DNA from: Sclerotinia nivalis | Taxonomy: Eukaryota > Ascomycota > Leotiomycetes > Helotiales > Sclerotiniaceae | DNA: 64,000 bases | NCBI GenBank assembly: GCA_029531795.1 | Contig: JAPEIS010000010.1 | Coordinates: 1,116,001-1,180,000 of the forward strand | Reading direction: 5' to 3' | Part shown: positions 1-64,000 of the stretch, in pieces | Numbering within the stretch: the stretch's first letter is position 1 | Layout of the letters: every line of letters begins with the position of its first letter | Notes under the pieces: generated by a model | Database searches by the model: none | Told to the model about the DNA's origin: nothing | Seen by the model: the letters and a program-made list of their open reading frames with translations, nothing else | Program-made: the position numbers and the translations under genes

Positions 1-1000
1 TTACGATTGCTAGACCGTATTTATAGTAAACTCAAGTAAAGAAACTTTGTATAATAGAAAACACTTTATTGTAGGTTTTCCTATAAAAGGAATACAAAAA
101 GATCTTACCATTATATATATCTTTGATTACAAGAAACCACAATGCACTTGTATACTCTTTGTCGAAATCAAAAAGATTCCATTGGATTTTGTAGAATAGC
201 CGAGGCGGCTGGCGATCACTCGGTATATAAGAGATGACCTGTTTTGTATAAGTGCGAGTACAATTTGTGTATTCGATACAAATGATACCTTTTATCTTGA
301 CGTTTCGTATTGCAAACACTAAATGTTCGAGTGTTTCTTTTTCTAGATATCCTGAGCGTTTATGCTATAGTTCACTTGTATCCTCTTTAGGAAGAGATGG
401 ATCACAAAATCGATGGAATGCTTTATTGACTTTATGATTCATTATTGAATATATCAAAAAAGAGTTGCTTACGGGAATAGATAAGAGAATACTCGAATAG
501 ATTGAAAATGGTTTATATTCTAAGAATACAAGATTTTCAGTACAAATGTATTTAGTTATTATAATATTATTTGAAAGATCTTTTTTATAAAAAGTACAAT
601 CGTATTTAGAATATTATATACCAGTTTTCAATAATCGAGTTTCTAAAACGATATTGATATAGAAACTAGGGATTAATACTATATTGTTTAGAACGAGATC
701 ATTATTAGGATAACCTTCTCTTTCGATAATTCCTTTGATTGTATAGGTACCATAATCCAAAACTTGAAAGGATGTAGTGTTTGCTTTTACAAGATCATTA
801 AAGCCAAATGATATATATTGATGATTATCTATAAAAAAGATGTCGTTTATAATATATATAGCATTACAGTTATCAAACAAAATATTATTGAAGAAACAAT
901 GAACCTTTATAATAATAATATAAACCTTTGCTTGATTAATATGAATATCAAGGATAATAGCATTGAATAAAGTTTCGGAAGGATTTATACTTGATTTCAT
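1..1000 (-). pseudogene. Protease and integrase start of copia-B B0 (broken)
   Basis: The frame from 1000 leftwards holds the retroviral-type aspartic protease segment: a D-N-C-N-A stretch stands where copia proteases have D-S-G-x-S, followed by a beta-rich domain ending YINIVLETRLLKTGI, the usual end of a copia protease. Past several stops the frame at 319-32 holds the GAG-pre-integrase and the start of the integrase core (LFDFDKEYTSALWFLVIKDI, with a candidate first catalytic D). The same order is seen in B4 at 44836-46230. The rest of pol lies outside the window. Confidence 0.7.
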
Positions 1001-1942
1001 TTATCCTTTTTTGATCCACTCAGTATATAAATGTTTTCATAGTTATAAGTTAGTTCGATCCCTGATCACTTTTAATTCGGATTCGGTATAATGCTATCGG
1101 GGTATTGTATCTGCTTTACCAATGAACGTTAGCTCTATAATTCGATAATTGTTTATATAATACTGATACCCTAATTTACTCTTCCAATTGGTTTCCGTTT
1201 TGCAAGGATATACCCAGATTCTATTGATATCCGAATTTCCTTTAGAGTTGATTCTCTTTTTATTTTTCTTAAACTTTTTATTGTTTTAGAAAAAGCTAAA
1301 AGTAGAATATATACCTCCTTTAATTTTAAAAGCTATTGAATCCTGATAGACTAATTCTTCAAAGATATCTTCGAATTATTGAAATGAAAGATTAAATAAT
1401 CCGAATTGATTATTCATTTCGATTTGTATGATTATAGTGTTTGCCCAAATTGAAAACAATCTGGTACTAATCGTTTGCAAAAATGCAATAATGGTTATTT
1501 TATCCTGAACCTCAATTATTTTATATAAGAAAGCTTTGGTATAAGCTATAGTTCAATCTTTATATCATTTGACAAAATCGATTTTATTGAACAACATTTG
1601 CATTAGCATAAACCGATATTCATATAATACTACCATTTTAGTAATAGTTACTGTAAAAACGAATTTCCGTTTAAGTATTAAAATGATTATTTTGAATAAA
1701 AGAGATATAGTACCTTTATTACAAATGGAAAGTTTTATAAAGTGAATTTGGTTTATAATTGATTTGATCCATTTATATACATTTCGAAAGGCTTTGTGAT
1801 TCTGAGTATACTCGTGTTGACAATATCGATACTCCGTTTGAAAAGTGTTAAGTTCAGTTACGATATCTTGGAATGTTGCAGAGAAGGGAGCAATAGATCG
1901 AATTGGTATAGATCCCGATATATTTCCGTCGGAATTCCCCAT
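1001..1942 (-). pseudogene. Gag-like region of copia-B B0 (broken)
   Basis: Reading leftwards from an ATG at 1942, the frame begins MGNSDGNISGSIPIRS and stays open for 125 codons. It then continues in the same register, interrupted by stops that fit CAA-to-TAA and TGG-to-TAG changes, towards the protease region. B4 has the matching start at 43893 (MNDSDDYISES). The region is helical and polar, as expected of a copia capsid. I see no zinc knuckle in it. Identity as gag rests on its position between the primer site and the protease, not on a recognised motif. Confidence 0.55.
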
Positions 1943-2416
1943 ATTAATATTTCCACTTGTATCTTACCGAATTTGAATTGCCACAAAGTATTCCGTGAAT
2001 TCCCGCCGATATCGATCTTGATTAACTTGATCGTATTTAACCTGAAGATCAGTAACAAAAAATAAAACCGACAATCTAACGAATAACCAATCAATCTAAA
2101 AGGTAATTGATTTATTTACCAAATCGAAACTAGAAATGATTCCGTTCGAAATAAATACAAAAGAATTATTATCTGAATCGATTAGTTTCCAGATTCCAAC
2201 AATTAAATATTTATTTTGTAAACAAAGATATTATTCTGATTATTAGATACAAGTAACAAAAAGAAAAGAATCAAATTGATCTTTCGCCATATTTGAAAGA
2301 TAATAAAAAGAGATATAGAATAATTGAACTTATAATAAAGATAGGAATAAAATGAAAAAGAGCGATCCCTTAAAAACTGAATGATTGTATAATAGAAATT
2401 TGAGCAGATTAAAAAC

Positions 2417-2431
2417 TATCGGGTTTATAAC
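2417..2431 (-). other. Primer binding site of copia-B B0 (initiator tRNA-Met half-primer type)
   Basis: Directly inside the 5' LTR the sense strand reads GTTATAAACCCGATA; the B4 copy reads ATTATAAGCCCGGTA. Allowing RIP transitions this resembles TTATGAGCCC, the complement of the anticodon arm of initiator tRNA-Met (GGGCUCAUAA). Copia-type elements that use a half-tRNA primer have such a site. The tRNA match is from memory of initiator tRNAs, not from a search. Confidence 0.6.
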
Positions 2432-2791
2432 TATCACAAGATAGTATGATTACAAAACATATTGAAAGGATCGAAAAGAAGATAATTATAATGAAATATT
2501 AAAGTTAAAGTATGTTTTTAATAAGAACTGTATTGAATGATCTGTCCTCGATCTTAAGGATCGTGGATGGTATATATAGACTTAATAGAAGCTATCTAGC
2601 CGACGAGAAATATCAATTAGATTAGACTTCGATCTATATAATATCAGGAGAGAATTGACAATCGTAAGGATCGATAAGATCTAGAAGAACCTGATAACTA
2701 ATGTGAAATGAAGGGTATAATGATCGTAGAGTATAGGGTGATCGTAGATCACCAGTTATATGAATCAGATATCATGTGATTACCCGTGACA
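2432..2791 (-). repeat. 5' LTR of copia-B B0 (360 bp)
   Basis: The sense strand starts TGTCACGGGTAATCACATGAT at 2791 and ends CTTGTGATA at 2432. It matches the solo LTR at 41838-42199 and the B1 3' LTR at 20340-20698 over its full length, with mostly transition differences. Confidence 0.85.
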
Positions 2792-3148
2792 GAATAAAAA
2801 AACTAGATTCAATAAAAGACGATACAAAACTAATTCTTAAATATATATTGGATATTTAATAAATTATATCCTAGATATATTAATTTATTGTATATAGATA
2901 CTCAAATTCAATATAATTATTATTACTCGGAATATTATGTTCAATGAAGATTTCATTTACTATATGGATTCTGTTAATCAAATGATCGATATTTATAATA
3001 CGGAAAAACTCAAGCAATTAGTAAGAGCTTTCGATATATAGAATTATATTGAAATGAATAAAACAATTATTTAATATAAAAACAATTATAATAACTTCAT
3101 TTATTTATCCATTTTCATTGATCGGAAAACTTTGAATTCAATCACCAA
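2792..3148 (+). pseudogene. Copia-B B1 pol, integrase C-terminal/linker fragment
   Basis: This fragment corresponds to B4 46254-46610 and to B2 35870-36150. It contains the frame beginning MDSVNQMIDIYNTEKLKQL at 2965, a charged linker between integrase and reverse transcriptase, with RIP stops. It is cut on the left by B0 and on the right by G1; its last five bases (ACCAA, 3144-3148) are repeated at 16635-16639. Confidence 0.75.
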
Positions 3149-3281
3149 AGATACCGTACCAAAAAGGAGGCAGGTAATGTGACTCCAAAAGAGTCTATAT
3201 AACCACTCCAATTCAATCTAGTTTAATAAAAAATGTACAATTTCAATTTATCATTTTGTATTTGTTTTTGTTGTGTTTATT
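3149..3281 (+). repeat. 5' LTR of Gypsy-G G1 (133 bp)
   Basis: It starts AGATACCGTACCAAAAAGG and ends GTGTTTATT. It aligns end to end with 16502-16634 and with both G2 LTRs. The left boundary is fixed by the duplicated ACCAA. Confidence 0.85.
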
Positions 3282-3826
3282 GATGATTTATATAAAGATC
3301 TATAGATATCTAATATATCGTCAGTATTTCTTTGTTTGCAGATTCATAATTTATTTTCTTTTCGAAAAATTTTCTTTTGAATTTTCTTTTTAGGGTTATT
3401 GATTGGTATTATAAGCTTTAATAATTCGATTACTTCAAGGAAGCAAAACAGAGTTATTATAATATAGATTCGCTATCCATGGAACTATTAATTTGTATAT
3501 AGAATCCCCGACTTTTGATTTGTTTAAAGTATCAACTCTTTGTTATATCAAAACGTTCTTTTTCAAAGATCTTAATTTAATACAGTAATTGTATTTTTAG
3601 GAATAAGTTTAGCGCCGTTTTATTATCAAAAAAAAAAAAACTTTAATCTTTCGATATTGAACTTCTTTTTGATTTCGAATCTTCGAAATATTCATACTTT
3701 TTATAATTGAAAAGTAAAAGATTCAATCTGGAGATTGGCTCCGAAATCTATTCCAGATATCGATAAATTGTTATTCGTTTTTATCGATATCTTTTTGATT
3801 TTGATTTACAAGAACGAGTATATTAT

Positions 3827-3944
3827 TGTTAGAACACGTGATGCTCGCTAGTACTAGCTTCCGCACTAGTATACATATCTCTTCAAACTGTACCATAGAA
3901 TATTAGTTACACATAATAATATATGCTTGATTGCCCTTCCAACA
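3827..3944 (+). repeat. 5' LTR of copia-A A1 (118 bp)
   Basis: It starts TGTTAGAACACGTGATGCTC and ends GCCCTTCCAACA, a canonical TG...CA pair. It differs from the 3' LTR at about nine positions, all transitions, as RIP would leave. Confidence 0.93.
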
Positions 3945-3958
3945 AATTATGAGCTCCG
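3945..3958 (+). other. Primer binding site of copia-A A1
   Basis: AATTATGAGCTCCG follows the 5' LTR directly; A2 reads AGTTATGAGCTTTG. The shared core TTATGAGC is complementary to the initiator tRNA-Met anticodon arm (GCUCAUAA), the half-tRNA primer used by Drosophila copia and several fungal copia elements. Confidence 0.7.
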
Positions 3959-4047
3959 TATAGATGTATACATGGAGACTTGTTTATTATAATACGATAT
4001 CATATCATATTCTTCTTCAGAATGTGTTATTTATACAAAAATTAACA

Positions 4048-7000
4048 ATGGTGCTTTCCAATCCAATCTCTGAACCCATCACGGTCTCTACGAAATAGAA
4101 CAGTATTGTTGTTTTCAACAGAGATAACTGAAGCGAATTCAAGGAATCCTATTTATTTGTATTTGGTGCAACTGAAGCTATCGATATTATCAACAATACC
4201 GAAAATCAATTAGATCCTTTCGATCCAGATTATTCCGATGCTTTACTTTATGATTACAAGAAAAGAAGAGGTTATACAATTGTTATATTCAATTCTGAAG
4301 TAAATGTAATTTATCGTTCAAGCTTTGTTGAGTATATTGATAATCTCGATGTTGTTTCTATATGGGAAACTTTCAAATTACACGATAATAATATTCACTT
4401 TTATTTTATTGTTGAAGTTCGTCGTCAATTTCTACTCGAAACCTTCGATCCCAAAACTCAAACTCTTCGAAATTTCGTTGAATGTCTTCTTTATTATCAA
4501 TGACAAATTTCCAATAGTATACGATTAATCAGCTATGAAGAGGTTTATACTCAATTTATAAATAAGATTCCCGAAACAGAAGATTGATAAACAGTAAAGA
4601 TGTTTATTCTTAATGTCGATCAGAATCTTCAACAAGTAATGATAACCTTCAATATTTATGAAAAACCAATTACTGCTACAACAATCTATACTGACAACAA
4701 TCATTCTAATATGAAGGGAAATAATCGAGATCGAGAAGGACGAGGTGCTTTTCGAAATGATAGAGGTAAAAACGATAGCCGAAAATATAATAGAAACAAT
4801 TGCAACAAACGAAATCGAAGCGATAATCGTAAAGATTATATATCAAATAAAGGAATTGCAAAGAATCAATATCGATTCTGTTATAAATATAATCATTATC
4901 AAAAGGATTGTTATGCTCTAGTAAAAGCCAAAGTATTTGCTAGAAAAAACAAGAAAGGGAAGGATGATAATAATGATAATAAAAAAGCTAAAATTCAAAT
5001 AGTTGAAAAAGATCAATATAATAATACCATCTATTCAGGGTTTACTATATATATGATTGATTCAAATACGGATTGAATACTTGATTCAAAAGCCATTTAA
5101 TATTTTACTAATCAAATCGATAATCTTGAATATGTTCAATATTGGTTGACTCTAAAGAATATAAAGATTGCAAATAATATCTATGTTAAAAGTATTGCAT
5201 TTGGGAAAGCCAAAATCAGCAATTTCGAATTCACAAATATCTGATTCGTACCAGAATTCAAAAATACACAACTAATATCTATCAAACTTTTTATATCGAC
5301 AAAATATAAAATCATCTTTGAAAAAGATTCAGCCTTTTGTTGGAAATTCGGACAACTTCAATTCACTGCAAAACTTACATCCGGATTATATATAATCAAA
5401 CAATCACCTCAAATAAATATAACGAATCTTACTTTTCAAAACAACAAAAAAGAAGATTTCGAAGAAACAAATGGAAAACTGGCACATCGATATCTAAAAC
5501 ATCTCAACTACAATCAAATGAATAGATTGAAAAAAAGATCTAAAGGATTGAAATTTACTAAGAGATCCAAAACGAAAGAAAAAAGAACTTGCGGACTATA
5601 CCTTTCAAAACGAATAAAAGAGTATTTCAACAAAGAGATAACTATTCGTATATTCAAAAAGCTTCAATATATACATTATAATCTTTTAGAAATTCTTTCT
5701 CCTTTAACAAATAGGAATAGATACTTTCTTCTCATTATAAATGATATTACAAAAGTTAATTGGATATATTATACAAAGAATAAAAAGACTACAACAATGA
5801 TTCTTATTCTAATAAATCTTATCAAGGAAATTGAAAACAAAACAAAAGAAAAAGTTGTAATTGTTCGTACAGATAATGAAAAAGGCGAATTTGGTATAGC
5901 ATTTCAAAACGAACTCAAGAAACTTGATATACAATTCGAACCTTCTCCTTTAGGAAAGCATTCTATAAAAAAAATCGTTGAAAAACAAATTCAAGATATC
6001 AATACTAAATCTAAAAGTTTACTCGATCAGATAAATATACCAAACAATCAATAAAAATTGACAACTCATTATACTATTTGGTTATACAACAAAGCTCCAA
6101 CGAAAACTCTACCATTCGGAAAATCAGGACCTTTATCCACAACAATAACTCCTTTCGAAACATACTACAATAGATTACCAGATTTCTCGAATCTACAAAT
6201 GTTTGATTGTAAAGCATTCGCTCTCAACCCTCAATATTCAAGAAAACTAACAAAAAAGTTTGAATCACGAATATTAAAAAAGGACTTTGTATTCATTAAA
6301 ATGAATAAATACTATATTTATCTTCTACTTAATCTTCTTTCCAAAAAGATAATAAAAACCGCAGATACTAATTTCAATGAATATAATTTTCCATTTAAAG
6401 AAACTTCAATTAAATCAAAATCTGATACAAACAAAGCAACCCTAAGGTCTAATACAAACAAAGCAATTTCAAAGTCTGATATAAATAAAACAACCTTAAG
6501 GTCTAATACAAACAAAACAACTTCAAAATCTGGTACAGATAAGAGAGCTCCAAAAACTAAAAAGAGAAATCCACTGTTTATAGCGGAAAAGCCTCAATAA
6601 AAGAAAAGAGGAAAACCTTCGATACAGAAGAAGATCCCACAAACAAATACTAATACAATTAAAAGTTTATTGAATGCTATCTACAAATACTGTTTGAGAA
6701 AGATTTTTAATGATTAAATTATACAACAAATAAAAGCATTGAAAGTTGTTGTTATTAATACTGAAAATTCTGTTCAAACCAGTGGTTCAGTAGTACCTTT
6801 TGAAGCAATAGAACTTGAAGAGGCTATACGAAAAAACAATAAATAATGATTAAAAGTTATCAGATCTGAATTGATTAGCTTTCGGGAGAACGGCATATTC
6901 GAGATTATACAAGAGGAAATGCCGGGAGGCAAGAAACTGATGACTTTCAAATGAGTTTTGTAGAACAAAATGAATCAATTCAATAAGATAGCTAAACGAA

Positions 7001-8406
7001 AGGCTAGATTTGTTGTGAAAGGATATCTACAGAAGGAAAGTATTGATTTCAAAGAGATATTTGTAGGAATCGGGAGATATTCTATATTGAGAACTCTATT
7101 TGCTAAAGTTGCATTTGAAGATCTAGAAATAGATAATATAGATATAGATATTGTTTTTCTTAATAAGAAACTAATAGATATAAAAATACTAATGGAAATT
7201 CCACAATTCTTTGAGGAAATATTCACTGAAATCAAAAAAATACTTCAAAAAAACCTTCAAAGAGCTAAAGTTTTCTTTAAGCTCAAAAAGTCACTTTATA
7301 ATTTTAAACAAGCCTCAAGAATTTGGTGATTAGTAGTTAAGAAGTTTTTTAAAGAATTAGATTTATTAGCTTCTTTTGTAGATTCAAATTTATTCATTAG
7401 CAAAGGTGTTTCTATTTTCCTATATATCGACGATATACTAATTGTCGAGAAACAAATAGATATCGACAAAATCAAGAAAAGGATTAATGAATAATGAAAG
7501 TATAAGGATTTAGGGTCTATTCAAATGTTTTTAGGATTTCAGATCGAACGAAATAAAGCAAAACGAATCCTCAAAATTCATAATTCAAATTACACGAAAA
7601 AGATCCTTTAGCGATTTCAAATCGATGATTTTGCAAAGAAGAATCTATTATTTCCTTTAGGAACAATTATTTATACAACAAAGATAGAAGAATTATTTGA
7701 AAAGAACGATAAAAATTTATATCTGTAAATTATAGATTCGATGATATATTTAACAAATTGTAATCGATCCGATATCTCTTTTGCTGTAGAACAATTAATT
7801 AGAGTTATATAATTATTTGAAGAACAATACTTTATTTATACAAAGTATCTATTTCAATATCTTGCAAATACGATCGATATTGGTTTGGTATACTTAGAAC
7901 GATTATAACAATTACCTTCCGAATACAATGCTTTCATAGATTCTATATAGGGTTTTGAACAACGAAATAAATCAACTCAAGGTATTGTAATTATGAGATA
8001 CAGAGGAACAATAGTCTAATCGTTTACAAAACAGAAATCTACCTTTCAAAATACAATAAAGGCAAAGATCATCACTGCAAACGAAGGATCTAAGGAATTA
8101 GCATAAATGGAAAAGCTAGTTCAGGATCTAAAGGAAAGATCTTCGATCGAACTATTTATTCCAACATTATATTACGACAACAAAAGCAATATAAATTGGA
8201 TTAAAGAAAATAAGTTTCATAACAAAATAAAGTATATTAATATCAAATAGTATTATATTAAAGACGATATAGTTGATACAAATAGGCTTAGAGTCTTATA
8301 GATTATAGAAATCGATCAAACAGCAGATATTCTTACCAAACAATTCACATACCCCAGCTTTTGTATACATTGCGCTGATTTAGGGCTCGATATTAATATA
8401 GAATAA
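4048..8406 (+). pseudogene. Copia-A A1 gag-pol polyprotein, RIP-inactivated
   Basis: One register runs from ATG 4048 to TAA 8404-8406 without net frameshift, about 1,452 codons, broken by many stops of the CAA-to-TAA, CGA-to-TGA and TGG-to-TAG kind. Order: capsid; an RG/N-rich basic stretch (4690-4850); a zinc knuckle at about 4895-4930 that has lost a cysteine; a degraded protease; integrase with candidate D, D and E in LLIINDI, VRTDNEK and KIVEKQI (about 5730-6000); a linker with five 27-bp repeats; reverse transcriptase (about 6970-7600) with an intact YIDD at 7423-7434; and RNase H with LYYDNKS near 8165. Integrase before reverse transcriptase is the Ty1/copia order. A single gag-pol frame without a frameshift site resembles copia and Tnt1 more than Ty1. 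Confidence 0.88.
6421..6555 (+). repeat. Five tandem 27-bp repeats in the integrase-RT linker of A1
   Basis: Five in-frame units start TCTGATACAAACAAAGC or variants, at 6421, 6448, 6475, 6502 and 6529. Each encodes nine residues of the type S-D/N-T-N-K-A/T-x-x-x. A2 has the same array at 32932-33066, so it belongs to the family. Confidence 0.85.
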
Positions 8407-8576
8407 TTGGGAGTACTTTTGTACTGTAACATAAGCTTAGGATTATAGATTGCTGAATTTCCATAGAGAGATTAGGCAATACGATTATAGTTGAAGGCTA
8501 GAACGTTATTATAAGAGTTAACAAGACTTCATTATATATTTCACATAATTCTTTAATGGTTATGATTTCTGACCAT

Positions 8577-8584
8577 AAAAGGGA
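8577..8584 (+). other. Polypurine tract of copia-A A1
   Basis: AAAAGGGA directly precedes the 3' LTR; A2 has AGAAAGGA at 35067-35074. It would prime plus-strand synthesis. Confidence 0.75.
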
Positions 8585-8702
8585 TATTAAAACACGTGAT
8601 GCTCGCTAATACTAGCTTCCGCACTAATACACATATCTCTTCAAGCTGTACTATAGAATATTAGTTACACACAATAATATATACTTGATTGCCCTTCCAA
8701 CA
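8585..8702 (+). repeat. 3' LTR of copia-A A1 (118 bp)
   Basis: It starts TATTAAAACACGTGATGCTC (TG changed to TA) and ends GCCCTTCCAACA, followed by the target duplication ATTAT. Confidence 0.93.
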
Positions 8703-8746
8703 ATTATATATTTCTTATTGAAAAACTTTTTTTTTTCGATTCACAA

Positions 8747-9960
8747 TCCTTCAGAATCCTTACGAATAAGATTCTTAGAACTCGAAATATATTTTTCATT
8801 GAACTATTTGAAAGAATTCAATTCGTTTCTTATTATACTTTCATTTCCTTTTTTCAATCTTTCCAATTCGAATCTTCAAATTATAAATATATCGATATTC
8901 GATAATACTAAAATTGAAGAGTTTTGGAACAAGATCAATATCGATTCAGTATCTGAATTTGATTATCGCAATATACCAAGTTCTGTATGATTAAATATAA
9001 TCAAAACAATTGTTAAACGAATCATTAGAGATCCAATTTACAAATCATTTGTTTTTTTCATTATAGTTTAATTGAAATTTAAGAAGAAAGCTCAAATCTG
9101 GATCAATAATTATATCGATTTCAAGATTATCTTTGAAAATATCGAAACAGTTATTTAGGAAAATAAACTTGTTTTCATCAAAACCTTTCTAAATTGTTAT
9201 TCTTTTTACGATGATGAAAACATAATTCAGAATATAATAGATTTAATGAATTTATTTGTTCAAACTAAAAACGAAATTCTTGAGAAATATTATTTATGAG
9301 TGAAAGATATTCAATATGATATGGGATTCAAAGATATTCCTGTTTTTGAGAAGAATCTTGATGTTATTAATGCAATCGTTCAAGAGAAGTTAGTTTTTAA
9401 TTTTGTTAAAGGGTTAATCGATTCAATTCTTTGCAATTATTCTATTTTCAATAATGCTATCTATCGATCTTTTGCCGAAAGTTATTATACGATTCAGAGT
9501 ATTAAAAGAAATATGGAGTTTCAAGATTCATTTATAAATGATGAGATCGTTAAAGAACTTATAGATAATATATCTAATATCAAATCTAAAGGTTTTACCA
9601 AAGAACAAAAGTTCGAAGTTCTTTCTCAATAATTAAAATCAAAACCCATTTTCAAAAAGGATAGTTCGGAAGAAAACTACAATTCCAATAACTTTCGAAA
9701 TCAAAATAAAGAAGGAAATAACAATTGTAATAATAATAATAATCGACAAAATCAGAATAATAATTTTCAGTAGATCTCAAATCAGACTTGATAGACCAAT
9801 TTACTGAATCCAAAAACTTCAAAATATTTTATTGTGAATGATATAAAAGAATACAATTCAAATAAGAAATCTTTTTGTTTTGATTATAAAGAATATAGAT
9901 ATTTTAAATCTAAATATATTGAAAATCCTTTATCAATATAACAATAAACAATTCTTTGTA
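8747..9960 (+). pseudogene. Gypsy-G G1 gag-like gene, broken
   Basis: Two open stretches in one register (to 8988 and 9300-9630) are separated by stops, then continue through a Q/N-rich segment (9680-9780) into C-F-D-Y-K-E-Y-R-Y-F-K-S-K-Y at about 9875. That string has the spacing of a CCHC zinc knuckle (C-x2-C-x4-H-x4-C), but the last two cysteines, the glycine and the histidine are all changed in the way RIP changes TGT, GGA and CAT. This supports a retroviral-type nucleocapsid at the gag C-terminus. The G2 copy (minus, about 30380-29120) has the same degenerate knuckle. The capsid part matches no protein I recognise. Confidence 0.65.
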
Positions 9961-10019
9961 TTATAATTTTATTTAAAAGTATTATTATCAGTAATCTTTC
10001 TTATATCATTATAGGGGAT

Positions 10020-13000
10020 TGATCTTTAGAAAAATCTAATAGCAATTAAATCGATACAATTAGTTCGAAAAGATCAGATCGAATTTGTATCAATTGCTAT
10101 AAGAAACTAAAAGTTAATAAAGATATTTCTTTTCAATTAAATAATATCTATAATTCAGATACTATTTTTCATAATACTATTCTAGATAACAAATTCGATA
10201 ATTCTTCAGATTATTCAGATTAAGGATCTTTCAATAATTCAATTAATTTTATACAAATATCTGAATAAAGTTTTATTGAAGAAATTAATTCAGATGATAT
10301 TGACGATAAAAAAGATCTTAAAAACGAAATTACTTTCTATACAACTGTTTTATAACGAAAAAGATCTTGTTTTATTGTTTTATTAGAATCTAAAAATATC
10401 TATTCTTCTCTTTAATCACAGAAAGAAATTTACAAACAGAACAAGAACCTTTTTGCATTTTATATTCGTAATCGAAGTAAAAATACTGCTTTTCAAATAT
10501 CAATAATACTTTCATAATTACAAATTTCTACTTCTTTTTTAAAAGTTTGTCAAATTAAATTATTATTATTGAAAATCCGATTATCTATTCTCTCTTTTAA
10601 ATATACAATTTCTACTAGCAATCGTAAAAGATATTTTAGAGATCCTAAACCACTCTTTAATATCGTTGGTAGATAAAGATAAGGACCAATGGATTATAAA
10701 ATGTTTATACAATATTTCACATTAAATTCTGAAAAAATTAACCTTTTAGATTTTTGCCAAATCTTTTCGAATATTATCAAACATTTCAAACACTTTATTA
10801 TTCGAGAAAGCTCAATTAGAAAGAAAAAACTAATAATTATTTATAAATCAGAAGTTTCCTTAGCTTTTTCAGCTTCAATTTAGAATAAAGATCAGGGTAA
10901 CCCTTGTCAAAATAATCAGTTTAGTCAATTTGGTCAATTTGGTTAATTAAATCAGAATTCAACCACGAATTCAGATCTTGAGCTAATACACCCAATTCGA
11001 TATAGATTTATTCAGAATTATTTGATTCATCTTTCTTTTGATCAAATTCGATAGTATTTTCTTTATAAACAAAAGAATCCCAAATACAATTTATCAAGTT
11101 TCAATGCTTTTTTTAAGAACGATCGATAAGTAATTAGTCTAGATAGGATTAATGCTATAGATTACTTAATTATTCCAATCATTATTCGTATTACAAACAA
11201 AGATCGTTTTTTCCGAATTAAAAGAATATATATTTTGTTAGGATCATCTTTAATAGAAATTATTATAAGCAAATCCAATTGTATAATCAATTAGGGTTCT
11301 GATGACAATATTGCTTTTCTTGCTTTTATTGATCATTTAGGTTTATATCGATATAAGATTCAATCCAATAGTAATATCTTTATAGAAGTTGTTAATAGAA
11401 TAGATATAGATCTGAAAGAATATATTATTATTGATTTTGTAATCGAAGAAATTCGATGAATTATTTATACTTTCATTCGCCCTGATAAGGAAAATAATCC
11501 TAATAATGATTAAAAAACTTTTTTGCGAGATCTATTATGCTTTTATATAGTTAAAGATTATATTGATATCTTTAATTCTACTCTCTCTATCGGAAACAAA
11601 GATTTGGGTAAGAAAAGGATGCTTATTCAGATTTCGAAATTCAAATAATCCTTTTTTTATCAATTCATTTTATATTCAGTTAATTCAAAGTATTAAACAA
11701 TTGTCCTAAATACTGAAATTTCGATGAATTTTGAAATTACCGGCAGAAATATTGATAATTTTGTATTCAAGATCAAACCGATTCCGAAGATGGTACGATT
11801 TGAAGATCAACAAGAATCTGATTCATCAAGAAGCTTTTCCGAATCAATAGATTCCGAAAAAGTATCCGAAAAAGTATCTGATTCCCTTTCCGAATTTGTT
11901 TCAGAATCTCAAGGTAACTATTCAGATTCAAACGATTTATAAGACTCTTTAAATTCTTGAATCCTCAATATAATTCAAAACTACTTTCTTTCTCTTCGAA
12001 AATCAGTATAAAAGAATCTAAAGGAATCCAAAATAAGAACTTTTTATATATTCGATCTCTTCAAAAATTTATACAATCCAAATTATCTCATTCAACAAAG
12101 GATATACTCTTTTAATCATTAGATAATTTCGGAGAAAATGTTTTTTCAAAGATTTTTGCCGAAAATCAAGATTTTAACTTCGATTATCGGAAATGTTGTT
12201 ATTATACTATATTTTCCTTTTCGAAAACTCAATTATTATATACTTTTAATGCAATTTTTCAAATGGATGGTTTATATATATTATTCGAAATTCTACATTA
12301 ACTCGATTTTTCTTTCAAAATAGATTCCAAATATCTCAAATTACTTCCTTAAGAAAGAAATCAATATATTTTGATCAATCAAGCTTTTACCTTTCAATCG
12401 GACCCTCCAAAAACATATATATATTTTATAAATAAAAAACCAGTTCTTCGAGAAATATCTATAGATTCATTAGATATTATTAATAAATAGTTTTAGAAAA
12501 ATAAGATCGATATAGGTTTCTTAACAATAAATAAACTTCGATTAAAAATTATTCGATTTCTTTATACCTACAGGGATTTAAATACTACAGAATTAACTTA
12601 TATTCCTTTTACTTCTTTTTATATTCATCGAATATGATTCAAATTAGACATTCTCCTTTATAAAAATAAGAAAAGATCTAGATATAATCCTCAATAGATA
12701 TTTTAGTTTAATAAAATCATATCCGAAGGGTACAAATGCTATATATATAAATATACTATGATAACTAACAGTAAACTTTTTGATTAATCAGCAATGCTAT
12801 TAATAATTGATAAACCAAATATTGAATATCTCAAAAATCTTCCTTCCCATGAATCTGGTTTTGAAAGATATATAGTTTTCGATTATTCGAAAGTTATAGA
12901 ACAGATATCAAACAATTATTGTATTTTATTTCAAAATATTCATGAATTTCTTTTTCATTTTAGTTATAAAGTATATCTACAATTCGATTTGAAATATACT

Positions 13001-15830
13001 TATTGAAATATACCTTTTCATTCAAAAGATCATCATTATTTCGCCTTTTCCATAGAAGATTCAATTCAGATACAATTTACTAGAGTTCTATAAGGTACTC
13101 AAATTATTTGCTTTTCTATATTTGAGTTTCTCTATACAGTTTTCAATTATATTTCTCGTTTTAAAGATGATTCAATAGATGAAGAATATCCTTCTATATT
13201 CGAATCTAATATTGAAAACAATTTAGTATTAATAAAATTCTATATTGACGATATCTTTTCAGATTCTATAATTCTGAAAGAAGCTTATTTTAACCTAGCT
13301 AATCATATTCTTCCTCGTTTTGATTTTGCTCAATTATATCTATCTTTCAAAAAATTATATATCTTTATCGATTAAATAAAGGTTTAGAAGTTCTTTATAA
13401 AGCTAACAGTATTATGATTATTAAATCTATTAGAGCAACCAAAATCAAGAATTTTCCGGTTCCTATTAATCAAACTAGAATTCGAAGCTTTCTAATTACA
13501 ATATAGATGATCTGTAAATGTATTAAAAATTTCGTCGAAATCTTTCATCCTCTTTTCCGTCTTACAGATAAAATGAAATAACAATAAGAAACTTATAAAT
13601 AATTAGTTTTCAAATTTTTGCAAAAAGAATGCTTAGAAATAGTTGATTTCTATAATATCGATTATATTCTTCCAATTCAGATATATACAAATTCAAGCAT
13701 TTTCACATCAAGATATTTTATTATTTAGAAATATTACCTTTCAGAATAGAATACTAGATATCTAATAGAATATCCTATATTATATAATTCCTTTTTGTTG
13801 ATCAAAACATAAAGAAATTATAATATTTATAAATATAAATTACTCGTTATTATTGAATTCATCAGAAAATACTATTATTATTTTAGATCTATTGAAGATT
13901 ATATAATCTTTACTGATTATTTACTATTTACAAACTTTCTTTCTTTCAATTCTTAGACTAAAAGCATATATATTTGTTAAACAATAAAACTTATATTTTC
14001 AATATCATTATTATTTATATCTCAAGAATTCATAACAAAATCGCAAATACTCTTTCTCGTATCATTTTCCCGGATCCTGATTGCAAATCAAACAATCTTT
14101 TAAATTCTTTAAAAGAATTACAATATAATACAAACAATCCCAAATAGATTTGGAAAGACGATATTGAAAACTACAAAGAATTTTTTCGCCTTCGAGAAAC
14201 CCAATATCTATAAAAACAATTAAATCTCAAAGATCAAAATATATTCTCTATATTATCATTAGAAGAATCAATAATTACTAATCATCTTATAATTATCTCT
14301 AATAGTATTCAATATAATCTAATTGCAAACAAATATAATAAGGATCTATAATATTCTTCTATATATATTTATATAACAATTCAAACTCTTTCTAAAAACC
14401 TTTCCAAACTAAAAAAAACAATCTTTCTTAAATATATCAAGAATTTTTATATATTTGGAGGCGAATTGTATTTTTCCTTCCGTAGGATCAACAAATGATA
14501 CATCTTCAAATCTGAAGTTTCAGAAGTACTAGTTTTTGTTTATAATTTAGAAGATTATTACATAATAGAATTTACAATCAAAAAGTTTAGGAATTATTGA
14601 TAACCAATATTAATTACCAATATCAAACAGTATATCTAAAATTGTATAAAATATACTAAGTATAATATAAAACAAAGGATATCCTATCTCAAACCTTATA
14701 AAATTGATCGTTCTTTAACTTTTATTAATTTCGATTTTATAGAATCTTTTCTATCCATTTCAATCAATAAAACTGAGATTCTTAAAATGATTTAACCGAT
14801 AATTCAAAAACTTATCAAAATCGGTATTACTATTCAATCAATAGATTTCGATAACGAAATATTCGATAAAAAAGGTTTTATTTACTTTTCTTATATCCTT
14901 CTTATAATCAATTACTTTTCACACTATGTTTAAATTTTTCCAATAATTGAAACAACAAATACTGAAACAGTAAAATACTTGAATTGGATTTTCAATACCT
15001 TTGGAATTCCGATCGAAAGATTTCATAATCTAGATACTCATTTCGAAAATAAAATAATTAAACAGTTTGCTAAAAAAAACCAGAATACTATTTATCTCCA
15101 CAATTATAAAAACTAAGAAATCCTTTGAAATAGTTAAAAAAGATAACAATCTTTTTCAAAGAATCCTCAAGAAAATTGATTTAGGAATCGAAAATTGGCT
15201 TATAGAAATTCAAACTTCAATCAATTCATTTAATATACAAAAGATCAATAATTTAGAATATTCTTCTTATAAGATCTTTTTTGGATATCAGTCTATAAGA
15301 CATCTGGAAATCAAATACTCTTCAAATTAATATTTTGAAATCCAAAACTTCTTATTCAATATTACAAACCTCGATAAAAACTTTTCAAAAGAAATCCATC
15401 AATCAAAAGTCTTCGATTTTATATACAACAAAAATCTAATTCAACAAAAAATCTTACAATAATCTAATTGGAAAAAAGCATTAGCTAAAAAAAAATACGA
15501 TATAAATATTCGAAACTATACAATTTTCGACCCTAATCAAATAATTATACTCTATAATAAAGCATTTGCTAAAAAGAAGCTTCATTCAATCTACTATAAT
15601 CCATTTGTAGTAATTGGTCCTATAAGAAATCATCAGAAATCCTATCAACTACAATAAATCAATAATAAATCTATTCATCGATTCTTTTATATCGATCATT
15701 TAAAACCTTTTAAACCTAAAACGGATTATTTGCAAACCTCATTCGAAAAAAACATCCCTGAATATCAGAATTTACAAATTAATACTTTCAAAACAATTCT
15801 TCCTTTCATTTTACAAAACAGAAAAGACTT
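10020..15830 (+). pseudogene. Gypsy-G G1 pol (protease?, RT, RNase H, integrase), broken
   Basis: A long degraded frame. A possible protease and a low-complexity spacer (E/S-rich at 11800-11940) precede the reverse transcriptase. RT is recognised by VFDYSKVIEQI, LQFDLKYTYWNIPFH (about 12880-13010) and an intact YIDD at 13241-13252. RNase H follows with IYTNSSIFTS near 13685, where an aspartate seems to have become N. An integrase core appears from about 14800 (YFSHYVQIFP; LDTHFENKII). This is gypsy order. Stops are of RIP type throughout. The stretch of about 2 kb before RT is longer than in most gypsy elements; I cannot assign a function to it. Confidence 0.75.
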
Positions 15831-16466
15831 TTGACAACCCGAAAAGGAAAATAACCTATAATAACAACAAAAACATTTTCAAATCAGAGTATATATTACA
15901 AAAAAATCATATGAGGTATATTTTCAATTTCAATAGGATCTAAATCATATACAAAATCGGAAGAATCTGATCGAATCTGTATAAGATCAGAACTTCAATT
16001 AATCGATTAACTGATAAACAATCTGTTTTTAAAGAAATTGATGCCGTTATTATTTTCGGAAAAGTTAAAAATAAAAGGATTATTAATATAACAATTCTTT
16101 TAAACCTAGAAAACCTCAATAAACTTATTCCTAATTAAACCATTTTCAACAAACAATCTTGTAGTTTTCCTTTCAAACTTTCGATCGTTTTCTTCAACCA
16201 AATCTAAGCTTTATTTTCAATTCAATTTATGAATAATTTTAAATATTAAATTGTTTTAAGATCTTTCTATATTTTCAGCAAAATGGTATAAACCGAAAGT
16301 AGCATTAATTTAATATAATCCATTTCTTCTTTTTTCATTAATTAGAAAAGTAAAAATAGTATATTAGACTAGGAGTTAGAGAAATATCATTTCACAAAAA
16401 AGCTTCTATTTCATTTAGCAAAAAGACAATATATATATAACTTCAAAAAACCTCTAAATAAAAGAA

Positions 16467-16484
16467 ATATACAGGGACGTATAT
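16467..16484 (+). other. Small hairpin before the 3' LTR of G1
   Basis: ATATAC-AGGGAC-GTATAT forms a six-pair stem with a six-base loop, 17 bases before the 3' LTR. G2 has ATATGC-AGGAAC-GCATAT at the equivalent place, so the stem is intact in both although two positions differ. No polypurine tract abuts the LTR in either copy. Confidence 0.5.
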
Positions 16485-16501
16485 TGCTTCAGCTCTGGTC
16501 T

Positions 16502-16634
16502 AGATACTATACTAAAAAGGAGGCAGATAACATAACTCCAAAAGGGTCTATATAATCATTCCAACTCAACCTAGTTTAATAAAAAATGCGTAACTTCAAT
16601 TTATCATTTTGTATCCGTCTCCGTCGTATTTACT
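16502..16634 (+). repeat. 3' LTR of Gypsy-G G1 (133 bp)
   Basis: It starts AGATACTATACTAAAAAGG and ends GTATTTACT, followed by the target duplication ACCAA at 16635-16639. Confidence 0.85.
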
Positions 16635-16639
16635 ACCAA

Positions 16640-19195
16640 GTACATTTTAGATTCACCATCACTTACAAACGAGCTGGATTCGGGGGTGGAGGTAGATCTG
16701 GGGGGTGATTATGAAAATACAGAACCTGGTCTAGGACTATTCAATTTACCTAATCCCTCAGATGACAACGATAGAGCAAGTAATAGAGATATACGAACAC
16801 CAATCGATCCTTCCATTGAAGAAACCAAAAATGCCGATTTTGCTATTAAAAAGCAATTACATTTTACAGATAAAGATAATAACAATACTCAAAGGGATAC
16901 TCGTAATAATAATTCGAATCTCGATTTTGCAGAATATATTAATATAAAGAATATAAAGTTTGAGTTTATTAATCGTATTATCAAAATTCTTCGTAATAAA
17001 TACGAAAATGATCCAGAGCTTTCTTTAATCGATCAATTACAACATTCCAAAAGAAAGAAAATACATTAATATAATCAATTAAAGTATACCGTAAAAGAAA
17101 TCCAATCATCGGAAAGATTATTATACTTTATGTTATTTCTTGATAGGCTTATTAAAGATTCACAAATTTATAACTTTAAAAAAACACCCAAAAGAACTTA
17201 CCTTATAAAGATTGAAATATCTAGAGCTTAGATTAATTTATTTGAATTTCAATCATTCGATTATTAATCAAAATCACCTTTTTTCCAATATTATATACCA
17301 AAACAATCAATATATATTCAAAAACAATTATATATATAATAATACCATTAAAGAAATAATTTCAATACTGAATCCTATATAAGAATTATCATTATATAAA
17401 AGATAGATTCATCGGAATTAAATTGTTTCAACGATATTCATTCTATTTTCTAACCCGATCAAACTGGAATGGATAATATAAAAGAATATTTCTAATTTGT
17501 AACAATTCATAACATAATCATTACTAAAACTAAAACAGAACTATTATTGCTATCCATCTGATCTATTATCTATAGATTATAAACAATATCTCTTCCTCGA
17601 ATTTATATCTCTACAGTTTCAAAGCTATCCTACTTTTACTATTAATTAGAAGAATATCAAATAGAATATTGGTTCAAGTAGAATTACAATCTTGAAGTTA
17701 ATAATCTTAAAATTAGAAATACCTGATATAAAATCGACTCCGGATCGGAATCTATAAAACCGATCCTTTTTTAATAAATATTTATATACAAATATAATAA
17801 TCAAGATCTAATCATTCGTTGCCGTTTTCGTTTAATAATACAAAAAGATATTCAAGCTAAGAATACAATTGAAATTATTTATACTATTATACTTGTTGAT
17901 CGATCATTTCGAATCGTTATAATAATCATTACCAAATACAATCTTGAAATCAAACAATACAATATAATCAATATTTTTATTAATACTTGATACAACCTTT
18001 TTGATATCTTAATTGTATACTATCTTTTTGATAACTACAAAGTCCCCAATAAATATATCATTATCGATCAAATATTGTATAATCTTCGAGATTCCCCTAC
18101 AATATAATTCAGGGATTTTATTCGAATACTTGGAAAATTAGGATTGGTATAATATAAAAAAGAACTATATCTCTATATCAATTCAGAGTATATCGTTATG
18201 ATTCTATTCTTCATAGATAATGTTCAGATTATATATTATAAAAAGAACGAATTAGCTATTATAAATATTATCGAAGGAATTAAAGCTGTATATGAGCTAT
18301 ATGATTTTAGAGATACAAAATAATTTCTAAGAATACGAATCCTTTATAATTGATCTAAGAAAAAGCTATGGTTAATTTATAATATATATATTAAAAAGAT
18401 TACTAAGAAATTTAAAACAACAAATAGAACTGTATATACATCACTTCCTATAATAGTATTTCGGAAAAATTCAGATTAAGCTCCTATATATATAATCAAA
18501 TTGTATCAAGAGAAAGTAGAATCAATTCTATATATTATAATTATAATAAAAACAGATGTTTTATTCATTATTTTACAACTGAATTATTATTTGATCAATT
18601 TATTGACCGAATATATGAAAACTATTAATCATTGTTTTGAATATCTCTGAAATATAAGGTTTCTTGTAATATAATACAACGATAATCAAATACCACAACT
18701 TTTTATCTTTTTAGATATTTCTTTTACGAATAATCCAGATATTTATAAATCATCCCAAGGATACATAATATCCTTTTTCGATAGTTTAATTGTATAGAAA
18801 GTATCTAAGCAGGATATTATAATTATTTCAATTATTAAAACTGAATTATTCGATATCGAGTATATATCAAAAGAAACTATAGTAATTTTATATTTTCTAA
18901 AGGAAATCGATCTTGTAATAAAAGAATCCATATCAATATTCTATAATAATCAGTAAGTAATCAGATTAATAATTAATAAGAACAAACGAATTACTATAAA
19001 GCTCAGATATATCGATATACAGAATATATGATTACAATAGGAATATTCAAAAGAGAGCTTCTATATAATCTACTTTCCAATTGCCGATATAATAGCCGAT
19101 AGGCTCACCAAAAACCTTATACAACAAAAGTTCGAACATTTTTGTTTTCTTCTGAATCTACAAGATATTAGCAATAAGATTATAAAAATTGAATA
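16640..19195 (+). pseudogene. Copia-B B1 pol, linker, reverse transcriptase and RNase H (broken)
   Basis: An acidic linker (16686-17066, starting MEVDLGGDYENTEPGLGLFN) leads into a degraded reverse transcriptase. The active-site stretch reads FIDNVQIIYYKKNELAI near 18200, where copia elements have a V-D-D motif, so one aspartate is now N. Then comes the typical copia C-terminus: SQGYIISFFDSLIV, ISIIKTELFDIEYISKE, ISIFYNNQ and PIADIIADRLTKN (about 18750-19115), the last being the ADxLTK signature at the end of copia RNase H. Frame register is kept but stops are frequent. The same C-terminus is seen in B4 (to about 49160) and in reverse in B3. Confidence 0.8.
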
Positions 19196-19205
19196 AAAAT
19201 AATTA

Positions 19206-19975
19206 TAAACCATCTACTGTATTATATACTTTCAAATTTAATATTATTATATTACTATATTAAATTGGTTAATTTTGTTTGTATATATATATAATATCAA
19301 TTAATTCATAATTACTACTACAATATCCTTCTATTCAAAAATCTATAATAAAACAAAAACTATTAAATTTATTGCCGATTTTTCTTATTATTTTTTATCT
19401 CTTTTCTTTTTGATATTTTTTCTTTTTTCGATCCTCGGTATAAAAGTAACGCCATTCAAAATTGAATAGAAAACCGATCGTATATATCTACAAACGAATT
19501 TTATCAAATTAATATATAATCGAAAATTTCCTCTATTCATTTTAGTACGATTAATGTTATATATAATACTGACTGAAAGATATAATCCATTTATTAACCA
19601 ATCGCATAAACATACGAACAAATTTCGTCGAATTTGTATACGATCGAAGTCCTCCTTAGTTCATTTTTATACGATAATCATGAAGATATAGATCACCTCA
19701 AAAATATCATTTTGATAACCATCACGATAATTATACTACAAAATGAAGAATGAAATAATTTATATTTCAGATCTTTTCGATTATACTCTCCTTTTTCGAA
19801 TCTCATTAGACTCTTCGAAACCTTATTATATCGTTTGATTAATTCGATTTCATTAATTACAAACTATCTACTACATTATACACTTTCGAACAAAACATTA
19901 TTATAATATTATACAAAATCAATGAAATTTGATTGTATATATATATATATCATATTAACTAATTCGTTACTATTA
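19206..19975 (+). repeat. TRIM-like module in the 3' region of copia-B B1 (two direct repeats of about 115 bp)
   Basis: Direct repeats at about 19206-19318 and 19861-19975 (both with CTACTG/CATTATA-like starts and ending near AATTCRTTACTA) flank about 540 bp. B4 has the pair at 49172-49282 and 49811-49921, and B3 (minus) at 38368-38251 and 37712-37611. The middle part contains a further imperfect duplication of about 65 bp (near 19490 and 19610). It encodes no long frame. Confidence 0.65.
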
Positions 19976-19978
19976 ATC

Positions 19979-20200
19979 AAAACCGATCATATTAATCAAA
20001 TCGATCAATATATTACAATTTATATTCATTTTTTTATATTAATTGATCAATATAACTAAAACGATCAACTTTCTTCAAAGGATCAATATTCAGAATGACT
20101 AGTATAATCAATAGATCAACTTTATCAATGTAGTCGCGAAACAGTCAATTTGATCAATTTGATCAATTTGATCAATATAATCAATTAATCGACCAAATTG
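19979..20200 (+). repeat. GATCAA-rich repeat array of copia-B B1
   Basis: Short units of the type TTGATCAAT and ATAATCAAT recur every 9-12 bases, densest at 20140-20190. The same array lies between the TRIM-like module and the 3' LTR in B3 (37385-37600, minus) and B4 (49925-50150), so it is a family trait. Confidence 0.7.
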
Positions 20201-20329
20201 AACCACACTACCAATTTTAATCGGAATCACTCGAAATCGATATTTATATATTATTAAGACCTATACTCTATATTTGATCAATTATTACTTTTTACAATCT
20301 TTCTTTATTGTTACAAACCGATTCTCGAT

Positions 20330-20339
20330 TTGGGGGGTA
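20330..20339 (+). other. Polypurine tract of copia-B B1
   Basis: The G-run in TTTGGGGGGTA ends directly at the 3' LTR. It is one of the few G-runs left in this AT-rich tract. Confidence 0.6.
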
Positions 20340-20698
20340 TGTTATGGGTAATTATATAATATCTGATTTATATAATTGGTAATCTATGATCACTTTATTC
20401 TTTACGATTATTATACTCTTTATTTTATATTAATTATCAGATTCTTTTAGATCTTATCGATTTTTACAATTGTCAACTCTTTCCTGATATCATATAGATC
20501 GAAGCCTAACCTAATTAATACTTCTCATCGATTAGATAACTTCCATTAAATTTATATATATTATCTATGATCCTTAAGATCGAGGGCAGGTTATTCAATA
20601 CAGTTTTTATTCAATATATATTTAATTCTATCATTTTACTATAATCATCTTCTCCCCGATTTCTTCAATATGCTCTATGATCGTACTATCTCGTGATA
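20340..20698 (+). repeat. 3' LTR of copia-B B1 (359 bp)
   Basis: It starts TGTTATGGGTAATTATATAAT and ends TATCTCGTGATA, matching the solo LTR at 41838-42199. The next base continues copia-B B2 sequence. Confidence 0.85.
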
Positions 20699-21064
20699 GG
20701 ATTAGAATATATAAATCAAGAAATATTTACGAAATAGATCAAAATGCAAATCATAGTAGGTTTATCAAATAAATTCTGAATGAAAGTAGTATAAACTGTA
20801 ATCTATTTATACAATATAAATCCTTTGAAGGTCAAATCCTTCAAATCTCTTAATGAGATACTCGATATATAGTTCTATGATTATTTTCGCAAAAACAATC
20901 CTTTATTCGTAAGGAAAATATCTGATGATCTTTATCCCAATTGGAATGGGATCTATAAATATAGATACCGAATCTATTTTTTGGATAAAAGCAAAGAGAT
21001 TGGAATTAATAGAAAATAATACAAAACCAATCCTCGAGTATATATTGAATATTTGATAGGCTAT
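20699..21064 (+). pseudogene. Copia-B B2 integrase C-terminal fragment
   Basis: The sequence aligns with B4 45960-46325, the integrase C-terminus (in B4, IAIYLYNINSLKAKSFKSFN and NPLFAEKISDDLYFNWNGIY). It is cut by B1 on the left and G2 on the right. The last five bases GCTAT correspond to GCTAC at 35865-35869, a target duplication with one transition. Confidence 0.7.
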
Positions 21065-21197
21065 AGTAAACACGATAGAAACGGATACAAAATGATAAAT
21101 TGAAGTTGCGTATTTTTTATTAAACTAGATTGAGTTGGAGTGGTTATATAGACTCTTTTGGAGTTATATTATTTGTCTCCTTTTTGGTACGGTATTT
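21065..21197 (-). repeat. 3' LTR of Gypsy-G G2 (133 bp)
   Basis: The sense strand starts AAATACCGTACC at 21197 and ends GTGTTTACT at 21065. It aligns with the other three Gypsy-G LTRs. Confidence 0.85.
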
Positions 21198-21214
21198 AGA
21201 CCGGAATTGAAACA

Positions 21215-21232
21215 ATATGCGTTCCTGCATAT
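21215..21232 (-). other. Small hairpin before the 3' LTR of G2
   Basis: On the sense strand it reads ATATGC-AGGAAC-GCATAT, equivalent to the G1 hairpin at 16467-16484 with both stem arms changed and pairing kept. Confidence 0.5.
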
Positions 21233-24036
21233 TTCTCTTATTCAGAGGTTTTCTGAAGTTATGTATATGTTGTCTTTTTGCTAAATGAATTAGAAGCCTT
21301 CTTGTAAAATGATATTTCCCTAGCTCTTAGTTTAGTATATTATTTTTATTTTCCTATTTAATGAAAAAGAAGAAATGGATTATATTAAATTAATACCGTT
21401 TTCGGTTTATGTCATTTTGTTATAAATATAAAAAGATTTTAAAACAATTTAATATTTAAAACCTTTTATGAATTGAATTGAAAATTAAGTTTAGATTTGG
21501 TTGAAGAAAATGGTCGAAAGTTTGAAAGGAAAACTATAAGATTGTTTACTGAAAGTGGTTTAATTAGAAATAAATTCATTGAGGTTTTTTAAATTCAAAA
21601 GAATTATTGTATTGATAATCCTTTTATCCTTAATCTTTTCCGAAAATAATAACGGTATCAATTTTCTCAAAAACAGATTGTTGAAGTTCAAATATAATCT
21701 TATCAGCTAATCGGTTAATTGAAGTTCTAACCTTGTATAGATTTGATCAGATTCTTCCGATTTTGTATATAATTTAGGTTTTGTTGAGATCGAAAGTGTA
21801 TTTTATATAATCTTTTTGTAATATATACTCTGATTTGAAAATGTTTTTATTGTTATTATAAATTATTTTCCTTTTCGGGTTATTAAGGGTTTTTTTTGTT
21901 TTGTAAGGTGAAAGGAAAAGTTATTTTGAAAATATTAATTTATAAATTCTAGTATTCAGAAATGCTTTTTTCGAATAAGATTTGTAAATAGTTTATTTTA
22001 GATTTAAAAGGTTTTAGATGATCGATATAAAAGAATCAATGAATAGATTTATTATTGACTTATTGTAATTGATAGAACTTCTGATGATTTCCTATAGGAT
22101 CAACTATTATAAATAGATTACAATAAACTAAATAAAGTTTCTTTTTAATAGATATTTCATTATAAAATATAATCATTTGATTAAGATTGAAAACTATATA
22201 GTTTCGAATTTTTATATTGTATTTTTCTTTAGTTAGTATCTTTTTTCAATTAGATTATTGTAAGATTTTCTGTTGAATTAGCTTTTTGTTATATATAAAA
22301 TCGAAGACTTTCGTTTGATGAATTTTTTCTGGAAAGTTCTTATTGAGATTTGTAATATTGAATAAAAAGTTTTGGATTTCAAAATGTTGATTTGAAAGGT
22401 ATTTGATTTTTAGATATTCTATAAATTGATATTCAAAAAGGATCTTATAAGAAGAATATTCTAGATAATCGATTTTTTATATATTGAGTAAATTGATTGA
22501 GATTTGAACTTCTATAAACCAATTTTCGATTCCTGAATTAATCTTCTTGAGAATTCTTTAAAAAAGATTTTTATTTTTCTTAGTTATATTAAAGGATTTC
22601 TTAGCTTCTATAATTATAGAGATAAATAGCATTCCGATTTCTTTAGCAAATTATTTAATTATCTTATTTTCGAAATGAATACCTGGATTATAAAATCCTC
22701 TAATCGGAATTCCAAAGGTATTGAAAATCCAATTTAAATATTTTACTATTTCAATATTTGTTATTCCAATTATTGGAAAAACTTAAATATAATATGAAAA
22801 GTAATCGATTACAAAAAAAATATAAGAAAAGTAAATAAAACCTTTTTTATCAAATATATTGTTATCGAAATCTATTGATTGAATAATAATATCGATTTTA
22901 ATAAGTTTTTGAATTACTGATTAGATCATTTTAAAAATCTCAATCTTATTGATTGAAATAGATAAAAAAGATTTTATAAAATCGAAATCAATAAGAATTA
23001 AAGAACGATCAATTTTATAAGATTTAAAATAAAATATCCTTTGTTGTATATTATATTTAGTATATTTTATACAATTTTAGATATATTATTTGATATTGAT
23101 AATTAATATTGATTATCAATAATTCCTAAACTTTTTGATTATAAATTTTGCCACGTAATGATTTTCTAAATCATAAACGAAAGTTAATATTTCTGAAACT
23201 TCAGATTTGAAAACGTATCATTTGTCAACTCTACGAAAAGAAAAATACAATTTGCCTTTAAGTATATAAAAATTCTTGATATATTTAAAAAAGGCTGCTT
23301 TTTTTAATTTGAAAAAATCTTCAGAAAAAATTTGAATTGTTATATAAGTATATATAAAAAAATACTATAGATCTTTATTATATTTATTTGCAATTGAATT
23401 ATATTGAATATTATTGAAGATAATTATAATATGATTAGTAATTATTGATTCTTTCAATAATAATATAGAGAATATATTTTGATTTTTGAAATCTAATTGT
23501 TTCTGTAGATATTAGACTTCTCGAAAACAAAGAAGTTTTTTGTAGCTTTCAATATCATCTTTTCAAATCCATTTGGGATTGTTTGTATTATATTATAATT
23601 CTTCTAAAAAATCTAAAAGGTCATTTGATTTGCAATCAGAATTCAGGAAAATAGTACAAGAAAGAGTATTCACGATTTTGTTATAAATTTTTGAGATATG
23701 AATAATAGTGATATTGAGAGTGGAAAGTTTTATTGTTTAATAAGTATATATACTTCTAATCTGAAAATTGAAAAAAAGAAAATTGGTAAATAGCAAATGA
23801 TCAATAAAGATTATATAATCTTCAATAAATCTGAAATAGTAATAGTATTTTCTAACGAATTCAATGATAGCAAATAATTTGTATTTATAGATATTATAGT
23901 TTCTTTATGTTTTGGTTAACAAAAAGGAATTATATAAAATAGAATATTCTATTAGATATTCAGTATTCTATCCTGAAGGGTAATGTTTCTGAGTAATAAA
24001 ACATTCTAATGCGAAAGCGTTTGAATTTGTATATAT

Positions 24037-25045
24037 GTTCCGGGGCATTGGCCAATTTCGTGATTCGTCAATCAACGTAGTGCATTGGCCAATAAACTAC
24101 ATTTTTGAATGAACTAGCTCATTGCCCAATATACCTAGTTCAGATAATAATGAGACTATTCGCAAATGAGCTAGTTCATTCGTAAATACTCTAAAACCTA
24201 TTACACTATAATATATCATTATTCTCTACATTCTTTCTATTCAATTGATATTCTACAATCGTTTCATACCTTTTACAAGATAATTTATTCATTTATTCAT
24301 TCAAAATATCAGAAAACATCACTTTCCAAAAGCAAAATGCTTCCATCAATCCTGATTTCGAATCCTTTTCTGAAAATATTCGAATAGAATTCAAGGATAT
24401 GATCAATGGTATAGATTATAAATCCAAAGAACGGTTAGAACCTTATATATAATATAAAATAAAGGTTTACCTTGAAGATTCTATCCTCAAAGTTTCAAAT
24501 CAAACAAAGCGAAATATTAAATTCGCTGCTAATCAAAAATATAAGCTTCAAAATGATCGACTATTCCGAAAAGCTTATAGACGATACCCTACTCGATATA
24601 CTATACCTAATAATGAGGCTTTTGATATTATTAAATCAATACATCTTCGATTGAGTCATTATGGCTGGGACAAGCTTTATTATGAAATTAGTTCAGAATA
24701 TTATAGTATCAATAATAAAGAATGCGATTGGATTGTATAACATTGTCGCTATTGTACTCTGAATATAAAGGGGTATTATTAGTATATATATTAGTTCATT
24801 TGCGAATGAACTAGTATATTGAATAATTTATTTTTGTATAAACGTAGTTCATTCGTGAATATACTAATCCATTCGTGAATATCCTAGCCCATTTGTGAAT
24901 AACCTTATTATTACCTGAACTAGATGCATTGAACAATGAGCTAGTTCATTCAAAAATACAGTTTATTGGCCAATATACTAGTTTATTGGCCAATAAACTA
25001 GCTCATTTGATTGACGAATCCTCATATTGGCCAATGCCCCGGAAC
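24037..25045. mobile_element. Terminal-inverted-repeat element carrying an H2C2 zinc-finger gene
   Basis: The ends are perfect inverted copies of GTTCCGGGGCATTGGCCAAT, and similarity continues for about 40 bp (through GGATTCGTCAATC on the right arm). ATATAT flanks both sides (24031-24036 and 25046-25051); the uninterrupted G1 copy has a single ATATATAC here, so the insert caused a duplication of 2-6 bp that cannot be resolved in this repeat. Inside each end lie repeated short motifs: TTGGCCAAT and variants of CTAGTTCATTCGYRAAT, about ten in all, like subterminal transposase-binding sites. The only gene-like content is the broken frame at 24306-24782. It could be a non-autonomous DNA transposon related to Ginger-type elements, which have gypsy-like integrases. 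Confidence 0.75.
24306..24782 (+). pseudogene. Small gene for an integrase-type H2C2 zinc-binding protein, RIP-broken
   Basis: One register of 158 codons runs from ATA 24306 (in the position of an ATG) to TAG 24780-24782. It has two internal stops, TAA at 24450 and TAA at 24738, both compatible with CAA-to-TAA. The C-terminal half holds the retroviral/transposon integrase zinc-binding domain: IHLRLSHYGWDKLYYEI gives H-x4-H-x-G, then YYSINNKECDWIV and HCRYC give C-x2-C after about 30 residues. The N-terminal half (NPDFESFSENIRIEF, KVYLEDSILKVSN) is charged and unrecognised. No DDE catalytic core follows; the frame ends 11 codons after the finger, so this is not a whole integrase. It sits centrally between the inverted repeats, as a transposon cargo or transposase gene would. 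Confidence 0.7.
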
Positions 25046-25599
25046 ATATATTTGAACTGAAAGAGTATAATCGATATTATAGGAATCAACTATTTTTGAA
25101 CATTTCTCTTATAAAAATTCGAAAGCTAATTGTTTATAAACTCCTTATTGCTATTCTATTTTATTTATAAGATAGGAAAGAAAATAAGAGATCTCAATAA
25201 AATTCTTAATATTTTTACAGATTATTTATATTGTAGTTAAAAAACTTTGAACTTCAATTTGATTAATAGAAACCGGAAAATTCTTGATTTTGGTTGTTCT
25301 AGCAGATTTGGTAATTATAATACTGTTAGTTTTATGAAGAACTTCTAAAGCTTCTATTTGATCAACAAAGATATACAATTTTTTGAAAAATAGATATAGT
25401 TGAGCGAAATCAAGACAAGGAAGAATATGATTAGTTAGGTTAAAATAAGCTTCTTCCGGAGTTACAGAATCTGAAAAGATATCGTTAATATAGAATTTTA
25501 CTAATACTAAATTATTTTCAATACTAGATTCGAATATAGAAGGATATTCTCTATTTGTTGAACTATCTTTAAAAGAAGGAATATAATCGAAAACTATAT

Positions 25600-25887
25600 T
25601 GTGATAGAGGTAGGTCGAGATACGTGCGTCCCGATAGCACGCTGCGAGGGGGAATAGGATACGAACTGATCAGACTACATTGTATAAACTTCGAATAGTA
25701 GAACTAATGTGAATAACAATGGGTTGGGGGTTGTATACAGTGGGTATGCAAAAAGACTAGTGAAAACGATTGATTATTCTAGAAGGGAAGGCAAAGCCTT
25801 CTCCTTATATTTAACTACGAAGGATCATGTGACCTAATGCCTATGAACTAGCTACGTATGTGGCCCTAGCAATCCAACTTTCTCACA
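25600..25887. repeat. Solo LTR, family 1 (288 bp)
   Basis: It starts TGTGATAGAGGTAGGTCGAG and ends CAACTTTCTCACA, with ends that are inverted copies (TGTGA...TCACA). ATAT is duplicated at 25596-25599 and 25888-25891, and G1 lacks the insert at the equivalent site. It is visibly richer in G and C than its surroundings, so it arrived after most RIP or escaped it. Orientation is not certain and no internal region of this family is in the window. Confidence 0.8.
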
Positions 25888-28800
25888 ATATAGAGAAGTT
25901 CAAATATAGAAAAACAAACAGTTTGAGTACCTTATAGAACTTTGATAGATTGCATCTGAATTGAATCTCTTATGGAAAAGGTGAAATAGTGATGATCTTC
26001 TAAATGAAAAGGTATACCCCAATAAGTATATTTCAAATCGAATTATAGATATACTTTATGATTAGAATGAAAGAAAAACTTGTAAATATCTTGAAATAAA
26101 GTATAATAATTGTTTAATATTTGTTTTATAACCTTCGAATAATCGAAAACTATATGTTTTTCAGGATTAGATTTATGAGAAGGAAGATTTTTGGGATATT
26201 CAATATTTGGTTTATCAACCACTAAAGGCATTGCTGATCAATCAGAAAGTTTGCTGTTAGCTACTATAGTATATTCATATATATAATATTTGTACCCTTC
26301 AGATATAATCTTATTAAACCAAAATATCTATTGAGGATTGTATCTAGATCTTTTTCTATTTTTATAAGGAAGAGTATTTAATTTGAATCGTATTCGATGA
26401 ATATAAAGAGAAGTAAAAGGAATATAAACTAGTTCTATAATGTTTAAATCCTTATAGGTATAAAGAAATCGAATAACTCTTAATCGAAATTCATTTATTG
26501 TTAAAGAATTTATATTAATTTCACTCTTTTGAAATTATTCATTAATAATATTTGATGAATCTATAGATATTTCTCGAAAAATCAATCTTTTATTTGTAGA
26601 ATATATATATACTTTTAGAAAATCTAATTGAAAGGTAAAAGTTTGATTGATCGAAATATATTGATCTTTTCCTTGAGAAAATAATTTGAAGTATTTGGAA
26701 TCTATTTTGAAAGAAAAATCGAATTGATATAGAATTTCGAATAATATATATAGATCATCTATTTGAAAGATTACATTAAAAATATATAATAATTGAGCTT
26801 TCGAAAAGAAAAATGTAGAATAATAACAACATTTCTAATAATCGAAATTATAATCTTGATTTTTAGTAAAAAATTCTGAAAAAGTATTTTCTTCAAGATT
26901 ATCTAGTAATTGAAAGAATATATCCTTTGTTGAATAAAATAATTTAGATTATATAAACCTTTGAAAAAATCGAATATATAAAAATCCTTATTCTAGATTC
27001 CTTTAAATCTTTTAATACTGATTTTCGAAGAGAAAGAAAGTAATTTTGAATCATACTAAGGATTCAAAAGTTTAAAGAATCTTGTAAATCGTTCGAATCT
27101 AAATAATTACCTTGAAATTCTGAAATAAATTCAGAAAGAAAATCAAATGCTTCTTCGGATATTTTTTCGGAATTTATTGAATTAGAAAAGTCTTCTAATA
27201 AATCAGATTCTTATTGATCTTCAAATTATACTGTTTTCGAAACTAATTTAATATTGAATACAAAATTATCAATATTTCTACCGGCAATTTCAAAATTCAT
27301 CGAAATTTTAATATTTAGAACAATTGTTTGATACTTTAGATTTACTAAATATAAAATGAATTGATAAAAAAAGAATTATTTAAATTTCGGAATTTAAATA
27401 AACATTTTTTTCTTGTTCAAATCTTTATCTCCGATAAAAAAAATAGAATTAAAAATATCAATATAATCTTTGATTATATAAAACCATAATAAATCTAACA
27501 AAAAAGTCTTCTAATCTTTATTAGAATTATTTTCCTTATCTAGACGAATAAAAGTATAAATAACTTACCGAATCTCTTCGATTACAAAATCAATGATAAT
27601 ATATTCTTTCAAATCTGTATCAATTTCATCAATAACTCCTATAAAGATATTACTATTGAATTAAATCTTATATCAATATAAACCTAAATAATTAACGAAA
27701 ACAGGAAAAACAATATTGTTATCAGAATCCTAATCGATTATACAATTGGATTTGCTTATAATAACCTCTATTAAAAGTAATTCTAACAAAATACATATTC
27801 CCTTAATTCAGAAAGAACGATCTTTGTCTGCAATACAAATAATAATCGAAATAGCTAAATAATCTATAGCATTAATCCTATCTAGACCAATCATTTATCG
27901 ATCATTTTTAAAGAAAACATTGAAACTTGATAGATTATACTTGGGATCCTTCTATTTATAAAAGAAATACTATCGAATTTGATTAAAAAAAAGATAAATT
28001 AGATAATTCTGAATAAATCCACGTCGAATTAAGTATACTAACTCAAGATCTGAATTCGTAATTGAATTCTGATTTAATTGATCAAATTGACCAAATTAAC
28101 CAAATTAATCAAATTGACCAAATTGATTATTTTGACCAGGATTACCCTGATCTTTATTCTGAATTGAAGTTGAAAGAGCTAAGGAAATTTCTAATTCATA
28201 AATAATCATTGATTTCTTCTTTCTAATTGAATTTTCTCAAATAGTAAAGCATCTGAAATGTTTAACAATATCCAAAAAGATTTAACAAAAATCTAAAAAA
28301 TTAATTCTTTCAAAACCTAATATGAAATATTACATGAACGTCTTATAATCCATTAATCCTTATCCTTATCTACCAACAATATTGAAGAGTAATTTAGGAT
28401 CTCTAAAATATCTTTTACAATTGCTAACAAAAATTATATACTTAAAAAAAAAGGGTAAATAATCGAACTTCCAGTAATAATAATTCTATTTGACGAACTT
28501 CTGAAAAAGGAATAGAAACTTATAATTGTAAAGATACTATTAATATCTGAAAAGTAATATTTTTGCTTCGACTACAAATATAAAATGCAAAAAGGTTCTT
28601 GTTTTATTTGCGAATTTCTTTCTATAATTGAAAAGAAAGATAGATGTCTTCAGATTCTAATGAAACAATAGGACGGGATCTCTTTCATTGCAAAACAACT
28701 ATATAAAAGATAATCTCGTTCTCAAAATCTTTCTTATCGTCGATATCGTCTGAATTAATTTCTTCAATAAAGCTTTGTTCAGGTATTTGTATGAAATTAG

Positions 28801-29119
28801 TCGAACTATTGAAGAATCCTTGATCTGAATAATCTAAAGAACTATCGAATTCGTTGTCTGGAATAATATTATAAAAAATAGTATCTGAATTATAGATACT
28901 ATTTAATTGAAAGGGAATATCTTTATCAACTTTTGATTTCCTATAACGATTGATACAAACTCGATCTGATTTTCTCGAATTAATTGTATCGATTTGATTA
29001 ATATCAGATTTTTCTATAGATCAATCCCCTATAATAATATAAGAAAGATTGCTGATAATAATACTTTTAGATAAAATCATAATATAGAGAATTGCTTATT
29101 GCTATATTAATAAAGGATT

Positions 29120-30330
29120 TCCAATACATTCAAACTTAAAATATCTATATTCTTTATAATCGAAACAAAGAGGTTTCTTACTTGGATCGTATTCTTCTAT
29201 ACCATTCACAATAGAATGTTTTGAAATCTTTGGATCCGGTAAATTGGTCTGTCGGGTCTGATTAGAGATCTACTGAAGATCATTGTTCTGTTTTTGTCGA
29301 TTATTATTATTGTAATTGTTATTTCCATCTTTATTTTGATTTCGTAAGTTATTGGAATTGTAGTTTCCTTCCGAACTATCCTTTTTGAAAGTGGGTTTCG
29401 ATTTTAATTGTTGAAAAAGAACTTCGAATTTCTGTTCTTTGATAAAACCTTTAGATTTAGTATTGAATATATTATCTATGAGTTCTTTTACGATCTCATC
29501 GTTTGTGAATGAATTTTGAAGTTCTATATTTCTCTTAGTACTCTGAATTATATAATAATTTTCGGCAAGAGATCGATAAATAGCATTATTGAAAATAGAA
29601 TAATTACAAAAAATAAAATCGATTAAACCTTTAACAAAATTAAGAACTAATTTTTCTTAAACAGTTATATTAATAACATCAAAGTTTTTCTCAAAAGCAG
29701 AAATATTTTTGAATCTTATATCATATTGAATATCCTTTGTTCGTGAATAGTATTTCTCAAGGGTTTCGTTTTTAGCTTGAGCAAACGAATTCATTAAATC
29801 CATTACATTCTGAGCTGTATTTTCATTATCGTAAAAGAGATAACAGTTTAGAAAGACTTTAATAAAAGCAAATTCGTTTTCCTAAATAGCTATTTCGATA
29901 TCTTCAAAGATAGTCTTGAAATCGATATAATTATTAACCCAGATTTGGGCTTTTCCCTTAAATTTCAACTAAACTATAATGAAAAAAACAAATGATTTAT
30001 AGATTGAATCTCTAATGATTCACTTAACAATAGTTTTGATCATATTTAATCATACAAAGCTTGATATATTGCGATAATCAAATTCAAATACTGAATCGAT
30101 ATTGATTTTGTTCTAAAGCTCCTCAGTTTTAGCTTCATCGAATGTCGATATATTTGTAATTTGAAGATTCGAATTGGAAAGATTGAAGGAAGAAGGTGAA
30201 AGTATGATGGAAAACGAATTGAATTCTTTTAAATGATTCAATAAAAGATATATTTCGAATTCTAAGAGTTTTATTCGTAAAGATTCTGAAGAATTATAAA
30301 TCGAAAAGAGAAATTCTTCAATAAAAGGTA
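29120..30330 (-). pseudogene. Gypsy-G G2 gag-like gene, broken
   Basis: Reading leftwards from about 30330, the frame at 30310-30113 (SIYNSSESLRIKLLEFEIYL) matches the G1 frame at 8740-8988. The middle part matches G1 9300-9630. Near 29185-29140 the sense strand reads C-F-D-Y-K-E-Y-R-Y-F-K-F-E-C, a CCHC knuckle that keeps the first and last cysteines but has lost the second cysteine, the glycine and the histidine. Asn/Gln-rich sequence precedes it, as in G1. Confidence 0.6.
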
Positions 30331-30336
30331 TATAAT

Positions 30337-30455
30337 TGTTAGAACACGTGATGCTCGCTAGTACTAGCTTCCGTATTAGCACTATATCTCTTCAAGTTGT
30401 ACTATAGAATATTAGTTATATATATAATAATATATACTTGATTGCTCTTCCAATA
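30337..30455 (+). repeat. 5' LTR of copia-A A2 (119 bp)
   Basis: It starts TGTTAGAACACGTGATGCTC and ends GCTCTTCCAATA. The primer site AGTTATGAGCTTTG follows at once (30456-30469). Confidence 0.92.
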
Positions 30456-30558
30456 AGTTATGAGCTTTGTGTAAATGTATATATGGAGATTTGTTTACTA
30501 TAATATGATATTATATTATATTCTTTTTCAGAATATATTATTTATATAAAAATCAATA

Positions 30559-33500
30559 ATGGTGTTTTCTAATCCAATCTTTGAATTCGTTATGGTTTCT
30601 ATGAAATGGGGTAATATCATTGTTTTCAATGGAGATAATTGGAGCGAATTCAAGGAATCCTGTTTATTTGTATTTGGTGTAATTGAAGCTATCGATATTA
30701 TCAATAATATCGAAAATCAATCAGATCTTTTTGATCTAAATTATTCTAATGCTTTATTTTATAATTATAAGAAAAGAAGAGGTTATATAATTGTTATATT
30801 CAATTTTGGAATAAATGCAATTTATTGTTCAAGTTTTGTTGAATATATTGATAATCTTGATGTTACTTTTATATGGGAAACTTTCAAATTATATAACAAT
30901 AGTATTCACCCTTATTTTGTTATTGAAATTCGTCGTCAATTTCTATTCGAAACCTTCGATCCTAAAACTCAAATTCTTCGAAACTTTATTGAATGTCTTT
31001 TTTATTATTAACGATAAATTTCCAATAGTATATAATCAATTAATTATAAAGAGATTTATATTCAGTTTATAAATAAGATTCCTGAAATAGAAGGTTGGCA
31101 AGTAATAAAGATGTTTGTTTTTAATACTAATCAGAATTTTCAATAAGCAATGATGATCTTTAGTGTTTGTGAAAAACCAATTATTGTTATAATAATTTAT
31201 ATTGATAATAATTATTCTAATACGAAGGGAAACAATCGAGGTTGAGGAGGACGAGGTGTTTTTCGAGGTGGTAGAGGTAAAGGCGGCAGTCAAGGATATG
31301 GTGAAAACGATCGCAGTAAACAAAGTCGAGGCAATGATTATAAAGATTATATATCAAATGGAGGAATTGTAAAGGATTAATATCGATTCTATTATAAATA
31401 TGGTTATTATTAAAAGGATTGTTATGTTCTAATAAAAGCCAAAGTATTTGTTAGAAAAGGTAAGAAAGGGAAGGATAATGATAATGATGATGAAGAAGTT
31501 GAGGCTCAAATAATTGAAGAAAATTAATACAATAGTATTATCTATTCAGAGTTTGTTATGTATATAATTGATTCAAATACGGATTGGATATTTGATTTAG
31601 GAGCTATTTAATATTTCATTGATCAAATCGACAATCTTGAATATGTTCAATATTGGTCGACCTCAAGGAATGTGAAGATTGCAAATAATATTTATATTAA
31701 AAGTATTGCGTTTGGAAAAGCCAGGATTGACAATTTCGAATTCATAGATGTTTGGTTTGTATTAGAATTCAGAAATACATAATTAATATTTGTCAAATTC
31801 CTTACGTCGACAAAATGTAAAGTTATTTTTGAAGGAGATTCAGTCTTTTGTTAGAAATTCGGATAACTTTAATTTATTGCAAAAGTTATATCCGGATCAT
31901 ATATAATCAAACAATCACTTCAAATAAATATAGTGAATCTTACTTTTCAAAACGACGAAAAAGGAAATCTCGAAGAAACAAATGCAGAATTGGTATATCG
32001 ATGTTTAGGGTATCTCAATTACGATCAAATGGATAGATTGAAGAAAAGATTTGAAAGATTGAAATTTACTAAGAGATTTAAAACGAAAGAAAGAAGAGTT
32101 TGCGGATTATTCCTTTCAGGACAAATAAGAGAGTATTTCAATAAAAAAACAGTTATTTGTATATTCAAGAAGCTTCGATGTATATATTGTAATCTTTCAG
32201 GAATTCTTTTTCCTTTGATAAATGAGAATAGATATTTTCTTTTTATTATAGATGATATTATAAGAATTGATTGGATACATTATATAAAGAATAAAAAGAT
32301 TATAATAATAATTTTTGTTCTAATAAATCTTATTAAGGAAATTGAAAACAAAACAGGAGAAAAAGTTATAATTGTTCGTGTAGATAATGGAAAAGGCGAA
32401 TTTGGTATAGCATTTCAAGACGAATTCAAGAAACTTGGTATACAATTCGAATTTTCTTTTTCAGGAAAGTATTCTATAAATAGAATCGCCGAGAAACAAA
32501 TTCAAGATGTCAATGTTAGATCTAGGAGTTTATTCGATCAGGTAGGTATACTAAACGATTAATGGGAATTGATGATTCGTTATATTGTTTGGTTATATAA
32601 TAGAGTTCCAATAAAAATTCTACTATTCGGGAAATCAGAATCTTTATCCACAATGATAACTCCTTTCGAAGTATACTATAGCAGATTATCGGATTTCTCG
32701 AATCTATGAGTGTTTGATTGTAAAGCATTCGCTTTTAATTCTTAACATTCGGGAAAACTAATAAAGAAGTTTGAATTATGAATATTAAAAGGGGACTTTG
32801 TATTTATTGAAATGGATGGACATTATATTTATTTTCTATTTAGTCTCTTTTTCAAGAAGATAATAAAAATTGTAGATACTGATTTCAATGAATATAGTTT
32901 TCTATTTAAAGAAACTTCAATTGAATCAAAGTCTGATATAAACAAAGCAATCTTAAGGTTTGATATAGACAAAGCAATTTCAAAGTTTGGTATAGACAAA
33001 GTAACCTTAAGGTTTGGTATAGATAGAGCAACTTCAAAATCTGGTATAGATAAAAGAGCTCCAAAAGTTAAAAAGAGAGATTTATTATTTGTAACAAAAG
33101 GATTTCAACAAAAGAAAAGAGGAAGATCTTTGATATAAAAAAATATTTTACAAACAGATATTAATATAATTAGAATTTATTAAATATTGTTTGCAAATAT
33201 CATTTAAGAAAGATTTTTAATGATCAAATTATATAATAAATAAAAACCTTGAAAGTTGTTGTTATTGATACTGAAAATTCTATTCAAACTGATGGTCCAA
33301 TAGTACTTCTTGAAACAATAGAATTTAAGGAGGCTATATAAAAAGATAATAAGTAATGATTAAAAGCTATTAGATCTGAATTGATTAATCTTTGAGAGAA
33401 TAGTATATTCAAGATTATACAAGGGGAAATGTTGGGAAACAAGAAACTAATGATTTTCAAATGGGTTCTACAGAACAAAATGAATCAATTTAATAAGATA

Positions 33501-34896
33501 ATTAGATAGAAGGTTAAATTCGTTATTAAAGGATATTTATAGTAAGAAGGTATCGATTTCAAAAAGATATTTATAGAAGTCGGAAGATATTCTATATTGA
33601 AAACTTTATTCGTTAAAATTGTGTTTGAAGATTTAGAAATAGATAATATAGATGTGGATATTGTTTTTCTTAATGAAAAACTAATAGATATAAAAATACT
33701 AATGGAAATTTTATAATTCTTTGAAGAAGTGTTCTTTGAAATCAAAAAAATACTTCAGAAAAACCTTCAAGGAGCTAAAGTTTTTCTCAAATTCAAAAAG
33801 TTATTTTATGATTTTAAACAAGTTCCGAGAATTTGGTGATTAATAGTTAAGAAGTTTTTTAAAGAATTAAATTTATCAACTTTTTTTGTAAATTCAAATC
33901 TATTTATTGACAAAAGCATTTCTATTCTCTTATATATCGATAATATACTAATTGTTGGAAAACGAATAAATATCAACAAAATCAAGAAAAAGATTGATGA
34001 ACGATGGAAATGCAAGGATTTAGGGTCTACTCAGGTGTTTCTAGAACTTTAAATCGAACGAAATAAAGCAAAACGAATCCTCAAAATTCACAATTCAAAT
34101 TATACGAAAAAGATCCTCCAACGATTTCAAATCGACAATTCTGTAAAGAAGAATCTGTTACTTCTTTTAGGAATAATTATTTATACAATAGAGATAGAAG
34201 AATTATTTAAGGAAAACGATAAGAATTTATATTTGCAAATCGTAGGTTCGACAATATATCTAACAAATTGTAGTCAATCTAATATCTCTTTTGCTGTAGA
34301 ACAATTAATTAGAATTATATAATTACCTGAAAAACAATACCTTGTTTATATAAAATATCTATTTCAATATTTTACAAATATAATCAATATTGGTTTAATA
34401 TATTCAGGACGATTACAATACTTTCATAGATTCTATATAAAGTTCTGAACAACGAAACAAATCAATTTAGAGTATTGTAATTATGAGATATAGAGGAGTA
34501 ATAGTCTAATCATCTATAAAGCAGAAATCTACCTCTCAAAATATAATAGAGATAGAGATTATCGTTGCAAACGAAGAATCTAAGGAATTAATATGAATGG
34601 AAAAGCTAGTTCAGGATTTAAGAGAAAGATCTTCGATCGAATCATTTATTCTAATGTTATATTACGACAACAAAAGCAGTATAGATTGGATTAAGGAAAA
34701 TAAATTTTATAGTAAAACAAAATATATTAATATTAGATATTATTATATTAAAAACGATATAATTGATATAAACAAACTTAAAGTCTTATAGATTGCAGGA
34801 ATCGATCAAACAACGGATATTCTTATCAAACAATTCATATACCCTGGCTTTTGTATACATTGCATTGGTTTAAAATTCGATATTGATGTAAAATAA
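30559..34896 (+). pseudogene. Copia-A A2 gag-pol polyprotein, RIP-inactivated
   Basis: One register runs from ATG 30559 to TAA 34894-34896, about 1,445 codons, with no net frameshift. The gag part is open for 150 codons. The nucleocapsid keeps a Gly/Arg-rich stretch (31230-31330), better preserved than in A1. Integrase (about 32030-32550) shows candidate D, D, E in FIIDDII, VRVDNGK and RIAEKQI. The RT catalytic motif reads YIDN at 33933-33944, the second aspartate lost by a G-to-A change, so RT would be inactive even without the stops. RNase H residues remain near 34655 (LYYDNKSSIDW). The copy lacks a few codons relative to A1. Confidence 0.88.
32932..33066 (+). repeat. 27-bp repeat array in the integrase-RT linker of A2
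   Basis: Five units corresponding to A1 6421-6555, here starting TCTGATATAAACAAAGC. Units share T(C/T)TG(A/G)TATA(A/G)A. Confidence 0.8.
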
Positions 34897-35074
34897 TTGA
34901 GAATACTCTTGTACTGTAATATGAATTTAGGATTATGAATTGTTGAACTTTTATAGGGAGATTAGGCAATACAATTATAATTGAAGATTAGGATGTTGCT
35001 ATAGGAATTAACAAAACTCCATTATACATTTCATATAGTTCTTTAATGGTTATGGTTTCTGACCATAGAAAGGA

Positions 35075-35193
35075 TATTAGAACATATGATACTCGTTAGT
35101 ACTAGCTTCCGCATTAGCACTATATCTCTTCAAACTGTACTATAGAATATTAGTTACACATATAATAATATATACTTGATTGCCCTTTCAATA
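35075..35193 (+). repeat. 3' LTR of copia-A A2 (119 bp)
   Basis: It starts TATTAGAACATATGATACTC and ends GCCCTTTCAATA, then ATAAT. The polypurine tract AGAAAGGA (35067-35074) precedes it. Confidence 0.92.
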
Positions 35194-35731
35194 ATAATAT
35201 ACTCATTCTTGTGAATTAAAATCAGAAAGATATCGATAAAAACGAGTAACAACTTATCGATATCTGAAATAGGTTTCGGAATCGGTTTTCAGATTGAATC
35301 TTTTATTTCTCAATTATAAAAAGTATGAATATTTCGAAGATTCGAAATCAAAAAGAAGTTCGATATCGAAAGATTAAAATTTTTGATAAAAAGATAGCAC
35401 TAAATTTATTCCTAAAAATGCGATTATTATATTAGATTAAGATTTCTGAAAAGGAATATTTTGATACAACAAAGGATCGATACTTTGAGTAAATCAAAAG
35501 TCAGGGATTCTATATACAAATTGATAGTTCTACAAATAGTAAATCTATACTACGATAGCTCTGTTTTGCTTCCTTGAAGTGATCGAATTGTTGAAACTTA
35601 TAATGCCAATCAACAATCCTAAAAAGAAAATTCAAAAAGTAATTTTTTCGAAAAAAAAATAAAGTATAAATTTGCAAACAAAAAGATATTAGCGATATAT
35701 TAGATATCTATAGATCCCTATATAGATTACC

Positions 35732-35864
35732 AATAAACACAACAGAAACGGATACAAAATGATAAATTGAAGTTGCGCATTTTTTATTAAACTAGATTGA
35801 ATTGAAGTGGTTATATAGACCCTTTTGGAGTCACGTTACCTGTCTCCTTTTTGGTACGGTATCT
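35732..35864 (-). repeat. 5' LTR of Gypsy-G G2 (133 bp)
   Basis: The sense strand starts AGATACCGTACCAAAAAGG at 35864 and ends GTGTTTATT at 35732. The leader then reads GGTAATCTATATAGGG, the place of the primer site; I could not match it to a tRNA. Confidence 0.85.
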
Positions 35865-35869
35865 GCTAC

Positions 35870-36884
35870 ATTTCAGGTACATTAATCTATTGTATATAGA
35901 TACTTAAGTTTGATAAAGTTATTATTATTCGAAATATTATATTCAACGAAAATTTCATTTACCGTATGGATTCTGTCAATCAAATGATCGATATTCACAA
36001 TACAGAAAAGCTTAAGCAACTTATTAAAGTCTTAGATATACAGGATTATATAGAAATGGATAGAATGATCATTCAATACAAGGATAATCGTGATAATTTC
36101 ACTTATTTATTTATAGATATTGATCGAAAAGCTCTTGATTTATCTATTATATATACTTCAGATTTACTACTTACAAACGAACTGGTCTTGGGGATGGGTG
36201 TAGATCTGAAAGGTGATGATGGGAATACAAAAGTCGATTTAGGACCATTCAATTTATCTAATAATACAAATGATAATAATAAAGTATACAATAGAGATAT
36301 ATGAGTATTGATCGATCCTTCTATTAGAGAGATCGGAAATGCCGATTCTGTTATTGAAGGGCAATTACATTTCGAGGGTAAAGATATTGGTATTGTTCAA
36401 GGGAATGCTTGTAATGATAATTCGAACCTCGATTTAATGAAATGTATTGATATAGGGAATATAGAGTTTGAATCTACTAATTATATTATCGAAGTTTTTC
36501 ATAGTAAATACGAAAGTAATCCAGAATCTCCTCTAATCGATCAATTACAATATTCCAAAAGGAAATTTGTATATTAAAATGATCTATTAGAATATTTTAT
36601 AAAAGAAATCCAATTATCGGAAAAACTATTATACTTTATACTATTTCTCGATAGATTTATAAAGGACTTACGGATTTATAATTTTGAAAAGAAATCGAAG
36701 AAAACTCGTTTAATAAGGATTGAAATATTTAGGACTTAGATTGATCTATTTGAATTTCAATTATTCAATTATCAATCGGAATTATCTCTTTTCTAAAATT
36801 ATATTCTAAAGTAATCAATATATATTCGAAAATAATTATATATATAATAATACTATTAAAGAAATAATTTCAATATTAGGATTT
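35870..36884 (+). pseudogene. Copia-B B2 pol, linker to reverse transcriptase (fragment)
   Basis: Two open stretches lie in one register: MDSVNQMIDIHNTEKLKQLI from 35966 to 36301, then 36308-36574 (QLHFEGKDIGIVQGNACNDN). They correspond to B1 16686-17066 and B3 40771-40529, an acidic integrase-RT linker, followed by the start of RT (IEIFR, FEFQLF, about 36720-36790). The fragment is cut at 36884 by B3 and lacks the RT active site. Confidence 0.75.
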
Positions 36885-37243
36885 TATTACGAGATAGTAC
36901 GATCATAGAGTACATTAAAGAGATTGGGGAGAAGATGATTATAATGAAGTGATAAAGTTAAGTGTATATTGAATAAGAATTGTATTGAATGATCTGTTTT
37001 CGATTTTAAGAATCGTGGGTGGTATATATAGATTTAATAGAAGCTATCTAATTGACAAAAAGTATTAATTAGGTTAGGCTTCGATTTGTATGATATTAGA
37101 AGAGGGTTGATGATTATAAAGATCGATAAGATTTAGAAAAATCTGATAATTAATCTGAAATAAAGAGTATAATAATTGTGGAGTATAAAGTGATTGTAGA
37201 TCATCTGTTATATAAATCAGATATTATATAATTATTCATGATA
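36885..37243 (-). repeat. 3' LTR of copia-B B3 (359 bp)
   Basis: The sense strand starts TATCATGAATAATTATATAAT at 37243 (TG changed to TA) and ends GTACTATCTCGTAATA at 36885. It aligns with the B1 and B0 LTRs. Confidence 0.8.
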
Positions 37244-37384
37244 TATTCTTTAGATCGAGAATTGGTTTATAATAATAAGAAAAGATTGTAAAGAGTAATA
37301 ATTGATCAAATATAAAGTATAGGTTTTGATAATATATAGGTATCGATTTCGAGCAATTCCGATTGAAATTGATGGCGTGGTTTA

Positions 37385-37600
37385 ATTTGATCGATTAATT
37401 GACTATATTGATCAAATTAACCAAATTGACCATTTCGCGATTACGTTGATAAGGTTGATCCATTGACTATATTGATTATTTTGAATATTGATCATTTAGA
37501 TAGAGTTGATTGTTTTAGTCGTATTGATCAATTGATATAAAGAAATGAATATAAGTTGTAATGTATTGGTCGATTTGATTGATATAGTCGGTTTTGATTA
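37385..37600 (-). repeat. GATCAA-rich repeat array of copia-B B3
   Basis: TTGATCAA-type units occur every 9-12 bases, the reverse complement of the arrays in B1 and B4, between the TRIM-like module and the 3' LTR. Confidence 0.65.
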
Positions 37601-37610
37601 GTAATAACGA

Positions 37611-38368
37611 ACTAGCTGGTGTAGTATATATGTGCGATCAAATTTCATCGATTTTGTATAGTATTATGATGGTGTTTTGTTCGAAAGTGTACAATGCTGC
37701 AAATGGTTCGTGATTAATATAATCGAATTAATCAAACGATACAACGAGGTTTCGAAAAGCTTGATAAGATTCGAAAAAGAAGAGTATGATCGAAAAGATC
37801 TGAAAATATAAATTATCTTATTCTTTATCTTGTAGTATAATCATTGTGATAACTATCAAGGTGATATTTTTGAGATGATTTATATCTTTACGGTTGTTAT
37901 GTAAGAGTGAATTGAGGAGGACCTTGATTGTATATAAATTCAACGAAATTTGTTTGTATATTCATGTAATCGATTAGTAGATGGGTTATATCTTTTAGTC
38001 AGTATTATATATAATATTAATCATGTCAAAATGGATAGAGAAGATCTTCGATCGTATATTAATTTGATAAAATTTGTTTATAGATGTATACAATCGATTT
38101 TCTGTTCAATTTTGAATGGTATTACTTTTATACCGAGGATCGAAGAGAGGAGAGATATCGAAAAGAAAAGAGATAAGAAATAATAAAAAGAGTCGGTAAT
38201 GAATTAAATAACTTTTGTTTTATTATAAGTTTTTGAATAGAAGGATATTGTAACAATAGTTACGAACTAGTTGATGTTATATATATATACAAACAAAATT
38301 CATTAATTTAGTATAATATTATAATAGTATTAAATTCGAAAGTATACAACACAGTAGATGATCCATGA
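37611..38368 (-). repeat. TRIM-like module of copia-B B3
   Basis: Direct repeats at about 38368-38251 and 37712-37611 flank about 540 bp, including the frame-like stretch at 37950-38180 that also occurs in B1 (19621-19388) and B4 (49571-49338). The conserved internal stretch is part of the repeat, not evidence of a gene. Confidence 0.65.
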
Positions 38369-38399
38369 TTATTCTTATTCAATTTCTGTAATCCTATTG

Positions 38400-41336
38400 T
38401 TAATATCCTATAGGTTTAGAAAAAAGCGGAAGTGTTCGAATTTTTGTTGTATAAGGTTTTTGATGAATTTGTCGGCCGTTATGTCAACAATTGGAAGGTA
38501 AATCATATAAAAGCTCCCTTTTGAATATTCCTGTCGTAATTATATATTCTATATATCGATATACTTGAGTTTTGTAGTGATTCGTTCGTTTTTATCAATT
38601 ACCAATCTGATTGTTTATTAGTTATCATAGAATATTGATATGGATTCTTTTATTACAAGATCGATTTCTTTTAGGAAGTGTAGAATTGCTATTGTTTCTT
38701 TTGATGTACGCTCGATATCAAATAATTCTACTTCAATAGTTAAGGTAATCATAGTATCCTACTCAAATACTTTCTATACAATTAAACCATCGAAAAAGAA
38801 TATAATGTACCTTTAGGATGATCTACAAATATCAAGATCATCTGCAAAAGAAATATCTAAAAAGACAAAAAATTGTAGTATTTAATTATCGCTGTATTGT
38901 ATTATAAGAAACCTTATATTCCAAAGATATTCAAAACAATGATCAACAGTTTTTATATATTCAATCGATAGATTAATCAAGTAATAACTTAGTTGCAAAA
39001 TAACGAATAAGATATCTGCTTTTATTATAATCATAATATATAAAATTGATCCCACTTTCTCTTGATACAATTTGACTATATATATAGAAGCTTGACCTGA
39101 ATTTTTCCGAAATATCATTATAAAAAGCAATGTATATACAGTCCCATTTATTACTTTAAATTTTTTAACAATCTTTTCAATATATATATCATAAACTAGC
39201 AATAGCTTTTTCTTGAATCGATTACGAAGGATTTGTATTTCTAAAAACCATTTTATATCTTCAAGATTATATAACTCATATACAGCTTTGATTCCTTTAA
39301 TGATTTTTGTGATAACTAATTTGTTTTTTTTGTAATATATAATCTGAACATTATCTACAAAGAATAAAATTATAATAATGTACTCTGAATTGATATAGAG
39401 ATATAGTTTCTTTTTACATTATACTAATTCTAGTTTTTCAAATGTTCAAATGAAATCCCTGAATTATATTGTAAGGGAATCTCGAAGATTATACAATATT
39501 CGATCAATAATAATATATTTGTTAGAGATTTTGTAATTATCAAAAAGATAATATATAATTGGGATATTAAAAGGATCATACAAAGCATTAATGAAAGTAT
39601 TAATTATATTGTATTACTTGGTTTTGAGATCATATTTGGCAACAATTGCTATAATGATTCGGAATAATCGGTTAGCAAATATAACAGTATAAATAGTTTC
39701 AATTGTACTTTTAATCTAAAAATCTTTTTGTACTACTAAACGAAAACGGTAACAAATGATTAGACTTTAATTATTGTATTTATATATAAACATCCATTGA
39801 AGAAGGATCGGTTTTATAAATTCCGATCCGGAATCGATTTTACGCTAAGTATTCCTAACCTTAAAATTATTAACCTCAAGATCGCAGTTCTACTTAAACC
39901 AATATCCTATTTGATGATCTTCTAATTGATAATAAAAGCAAAATAGCTTCGAAACTATAGAGATATAAATTCGAGAAAGAAATATTGTTTGTGATTTATA
40001 AGTAATAGATCAAATAAACAGCAATAATAATATTATTTCAATTCCAACAATGATTATACTATGAACTGTTACAAATTGAGAATGTTCTTCTATATCATCC
40101 ATTTTAATTTGATCAAACTAAAAAATAGAATGAAAATCGTTGAAGCGGTTTAATCCCAATAAGCCTATCCTTTATACGATGACGGTTTCTATATAGGATC
40201 CAGCATTGGGATTATTTCCTTGATAGCGTTGTTGTATACACAGTTGTTTTCGGATATATACTAGTTGCTCTAGGATATAGTATTGGAAGAGAGGTGACTT
40301 CGGTTGGTAATCGAATGATTGAAATTTAGATGGGTTAATCTGAACCCTGAATATTTCAATTTTTATAAAACGAGCTCTCTTAGATATCCTTTCAAGATTA
40401 TGAATCTGTAAATCTTCAATGAGCCTATCGAAAGATAGTATAGGACACAATAATCTTTCCGATAATTGGATTTCCTTTACAGTATACTCTAGTTAATTAC
40501 ATTAATATACTTACTTCCTTTTGGAATATTATAATTGATCGATTGAAAGAAGCTCTAGATCACTTTCGTATTCACCACAAAGAACTTCAATAGTACAACC
40601 AATAGACTCAAACTCTATATTCCTCATATCAATATATTCCACAAAATCGGGGTTCAAGTTATCATTACAAATATCCCTTTGAGCAACACTATCATCTTTA
40701 CCTACAAAATGTAGTTGCCCTTCAATAGCAAAATCGACATTTTCGGTTTCTTCAATAAGAGAATCGATCAATATTCATATATCTTTATTACTTGCTCTAT
40801 CATCATCACTTAAAGGATTAAATGAATTGGATAATTCTAAACCGGGTTTTATATTTTCATCATCACTTTCTAGATCCTCTTCCATTTTCGAAACCAACTC
40901 GTTCGTGAGCAATGAATCTGAAATACATTTAATGATTGAATCAAAAGTTTTCCGATTAATAAAAATGAATAAATGAATAAAATCATTACAATTATTCTTA
41001 TATTAAATGATTATTCTGTCCATTTCGATATGATCCTGTATATCGAAAACTTTTGTTAATTACTTGAACTCTTCTGTATTGTAAATATCGATTATTTGAT
41101 TAATAGAATTTATACAATAAATGAAATCTTCATTGAATATAATATTCCAAATGATAATAATTCTATCGAACTTGAGTACCTATATACAATAAATTAATAT
41201 ACTTGGGATATAGCCTACCAAATACTCAATATATACTCAAAGATTGATTTTGTACCATCTTCTACTGAATCCAGCTTTTCTATTCTTATTCAAAGAATAA
41301 ACTCTACATCTATATCTATAGATCCCTGTTAAGATC
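38400..41336 (-). pseudogene. Copia-B B3 pol, linker, reverse transcriptase and RNase H
   Basis: This is the reverse-strand counterpart of B1 16640-19195. Open pieces are the acidic linker (40771-40529, FAIEGQLHFVGKDDSVAQRD), the RT N-terminus (40450-40172, starting MCPILSFDRLIEDLQIHNLE) and the RT connection/RNase H region (39202-38882, YIEKIVKKFKVINGTVYTL). The active-site stretch reads FVDNVQIIYYKKN near 39345, D-N where copia has D-D. Stops between the pieces fit RIP. It would be the best copy for inferring the family consensus. Confidence 0.75.
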
Positions 41337-41611
41337 ACATAGGCAAAGAATCAATTAGTCGTAAAACCGTAGCCAAACTTTTCATTACCCTTTCTAATCA
41401 TGAATAAACTATTACTTTTAAGTTCAATCAATAAAGAGATATCAGAACGCCTATAGTTCGCCACCATTCCTGTCCTTTCATAAGCAATACAAAGAAGCTT
41501 GTTTACTAAACATTCCAAACTGATCGATGACGTTCCTACGCTGATGATTCGAAATGAGAACGCCTCCATTTAGGTTTCTTGTTTTGACGAAACTGTTGCG
41601 TGATCGTAACA
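41337..41611. repeat. Solo LTR, family 2 (275 bp)
   Basis: The plus strand starts TGTTAAGATCACATAGGC and ends GCGTGATCGTAACA, with TGTTAxGATC inverted at both ends. A perfect 5-bp duplication ATCCC flanks it (41332-41336 and 41612-41616). It interrupts the copia-B B3 integrase, whose uninterrupted sequence in B4 reads AATGGGATCTATAAATACGG. It is much less AT-rich than its surroundings. Two accidental reverse-strand frames of 72 and 77 codons overlap it; they are not genes. Confidence 0.88.
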
Positions 41612-41616
41612 ATCCC

Positions 41617-43017
41617 ATTCCAATTGAAATAAAGATCGTTAGATATTTTTTCTGTGAATAAAAGATTATCTTTATAGAAATAATTACAAAATCATATATT
41701 GAATATCTCATTTAAAAATTTAAAGGATTTGATCTTCAAAGAACTTATATTATACAAATAGATTACGATTTGTATTATTTCTATCTATAATTTGCCTGAT
41801 AAATCCGATATGATCTTCATTTTAATCTATTTCGTAATGTCACGGGTAATCACATGATACCTGATTCACATGACTGGTGATCTACGATCACCCCATACTC
41901 CACGATCATTATACCCCTCATTTCACATTAGTTATCAGGCCCTTCTAGATCTTGTCGATCCTTACGATCGTCAACCCTCTCCTGATATCATACAGATCGA
42001 AGCCTAGCCTAATTGATGCTTCTCGTCGGCTAGATAGCTTCCATTAAGTGTCTATATATACCACCTACGATCCTTAAGATCGAGGGCAGATCATTCAACA
42101 CAGTTCTCATTTCAATACACACTTAACTCTATCACTTCACTATAACCATCTTCTCCCCGATCTCTTCAACGTGCTCCGTGATCGTACTATCTCGTGATAC
42201 GTAACTATTTCTTGATCTACACATTCTGATCCTCTATTGAATTCGTATATATAAAAAGGAAATAGTTTAAATTCAATATCTTCTTACTTAATCCATTTCT
42301 CGAAAAATATATCTTCTATAATCCCAATAATAGATATATCGTTATCTTGTTTGATTCCTATAATTATTAAACTATACTTATAATAAACTCAAACAAAAAA
42401 CTTTGTATAATAGAAAATACTTCATTATAAGTTTTCCTATAAAAAGAATACAAAAAGATCTTGCTATTGTATATATCTTTAATTATAAAAAGCTATAATA
42501 CATTTGTATACTCTTTATCGAAATCAAAAAGATCCCATTGGATTTTATAGAATAATTGAAGCGATTGGCGATTACTCGATATACAAGAAATAATCTATTT
42601 CGTATAGATACAAGTATAATCTATACATTCAATACAAATAATATCTTTTATCTTTACATTTTGTACTATAAACATTAGATATTCGAATACTTCCTTTTTC
42701 AAATATCCTGAGTATTCATACTATAGTTTATTCGTATCTTCTCTAAAAAGAAATGGATTATAAAATCAATAAAATGCTTTATTGATTTTATAATTCATTA
42801 TTGAATATATCAAGAAAGAATTGCTTACAGAAATAGATAAGAAAATACTCGAATAAATTGAAAATAGTTTGTATTCTAAGAATACAAAATTTTCAATACA
42901 AATACATTTAACTATTACAATACTATTTGAAAGATCTTCTTTATAAAGAATACAATTGTATCCAGAATACTATACATCAACTTTCAACAATCGAACCTTC
43001 GAAACAATATTAATATA
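41617..43017 (-). pseudogene. Copia-B B3 integrase and protease end (interrupted by a solo LTR)
   Basis: Reading leftwards from 43017, the sequence parallels B4 from 45180 to 46210: end of protease, GAG-pre-integrase and integrase core. It is interrupted at 41838-42199 by a solo copia-B LTR and at 41611 by another solo LTR. No frame over 60 codons survives. Identification rests on collinearity with B4 and B0. Confidence 0.7.
41838..42199 (+). repeat. Solo LTR of copia-B (362 bp)
   Basis: It starts TGTCACGGGTAATCACATGA and ends CTATCTCGTGATA, with a perfect 5-bp duplication CGTAA (41833-41837 and 42200-42204). It is the least mutated copia-B LTR here: the cytosines missing from the B0, B1 and B3 LTRs are still present. 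It therefore fixes the LTR boundaries of the family. It arose by recombination between the two LTRs of a full insertion into B3. Confidence 0.92.
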
Positions 43018-43401
43018 TGTCACGGGTAATCACATATTACCTAAATCATATATAAATGATCTATGATCAATACATCATCGCTTTCCTACATTATTTATAT
43101 CGTACGATCATCGTATGTTTTCTTATATCATTCGTATTCAGACTATTCTAAATCCTTGATTATCTTTACGATTAATCAAGATGATCCTGATATAATATCA
43201 TTAGAAATCATACCTCAATAATATATCTCATCAATTAGATAACGAAGATCTAGTTTATATATACAACCTTCGATTGATAGAATCGAAGGTAAGTCATTGA
43301 ACAAGTTCTTATTCAATTAGATATTTAACTTTATCATTTCAATAAAACCATCTTCTTCCTGATCCTTTTAATATATTCTATGATCATATTATCTCATGAT
43401 A
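43018..43401 (+). repeat. 5' LTR of copia-B B4 (384 bp)
   Basis: It starts TGTCACGGGTAATCACATAT and ends TATCTCATGATA. It shares ends and the last 200 bp or so with the 360-bp LTR type, but differs in the middle (43060-43150), so B4 represents a subfamily. Confidence 0.85.
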
Positions 43402-43416
43402 ATTATAAGCCCGGTA
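43402..43416 (+). other. Primer binding site of copia-B B4
   Basis: ATTATAAGCCCGGTA follows the LTR. Allowing one G-to-A change it contains TTATGAGCCC, complementary to the initiator tRNA-Met anticodon arm, as in copia-A. Confidence 0.6.
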
Positions 43417-43892
43417 GCTTTTAATTTACTCAAACTTCTATCCAACGATTATTTAAGTTTATAAAGGATTACTTTTCTTCATTTCAATTCTACTTTCCTC
43501 ATAAGTTCAAATATTCGAACCTTCTCAATTACCTTCCTTTCAATATAACAAAAGATCAAAATGATTTTCTTATTTTCATTATTCGTACTCAATAATCAAA
43601 GTAGTATTTTCATTTGAAAAACAAATATTTAGTTTAAGAAATCTAGAAACAAATCAATCCAAATACTAACCCATTCGTTTCCATTTCAAACATTACTATT
43701 CCAAACTTAGATCTAACAGATGAACTAATTCGTACTCAGATTGATTAATTAATAATCAAATCTTTCATTCTCCCTTTCACTATTGATCTTTAAACGAAAT
43801 ACGATTGAATTAATTAAATTTAATATCAAAAGGAATTCTCAAAATATCTTATAACAATTCAAACAAAAAAGGATCCAAATAAAGATATTAAA

Positions 43893-44835
43893 ATGAACGA
43901 TTCCGATGATTATATATCAGAATCTATTCTATTTAGATTCATTGTTTTATTTCTAATTACTTTCCAAAATATATCTATAGAACTCAATACTCTTCAAATA
44001 GAATATCGATATCGATAATAAGAATATATACAGAATCACAAAGCTTTTCGAGATATCTACAAATAAATTGAGTTATCTATCGATCAAATATATCTTATAG
44101 AGCTATCTATTCTCAATAAAAATATAACAATTCTTTCTTTTAAAATAATCATTCTTTCATTCAAATAAAAACTTGTATCAATAATAACTTCTACTAAATT
44201 AATAGTTCTTCACAAATATCGATCTGTTCTAGTACAAATATCGTTCGATAGAATCAATCTTATCAAATGATATAGAGATTGAATAATCGTTTTTATCAAA
44301 GCTTAAATATATAAGATTACAAAAGTATAAAATAAAATTGTTATCAATACCTTTCTATAAACAATTGGTATTAGGATATTTCCAATTTGAATAAATACTA
44401 TAATAATGCAGATCAAAATAAATAACCAATTCGAAATACCAAACCTTTCATTTAAACAATTCGATGATGTTTTTGAAAGATTAATCTTTCAGGATTCGAT
44501 TGCTTTTAAAACCAAAAAAAAATGTATATTCTATTTTTAATTTTTTTTAAAATGATAAAAAGTTTAAAAAAAATAAAAAGGGATTTAATTTTAGAAATAG
44601 TTAGGATATTAATAGAATCTAGGATTGTTTTTGCAAAACAAAAACTGAATAGAAAAATGGTTTTAGATATTGATATTTTGCAAATAATTGTTGAATTATA
44701 AAGCTAATATTCATTAATAAAACAAATTCGATATCTAGATAATTTTATATCGATTCCGATCTCAAAATAATTAGAAATCGAGCAAACTTATAATCTTGGA
44801 AATATATATACTTTGAATAGATTAAAAAAGAATAG
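43893..44835 (+). pseudogene. Gag-like region of copia-B B4 (broken)
   Basis: From ATG 43893 the frame begins MNDSDDYISES, parallel to MGNSDGNISGS of B0. It then keeps the same charged, helical character with several stops up to the protease. A run of A/T homopolymers at 44510-44590 may hide small indels. No zinc knuckle is visible. Confidence 0.5.
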
Positions 44836-46325
44836 ATGAAATCCAATATAAATTCTTCTAAATATATATTCAATATTGTTATTCTTGATGCTCGAATCGA
44901 TAGAACAGGGATTTACTTTACCACTATAGAAGTTCATCATTTCTTCAATAATACCCTGCTTGATAATTGTAGTGCTATATATATCATAAACGATATCTCT
45001 CTTTTTGATAACAATCAATATATATTATCTGATCTAAATAATCTTATAAAAGCAGATATTACATCCTTCCAAATTCTAAACTGTAATACCTGTATACTCA
45101 AAAGTATTATTATAAAAGAAGGATATTCTAACAATGATCTTGTTTTGAATAATATAATACTTATCTCTGGTTTCTATATCAATATCGTCTCGGAGGCTCG
45201 ATTATTGAAAGCTGGTGTATGGTATTCTGAATACAACTGTACTCTCCGTAAAGGGGATCTGTCAAATAGCATTGTGGTTGTTCAATATACTTGTACTGAA
45301 AATTTTGTATTCCTAAAATACAAATTACTTTTTATTTATTCGAGTACTCTTTTATCAATTCTTATAAACAATCCTTTTTTGATATATCTAATTATGAATT
45401 GTAAGATTAATAAAGCATTTCACCGATCTCGTAATCAATTTTTTCCAAGAGAAGATACAAATGAATTATAGTATAAACGTTTAAGATATTTAAAAAAAGA
45501 AACATTCGAATATTTAGTATTTGTAACAAGAAATATCAAAATAAAAGATATCATTCGTATCGAATATACAGACTATACTTGTATATATACGAAACAGATT
45601 ATCTTTTGTATATCGAATAATCATCAACTATTTCGGTTATTTTACAAAATCCAATAAGATCTTTTTGATTTCGAAAAAGAATATACAAATATATTATAGC
45701 TTTTTGTAATCAAAGAAATATATAGTGGTAAGATTTTCTCGTATCTTTTTTATAGGAAGATCTACAATGAAATGTTTTTCATTATATAAAGCTTCTTTAT
45801 TTGAGTTCATTGTAAATACGGTCTAGCAATTATAGAAATCAAATAGAATAACGATATATCTGTTATTGGGATTATAGAAGATATACTATTCGAGAAATGG
45901 ATTGAACAAGAAGGTATTGAGTTTGAGTTATTCTCTTTTTATATATACGAATCTAATAAAGGATCAGAATACATAGATCAAGAAATAATTATGAAATAGA
46001 TCAAAATGTAAATCACAATGGATTTATTAAACAAATTTTAGATAGAAATAGTGCAGATTGCAATCTATTTATACAATATAAATTCTTTGAAAGCCAAATC
46101 CTTCAAATCTTTTAATGAGATACTCGATATATGGTTTTGTGATTATCTTTGTAAAGACAATCCTTTGTTTGCAGAGAAAATATCTGACGATCTTTATTTC
46201 AATTGGAATGGGATCTATAAATACGGATGTTGAGTTTATTTCTTGGATAAAAACAGAGAGATTGAAATTAATAGAAGATAGTATAAGATTAATTCTCGAA
46301 TATATATTGGGTATTTGATGGATTA
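44836..46325 (+). pseudogene. Copia-B B4 protease and integrase (broken)
   Basis: A 211-codon open frame from ATG 44836 to 45471 holds the aspartic protease (LLDNCSAIYIIND in place of the D-S-G loop; YINIVSEARLLKAGVWYS at its end), the longest open copia-B piece in the window. After the stop the register continues through GAG-pre-integrase (FEYLVFVTRNIKIKDI), the integrase core (WIEQEGIEFELFSFYIYES) and the C-terminal part (IAIYLYNINSLKAKSFKSFN, 46051-46230). Stops at 45469, 45655, 45835 and elsewhere are RIP-type. Confidence 0.78.
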
Positions 46326-49160
46326 CATCCTAGATATATTAATCTATTATATATGAATACCCAAACTTGATAAAATTATTATTATTCGAAATATTATATT
46401 CAACGAAAATTTCATTTACTGTATAGATTCTGTTAATCAAATGATCAATATTTATAATACAAAAGAACTCAAATAATTTGTTAAAGCCTTCGATATACAG
46501 AATTATATAGAAATAGATGAAATAATCATTCAATATAAAAACAATTGTAATAATTTCATTTACTTATTTATAGATACTAATCGAAAAGCTTTTGACTTAT
46601 CCATCAAGTGCATTTCAAATCTACTATCTACAAACGAACTGGTCTCAAAGGTAGATATAGATCTGAGGAATAATGATGGGAATATAGAAGTCGATTTAGG
46701 ATTATCCAATTCATTTAATAAATCAGATGATAACGATAAAACAAGCAATAAAGATATACAAGCATCAATCGATTCTTCTATTAAAAAGATCGGAAATACC
46801 GATTCTGCTATTAAAGGATAACTACATTTCGAAGATAAAGATATTGATACTATTCAAAAGAATACTTGTAACGATAACTCGAATCCCGATTTTGCGGAAT
46901 ATATTGATATAGGGAATATAGAGTTTGAGCTTACTGGTTGTACTACTGAAGTTCTTTGTAATAAATACAAAAGTGATTCAGAACCTTCTCTAATCGATCA
47001 ATTATAATGTTCCAAAAGGAAATCTGTATACTGGAATGATCCACCAGAATATTCCGTAGAAGAAATCCAGTCACCGGAAAGACTACTACGCTTTATATTA
47101 TCTTTTAATAGATTTATAAAGGATTTGCGGATTTATAATCTTGAAAGAGAATCGAAGAGAGTTTGTCTAATAAGGATTGAAATACTTAAGGTTTAAATTA
47201 ATTCGTTTGAATTTCAATTATTCGATTATCAATCGGAGTCATTTCTTTTTCAAAATTGTATCCCAAAATAAATAGTATATATCTGAAGGCAACTGTATAT
47301 ATAATAATATTATTAGGGAAACAATCTCAATGTTGGTTCTTATATTGGAATTGTCATCGTGCAAAAGACGGATTCATTGGGATTAAATTGCCTTAATGAT
47401 TTCTATTCTATCTTTTGATGTAATCAATCTAAAATGAACAATATAGAAGAACATTTACAATTTGTAATAGTTTATAATATGATCATTATTGGAATTAAAA
47501 CAAAGCCATTATTGCTGTCTATATGGTCTATAGTCAATGGATCATAGATAATATCTTTCCCTCGAATTTATACTTCTACAATTCCGAAGCTACTCTGCTT
47601 TTACTATCAATTAAAAGAATATCAAATGGGATATTGATTCAAACAGGATTGCGATCTTGAAGTTAATAACCTTAAGGTTAGGAATATATAATATAAAATC
47701 GATTCCGGATCGGAATTTATAAAACCGATCTTTTTTTAATAGGTGTTTATATATAAATGCGATAATCAAAGATTAGTTATTCGTTACTGTTTTCGTTTAG
47801 TGATATAAGGAGACCTTTACGCTAAAAGTATTATTGAAACTACTTATATCGTTACATTTGCTAATCGATTATTCCAAATCGCAATAACAATTATCGTCAA
47901 ATACGATTTCGAAATAAAACAATATGATGTAATTAATACTTTTGTTAATATTCTGTACGACTTTTTTGATATCTCAATTGTATACTATCTTTCTAACAGT
48001 TACAAAATCCCTAACAAAAATGTAATCATTAATCGAGTTTTGTATAGTCTCCGTGATTCCCCAGTAATATAATTCAGGGATTTCATTCGAACATTCGAAA
48101 AACTAGGATTGGTATAATATAAAAAGGAATTGTATTTATATATAAATTTAGAGTATATTATTATGATCTTATTCTTTGTAAATGATATTTAGATTATATA
48201 TTACAAAAAGAACAAATTAGCTATCATCAAAATCATTAAAAGAATCAAAGCTGTATATAAATTATATAACCTTGGAGATACAAAATGGTTTCTAGAAATA
48301 CATATCCTTCGTGATCGATTCAAGAAAAAGCTATAATTAGTTCATGATATATACATTGAGAAGATTGCTAAGAAATTTAAAGCAATTAATGGGACAGTAT
48401 ACACACTGCTGCCCATAATAGTATTTCGGAAAAAGTCAGATTAGGTTTCTATATATATAATTAAACTATATCAGAAAAAAGTGGGATCAGTCTTATATAC
48501 TACAATCATAATAAAAACAAATATCTTATTTGTTGTTTCGCAATTGAACTATTATTTGATTAATCTATCGATCGAATATATGAAAGCTGTTGATTATTGT
48601 TTTGAATATCTTTGAAATATAAGATTTCTTGCAATACAATATAACAATGATCAGATACTACAATTTTTCGTCTTCTCAGATACTTCTTTCACGGATGATT
48701 CTGATATATTTCAATCATCCCAAGAATATATTATATCCCTTTTCGGTGATTTAATTATATAGAAAACATCTAAACAAGATACTATAACTACCTCAACTAT
48801 TAAAGCTGAACTATTCGGTATTGAATATACATCAAAAGAAATTATAACAACTTTATATTTCCTAAAGGAAATCGATTTTGCAGTAAAAGAATCTATATCA
48901 ATATTTTATAATAATCAACAAACAATTAGATTAGTAATTAATGAGAACGAATGAATAACTACAAAGCTAAAGTATATCGATATACAGAATATATAATTGT
49001 GATAGAAATATTCAAAAGGAAACTTTTATATAATCTACCTTTCAATTGCCAATATAATAGCCGACGAGCTCACCAAGAATTTTATATGACAAAAGTTCGA
49101 ACACTTATGTTCTCTCTTGAACCTATAGGATATTAACAATAGGATCATAGAGATTAAATA
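46326..49160 (+). pseudogene. Copia-B B4 pol, linker, reverse transcriptase and RNase H (broken)
   Basis: Collinear with B1 16640-19195 and B3. The acidic linker lies at about 46600-47000. The RT active-site stretch near 48180 reads F-V-N-D-I, where the first aspartate is changed. RNase H includes TIKAELFGIEYTSKE (about 48795-48840) and NIIADELTKN (about 49045-49080), the ADxLTK end of copia pol. Stops are frequent; the register is mostly kept. Confidence 0.75.
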
Positions 49161-49171
49161 AGAATAATCAT

Positions 49172-49921
49172 AGACTATCTACTATATTATACTTATACAA
49201 ACAAAACACTATTATAATATCATACAAAATTGATGAAATTTGTTTACATATACACACAACATCAGTTAATTCGTGATTATTATTATAATATACTCCTATT
49301 CAAAAAACCTATAATAGAACAAAAGCTATTTAATTCATTACCGACTTTTCTTAATATTTTCGATATTTTTCCTTTTTTCGATTCTTGGTATAAAAATGAC
49401 GATACTCAAAAATGAACAGAAAACTGATTGTATACATTTACAAACGAATTCTATTGAATTAATATATAATCGAAAACTTCCTTTATTTATTTTGATACGA
49501 TTAGTATTATATATAATACTGATTGAGAGATATAATCCATCTACTAATCGATCATATAAATATACAAACAAATTTCGTCAAATTTATATACGATCGAAAT
49601 CCTCTTCAATTCACTCTTATATAATATCTATTAGAATTTGAATCATCTCAAACATCATCTTCATCGCCACTATAATTATTATACTACAAAGATAAAGAAT
49701 GAGATAACTTACTTTCAAACCTTTTCCGATTATACTTTCCTTTTTTCGAATATTATTATACTTTTCGAAATCTCGTTATATCGTTTGATTAATTCGATTA
49801 CATTAATCATAAACTATCTATAGTATTATACACTTTCGAACAAAACATTATCATAATACTATATTAAATCGATGAAATTTGATTACACATACACACTACA
49901 CCAACTAGTTCGTTACCATTA
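49172..49921 (+). repeat. TRIM-like module of copia-B B4
   Basis: Direct repeats at 49172-49282 and 49811-49921 (both with GACTATCTA or AACTATCTA, ACAAAAC, GATGAAATTTG) flank about 530 bp. The module starts right after the pol stop. Confidence 0.65.
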
Positions 49922-49924
49922 ATC

Positions 49925-50150
49925 AAAAACCAACTATATCAATCAAATCAATCAATATATCACAACTTATACTCATTTCTTCATATCAATTGATCAATAC
50001 AATTAAAACGATCAATTCTATCCAAATAATCAATATTCGAAGCGATCAATATAATCAATAAATTAACCTTATCGATATAATCGTAAAATAATCAAAATGA
50101 TCAATTTGATCAATTTGGTCAATATAATCAATTAATCGACCAAATTGAAC
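49925..50150 (+). repeat. GATCAA-rich repeat array of copia-B B4
   Basis: TTGATCAAT-type units, densest at 50100-50140, at the same position as in B1 and B3. Confidence 0.65.
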
Positions 50151-50286
50151 CACGCCATCAATTTCAATCGGAATCACTCGAAATCGATATTCAAGCATTA
50201 TCAAAATTTATACTTCATACCTCATCAATCACTACTCTTTATAATCTTTCCTTATTATTACAGATCGATTTTGGATCTAAAAGGTA

Positions 50287-50836
50287 TATTATAGATAATC
50301 ATATATTACCTAATCACATAACTAATAATTTACGATCATATCATCATCATATAATCATTATACTCTTTCCTACATCATTTATATCTGTTGGGAAGACAGG
50401 GGATAACAACGGTATTCAAATTAGATGAATAATATTGTATTGTATGATGAGTTGTTTTTCTTCTAAGGTTCTCTCCGTACGGAGAGGTTATATATCAAGG
50501 TGGGGTAACAACACGTGACCATGTTCCGACAATATCGTACAATCATTGTATATTCTCTTATATCATTCATATTCAGGTTATTCTAAATCCTTGATTATCC
50601 TTATAATTAATCAAGATGATCCTGATATAATATTATAAGAAATCATACCTCATTGATGCATTTCATCAATTAGATAACGAGGATCTAGTCTATATATACG
50701 ACCCTCAATTGATAAGATCGAGGGCAAGTCATTCAACAAGTTCTCATTCAATTAGATATTTAACTTTATCACTTCAATAGAACCATCTTCTCCCTGATCC
50801 CTTCAATGTGCTCTGTGATTATACTATCTCGTGATA
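50287..50836 (+). repeat. 3' LTR of copia-B B4, interrupted by a solo LTR
   Basis: It starts TATTATAGATAATCATATAT (compare TGTCACGGGTAATCACATAT in the 5' LTR) and ends TATCTCGTGATA. Without the 149-bp insert and duplication it is about 401 bp, slightly longer than the 5' LTR because of a short ATCATCAT-type insertion near 50340. Confidence 0.8.
50388..50531. repeat. Solo LTR, family 3 (144 bp)
   Basis: It starts TGTTGGGAAGACAGGGGATA and ends GACCATGTTCCGACA, with a perfect duplication ATATC (50383-50387 and 50532-50536). It contains a palindromic CTCTCCGTACGGAGAG (50469-50484). It is GC-richer than its host and shows little RIP, so it is probably recent. Confidence 0.88.
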
Positions 50837-51308
50837 TAAACATATCGGAAATAGAAATTGAATCTTTAAGATCTTCATCTCTAACACTGGAAAGCTCGTA
50901 TACAAATCATTGATAATTAAAGAAAACAGACTTAATATATTTTCGGAGTTCGAGTATTATCTTTAATCCGATTAAAGATATCGATAGTTCTGATAGAGTT
51001 AATTGAATAATATCCGATATAATGATGGATTATTTAAGACAATCTTAAAAACTAGAATATAATTATAAAATCTTTGATTTCGATTGTATAACAATATAAT
51101 ACTAATCAAATCGAGATCTAGATCTAGATCTAAATCTGGATCTGAATCTAGATCTAAATCTAGATTGGAATCGAATTAAGATATTGTTTATTACTTATTG
51201 ATATATTGATAATCGAAGTTTCCGAGTATTTTATAAAATTGATTATTTGGCAAAACTGAATTGTCTTTCTCATTCAATAGCAGAATCTTTATAAAGAATA
51301 GAATATAC
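50837..51308. other. AT-rich sequence of unknown origin with an AGATCT-type repeat
   Basis: No gene and no match to the three retroelement families that I can see. At 51113-51171 hexamers of the type AGATCT/AAATCT/GGATCT are repeated about ten times. The base composition suggests an old RIP-affected repeat. Confidence 0.5.
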
Positions 51309-51454
51309 TATCACAATAATAGTAAAGTGCTTTAAGATATAATGATATTCTACAAAGAAGGAAGAAGATACTAGAAAGAATACCGATTATATAGGGGATG
51401 GGTGCCTTAGGCAACCATGCAGACTAGCTAGGAACGGGTTACGAACCCGTGACA
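51309..51454 (-). repeat. Probable solo or terminal LTR, family 4 (146 bp)
   Basis: On the reverse strand it starts TGTCACGGGTTCGTAACCCG at 51454 and ends ATTATTGTGATA at 51309, so the ends match the TGTCAC...GTGATA pattern of the copia-B LTR while the interior is different. The palindrome ACGGGTTACGAACCCGT lies at 51434-51450. A TATATAAT box follows about 65 bases in. No target duplication is visible (TATAC and AAACT). Confidence 0.5.
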
Positions 51455-52389
51455 AAACTCTCAAAAGTCTAAACTATTCTATATTTCGAATTATTTCAAT
51501 TTGATACACAATCTTTCAATAATATATTATATTAAAAGAAATAGTAGTATGTGGTTTAGACTTTAGTGATTCGTGTAACGTTTTAGGAAAAAAAGTTGCT
51601 ATACCCCGATTGCCAACAGTTGTTAAACGAGGTATCGAAAGTTAAAAAGTTGCTATTCGGGGTATTTACCGTAATATTTATTACAAGTGTTGAACCACAA
51701 TCGTTTACTAAACTGCTGAAGATTCGAGGTTCATCGTCATCTTGCTAGATTCTTCTGTCCTCCAACAGCTTTAACAGTGAAATGTGGATTCAACTTGAGA
51801 TAAAGCAACCACACCACTATATTTCCTCGTCCTCCTACCCATGTGAATCTAAACAACGACAAAAACAACTTCCAAGCTAGTATTTGAGACTTTGGGGAGG
51901 TAGCGATGCGATCACATCAACTTTTACCCCGAAGCATCAGAACTCGCGCGCGTGAGAAGTTAGGGTAATAGTTCCAGCTGTCATTTTGCAGTTTTCGATT
52001 TATATGACAGACCCTTTCCAAGGACCTTCCGCACTCGAAAACAAGCTCGACACTACTCGAGGTTCTCGATCCAAATTAAGAGACTCCAGTACGTGCAGGA
52101 AACTTCTCTCTTTGTTTGAAATCAACCAGCGAAACCAGTGAATGAATCGAAAGAAACAAACAAAGTGTTACTCCATGGCATTATATAGAGATTCCATTCA
52201 CATCTTGCCTGAGACATATTATGGAAAGCGAATCAACGCTTGAACGGATGTCGTCTGAAGATACTTCAAAATGGAGCATGGACACGTGTCTAGCGTCGAA
52301 TTAGGCACTCGCACTCAAGTAAACCCGGCCACTGGCCGAAGTTTGTTATGAATCACCTGGGCACATCATCGTCGTCGGGTATATTCGCC
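51455..52389. other. Border between the AT-rich repeat half and the gene half
   Basis: AT-rich sequence continues to about 51600, then composition becomes ordinary within about 100 bases. At 51590-51660 an imperfect repeat AAAAGTTGCTAT occurs twice beside TACCCCG and CGGGGTA, which form a loose inverted pair. I see no gene on either strand; the right part is presumably upstream sequence of gene 1. Confidence 0.5.
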
Positions 52390-52405
52390 TATAAAATTAT
52401 ATAAA
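52390..52405 (+). promoter_or_regulatory. Possible TATA region of gene 1
   Basis: TATAAAATTATATAAA lies about 180-200 bases before the start codon, in otherwise mixed-composition sequence. A transcription start near 52430 would give a leader of about 150 bases. This is position and sequence only. Confidence 0.35.
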
Positions 52406-52586
52406 CAGAGCTATCTCCTCAGTTACCACAGGATGTTCCAACTTCTTAAAAACAACCAAAACAATTCAAACAATTCTTCGATTTTCGCGCGCGCAAATTT
52501 GTCCCCCATACACATCACTCAACAGATAAAACAAACAAATAAACAAACAACGAAACAAAACGAAATCTACTGCCCTTATTACCAAG

Positions 52587-53375
52587 ATGGAAATGGACTT
52601 GGAAATATCGCCACATGCCGGGAGATCAGAGGTTCAAAGTCAAGTTCCTACTTCGCCCCACTTTCAAAATCCCATGCAATACCTTCATGGCGCATGCAGC
52701 CACTGCTATCGCGATGATGGTAGGGATATTAGAGACAAACAATTGGTTTCGTGTTACCAAGATGGCGAACTGGATCCATTCACCCTTTTCTTGCTAACTC
52801 CTAGATGGTGTGTAGATTGTTTGGCTCAGAGAGAAATGGCGATTAGGGCTTCTTATTGTGATCGTTTGATAGAGATGGAGTCGGTGGAGTTTCCGGTTGG
52901 TACGGTGCAGGAGGCCTATATTCGTGGTGTAAGTTTATGGCTGTATACTCCAGAATCCGGTGTCCAGGTGATTCTGGGTATAAGTGGTGAATTCTTTGAT
53001 GAAGTTATTAACATCTTTTAGGTTCACGATGGACGGATCAATGCCCTATCTCAATCATTCGAAGATTGTGGAGTACGGTCAGGGGAAGATAGCAGTTCTA
53101 TTGTCGATGATATCGACGAAGTTTTAAAGAAATTGACAAACATGGGACTCGGAACTGCTAAATCGAACGAAGATAACAAGATCGACGAAATCGTCCGAGA
53201 TTTCAACGATCAGATGATTTTAGAAGACGACGAACTGAAGTACGAAGTTTATTGGCACTTGGCATACATGGAAGGAACGAAAGATGGTTCCTACATGCAA
53301 GCACAGATTGAGTACAAAGCACTTACGATGGACGATCCGGAACGAAGTGAAATGCTGAGGAGGGCTGTGCTGTGA
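52587..53375 (+). CDS. Gene 1: hypothetical protein with paired CxxC motifs, 231 aa, two exons
   Basis: Exon 1 is 52587-52928 (114 codons) and exon 2 is 53022-53375 (117 codons plus TGA). The 93-bp intron 52929-53021 starts GTAAGT, ends TTTTAG and has ATTAAC as a likely branch site; both splice sites are phase 0. Without splicing, exon 1 would run to a stop at the intron end. The start ATG has the context CCAAGATGG. The protein has C37-x2-C40 (ACSHC) and C75-x2-C78 (WCVDC), a plausible zinc site, then an acidic exon-2 part rich in D/E and S (SGEDSSSIVDDIDEVLKKL) and a helical C-terminus (YEVYWHLAYMEG). I see no signal peptide or membrane helix. I do not recognise the family; small acidic nuclear or cytosolic proteins like this are common as hypotheticals in ascomycetes. 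It is the first gene to the right of the repeat border. Confidence 0.75.
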
Positions 53376-56300
53376 GGAAATAGACCAAGTGGTTATGGAA
53401 AATCAAAGAGTCGGCAGTTGTCTTGCGGGGTATATTGTATTTTGAGTTGGGTCTGATCTCGGAGTTAAATTGGAGCTGAGCATTTTGTATCTGGGGAAAA
53501 TGTCCTGTGCACTGACTGATATTGTCGATTTGGGTCGATAGATAAAGTCATGGACGATGTCCGTGACATGAATGAATCGACAAGACTATTGAGGACAATG
53601 AAGTTAATTTATTATGCGATGTTGCGCAAGCTGAGTCGAACCATTTCAAGATTATTCCTGAAATTGGAACGTTGTCGGTTCTTTTGGAACACAACGAAAC
53701 TGTCAATATCAACCCAAGGAAGTAACAGTTGAATGGAAATACAGACCTTTGTCATCGTGATCGGCGAGTGGAGGAATGTCTGCCTTGCAAGTGAGAGTGA
53801 GATTTGTGTAACTCGACATTTCTTCAACGATCCTGGAAGTGTCACTCAGGTAGAGAAGTAGGGGTGTGCATATGTAATCGGTGGGAGACTGTGCCCCGAG
53901 ATTGCTGACTCCTATTGCAGACACGGGATGAGACCGAGATGAGAAGGGTAAACGCAATGTATGTGATTTGATATTTGCAGATACGAATATATCAACGATT
54001 GCGTGGTGAGCTTTATTATCAATTTACCATTTTGGGCAGTATGGAATTCACGCTGGAATTGTGATGTTGCTTGGGTTCCATGAGTGTGATGTGAATTTTG
54101 GTAGGTTAATGAACTTTTCTAGAAGATGGCCACAGTGCCCCGACCCATTTGGCGCTATGCTACTTGTCGGAGCTATAAGCATATGGCGTAAAGATATATA
54201 TAAATGGAAACATGTACTCTGTATGTTAGGGTAGTATCTCTTTAGCCTAGGCTTGAATCCTTGTGGTTTATAATAGTTTTCCCTTTTTACGCCCTCCAAT
54301 ATATTTTTTTAAACCCTTCTAAACCAGCTTTCTTTTCCTAAAGCTCGTCGTCAAAAGGGTGGCTAATTGGATGGATGCGTGGTGCTGGAACACTGCTGCT
54401 AAGAAATTTTATCCCTGTTAGATTTCATGGCCCCATACACGTTATCAAACTTTTGCTCTTACGGCTGCTGACTTGCATAATTCCAAAAAGCAACTTGAGG
54501 AAAATTCCCGTGTGGAAGGTAAAATGTTAAACGGGTCCGATCGATCTTGGAAGAAAAGGAAGTCGGTACACTATATTTTCAGTTGGAGTTTGTTTCATCA
54601 TTGCCGGTGATTTTCAACTGATCATTTTACCAAGACATTTTAATATTTTTGGATCAAGAGTATTGAAAATATTGAAACCTGGAAATGTGCATGATGAATT
54701 GTGATAAAGCGTTAAAGCGTTACGAGCGCGGAGTCAATCAAAGATGCTGCACTGATAAGGAAAGGTGGAGAGGTTGCTGCATGGAATATGCAGGTGCAAA
54801 AGGTCTTTTTTTCTCTTCTTTCTTTCTTCATCTAAGCTACTGTAACATCATGGAGGGTTCTTCGTACAACCTCATTGAGCTGATCTCTCTTGAAACAGCA
54901 CATTGCAGCCTCTGAAAAGCCCCATGATACCACCTGTAATATAGACATGTTTTAACCAATTATATTAAGATCGCCATATTTGATAGTTTTCAACATGGCG
55001 ACAATGATCAATCAGTATCAGTATCAGTACCAGTACAAGGAATGACCCGAGTAGAATCTACATCATCGTCATCAAATTCAGGGCTGTTGAAGTCTCGGGG
55101 AGATTTATTGAAGATCGTTTCCATGATGGCATAATTACCAAGGACGAACTAAAGTTCAAGCAAGGTGGAGAAGAAGCAAGCCACGAAGCTTCAAAGACAC
55201 TCGCGAAGTATCCCAAATCCAGCTATATCATGTATGTCATAAGTTATAGCTTGAAGCCTTGCTCCTAACAAGGAAGGTAGGTATGTATGTGAAAAGGAGT
55301 TAGGTGCATTTCCTTCTTCAGTATCGACTGAGACAGTAGTGGCCGAATTCAGTGTATGCGTGTGAAGGAAGAACCACGGAGTAGTCCATATCACGTAAGT
55401 ACTCCGCACCTTTTTCCCCGACGATCTTTTAAGGTCTATGGATTGCCGGATATTAAGTGAGAGATAGATACTGAAGTCTCCGATATCAAAATGAGAATAT
55501 GCTTTGCTAGAGAAATAAGCCTTGCACCCGCGACTACCTAAAACTTATAAATACGCAGATCACAGACATTGTTGACAACACTGAATCGTATTTTCGTAGC
55601 ACAGAGCAGCTTTTATTTCTAGCTTAACTCGGGATATCTTCGTCTAGAACTATCGCACCCTTGGCACAAGCCTCAACGGGTGTCTGTTATTTTGTGGTTT
55701 TGCCATCCGACCCTTGGCTTGTCGACTAGATGTTTTCGCATCTTAATTTTTCATGTAACCAAGTCCTCGACGGGTTATCTCGAGGATCAAATCTGATCAA
55801 TCAAGCAATCTTACTTAGTTACGGTACTCCTACAAAAAGACGTTGCCCGCCATGAAGATTATTACGTTGTATTGCAGCAGATAATGCTCAGCCTTCCCCA
55901 GGAATCTCTTTTAATCAATTGTCAGCTTCAGCTATGACAACTTGGGCCTTCAACACACATAATCGTGCATAGCCGTAGTCATAAATAGACAATCTCTACC
56001 CTCCATTACTCATCTATGTACTCAAGTCTCATGTAAGCATTTCGGACGTCGGATCATCATTCTACAGAGTATAGTATAGTATTAGACTCGTATACTGGAG
56101 TAGCAACTTGCAAAAAGCTGGCCAAATATTTTGTATCAAATCTTATCAACTCCACCAAGTTCCAAGTCGCTTCTCATCACCAATTTGATCAAGAAGATTC
56201 AAGACAAGACAGCCGCCAATAACCCGATACTTCGGTAATTGACCTTTTCATCCCATCCTCCACCTCCATACGGGCCCTTTTATTCTCCACCTTACACTGT

Positions 56301-57303
56301 ACCCGCGCCTCAATTGAAAAGCATATACCCCCTGAATGTTTGACATTCGCACACTTTACCCAAAGAAACCCCCAAAAATTCTATCGCTTCAGGGTCTTTG
56401 TTAGTACAGGACTGCTTACTTGTCACAGGGGTAATTCACGGATCCTAGGCTTTCTAGTTCCTCGTTCCTCCCGCTGGTTCCTCCGCTGAGAAAAAGCACG
56501 CATCTTATCTGACGCCTTAATGCAACTCAACCTACTTGGAATCTTTTCCTAAGAGTTCCCAAATCATCCATCATTCTCTTCGGGATGAAGGTCTCCTCTT
56601 TCAACAAACGCATCACAAGCAATTTTACTTTTACCTTTCTATAATTAATATATAAAAAATCGGTAACCTTTAAAAAGAGTTTTGGGTCCAGATATCCTAT
56701 TGGTTATTTCGTTCTCGGAACATTGGATCTCTTTGGATCTTGGTAACCCAGGTACGCTCAAAAAATTGTTCCATTTCATCACCACCAATCTTCCATTTTG
56801 TGGGTATTCAATTTGGGAAGCTGTGTCTAGATATGCTTGACTTTTCCTTAAAAGTTTATACCTCTTCTTTTTGAATACTCTCCAACCATCACAGTCTCCA
56901 GCTTTCAATTTGTATATGATTCAAGGTGTATCACCATATGAATTGCCTTACCTCGAGTCAGTCCTTGTGCATTGACTGCCTACTCGAGCCCTCTTCCTGA
57001 TAAACTTATTATACAGTCTTACAAATTCACATATCTATATCATATGTTTTTGTCTTGTTGATATATAATTGCCTATACTGATTTGCATTGAAAGCTGTTA
57101 ATACAGGGGATTACTCAGATTCGAAAACTTTGTCTCAATGTCCCATTTGACCTGATCAATTCGTCCACAACAAGTCGTCCGACACCACCCTAATTGACGA
57201 CTTTACTATTCGCTACTACTTTTTGCTGGTCATAAATAAGACAGTTTGGAGGATCAATTTGGGAGGATCAACGATAACCACCGAGCCTAGTCCAATATTA
57301 ATT
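53376..57303. other. Long intergenic region between genes 1 and 2
   Basis: Of ordinary base composition, with no frame that I can join into a convincing gene. Short frames on both strands (for example 54048-54299 minus, 54685-54915 plus, 56645-56908 minus) lack motifs and splice partners. The last 1 kb or so (from about 56200) is pyrimidine-rich and is likely promoter and leader of gene 2. A short non-coding RNA or strain-specific small gene could be missed. Confidence 0.5.
57138..57155 (+). promoter_or_regulatory. Possible five-codon upstream ORF of gene 2
   Basis: ATG-TCC-CAT-TTG-ACC-TGA lies about 150 bases before the gene 2 start. If it is inside the transcript it could lower translation of gene 2. 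The transcript start is unknown. Confidence 0.3.
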
Positions 57304-60300
57304 ATGCATACTTCACAATCGGCGCAACAATCTGCACGGATGGAGAACTCTAGTCGGCGAGTTGGTAGATCACACAGCGTTTCGAGCGATAGACCTTCGA
57401 CGGCTAGCACTTCCACTAGTTTACTCTCTCCGCCTCTCTCAATCTCACCAGAACCAGTTTACATTGCCTCTTCAGCAGCTTCACAAATCGTTACAAACGA
57501 CCACGACAGCAGAGCGGATGCTTGGCTTGATCAACATGGAATTGAGCCCTCGGGAGAAACGGCATTGGTATCGCCCGCTGCTCTCAAACTTGTCAATACA
57601 TTTCTTGACCAACTGGTATTAAATTTCCTCTCGGCATCGAAATCAACTTCACTGGTATCATTACGCCCAGCTGTTACTGAGGTTCTGAAGCCAAGGCTTG
57701 CAAGAGACGCCGTTAGAGGAGCCGACAATGAGCTTCGAGAATATTTGGGTGGAAGCGAAGATGATGAATTATTGTCATCCGAGAGGGAAGGCCAATCAAG
57801 CCGAGATTGGGACCTCGAATTGGTGTGGAAGCGCACGAGATTGAGATGCATGGTTTATTCATCATTAGGGGATATGGAAGAAGAAGACGAGGATCGATAC
57901 ACAGCCCAAGAGCATCTCAATGGTTCCTTGGAATCTGGGGATCGCGAAAATGAATCCGGAATCGTTTCTCCAGCTGTTGCTATCTTCTTAACGTCCATCT
58001 TGGAGTTTATGGGTGAACAAATACTTATTATAGCAGGACAGGCGGCCTATACCCGACTTCGCATGAAATATGAGAAGGAGGAGCGCGATGGCACAACTAG
58101 ACAAACTGACATCGCAGAACGTGTAGTCGTAGAGGAGACTGATATGGAGCGAGTCGCATCGGACCGAATATTGGGAAAACTCTGGAGAGGCTGGAAAAAG
58201 CGCGTCCGTTCGCCGACAAGTTCAGAGTCAATGAGTCGCTCGCATTCCTCGAGAGAAATTACGGGCAATTCAGCACGGCCTGTCCTGGAGCTAGCCCAAG
58301 CGGCCAGCATCTCTTCAAGTGATGACGAGCAACTGCAAGAAATATCATTCGACGCATTGGCTGAGCACGAACAAGTTGCCATTATTCCTTTGCCAATGAC
58401 TGTGGACGATGTTAGAGAAATTGAAATACCAGGACTAGCTCCACAAAGTGATAATGAAGAAGAAGATGATGCTTCAGAGACAGAAGAGCTGCCATTTTCT
58501 CGGCGACCGAAGAGTATGGTGATTTTCACAAATGCATCGCACAATCTTCCCACACCTAATTCTTCCCAACCGCCAACCCCAATTTTCGCCGCTAGTCCTT
58601 CAAAATCGAGGAAACGTGCAAACTCGCTACCACCTCCAATCCCATCTACAGTCATGTCACTTTTCTCCCGAGGTTCCAAGGAAACAATCTCGCGCCAGGA
58701 AGATTCGGTGAGCCCATCCCAAGGTGGAGCCGCGGTCTTAAATGGCACGATCACGCCCGCAGAATCGGAGAAAGATGCAGAGGAAGAAAATGAAGAAGTT
58801 TCAAGTAAAGGAAAGGGTGCTGTACCGGAATTGAAGCATGAGCCCGCGGATGACACCATGGAGTTGGATGACATGAGTAAGGATATAGATTCCGATTTCG
58901 AATTTGTTGAAGAACCGCAAATCATGACTTCCTCACGTATCTCTTTCGGTGGTCGAGTTTCTCCTGATGATAGAGATTCCTCTTCACGTTCTAGTCTACA
59001 CTCTAGTGTTCAATCACCAAGTATTCATTCCTTGCGTCTCATTGATGTTAACACAGCGAAGAGTCCTACAACAAAGTCACGCCAGGACTCCTTTGATGCG
59101 ACAGATTTCATTCCTGGGCGAGGTGTCTCGATATCTCGCCCTACTAGTATACATTCACCTATTATAACAGAACTTTCTTCTCGAGGAACAAGCCCGAATT
59201 TTAGAAGCTCGAATAGTTCTCCATTAGCTCGAACTGGCTCCAACTTAAGCTCAATTCCTGTCAAGACAACCACCGACTCGATATCCGAGGTGGATGAAAG
59301 GGGGTTAGCTGGAGATGAGTCTCCATTGACAGCCGTACCATCAGAGCTTGCAGCTGCAATGCAAGGTGTTGATGTAGATCCTAGTCCTACGTCTCAGAAC
59401 TATCCTTCTTTCAAACCCGCGGCTTTTAGATCGACACCATTTGTGCTCGCTGCCCCTCCAACCCCACAGAATTACCGAGAAAACATGAAAGGATCGGCCA
59501 GACAACACGCTAATAAGGGCCAGCCACTGAGTGGCTTCTCAAACTCGAATGTTCGAGGAATTGAGCAAGATGGTCAAATGACACATCAGGGTGCAAAGAA
59601 CTCATTTGAGCCACCTTCAAGGTCGGTCTCTCGTACAATGGCCAATTCTGTGAATGAGAATCCAACGATCCTGCCAATTGTAAAAGAGAGCAGCTCTCCA
59701 GAGATGTTCAAGAGTGTCCCTCGTTCATCTTCAGTGCGTCGTACTTCATCTCCGCGCTCTATAGGCGAGGAAGTATCACGCAGGGCCATACTTGAAACAC
59801 AGCACAAAGTTCATCAGGCATCTTACACATCCAGCGTCATCTCATCTTCTACCCCTCGTGACAAAAAACGACGAGTATCTGAAGAAAGTGGTGTTTCGGC
59901 GATGAGCAGTGTTGGGGATTCTAAGTCATTTGAAGAATTGATTCGAGGAGGCGAGACCATTCAATACACATTAACACCGCAAAATATGCGTGCTATTGAA
60001 AGTCCAGATTCCCCATTGAGTTTGACAGCCATCCCTGTTCCTCGGTCTGCTTCCGGACGTACACACTCATCATCAGTGAGCAAGCACACTGGATTGCACT
60101 CTCATCCTCCTAGTGATGTTCCAAAGAATCTCGGTTCTTTGAAAAGTCCTAATGCCGCACAACCAAGAGATGCAAGAACTGGTCGAGATTCACTGGGAGA
60201 TATCTCTGATTTTATTCGATCCACGGGTCCTGCAATTCCTTTGAAGAAGGAAGAAATTCACTCACGATCAAATTCAAGTGCCGCGGGTGATATTGCTCGA

Positions 60301-61386
60301 CCACTAACAATCGGTAATCTCCACAAAGGAACCAATGGAACGCCGAGAAACGTCAGTGGCTCAATACCTCGTGTGGGTCCCGTTGCCGCTCTTCCCGCAC
60401 GAGCGGCATCATCCGCTGGTCGATCGGGCAGACCAAATAAATTACAGGCTCGTGATGCCACCGTAGGCAAAGACTCTATCACCGATCTTATCGACTTTGT
60501 GAGGGCCGGTCCTGATGAAGTTGGAGGTCATCGTATACCACGAACTGTTGCCCCATTTAGAACTACAATGGATTCCGATCAAATGTCTGGTTTTGCCGGT
60601 GGTAAGGCTATAGATGCATCTCTACCCGATGCTAGATACAGCCAAGCATCTACCCACGCATCCACAAATCATTCATCGGTTACTTCGCAGACAGGACTCC
60701 TGAACAGCTCTAATAGGGCGAACAAGCCCATGCCCACGCAGAGTGGTATGAGTTTCGACGACGATGAAGATATGATGCCGAAACGAAAGACACGAAGAGT
60801 GAGGGATCCATATGCCATTGACTTCAGTGATGAAGAAGATGATGAATTCGAACATTCTTCCAGACCGGCACCCATACAAGAAGAGTCCTTGGCCGACTTT
60901 CTCCGAAACGTACCTCCACCACCTTCACCGAAGATGACTTCTGTTTTTGCCGAAGTTCAGAAGCCGCCTAAGAAAAAGCCCAGCTTTTCTTCGCGTTTCA
61001 CTAGAAGTGGCTCTACTTCTCAGGTTCAGCAACACAAAACATCACATTCTATGACATCTCGCACGACACCCACCAAACATACACCTTTTGCTTCAATTAA
61101 TCCCCAATTTAATGCTCCTGCTGGTGGCAGTAGTCATGGAAATTACTCCCAGCAACCCGAACTTCCAAGAGCAACATCAAGCTCCAATGTCGTTAGGAAG
61201 CCTTATGAATCTCGCGAACCTGTTCCAGTGAAGTTCAGATCCCAAACGAGCGATCTCGCAGACTTTTTACGAAACTCGGAACCCCCTCCATCGGTAGAAC
61301 CTAAACCTTTCATTCATGCAAAGGAGGAGAGTACATTCGCAAGCCGATTCTTTGGGAGACGTAAGAAGAGCACCGCTGGATTTTAA
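57304..61386 (+). CDS. Gene 2: large mostly disordered protein with tandem histone-fold-like N-terminus, 1360 aa
   Basis: A single exon from ATG 57304 to TAA 61384-61386; the frame is open from 57223 but this is its first ATG, and a second in-frame ATG follows at codon 13. Residues 1-70 are Ser-rich. Residues 89-150 (SPAALKLVNTFLDQLVLNFL ... DNELREYLGG) and 220-300 (VSPAVAIFLTSILEFMGEQI, LIIAGQAA, later VVVEETDMERVASDRILGKL) each look like the C-terminal two-thirds of an H2A-type histone fold; a conserved-looking DWDLELVWKRTRLRCMVYS (169-187) and an acidic loop lie between them. Residues 305-1340 are low complexity, Ser/Pro-rich, with acidic clusters and a basic stretch KRKTRRVRDPYAIDFSDEED near 1160, a possible nuclear signal. 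Four short repeats near 961, 1056, 1194 and 1316 share L-x-D-F-[ILV]-R. The C-terminus is basic (FFGRRKKSTAGF). I recall similar N-termini in ascomycete hypotheticals but no function. Nuclear location is an inference. Confidence 0.9.
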   Translation: MHTSQSAQQSARMENSSRRVGRSHSVSSDRPSTASTSTSLLSPPLSISPEPVYIASSAASQIVTNDHDSRADAWLDQHGIEPSGETALVSPAALKLVNTFLDQLVLNFLSASKSTSLVSLRPAVTEVLKPRLARDAVRGADNELREYLGGSEDDELLSSEREGQSSRDWDLELVWKRTRLRCMVYSSLGDMEEEDEDRYTAQEHLNGSLESGDRENESGIVSPAVAIFLTSILEFMGEQILIIAGQAAYTRLRMKYEKEERDGTTRQTDIAERVVVEETDMERVASDRILGKLWRGWKKRVRSPTSSESMSRSHSSREITGNSARPVLELAQAASISSSDDEQLQEISFDALAEHEQVAIIPLPMTVDDVREIEIPGLAPQSDNEEEDDASETEELPFSRRPKSMVIFTNASHNLPTPNSSQPPTPIFAASPSKSRKRANSLPPPIPSTVMSLFSRGSKETISRQEDSVSPSQGGAAVLNGTITPAESEKDAEEENEEVSSKGKGAVPELKHEPADDTMELDDMSKDIDSDFEFVEEPQIMTSSRISFGGRVSPDDRDSSSRSSLHSSVQSPSIHSLRLIDVNTAKSPTTKSRQDSFDATDFIPGRGVSISRPTSIHSPIITELSSRGTSPNFRSSNSSPLARTGSNLSSIPVKTTTDSISEVDERGLAGDESPLTAVPSELAAAMQGVDVDPSPTSQNYPSFKPAAFRSTPFVLAAPPTPQNYRENMKGSARQHANKGQPLSGFSNSNVRGIEQDGQMTHQGAKNSFEPPSRSVSRTMANSVNENPTILPIVKESSSPEMFKSVPRSSSVRRTSSPRSIGEEVSRRAILETQHKVHQASYTSSVISSSTPRDKKRRVSEESGVSAMSSVGDSKSFEELIRGGETIQYTLTPQNMRAIESPDSPLSLTAIPVPRSASGRTHSSSVSKHTGLHSHPPSDVPKNLGSLKSPNAAQPRDARTGRDSLGDISDFIRSTGPAIPLKKEEIHSRSNSSAAGDIARPLTIGNLHKGTNGTPRNVSGSIPRVGPVAALPARAASSAGRSGRPNKLQARDATVGKDSITDLIDFVRAGPDEVGGHRIPRTVAPFRTTMDSDQMSGFAGGKAIDASLPDARYSQASTHASTNHSSVTSQTGLLNSSNRANKPMPTQSGMSFDDDEDMMPKRKTRRVRDPYAIDFSDEEDDEFEHSSRPAPIQEESLADFLRNVPPPPSPKMTSVFAEVQKPPKKKPSFSSRFTRSGSTSQVQQHKTSHSMTSRTTPTKHTPFASINPQFNAPAGGSSHGNYSQQPELPRATSSSNVVRKPYESREPVPVKFRSQTSDLADFLRNSEPPPSVEPKPFIHAKEESTFASRFFGRRKKSTAGF

Positions 61387-62189
61387 TACTTCTTTGAATA
61401 TTTATTCTACGACATAACCTTTATCATCACCATTTAACAAAACCACTTTTACGATATTGTTTTTCGCTGGAGATTGACATATAATTGCTTTGAGCAATGA
61501 AATTCTTATAATTCTTATTGGGTTCTCTTTTGGGGACTATTTACATATTGAAATGAACTTTATTCATCTGCCAAGACATTTTTAGGAGGTTGGGGGTTGC
61601 GCTTGCATGATTTTACTTTTAGATACCACGCTGAGCATGAACATATGGCTCGAATTCTCGATTGAGAGGGAACAGAGGAGAGGAGGCTTTTTACATTTGA
61701 TCGACCCTTTGAATATACACATTTAGCGAAAGAGATTTTATTACTTTCATAAGGATGTAATCCGTTTCATAGGGATTGGATATTTTCAGGGTGGTTTGGA
61801 GATTGTTTCTGAAAATTAGATACATGGACATGGGAATGATGGATGGGTGGATGTTTGACGGGAATTTGAAAATATAGTTGGGGAGATGGTTGGTTATGAA
61901 TGTTAGCTTAGCTTAGCGTTGGTGTAGTTTGTGGATAGATACATACATACCGAATGAAATGATGGAATTTGTTAGATTTAAATGATTGGTATGGTTTTAT
62001 TACTGTGAGTGATGTAGCAAATATGTAGGATTAACCAAGAGGAAGAACCTAGATTTGCAAAATTCAGGACTATGTATGTATGATGAGAGTAATATCCTTC
62101 ATCATAAATCAAATAATATCCAACACAACAAAACACAACACAACATCCACCAAACCCATCACCCCATCACTTACTCCCCACCCCATCCC
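61387..62189. other. Intergenic region between convergent genes 2 and 3
   Basis: It contains the 3' ends of gene 2 (plus) and gene 3 (minus). Short direct repeats such as TTAGCTTAGCTTAGC (61901-61916) and a CA/CCCCAC-rich stretch (62120-62230) are present. No gene is seen. Confidence 0.5.
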
Positions 62190-63460
62190 TCACTCCCCAC
62201 CCCACACACTCCTCTCCCACCCCACCGTCCCCCTCATCCTATGCCAGCCCGCCCCCGCCGCAGCCTCCATCTCAATACTCTGAACCACATTCTTGGGGCT
62301 CAATCGCAGCGTCTCGGGAAATGAGATGTAGCCTTCTTCTTCGAGGGTGTGCAGGGTGGTTTTTATCCAGGTTCTGCTGGTTATTTGTTTGGTTGTTTCT
62401 TCGGTTGTTTCTTCGGTTATTTCTTCGGTTGCGGTTTTGGGGTTGGTTGGGGGGTTGGAGGTTGGGAGATTGGTTGGGGGGTTTGAGTTTGGGTTTGGAT
62501 CTGAGGTTTGGAGATTGGTTTCGGGGGGTTCGGACTTGGGTTCGGGGTTGGAATTGGAATTCGAGGGGATACTTAATTCCAAACTTTCCAGTTGGGTTTC
62601 TAGACCTAGGACCGCGAGACGGGATGAGAGAGCCGGGTGGAGAATACTATCTATAGGGTATAGTTTGAGGATGAAGAGGAGGGTGGGGATGAATTTTGAG
62701 AGGTGCCATAGTGGGAGTTTGTGGGATTGGTATTGCCAGGGTCCGGTTATGTTGGTTATGTGGACTAGGTTTGGGGAGGGGTGTTACTTTGGGGTTTTTG
62801 GAGGTGGTTTGAGGTGAGGTTTGGGGTAAAGGGGAGGGGAGGGGTTGAGGGTAGGGGTTGATGGGGAATGGGAAAGGAGGAAGAGAAGGAGGAAGGGAGA
62901 GGAGGGAGAGGAGAAGCGAAGAGGAAGACGTACATATAGTACCAGTCACGGGAGCAAGAAACGGGGTACTAGTAGCAGGGGGAGGAGGCGAAGTAAGGAG
63001 GTACCCCCAATGAACTAGATGATTAGAAAAGAAAATTAGTATTCATATTCATATTCATATTCATACTCCATGCCTTTGAAATCAACCAGCTCATCAAAAG
63101 CAAAAGCAAACCCCCCCCCCAAAACCATGAAAAAACACCATCAGAACCATATAAAGAAACCCTAAAAAATCAAAAGTATATAAATACATAACAAATATAC
63201 AAAAATCGCCAACCAATCAACCAACCAACTAACCAACTCTAACCAAACTAACCATCAAAACCCACCCTCCCTCCAAAATCCAAAAATCCAAAACTGCAAA
63301 TCTACTCACAAAGCGATTCATGCCCAATATCCGCAAGGAAGATATACAAAGTCGACGGAGCGAAGATGAGATTAGAGGGAAGGGATCGGGATGGCGTGGT
63401 GGTGGTGTTCAGGATATCGATGGGAGGAGTAGAATGCGAAATCGGTGTGGACGTGGACAT
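62190..63460 (-). CDS. Gene 3: hypothetical fungal protein, 268 aa, three exons
   Basis: Assembled on the reverse strand: exon 1 63460-63310, exon 2 63014-62934, exon 3 62764-62190. Intron 1 (295 bp) starts GTGAGT and ends CATCTAG; intron 2 (169 bp) starts GTACGT and ends CCTAG. All junctions are phase 1, and the joined frame is open from ATG to TGA (269 codons with stop), which chance would hardly give. The N-terminal part reads like one folded domain: APSTLYIFLADIGHESL, then FHWGYLL, then GTIFHITNITGPWQYQSHKL, a beta-rich pattern (HWG...G-x-hHhTxhxGPW) seen in small fungal domains of unknown function. A hydrophobic stretch follows (HLSKFIPTLLFILKLYPIDS). Residues from about 140 to 205 are low-complexity N/P/T/E-rich repeats (EITEETTEETT), then RTWIKTTLHTLEEEGYISFP, a helix seen near the C-terminus of such proteins. 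Function unknown; no secretion signal. Confidence 0.72.
63041..63120. repeat. Simple repeats in intron 1 of gene 3
   Basis: (ATTCAT)n at 63041-63066 and a run of ten C at 63111-63120 lie in the 295-bp intron. Both are likely to vary in length between strains. Confidence 0.7.
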
Positions 63461-64000
63461 ATTTAATTTGATAGAGCTAATGATATCGATTCATTTGTAG
63501 CGTAGTATGGTGAGTTTATGAGAGAGGGGAGATATTGATATTGATATTGATGTCGATTTTGGTCGTGGAGTTGGATAGGTATGGCGGGATGGTGGGAATT
63601 GGGTTGAGGAGATTGGGTGATGGGAGGAGTAAGGGAGGTAGGAATTTGAAATTTGGTATTTGGATCATATCAAATCGGACACCATTTGAAGTTGATGTGA
63701 TGGGGTCATAATGCACGGGCCACATGAGAAAATTAAAATTACTTGGGACACTTAAGGTTCATCGGGAGCTCACCGGGAGTATAAAAGCTCATTGGGAACA
63801 AGAACCTACTTGAAATTTTCTGCATTCGAGCGTGTAAAATATCTTATCTGATGACAAAAGTATGCATGAATACGATTAGTATGAATCACAAGATTTGATA
63901 AAGTCTAGATTTGAGTATTAAATATGAAATCTATCCTTTACATTCCCCTATCCCTCAATCTCCTATACTTCCCCGCATCCTTCACACTCGCCTTGATCTT
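63461..64000. other. Upstream region of gene 3 to window end
   Basis: The stretch 63530-63555 has GATATT/GATATTGAT repeats. TATAAAAG at 63780-63787 (plus strand) follows two CTCACCGGGAG/CATCGGGAG-like repeats and could be a promoter of a gene beyond the window. No coding frame is convincing. Confidence 0.35.

What the first reader, a model, noticed from the sequence alone, without database searches (positions are those of the whole stretch)
24037..25045. A 1-kb inverted-repeat transposon whose only gene is an integrase-type H2C2 zinc finger
The element has 20-bp perfect ends (about 40 bp with mismatches), subterminal repeat motifs, a flanking duplication and a central 158-codon frame. That frame contains a clear HHCC integrase zinc-binding domain but no DDE core. 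In retroelements this domain always precedes the catalytic core. Stand-alone versions inside a DNA-transposon-like unit could be a trimmed Ginger-like element or a cargo protein that binds the repeated end motifs. I know of no described element with this make-up.
Basis: partly seen in the sequence, partly recalled or inferred. Interest (0 to 1): 0.75.

Follow-up and report, generated by a model that had tools for sequence, protein, structure and literature searches.

The report
Internally deleted, non-autonomous Ginger-like transposon
The 1-kb element is a shortened, non-self-moving copy of a longer DNA transposon whose complete relatives in the same genome encode a full integrase-like transposase, so the lone zinc finger is a broken leftover and not a new kind of gene.

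Summary
The inverted-repeat element is real: window 24036-25046, 1011 bp, TGT...ACA, flanked by a 4-bp duplication (TATA). Its reading as a transposon with a stand-alone zinc-finger gene fails. The same genome holds five longer copies with the same ends (2,887 or 2,907 bp, one 3,197 bp with an insert). Their gene, 742 codons with one predicted 134-bp intron in the four copies read, carries the H2C2 finger, a D-x34-E integrase core and a cysteine-rich CXC-like tail. The window copy lacks about 1,900 bp of this, joined at a 3-bp ATA microhomology. Six copies found share this deletion, each flanked by a 4-bp duplication, so the short form moved repeatedly, presumably by transposase made by full copies. 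All six carry a stop just before the finger's C-x2-C, so none encodes a complete finger. The window's '158-codon frame' does not exist: two internal stops, longest stop-free stretch 95 codons. The gene piece shows no sign of selection. A sister family has other deletion forms, one of which keeps the gene's other end. It works like a Ginger element, but not all Ginger1 or Ginger2 hallmarks are met. Mildly notable: dense ATTNNNNAAT palindrome arrays in both ends, xATx targets and the CXC-like tail.

The parts
24036..25046 (+). Whole non-autonomous element (1011 bp), TGTTCCGGGG...CCCCGGAACA
   Evidence: four other whole copies of the same deletion form and one split copy found in the genome
24032..24035 (.). 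Left target-site duplication TATA
25047..25050 (.). Right target-site duplication TATA
24036..24174 (+). Left terminal inverted repeat (139 bp aligned)
24884..25046 (-). Right terminal inverted repeat (163 bp aligned)
24036..24215 (.). Left array of 7 palindromic ATTNNNNAAT units, many about 20 bp apart; proposed transposase binding sites (inferred)
24757..25046 (.). Right array of 11 palindromic ATTNNNNAAT units; proposed transposase binding sites (inferred)
24306..24765 (+). Remnant of the first ~153 codons of the transposase gene (ATA at the parental start; in-frame TAA at 24450-24452 and 24738-24740, the latter between the two H and C-x2-C of the finger)
24763..24765 (+). Deletion junction, 3-bp ATA microhomology; about 1,900 bp of the parent (between positions 730 and 2628 of the 2887-bp copy) is missing here

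Best explanation
The element is a non-autonomous, internally deleted copy of a Ginger-like cut-and-paste DNA transposon, probably of a fungus. An ancestral 2.9-kb element lost about 1.9 kb between two ATA trinucleotides, probably during faulty gap repair (inferred). The loss removed the DDE core and everything up to the last codon or two of the gene, but left both ends with their palindrome arrays. Transposase made in trans by full-length elements recognised those ends, cut the short form out and inserted it at new AT-centred sites with 4-bp duplications. The zinc-finger piece is a passive leftover that most likely already had a stop codon before it spread (6 of 6 copies carry it). Shown: the shared deletion, the shared stop, duplications at the separate sites, and longer copies with an H2C2-DDE gene. 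Inferred: mobilisation in trans, cut-and-paste movement, and the arrays as binding sites. None of the five longer copies of this family has an unbroken gene, so the family is probably no longer moving in this genome.
For: Own-genome searches found five whole 1.0-kb copies plus one split copy of the same deletion form, and five longer copies with the same ends (the tool calls its counts lower bounds). Nine of these ten whole copies have identical 4-bp flanks, and the outer flanks of the split copy are both GATG. The junction sits on a 3-bp microhomology and is the same in the five aligned copies; the split copy reads the same across it. Four of the five longer copies were read: each gives a 742-codon frame once one predicted 134-bp GT-AG intron is taken out, with a CTAAT branch site in 3 of 4 and TTAAT in 1. 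Among relatives of that frame, rve matches 14 of 14 and Integrase_H2C2 13 of 14 at E <= 0.01 (14 of 64 hits scanned); a profile of the 14 finds PFV integrase among solved structures at 1.2e-20. The stop at codon 145 is in 6 of 6 derivatives and 1 of 5 longer copies. Among five derivatives, variable sites by codon position are 34/22/18, that is 0.45/0.41/0.39 of the columns that hold a C or G, so no deficit at positions 1 and 2. A sister family has derivatives of 955 bp (two copies), 652, 712 and 205 bp with different deletions.
Against: Frequent transitions (154 of 158 variable columns in the left part, 44 of 54 in the right) could have made the codon-145 stop several times, since it is a TGG codon that one of five longer copies also lost; that would weaken 'broken before it spread', not 'broken in every copy found'. 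The codon-position test is weak evidence: the four longer copies, whose gene surely once worked, show no clear deficit either (0.25/0.51/0.30), so it speaks only of recent decay. By overall identity the derivatives do not group cleanly (C1:3539k is 96.8% identical to the long C6 copy and 92.0% to the window copy), which I put down to different loads of transitions. The longer copy with the insert (C8:636k) has no duplication. Trans-mobilisation was not observed, and the intron has no transcript evidence.
Confidence: 0.95

Rival explanations
1. The short form encodes a working truncated protein (first ~144 residues of the transposase) that binds the end arrays and represses or assists transposition, like the truncated repressors known from some other DNA transposons (recalled).
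For: Two of five aligned derivatives (C10:46k and C1:3539k) are free of stops up to codon 144, and C1:3539k still has its ATG. The ends keep dense palindromes that a protein could bind.
Against: 6 of 6 copies have a stop before the C-x2-C half of the finger; 3 of 5 lack the ATG; 3 of 5 have earlier stops; one (C13:598k) has a 7-bp frame-shifting difference. No codon-position deficit, though that test is weak.
Confidence: 0.02
2. A gypsy LTR retroelement integrase fragment captured once inside an unrelated inverted-repeat element.
For: The gene is of gypsy/retroviral integrase type; one distant hit of 64, a bee protein, also carries a reverse-transcriptase domain (P0057).
Against: The whole 742-codon gene lies between the same ends in the longer copies, at the same coordinates in the four read; a sister family 70-74% identical over long stretches has the same layout.
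Confidence: 0.01
3. A true stand-alone zinc-finger cargo gene in a new type of transposon.
For: Several 1-kb copies exist and share the same coding piece.
Against: Stops, start codon lost in 3 of 5, and an exact internal-deletion relation to the longer elements.
Confidence: 0.01

Closest known systems
Ginger2/TDD DNA transposons (Bao et al. 2010, PMC2836005; parts 1-3 of 5 read)
   Same: 2.7-2.9 kb size in several families, TIRs of about 50-180 bp (260 and 297 bp in TDD-4 and TDD-5), TG...CA ends, 4-bp TSD, H2C2 plus DDE transposase, a short non-autonomous derivative (Ginger2-1N1_NV, 252 bp).
   Different: Ends are TGTTC, not TGTNR (fifth base C). Targets are xATx and not strictly RTATAY. A CXC-like tail is present, which the parts read do not mention.
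Ginger1 DNA transposons (same paper)
   Same: One transposase of about 500-800 aa with H2C2 and DDE, introns in many families, TIRs 40-270 bp, 4-bp TSD.
   Different: TSD is not CCGG/CCGT; no OTU or Ulp1 domain in the 14 relatives scanned; GPY/F and YPYY motifs not assigned here.
Unnamed fungal transposase relatives (Pseudogymnoascus, Metarhizium incl. one named 'SCAN domain-containing protein 3', Scytalidium, Cudoniella)
   Same: 43-61% identity over part of the query for the hits with these names; same H2C2-DDE order in the aligned ones. 11 of 14 aligned relatives (most without an organism name) have the same C-terminal cysteine pattern.
   Different: Proteins only; the ends of their elements were not examined.
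MITE-like / internal-deletion derivatives of DNA transposons in general (recalled)
   Same: Both ends kept, interior lost at a short microhomology, several copies with separate TSDs.
   Different: Longer (1 kb), with a still recognisable gene piece, and only 6 copies found.

Membership tests
Internally deleted non-autonomous DNA transposon | Same ends as a longer coding element in the same genome | tested here: met
   the 21-bp ends are identical in window and in five longer copies
Internally deleted non-autonomous DNA transposon | Interior collinear with the parent except for a deletion | tested here: met
   matches 1-730 and 2628-2887 of the 2887-bp copy, 3-bp overlap; besides this the window copy differs in the number of 20-bp end units
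Internally deleted non-autonomous DNA transposon | Moved after the deletion (several copies, separate TSDs) | tested here: met
   5 of 5 whole copies have a 4-bp TSD (TATA, AATA, CATA, AATT, AATC on the locus strands); the split copy has GATG on both outer flanks
Internally deleted non-autonomous DNA transposon | Mobilised in trans by the parent's transposase | not testable with these tools
   needs an excision assay
Ginger superfamily (parent element) | Transposase with H2C2 finger and gypsy-type DDE core | tested here: met
   D-x34-E spacing in 4 of 4 copies read, one of which has K at the E position
Ginger superfamily (parent element) | TIR-flanked, no reverse transcriptase | tested here: met
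   one 742-codon frame in 2.9 kb; no RT family among the Pfam matches of four gene pieces or of 14 relatives. One distant hit of 64 (P0057) does carry one
Ginger superfamily (parent element) | 4-bp TSD | tested here: met
   14 of 17 elements of both families with two ends; 3 of 17 without
Ginger superfamily (parent element) | Termini TGTNR | tested here: not met
   termini are TGTTC
Ginger1 | CCGG or CCGT target site | tested here: not met
   none of the 14 TSDs is CCGG or CCGT; xATx at 35 of 40 ends (one end counted twice through overlapping loci)
Ginger1 | C-terminal OTU or Ulp1 protease domain | tested here: not met
   neither matched in 14 relatives at E <= 0.01; a cysteine-rich CXC-like tail instead
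Ginger1 | GPY/F and YPYY motifs | tested here: inconclusive
   strands after the core in a low-confidence model; no motif alignment to Ginger1 was made
Ginger2/TDD | AT-rich RTATAY target | tested here: inconclusive
   a central AT is common, but the full RTATAY is not kept by the observed sites
Ginger2/TDD | Phylogenetic grouping with Ginger2 transposases | not tested
   no Ginger2 reference sequences were at hand and no tree was built

The most novel reading that the evidence does not exclude
The parent elements belong to a fungal branch of Ginger-like transposons that is neither Ginger1 nor Ginger2: TGTTC ends, AT-centred 4-bp targets, about 17-18 palindromic ATTNNNNAAT units in the two subterminal regions, and a CXC-like cysteine cluster at the transposase C-terminus that (with or without the N-terminal finger) reads those arrays as a multimer.
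Probability: 0.3. Interest if true: 0.4.

Novelty: new member of a known kind. Interest (0 to 1): 0.2.

Why it matters
As given, the finding is explained: it is a decayed deletion derivative. What remains useful is the parent family. It is a compact integrase-type DNA transposon, probably fungal, with unusually regular palindrome arrays in its ends and a cysteine-rich tail, which could help to ask how integrase-like enzymes without a retroelement life cycle recognise and excise DNA ends. It also warns against reading coding pieces of MITE-like elements as stand-alone genes.

Tried and rejected
Stand-alone zinc-finger gene: rejected because of in-frame stops, an ATG lost in 3 of 5 copies and the deletion relation to longer copies. 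Gypsy capture: rejected because the whole gene sits between the same ends in the longer copies. Classic CpA-directed repeat-induced point mutation: transitions dominate (154 of 158 variable columns left, 44 of 54 right) but without a CpA preference (left part: CpA 0.59, CpC 0.62, CpT 0.55, CpG 0.42), and TpA/ApT is 0.77-0.89 in the copies, so I call it only transition-type decay. A first all-in-one alignment misplaced the deletion gap, so its identity table for full against deleted copies is not used; replace it. In the right-hand alignment the last ~60 bp of the window copy are visibly shifted by a repeat unit, which inflates the non-transition count there.

Structure prediction of relative P0001 gave mean pLDDT 59 and pTM 0.31, so the Foldseek matches to Ty3 and PFV integrase (TM-scores 0.13-0.16 on the query among the listed top matches I rely on) are weak support only.

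Papers: PMC2836005, parts 1-3 of 5 of the text read; PMC10045372, PMC11457142 and PMC5753468, passages only; PMC12863088 searched for five terms with no occurrence; all others seen only as search listings. The searches listed no paper that, by title and start of abstract, describes this family; that is weak evidence, since listings were capped and subscription journals are mostly missing. PMC11457142 (passage) reports 'DNA/Ginger-2' among abundant elements of a Metarhizium brunneum strain. The names MITE and CXC, and the truncated-repressor comparison, are partly recalled; the only tool support for 'CXC' is one sub-cut-off Pfam match (preSET_CXC, E 0.0013, 1 of 14) and the cysteine pattern.

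Full report
What is there. The element runs from 24036 to 25046 (1011 bp), one base beyond the given limits on each side; it starts TGTTCCGGGG and ends CCCCGGAACA, between two copies of TATA. The inverted repeat can be aligned with gaps over 139 bp on the left and 163 bp on the right. The ends are packed with an imperfect palindrome, core ATTNNNNAAT: 7 units in the left 180 bp and 11 in the right 290 bp, against means of 0.2 and 0.4 in shuffles; the longer copies have 7 and 10-11, with 3-4 in their much longer middle. The pattern was chosen after seeing the repeats.

What the frame is. The frame that contains the finger is not open. It has TAA at 24450-24452 and 24738-24740, and ATA (24306) where 3 of 4 aligned longer copies have ATG. 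The second stop lies between the two histidines and the C-x2-C, so the window copy cannot make an HHCC finger. The longest stop-to-stop stretch in the element on either strand is 95 codons.

Relatives in the same genome. Searches with the element and with a longer copy found five whole copies of the same 1.0-kb form (window, C8:433k, C13:598k, C10:46k, C1:3539k) and one copy split by later insertions (C8:194-219k). They also found five longer copies with the same ends: two of 2,887 bp, two of 2,907 bp and one of 3,197 bp with an insert; a further long copy at C4 is incomplete. Nine of the ten whole copies have a perfect 4-bp duplication; the one with the insert does not. The outer flanks of the split copy are GATG and GATG. 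The search tool warns that its counts are lower bounds.

The parent gene. In the four long copies read, of five, the gene is a 742-codon frame after removal of one predicted 134-bp intron (GT...AG; branch site CTAAT in three, TTAAT in one), interrupted by 3, 3, 8 and 11 stops; one of the four has ATA instead of the start ATG and K in place of the catalytic E. The fifth, with the insert, also has stops. The order is finger, integrase core with D-x34-E, then a C-terminal cysteine cluster, complete in two of the four. The homology search returned 64 proteins, among them some named from Pseudogymnoascus, Metarhizium, Scytalidium and Cudoniella; one distant hit is a bee protein with a reverse-transcriptase domain. 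Of 14 chosen and scanned, 14 match the rve core and 13 the H2C2 family; 1 of 14 weakly matches a CXC family (E 0.0013, below the cut-off), while 11 of 14 have the cysteine pattern C-x-C-x3-C-x4-C-x-C-x6-C-x3-C. A profile of the 14 finds PFV integrase among solved structures at 1.2e-20. A structure model was poor, and its best fold match, Ty3 integrase at E 6.4e-09 with a TM-score of 0.16 on the query, is only supportive.

How the short form arose and spread. Its two halves match positions 1-730 and 2628-2887 of the 2887-bp copy, overlapping by ATA. The deletion takes out codons from about 154 to the last or last but one, with the intron. The five aligned copies share this junction, the split copy reads the same across it, and they sit in different places with a duplication each. 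One deletion followed by several moves explains them. The stop just before C-x2-C is in 6 of 6 short copies and 1 of 5 long ones, so it most likely predates the spread; parallel transitions are a possible alternative. Variation among the five aligned short copies falls on codon positions 1/2/3 as 34/22/18, or 0.45/0.41/0.39 of the columns holding a C or G: no deficit where selection on a protein would make one. The control is not clean: the four long copies give 0.25/0.51/0.30, so the test shows recent decay in both and cannot speak of the time before.

Independent parallel. A sister family (TGTTCCGGGCCATTG ends, 70-74% identical over long stretches) has two long copies with both ends (2,929 and 2,933 bp) and its own short forms: 955 bp in two copies, and 652, 712 and 205 bp in one each; three of these five short elements have a 4-bp duplication. 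The 955-bp form keeps the cysteine-rich 3' end of the gene and only a few dozen of the first codons. Which coding piece survives is thus a matter of where the deletion fell.

Target sites. Of 17 elements with both ends, 14 have a 4-bp duplication, and 13 of those 14 read xATx; counted by ends, 35 of 40 (one end counted twice through overlapping loci; the two ends of one element are not independent), where AT makes up about 0.13 of dinucleotides.

Comparison with known families. The Ginger paper (PMC2836005, parts 1-3 of 5 read) gives Ginger1 CCGG or CCGT targets, OTU or Ulp1 tails, and GPY/F and YPYY motifs, and Ginger2 AT-rich RTATAY targets without those motifs; both begin TGTNR. This family shares the H2C2-DDE gene, TIRs, 4-bp duplication and TG...CA ends, but begins TGTTC and has a CXC-like tail. 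It works like a Ginger element; I do not file it as Ginger1, and its place in or beside Ginger2 was not tested by a tree. The host is probably an ascomycete fungus, judged only from the relatives' names and the intron style (inference).

Verdict. The observation of a TIR element is right, the gene reading is wrong, and the element is an ordinary deletion derivative. Interest is low for the element and modest for its parent family.

Noticed in passing
window 1-52000 versus 52000-64000: Sharp composition change: about 22-28% G+C up to about 52 kb, then 42-45%; the element lies in a large AT-rich stretch.
   Followed up: partly
L009-L012, L014-L017 and window 24036-25046: Copies differ almost only by C/T and G/A changes (154 of 158 variable columns in the left part) without CpA preference, so decay resembles repeat-induced point mutation but not its classic context.
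   Followed up: partly
window 4600-6600 and 31933-32562: Frames that look like pieces of copia-type polyprotein; the one at 6058-6600 matches the retroviral polymerase SH3-like domain (E 2.3e-10); 5518-6054 and 31933-32562 look alike by eye but matched no Pfam family at E <= 0.01.
   Followed up: partly
L018 (C8:193800-201400) and L019 (C8:219000-220200): A sixth 1-kb derivative is split across about 25 kb, presumably by later insertions, with GATG flanks at both outer ends.
   Followed up: partly
L009-L012, right subterminal region: Long copies differ by a whole 20-bp palindrome unit (2887 versus 2907 bp), and the short copies carry an extra unit at another place, as if units are gained or lost.
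   Followed up: no
window 57223-61386: A 1387-codon open frame in the G+C-normal part with no Pfam match at E <= 0.01, probably a host gene.
   Followed up: no
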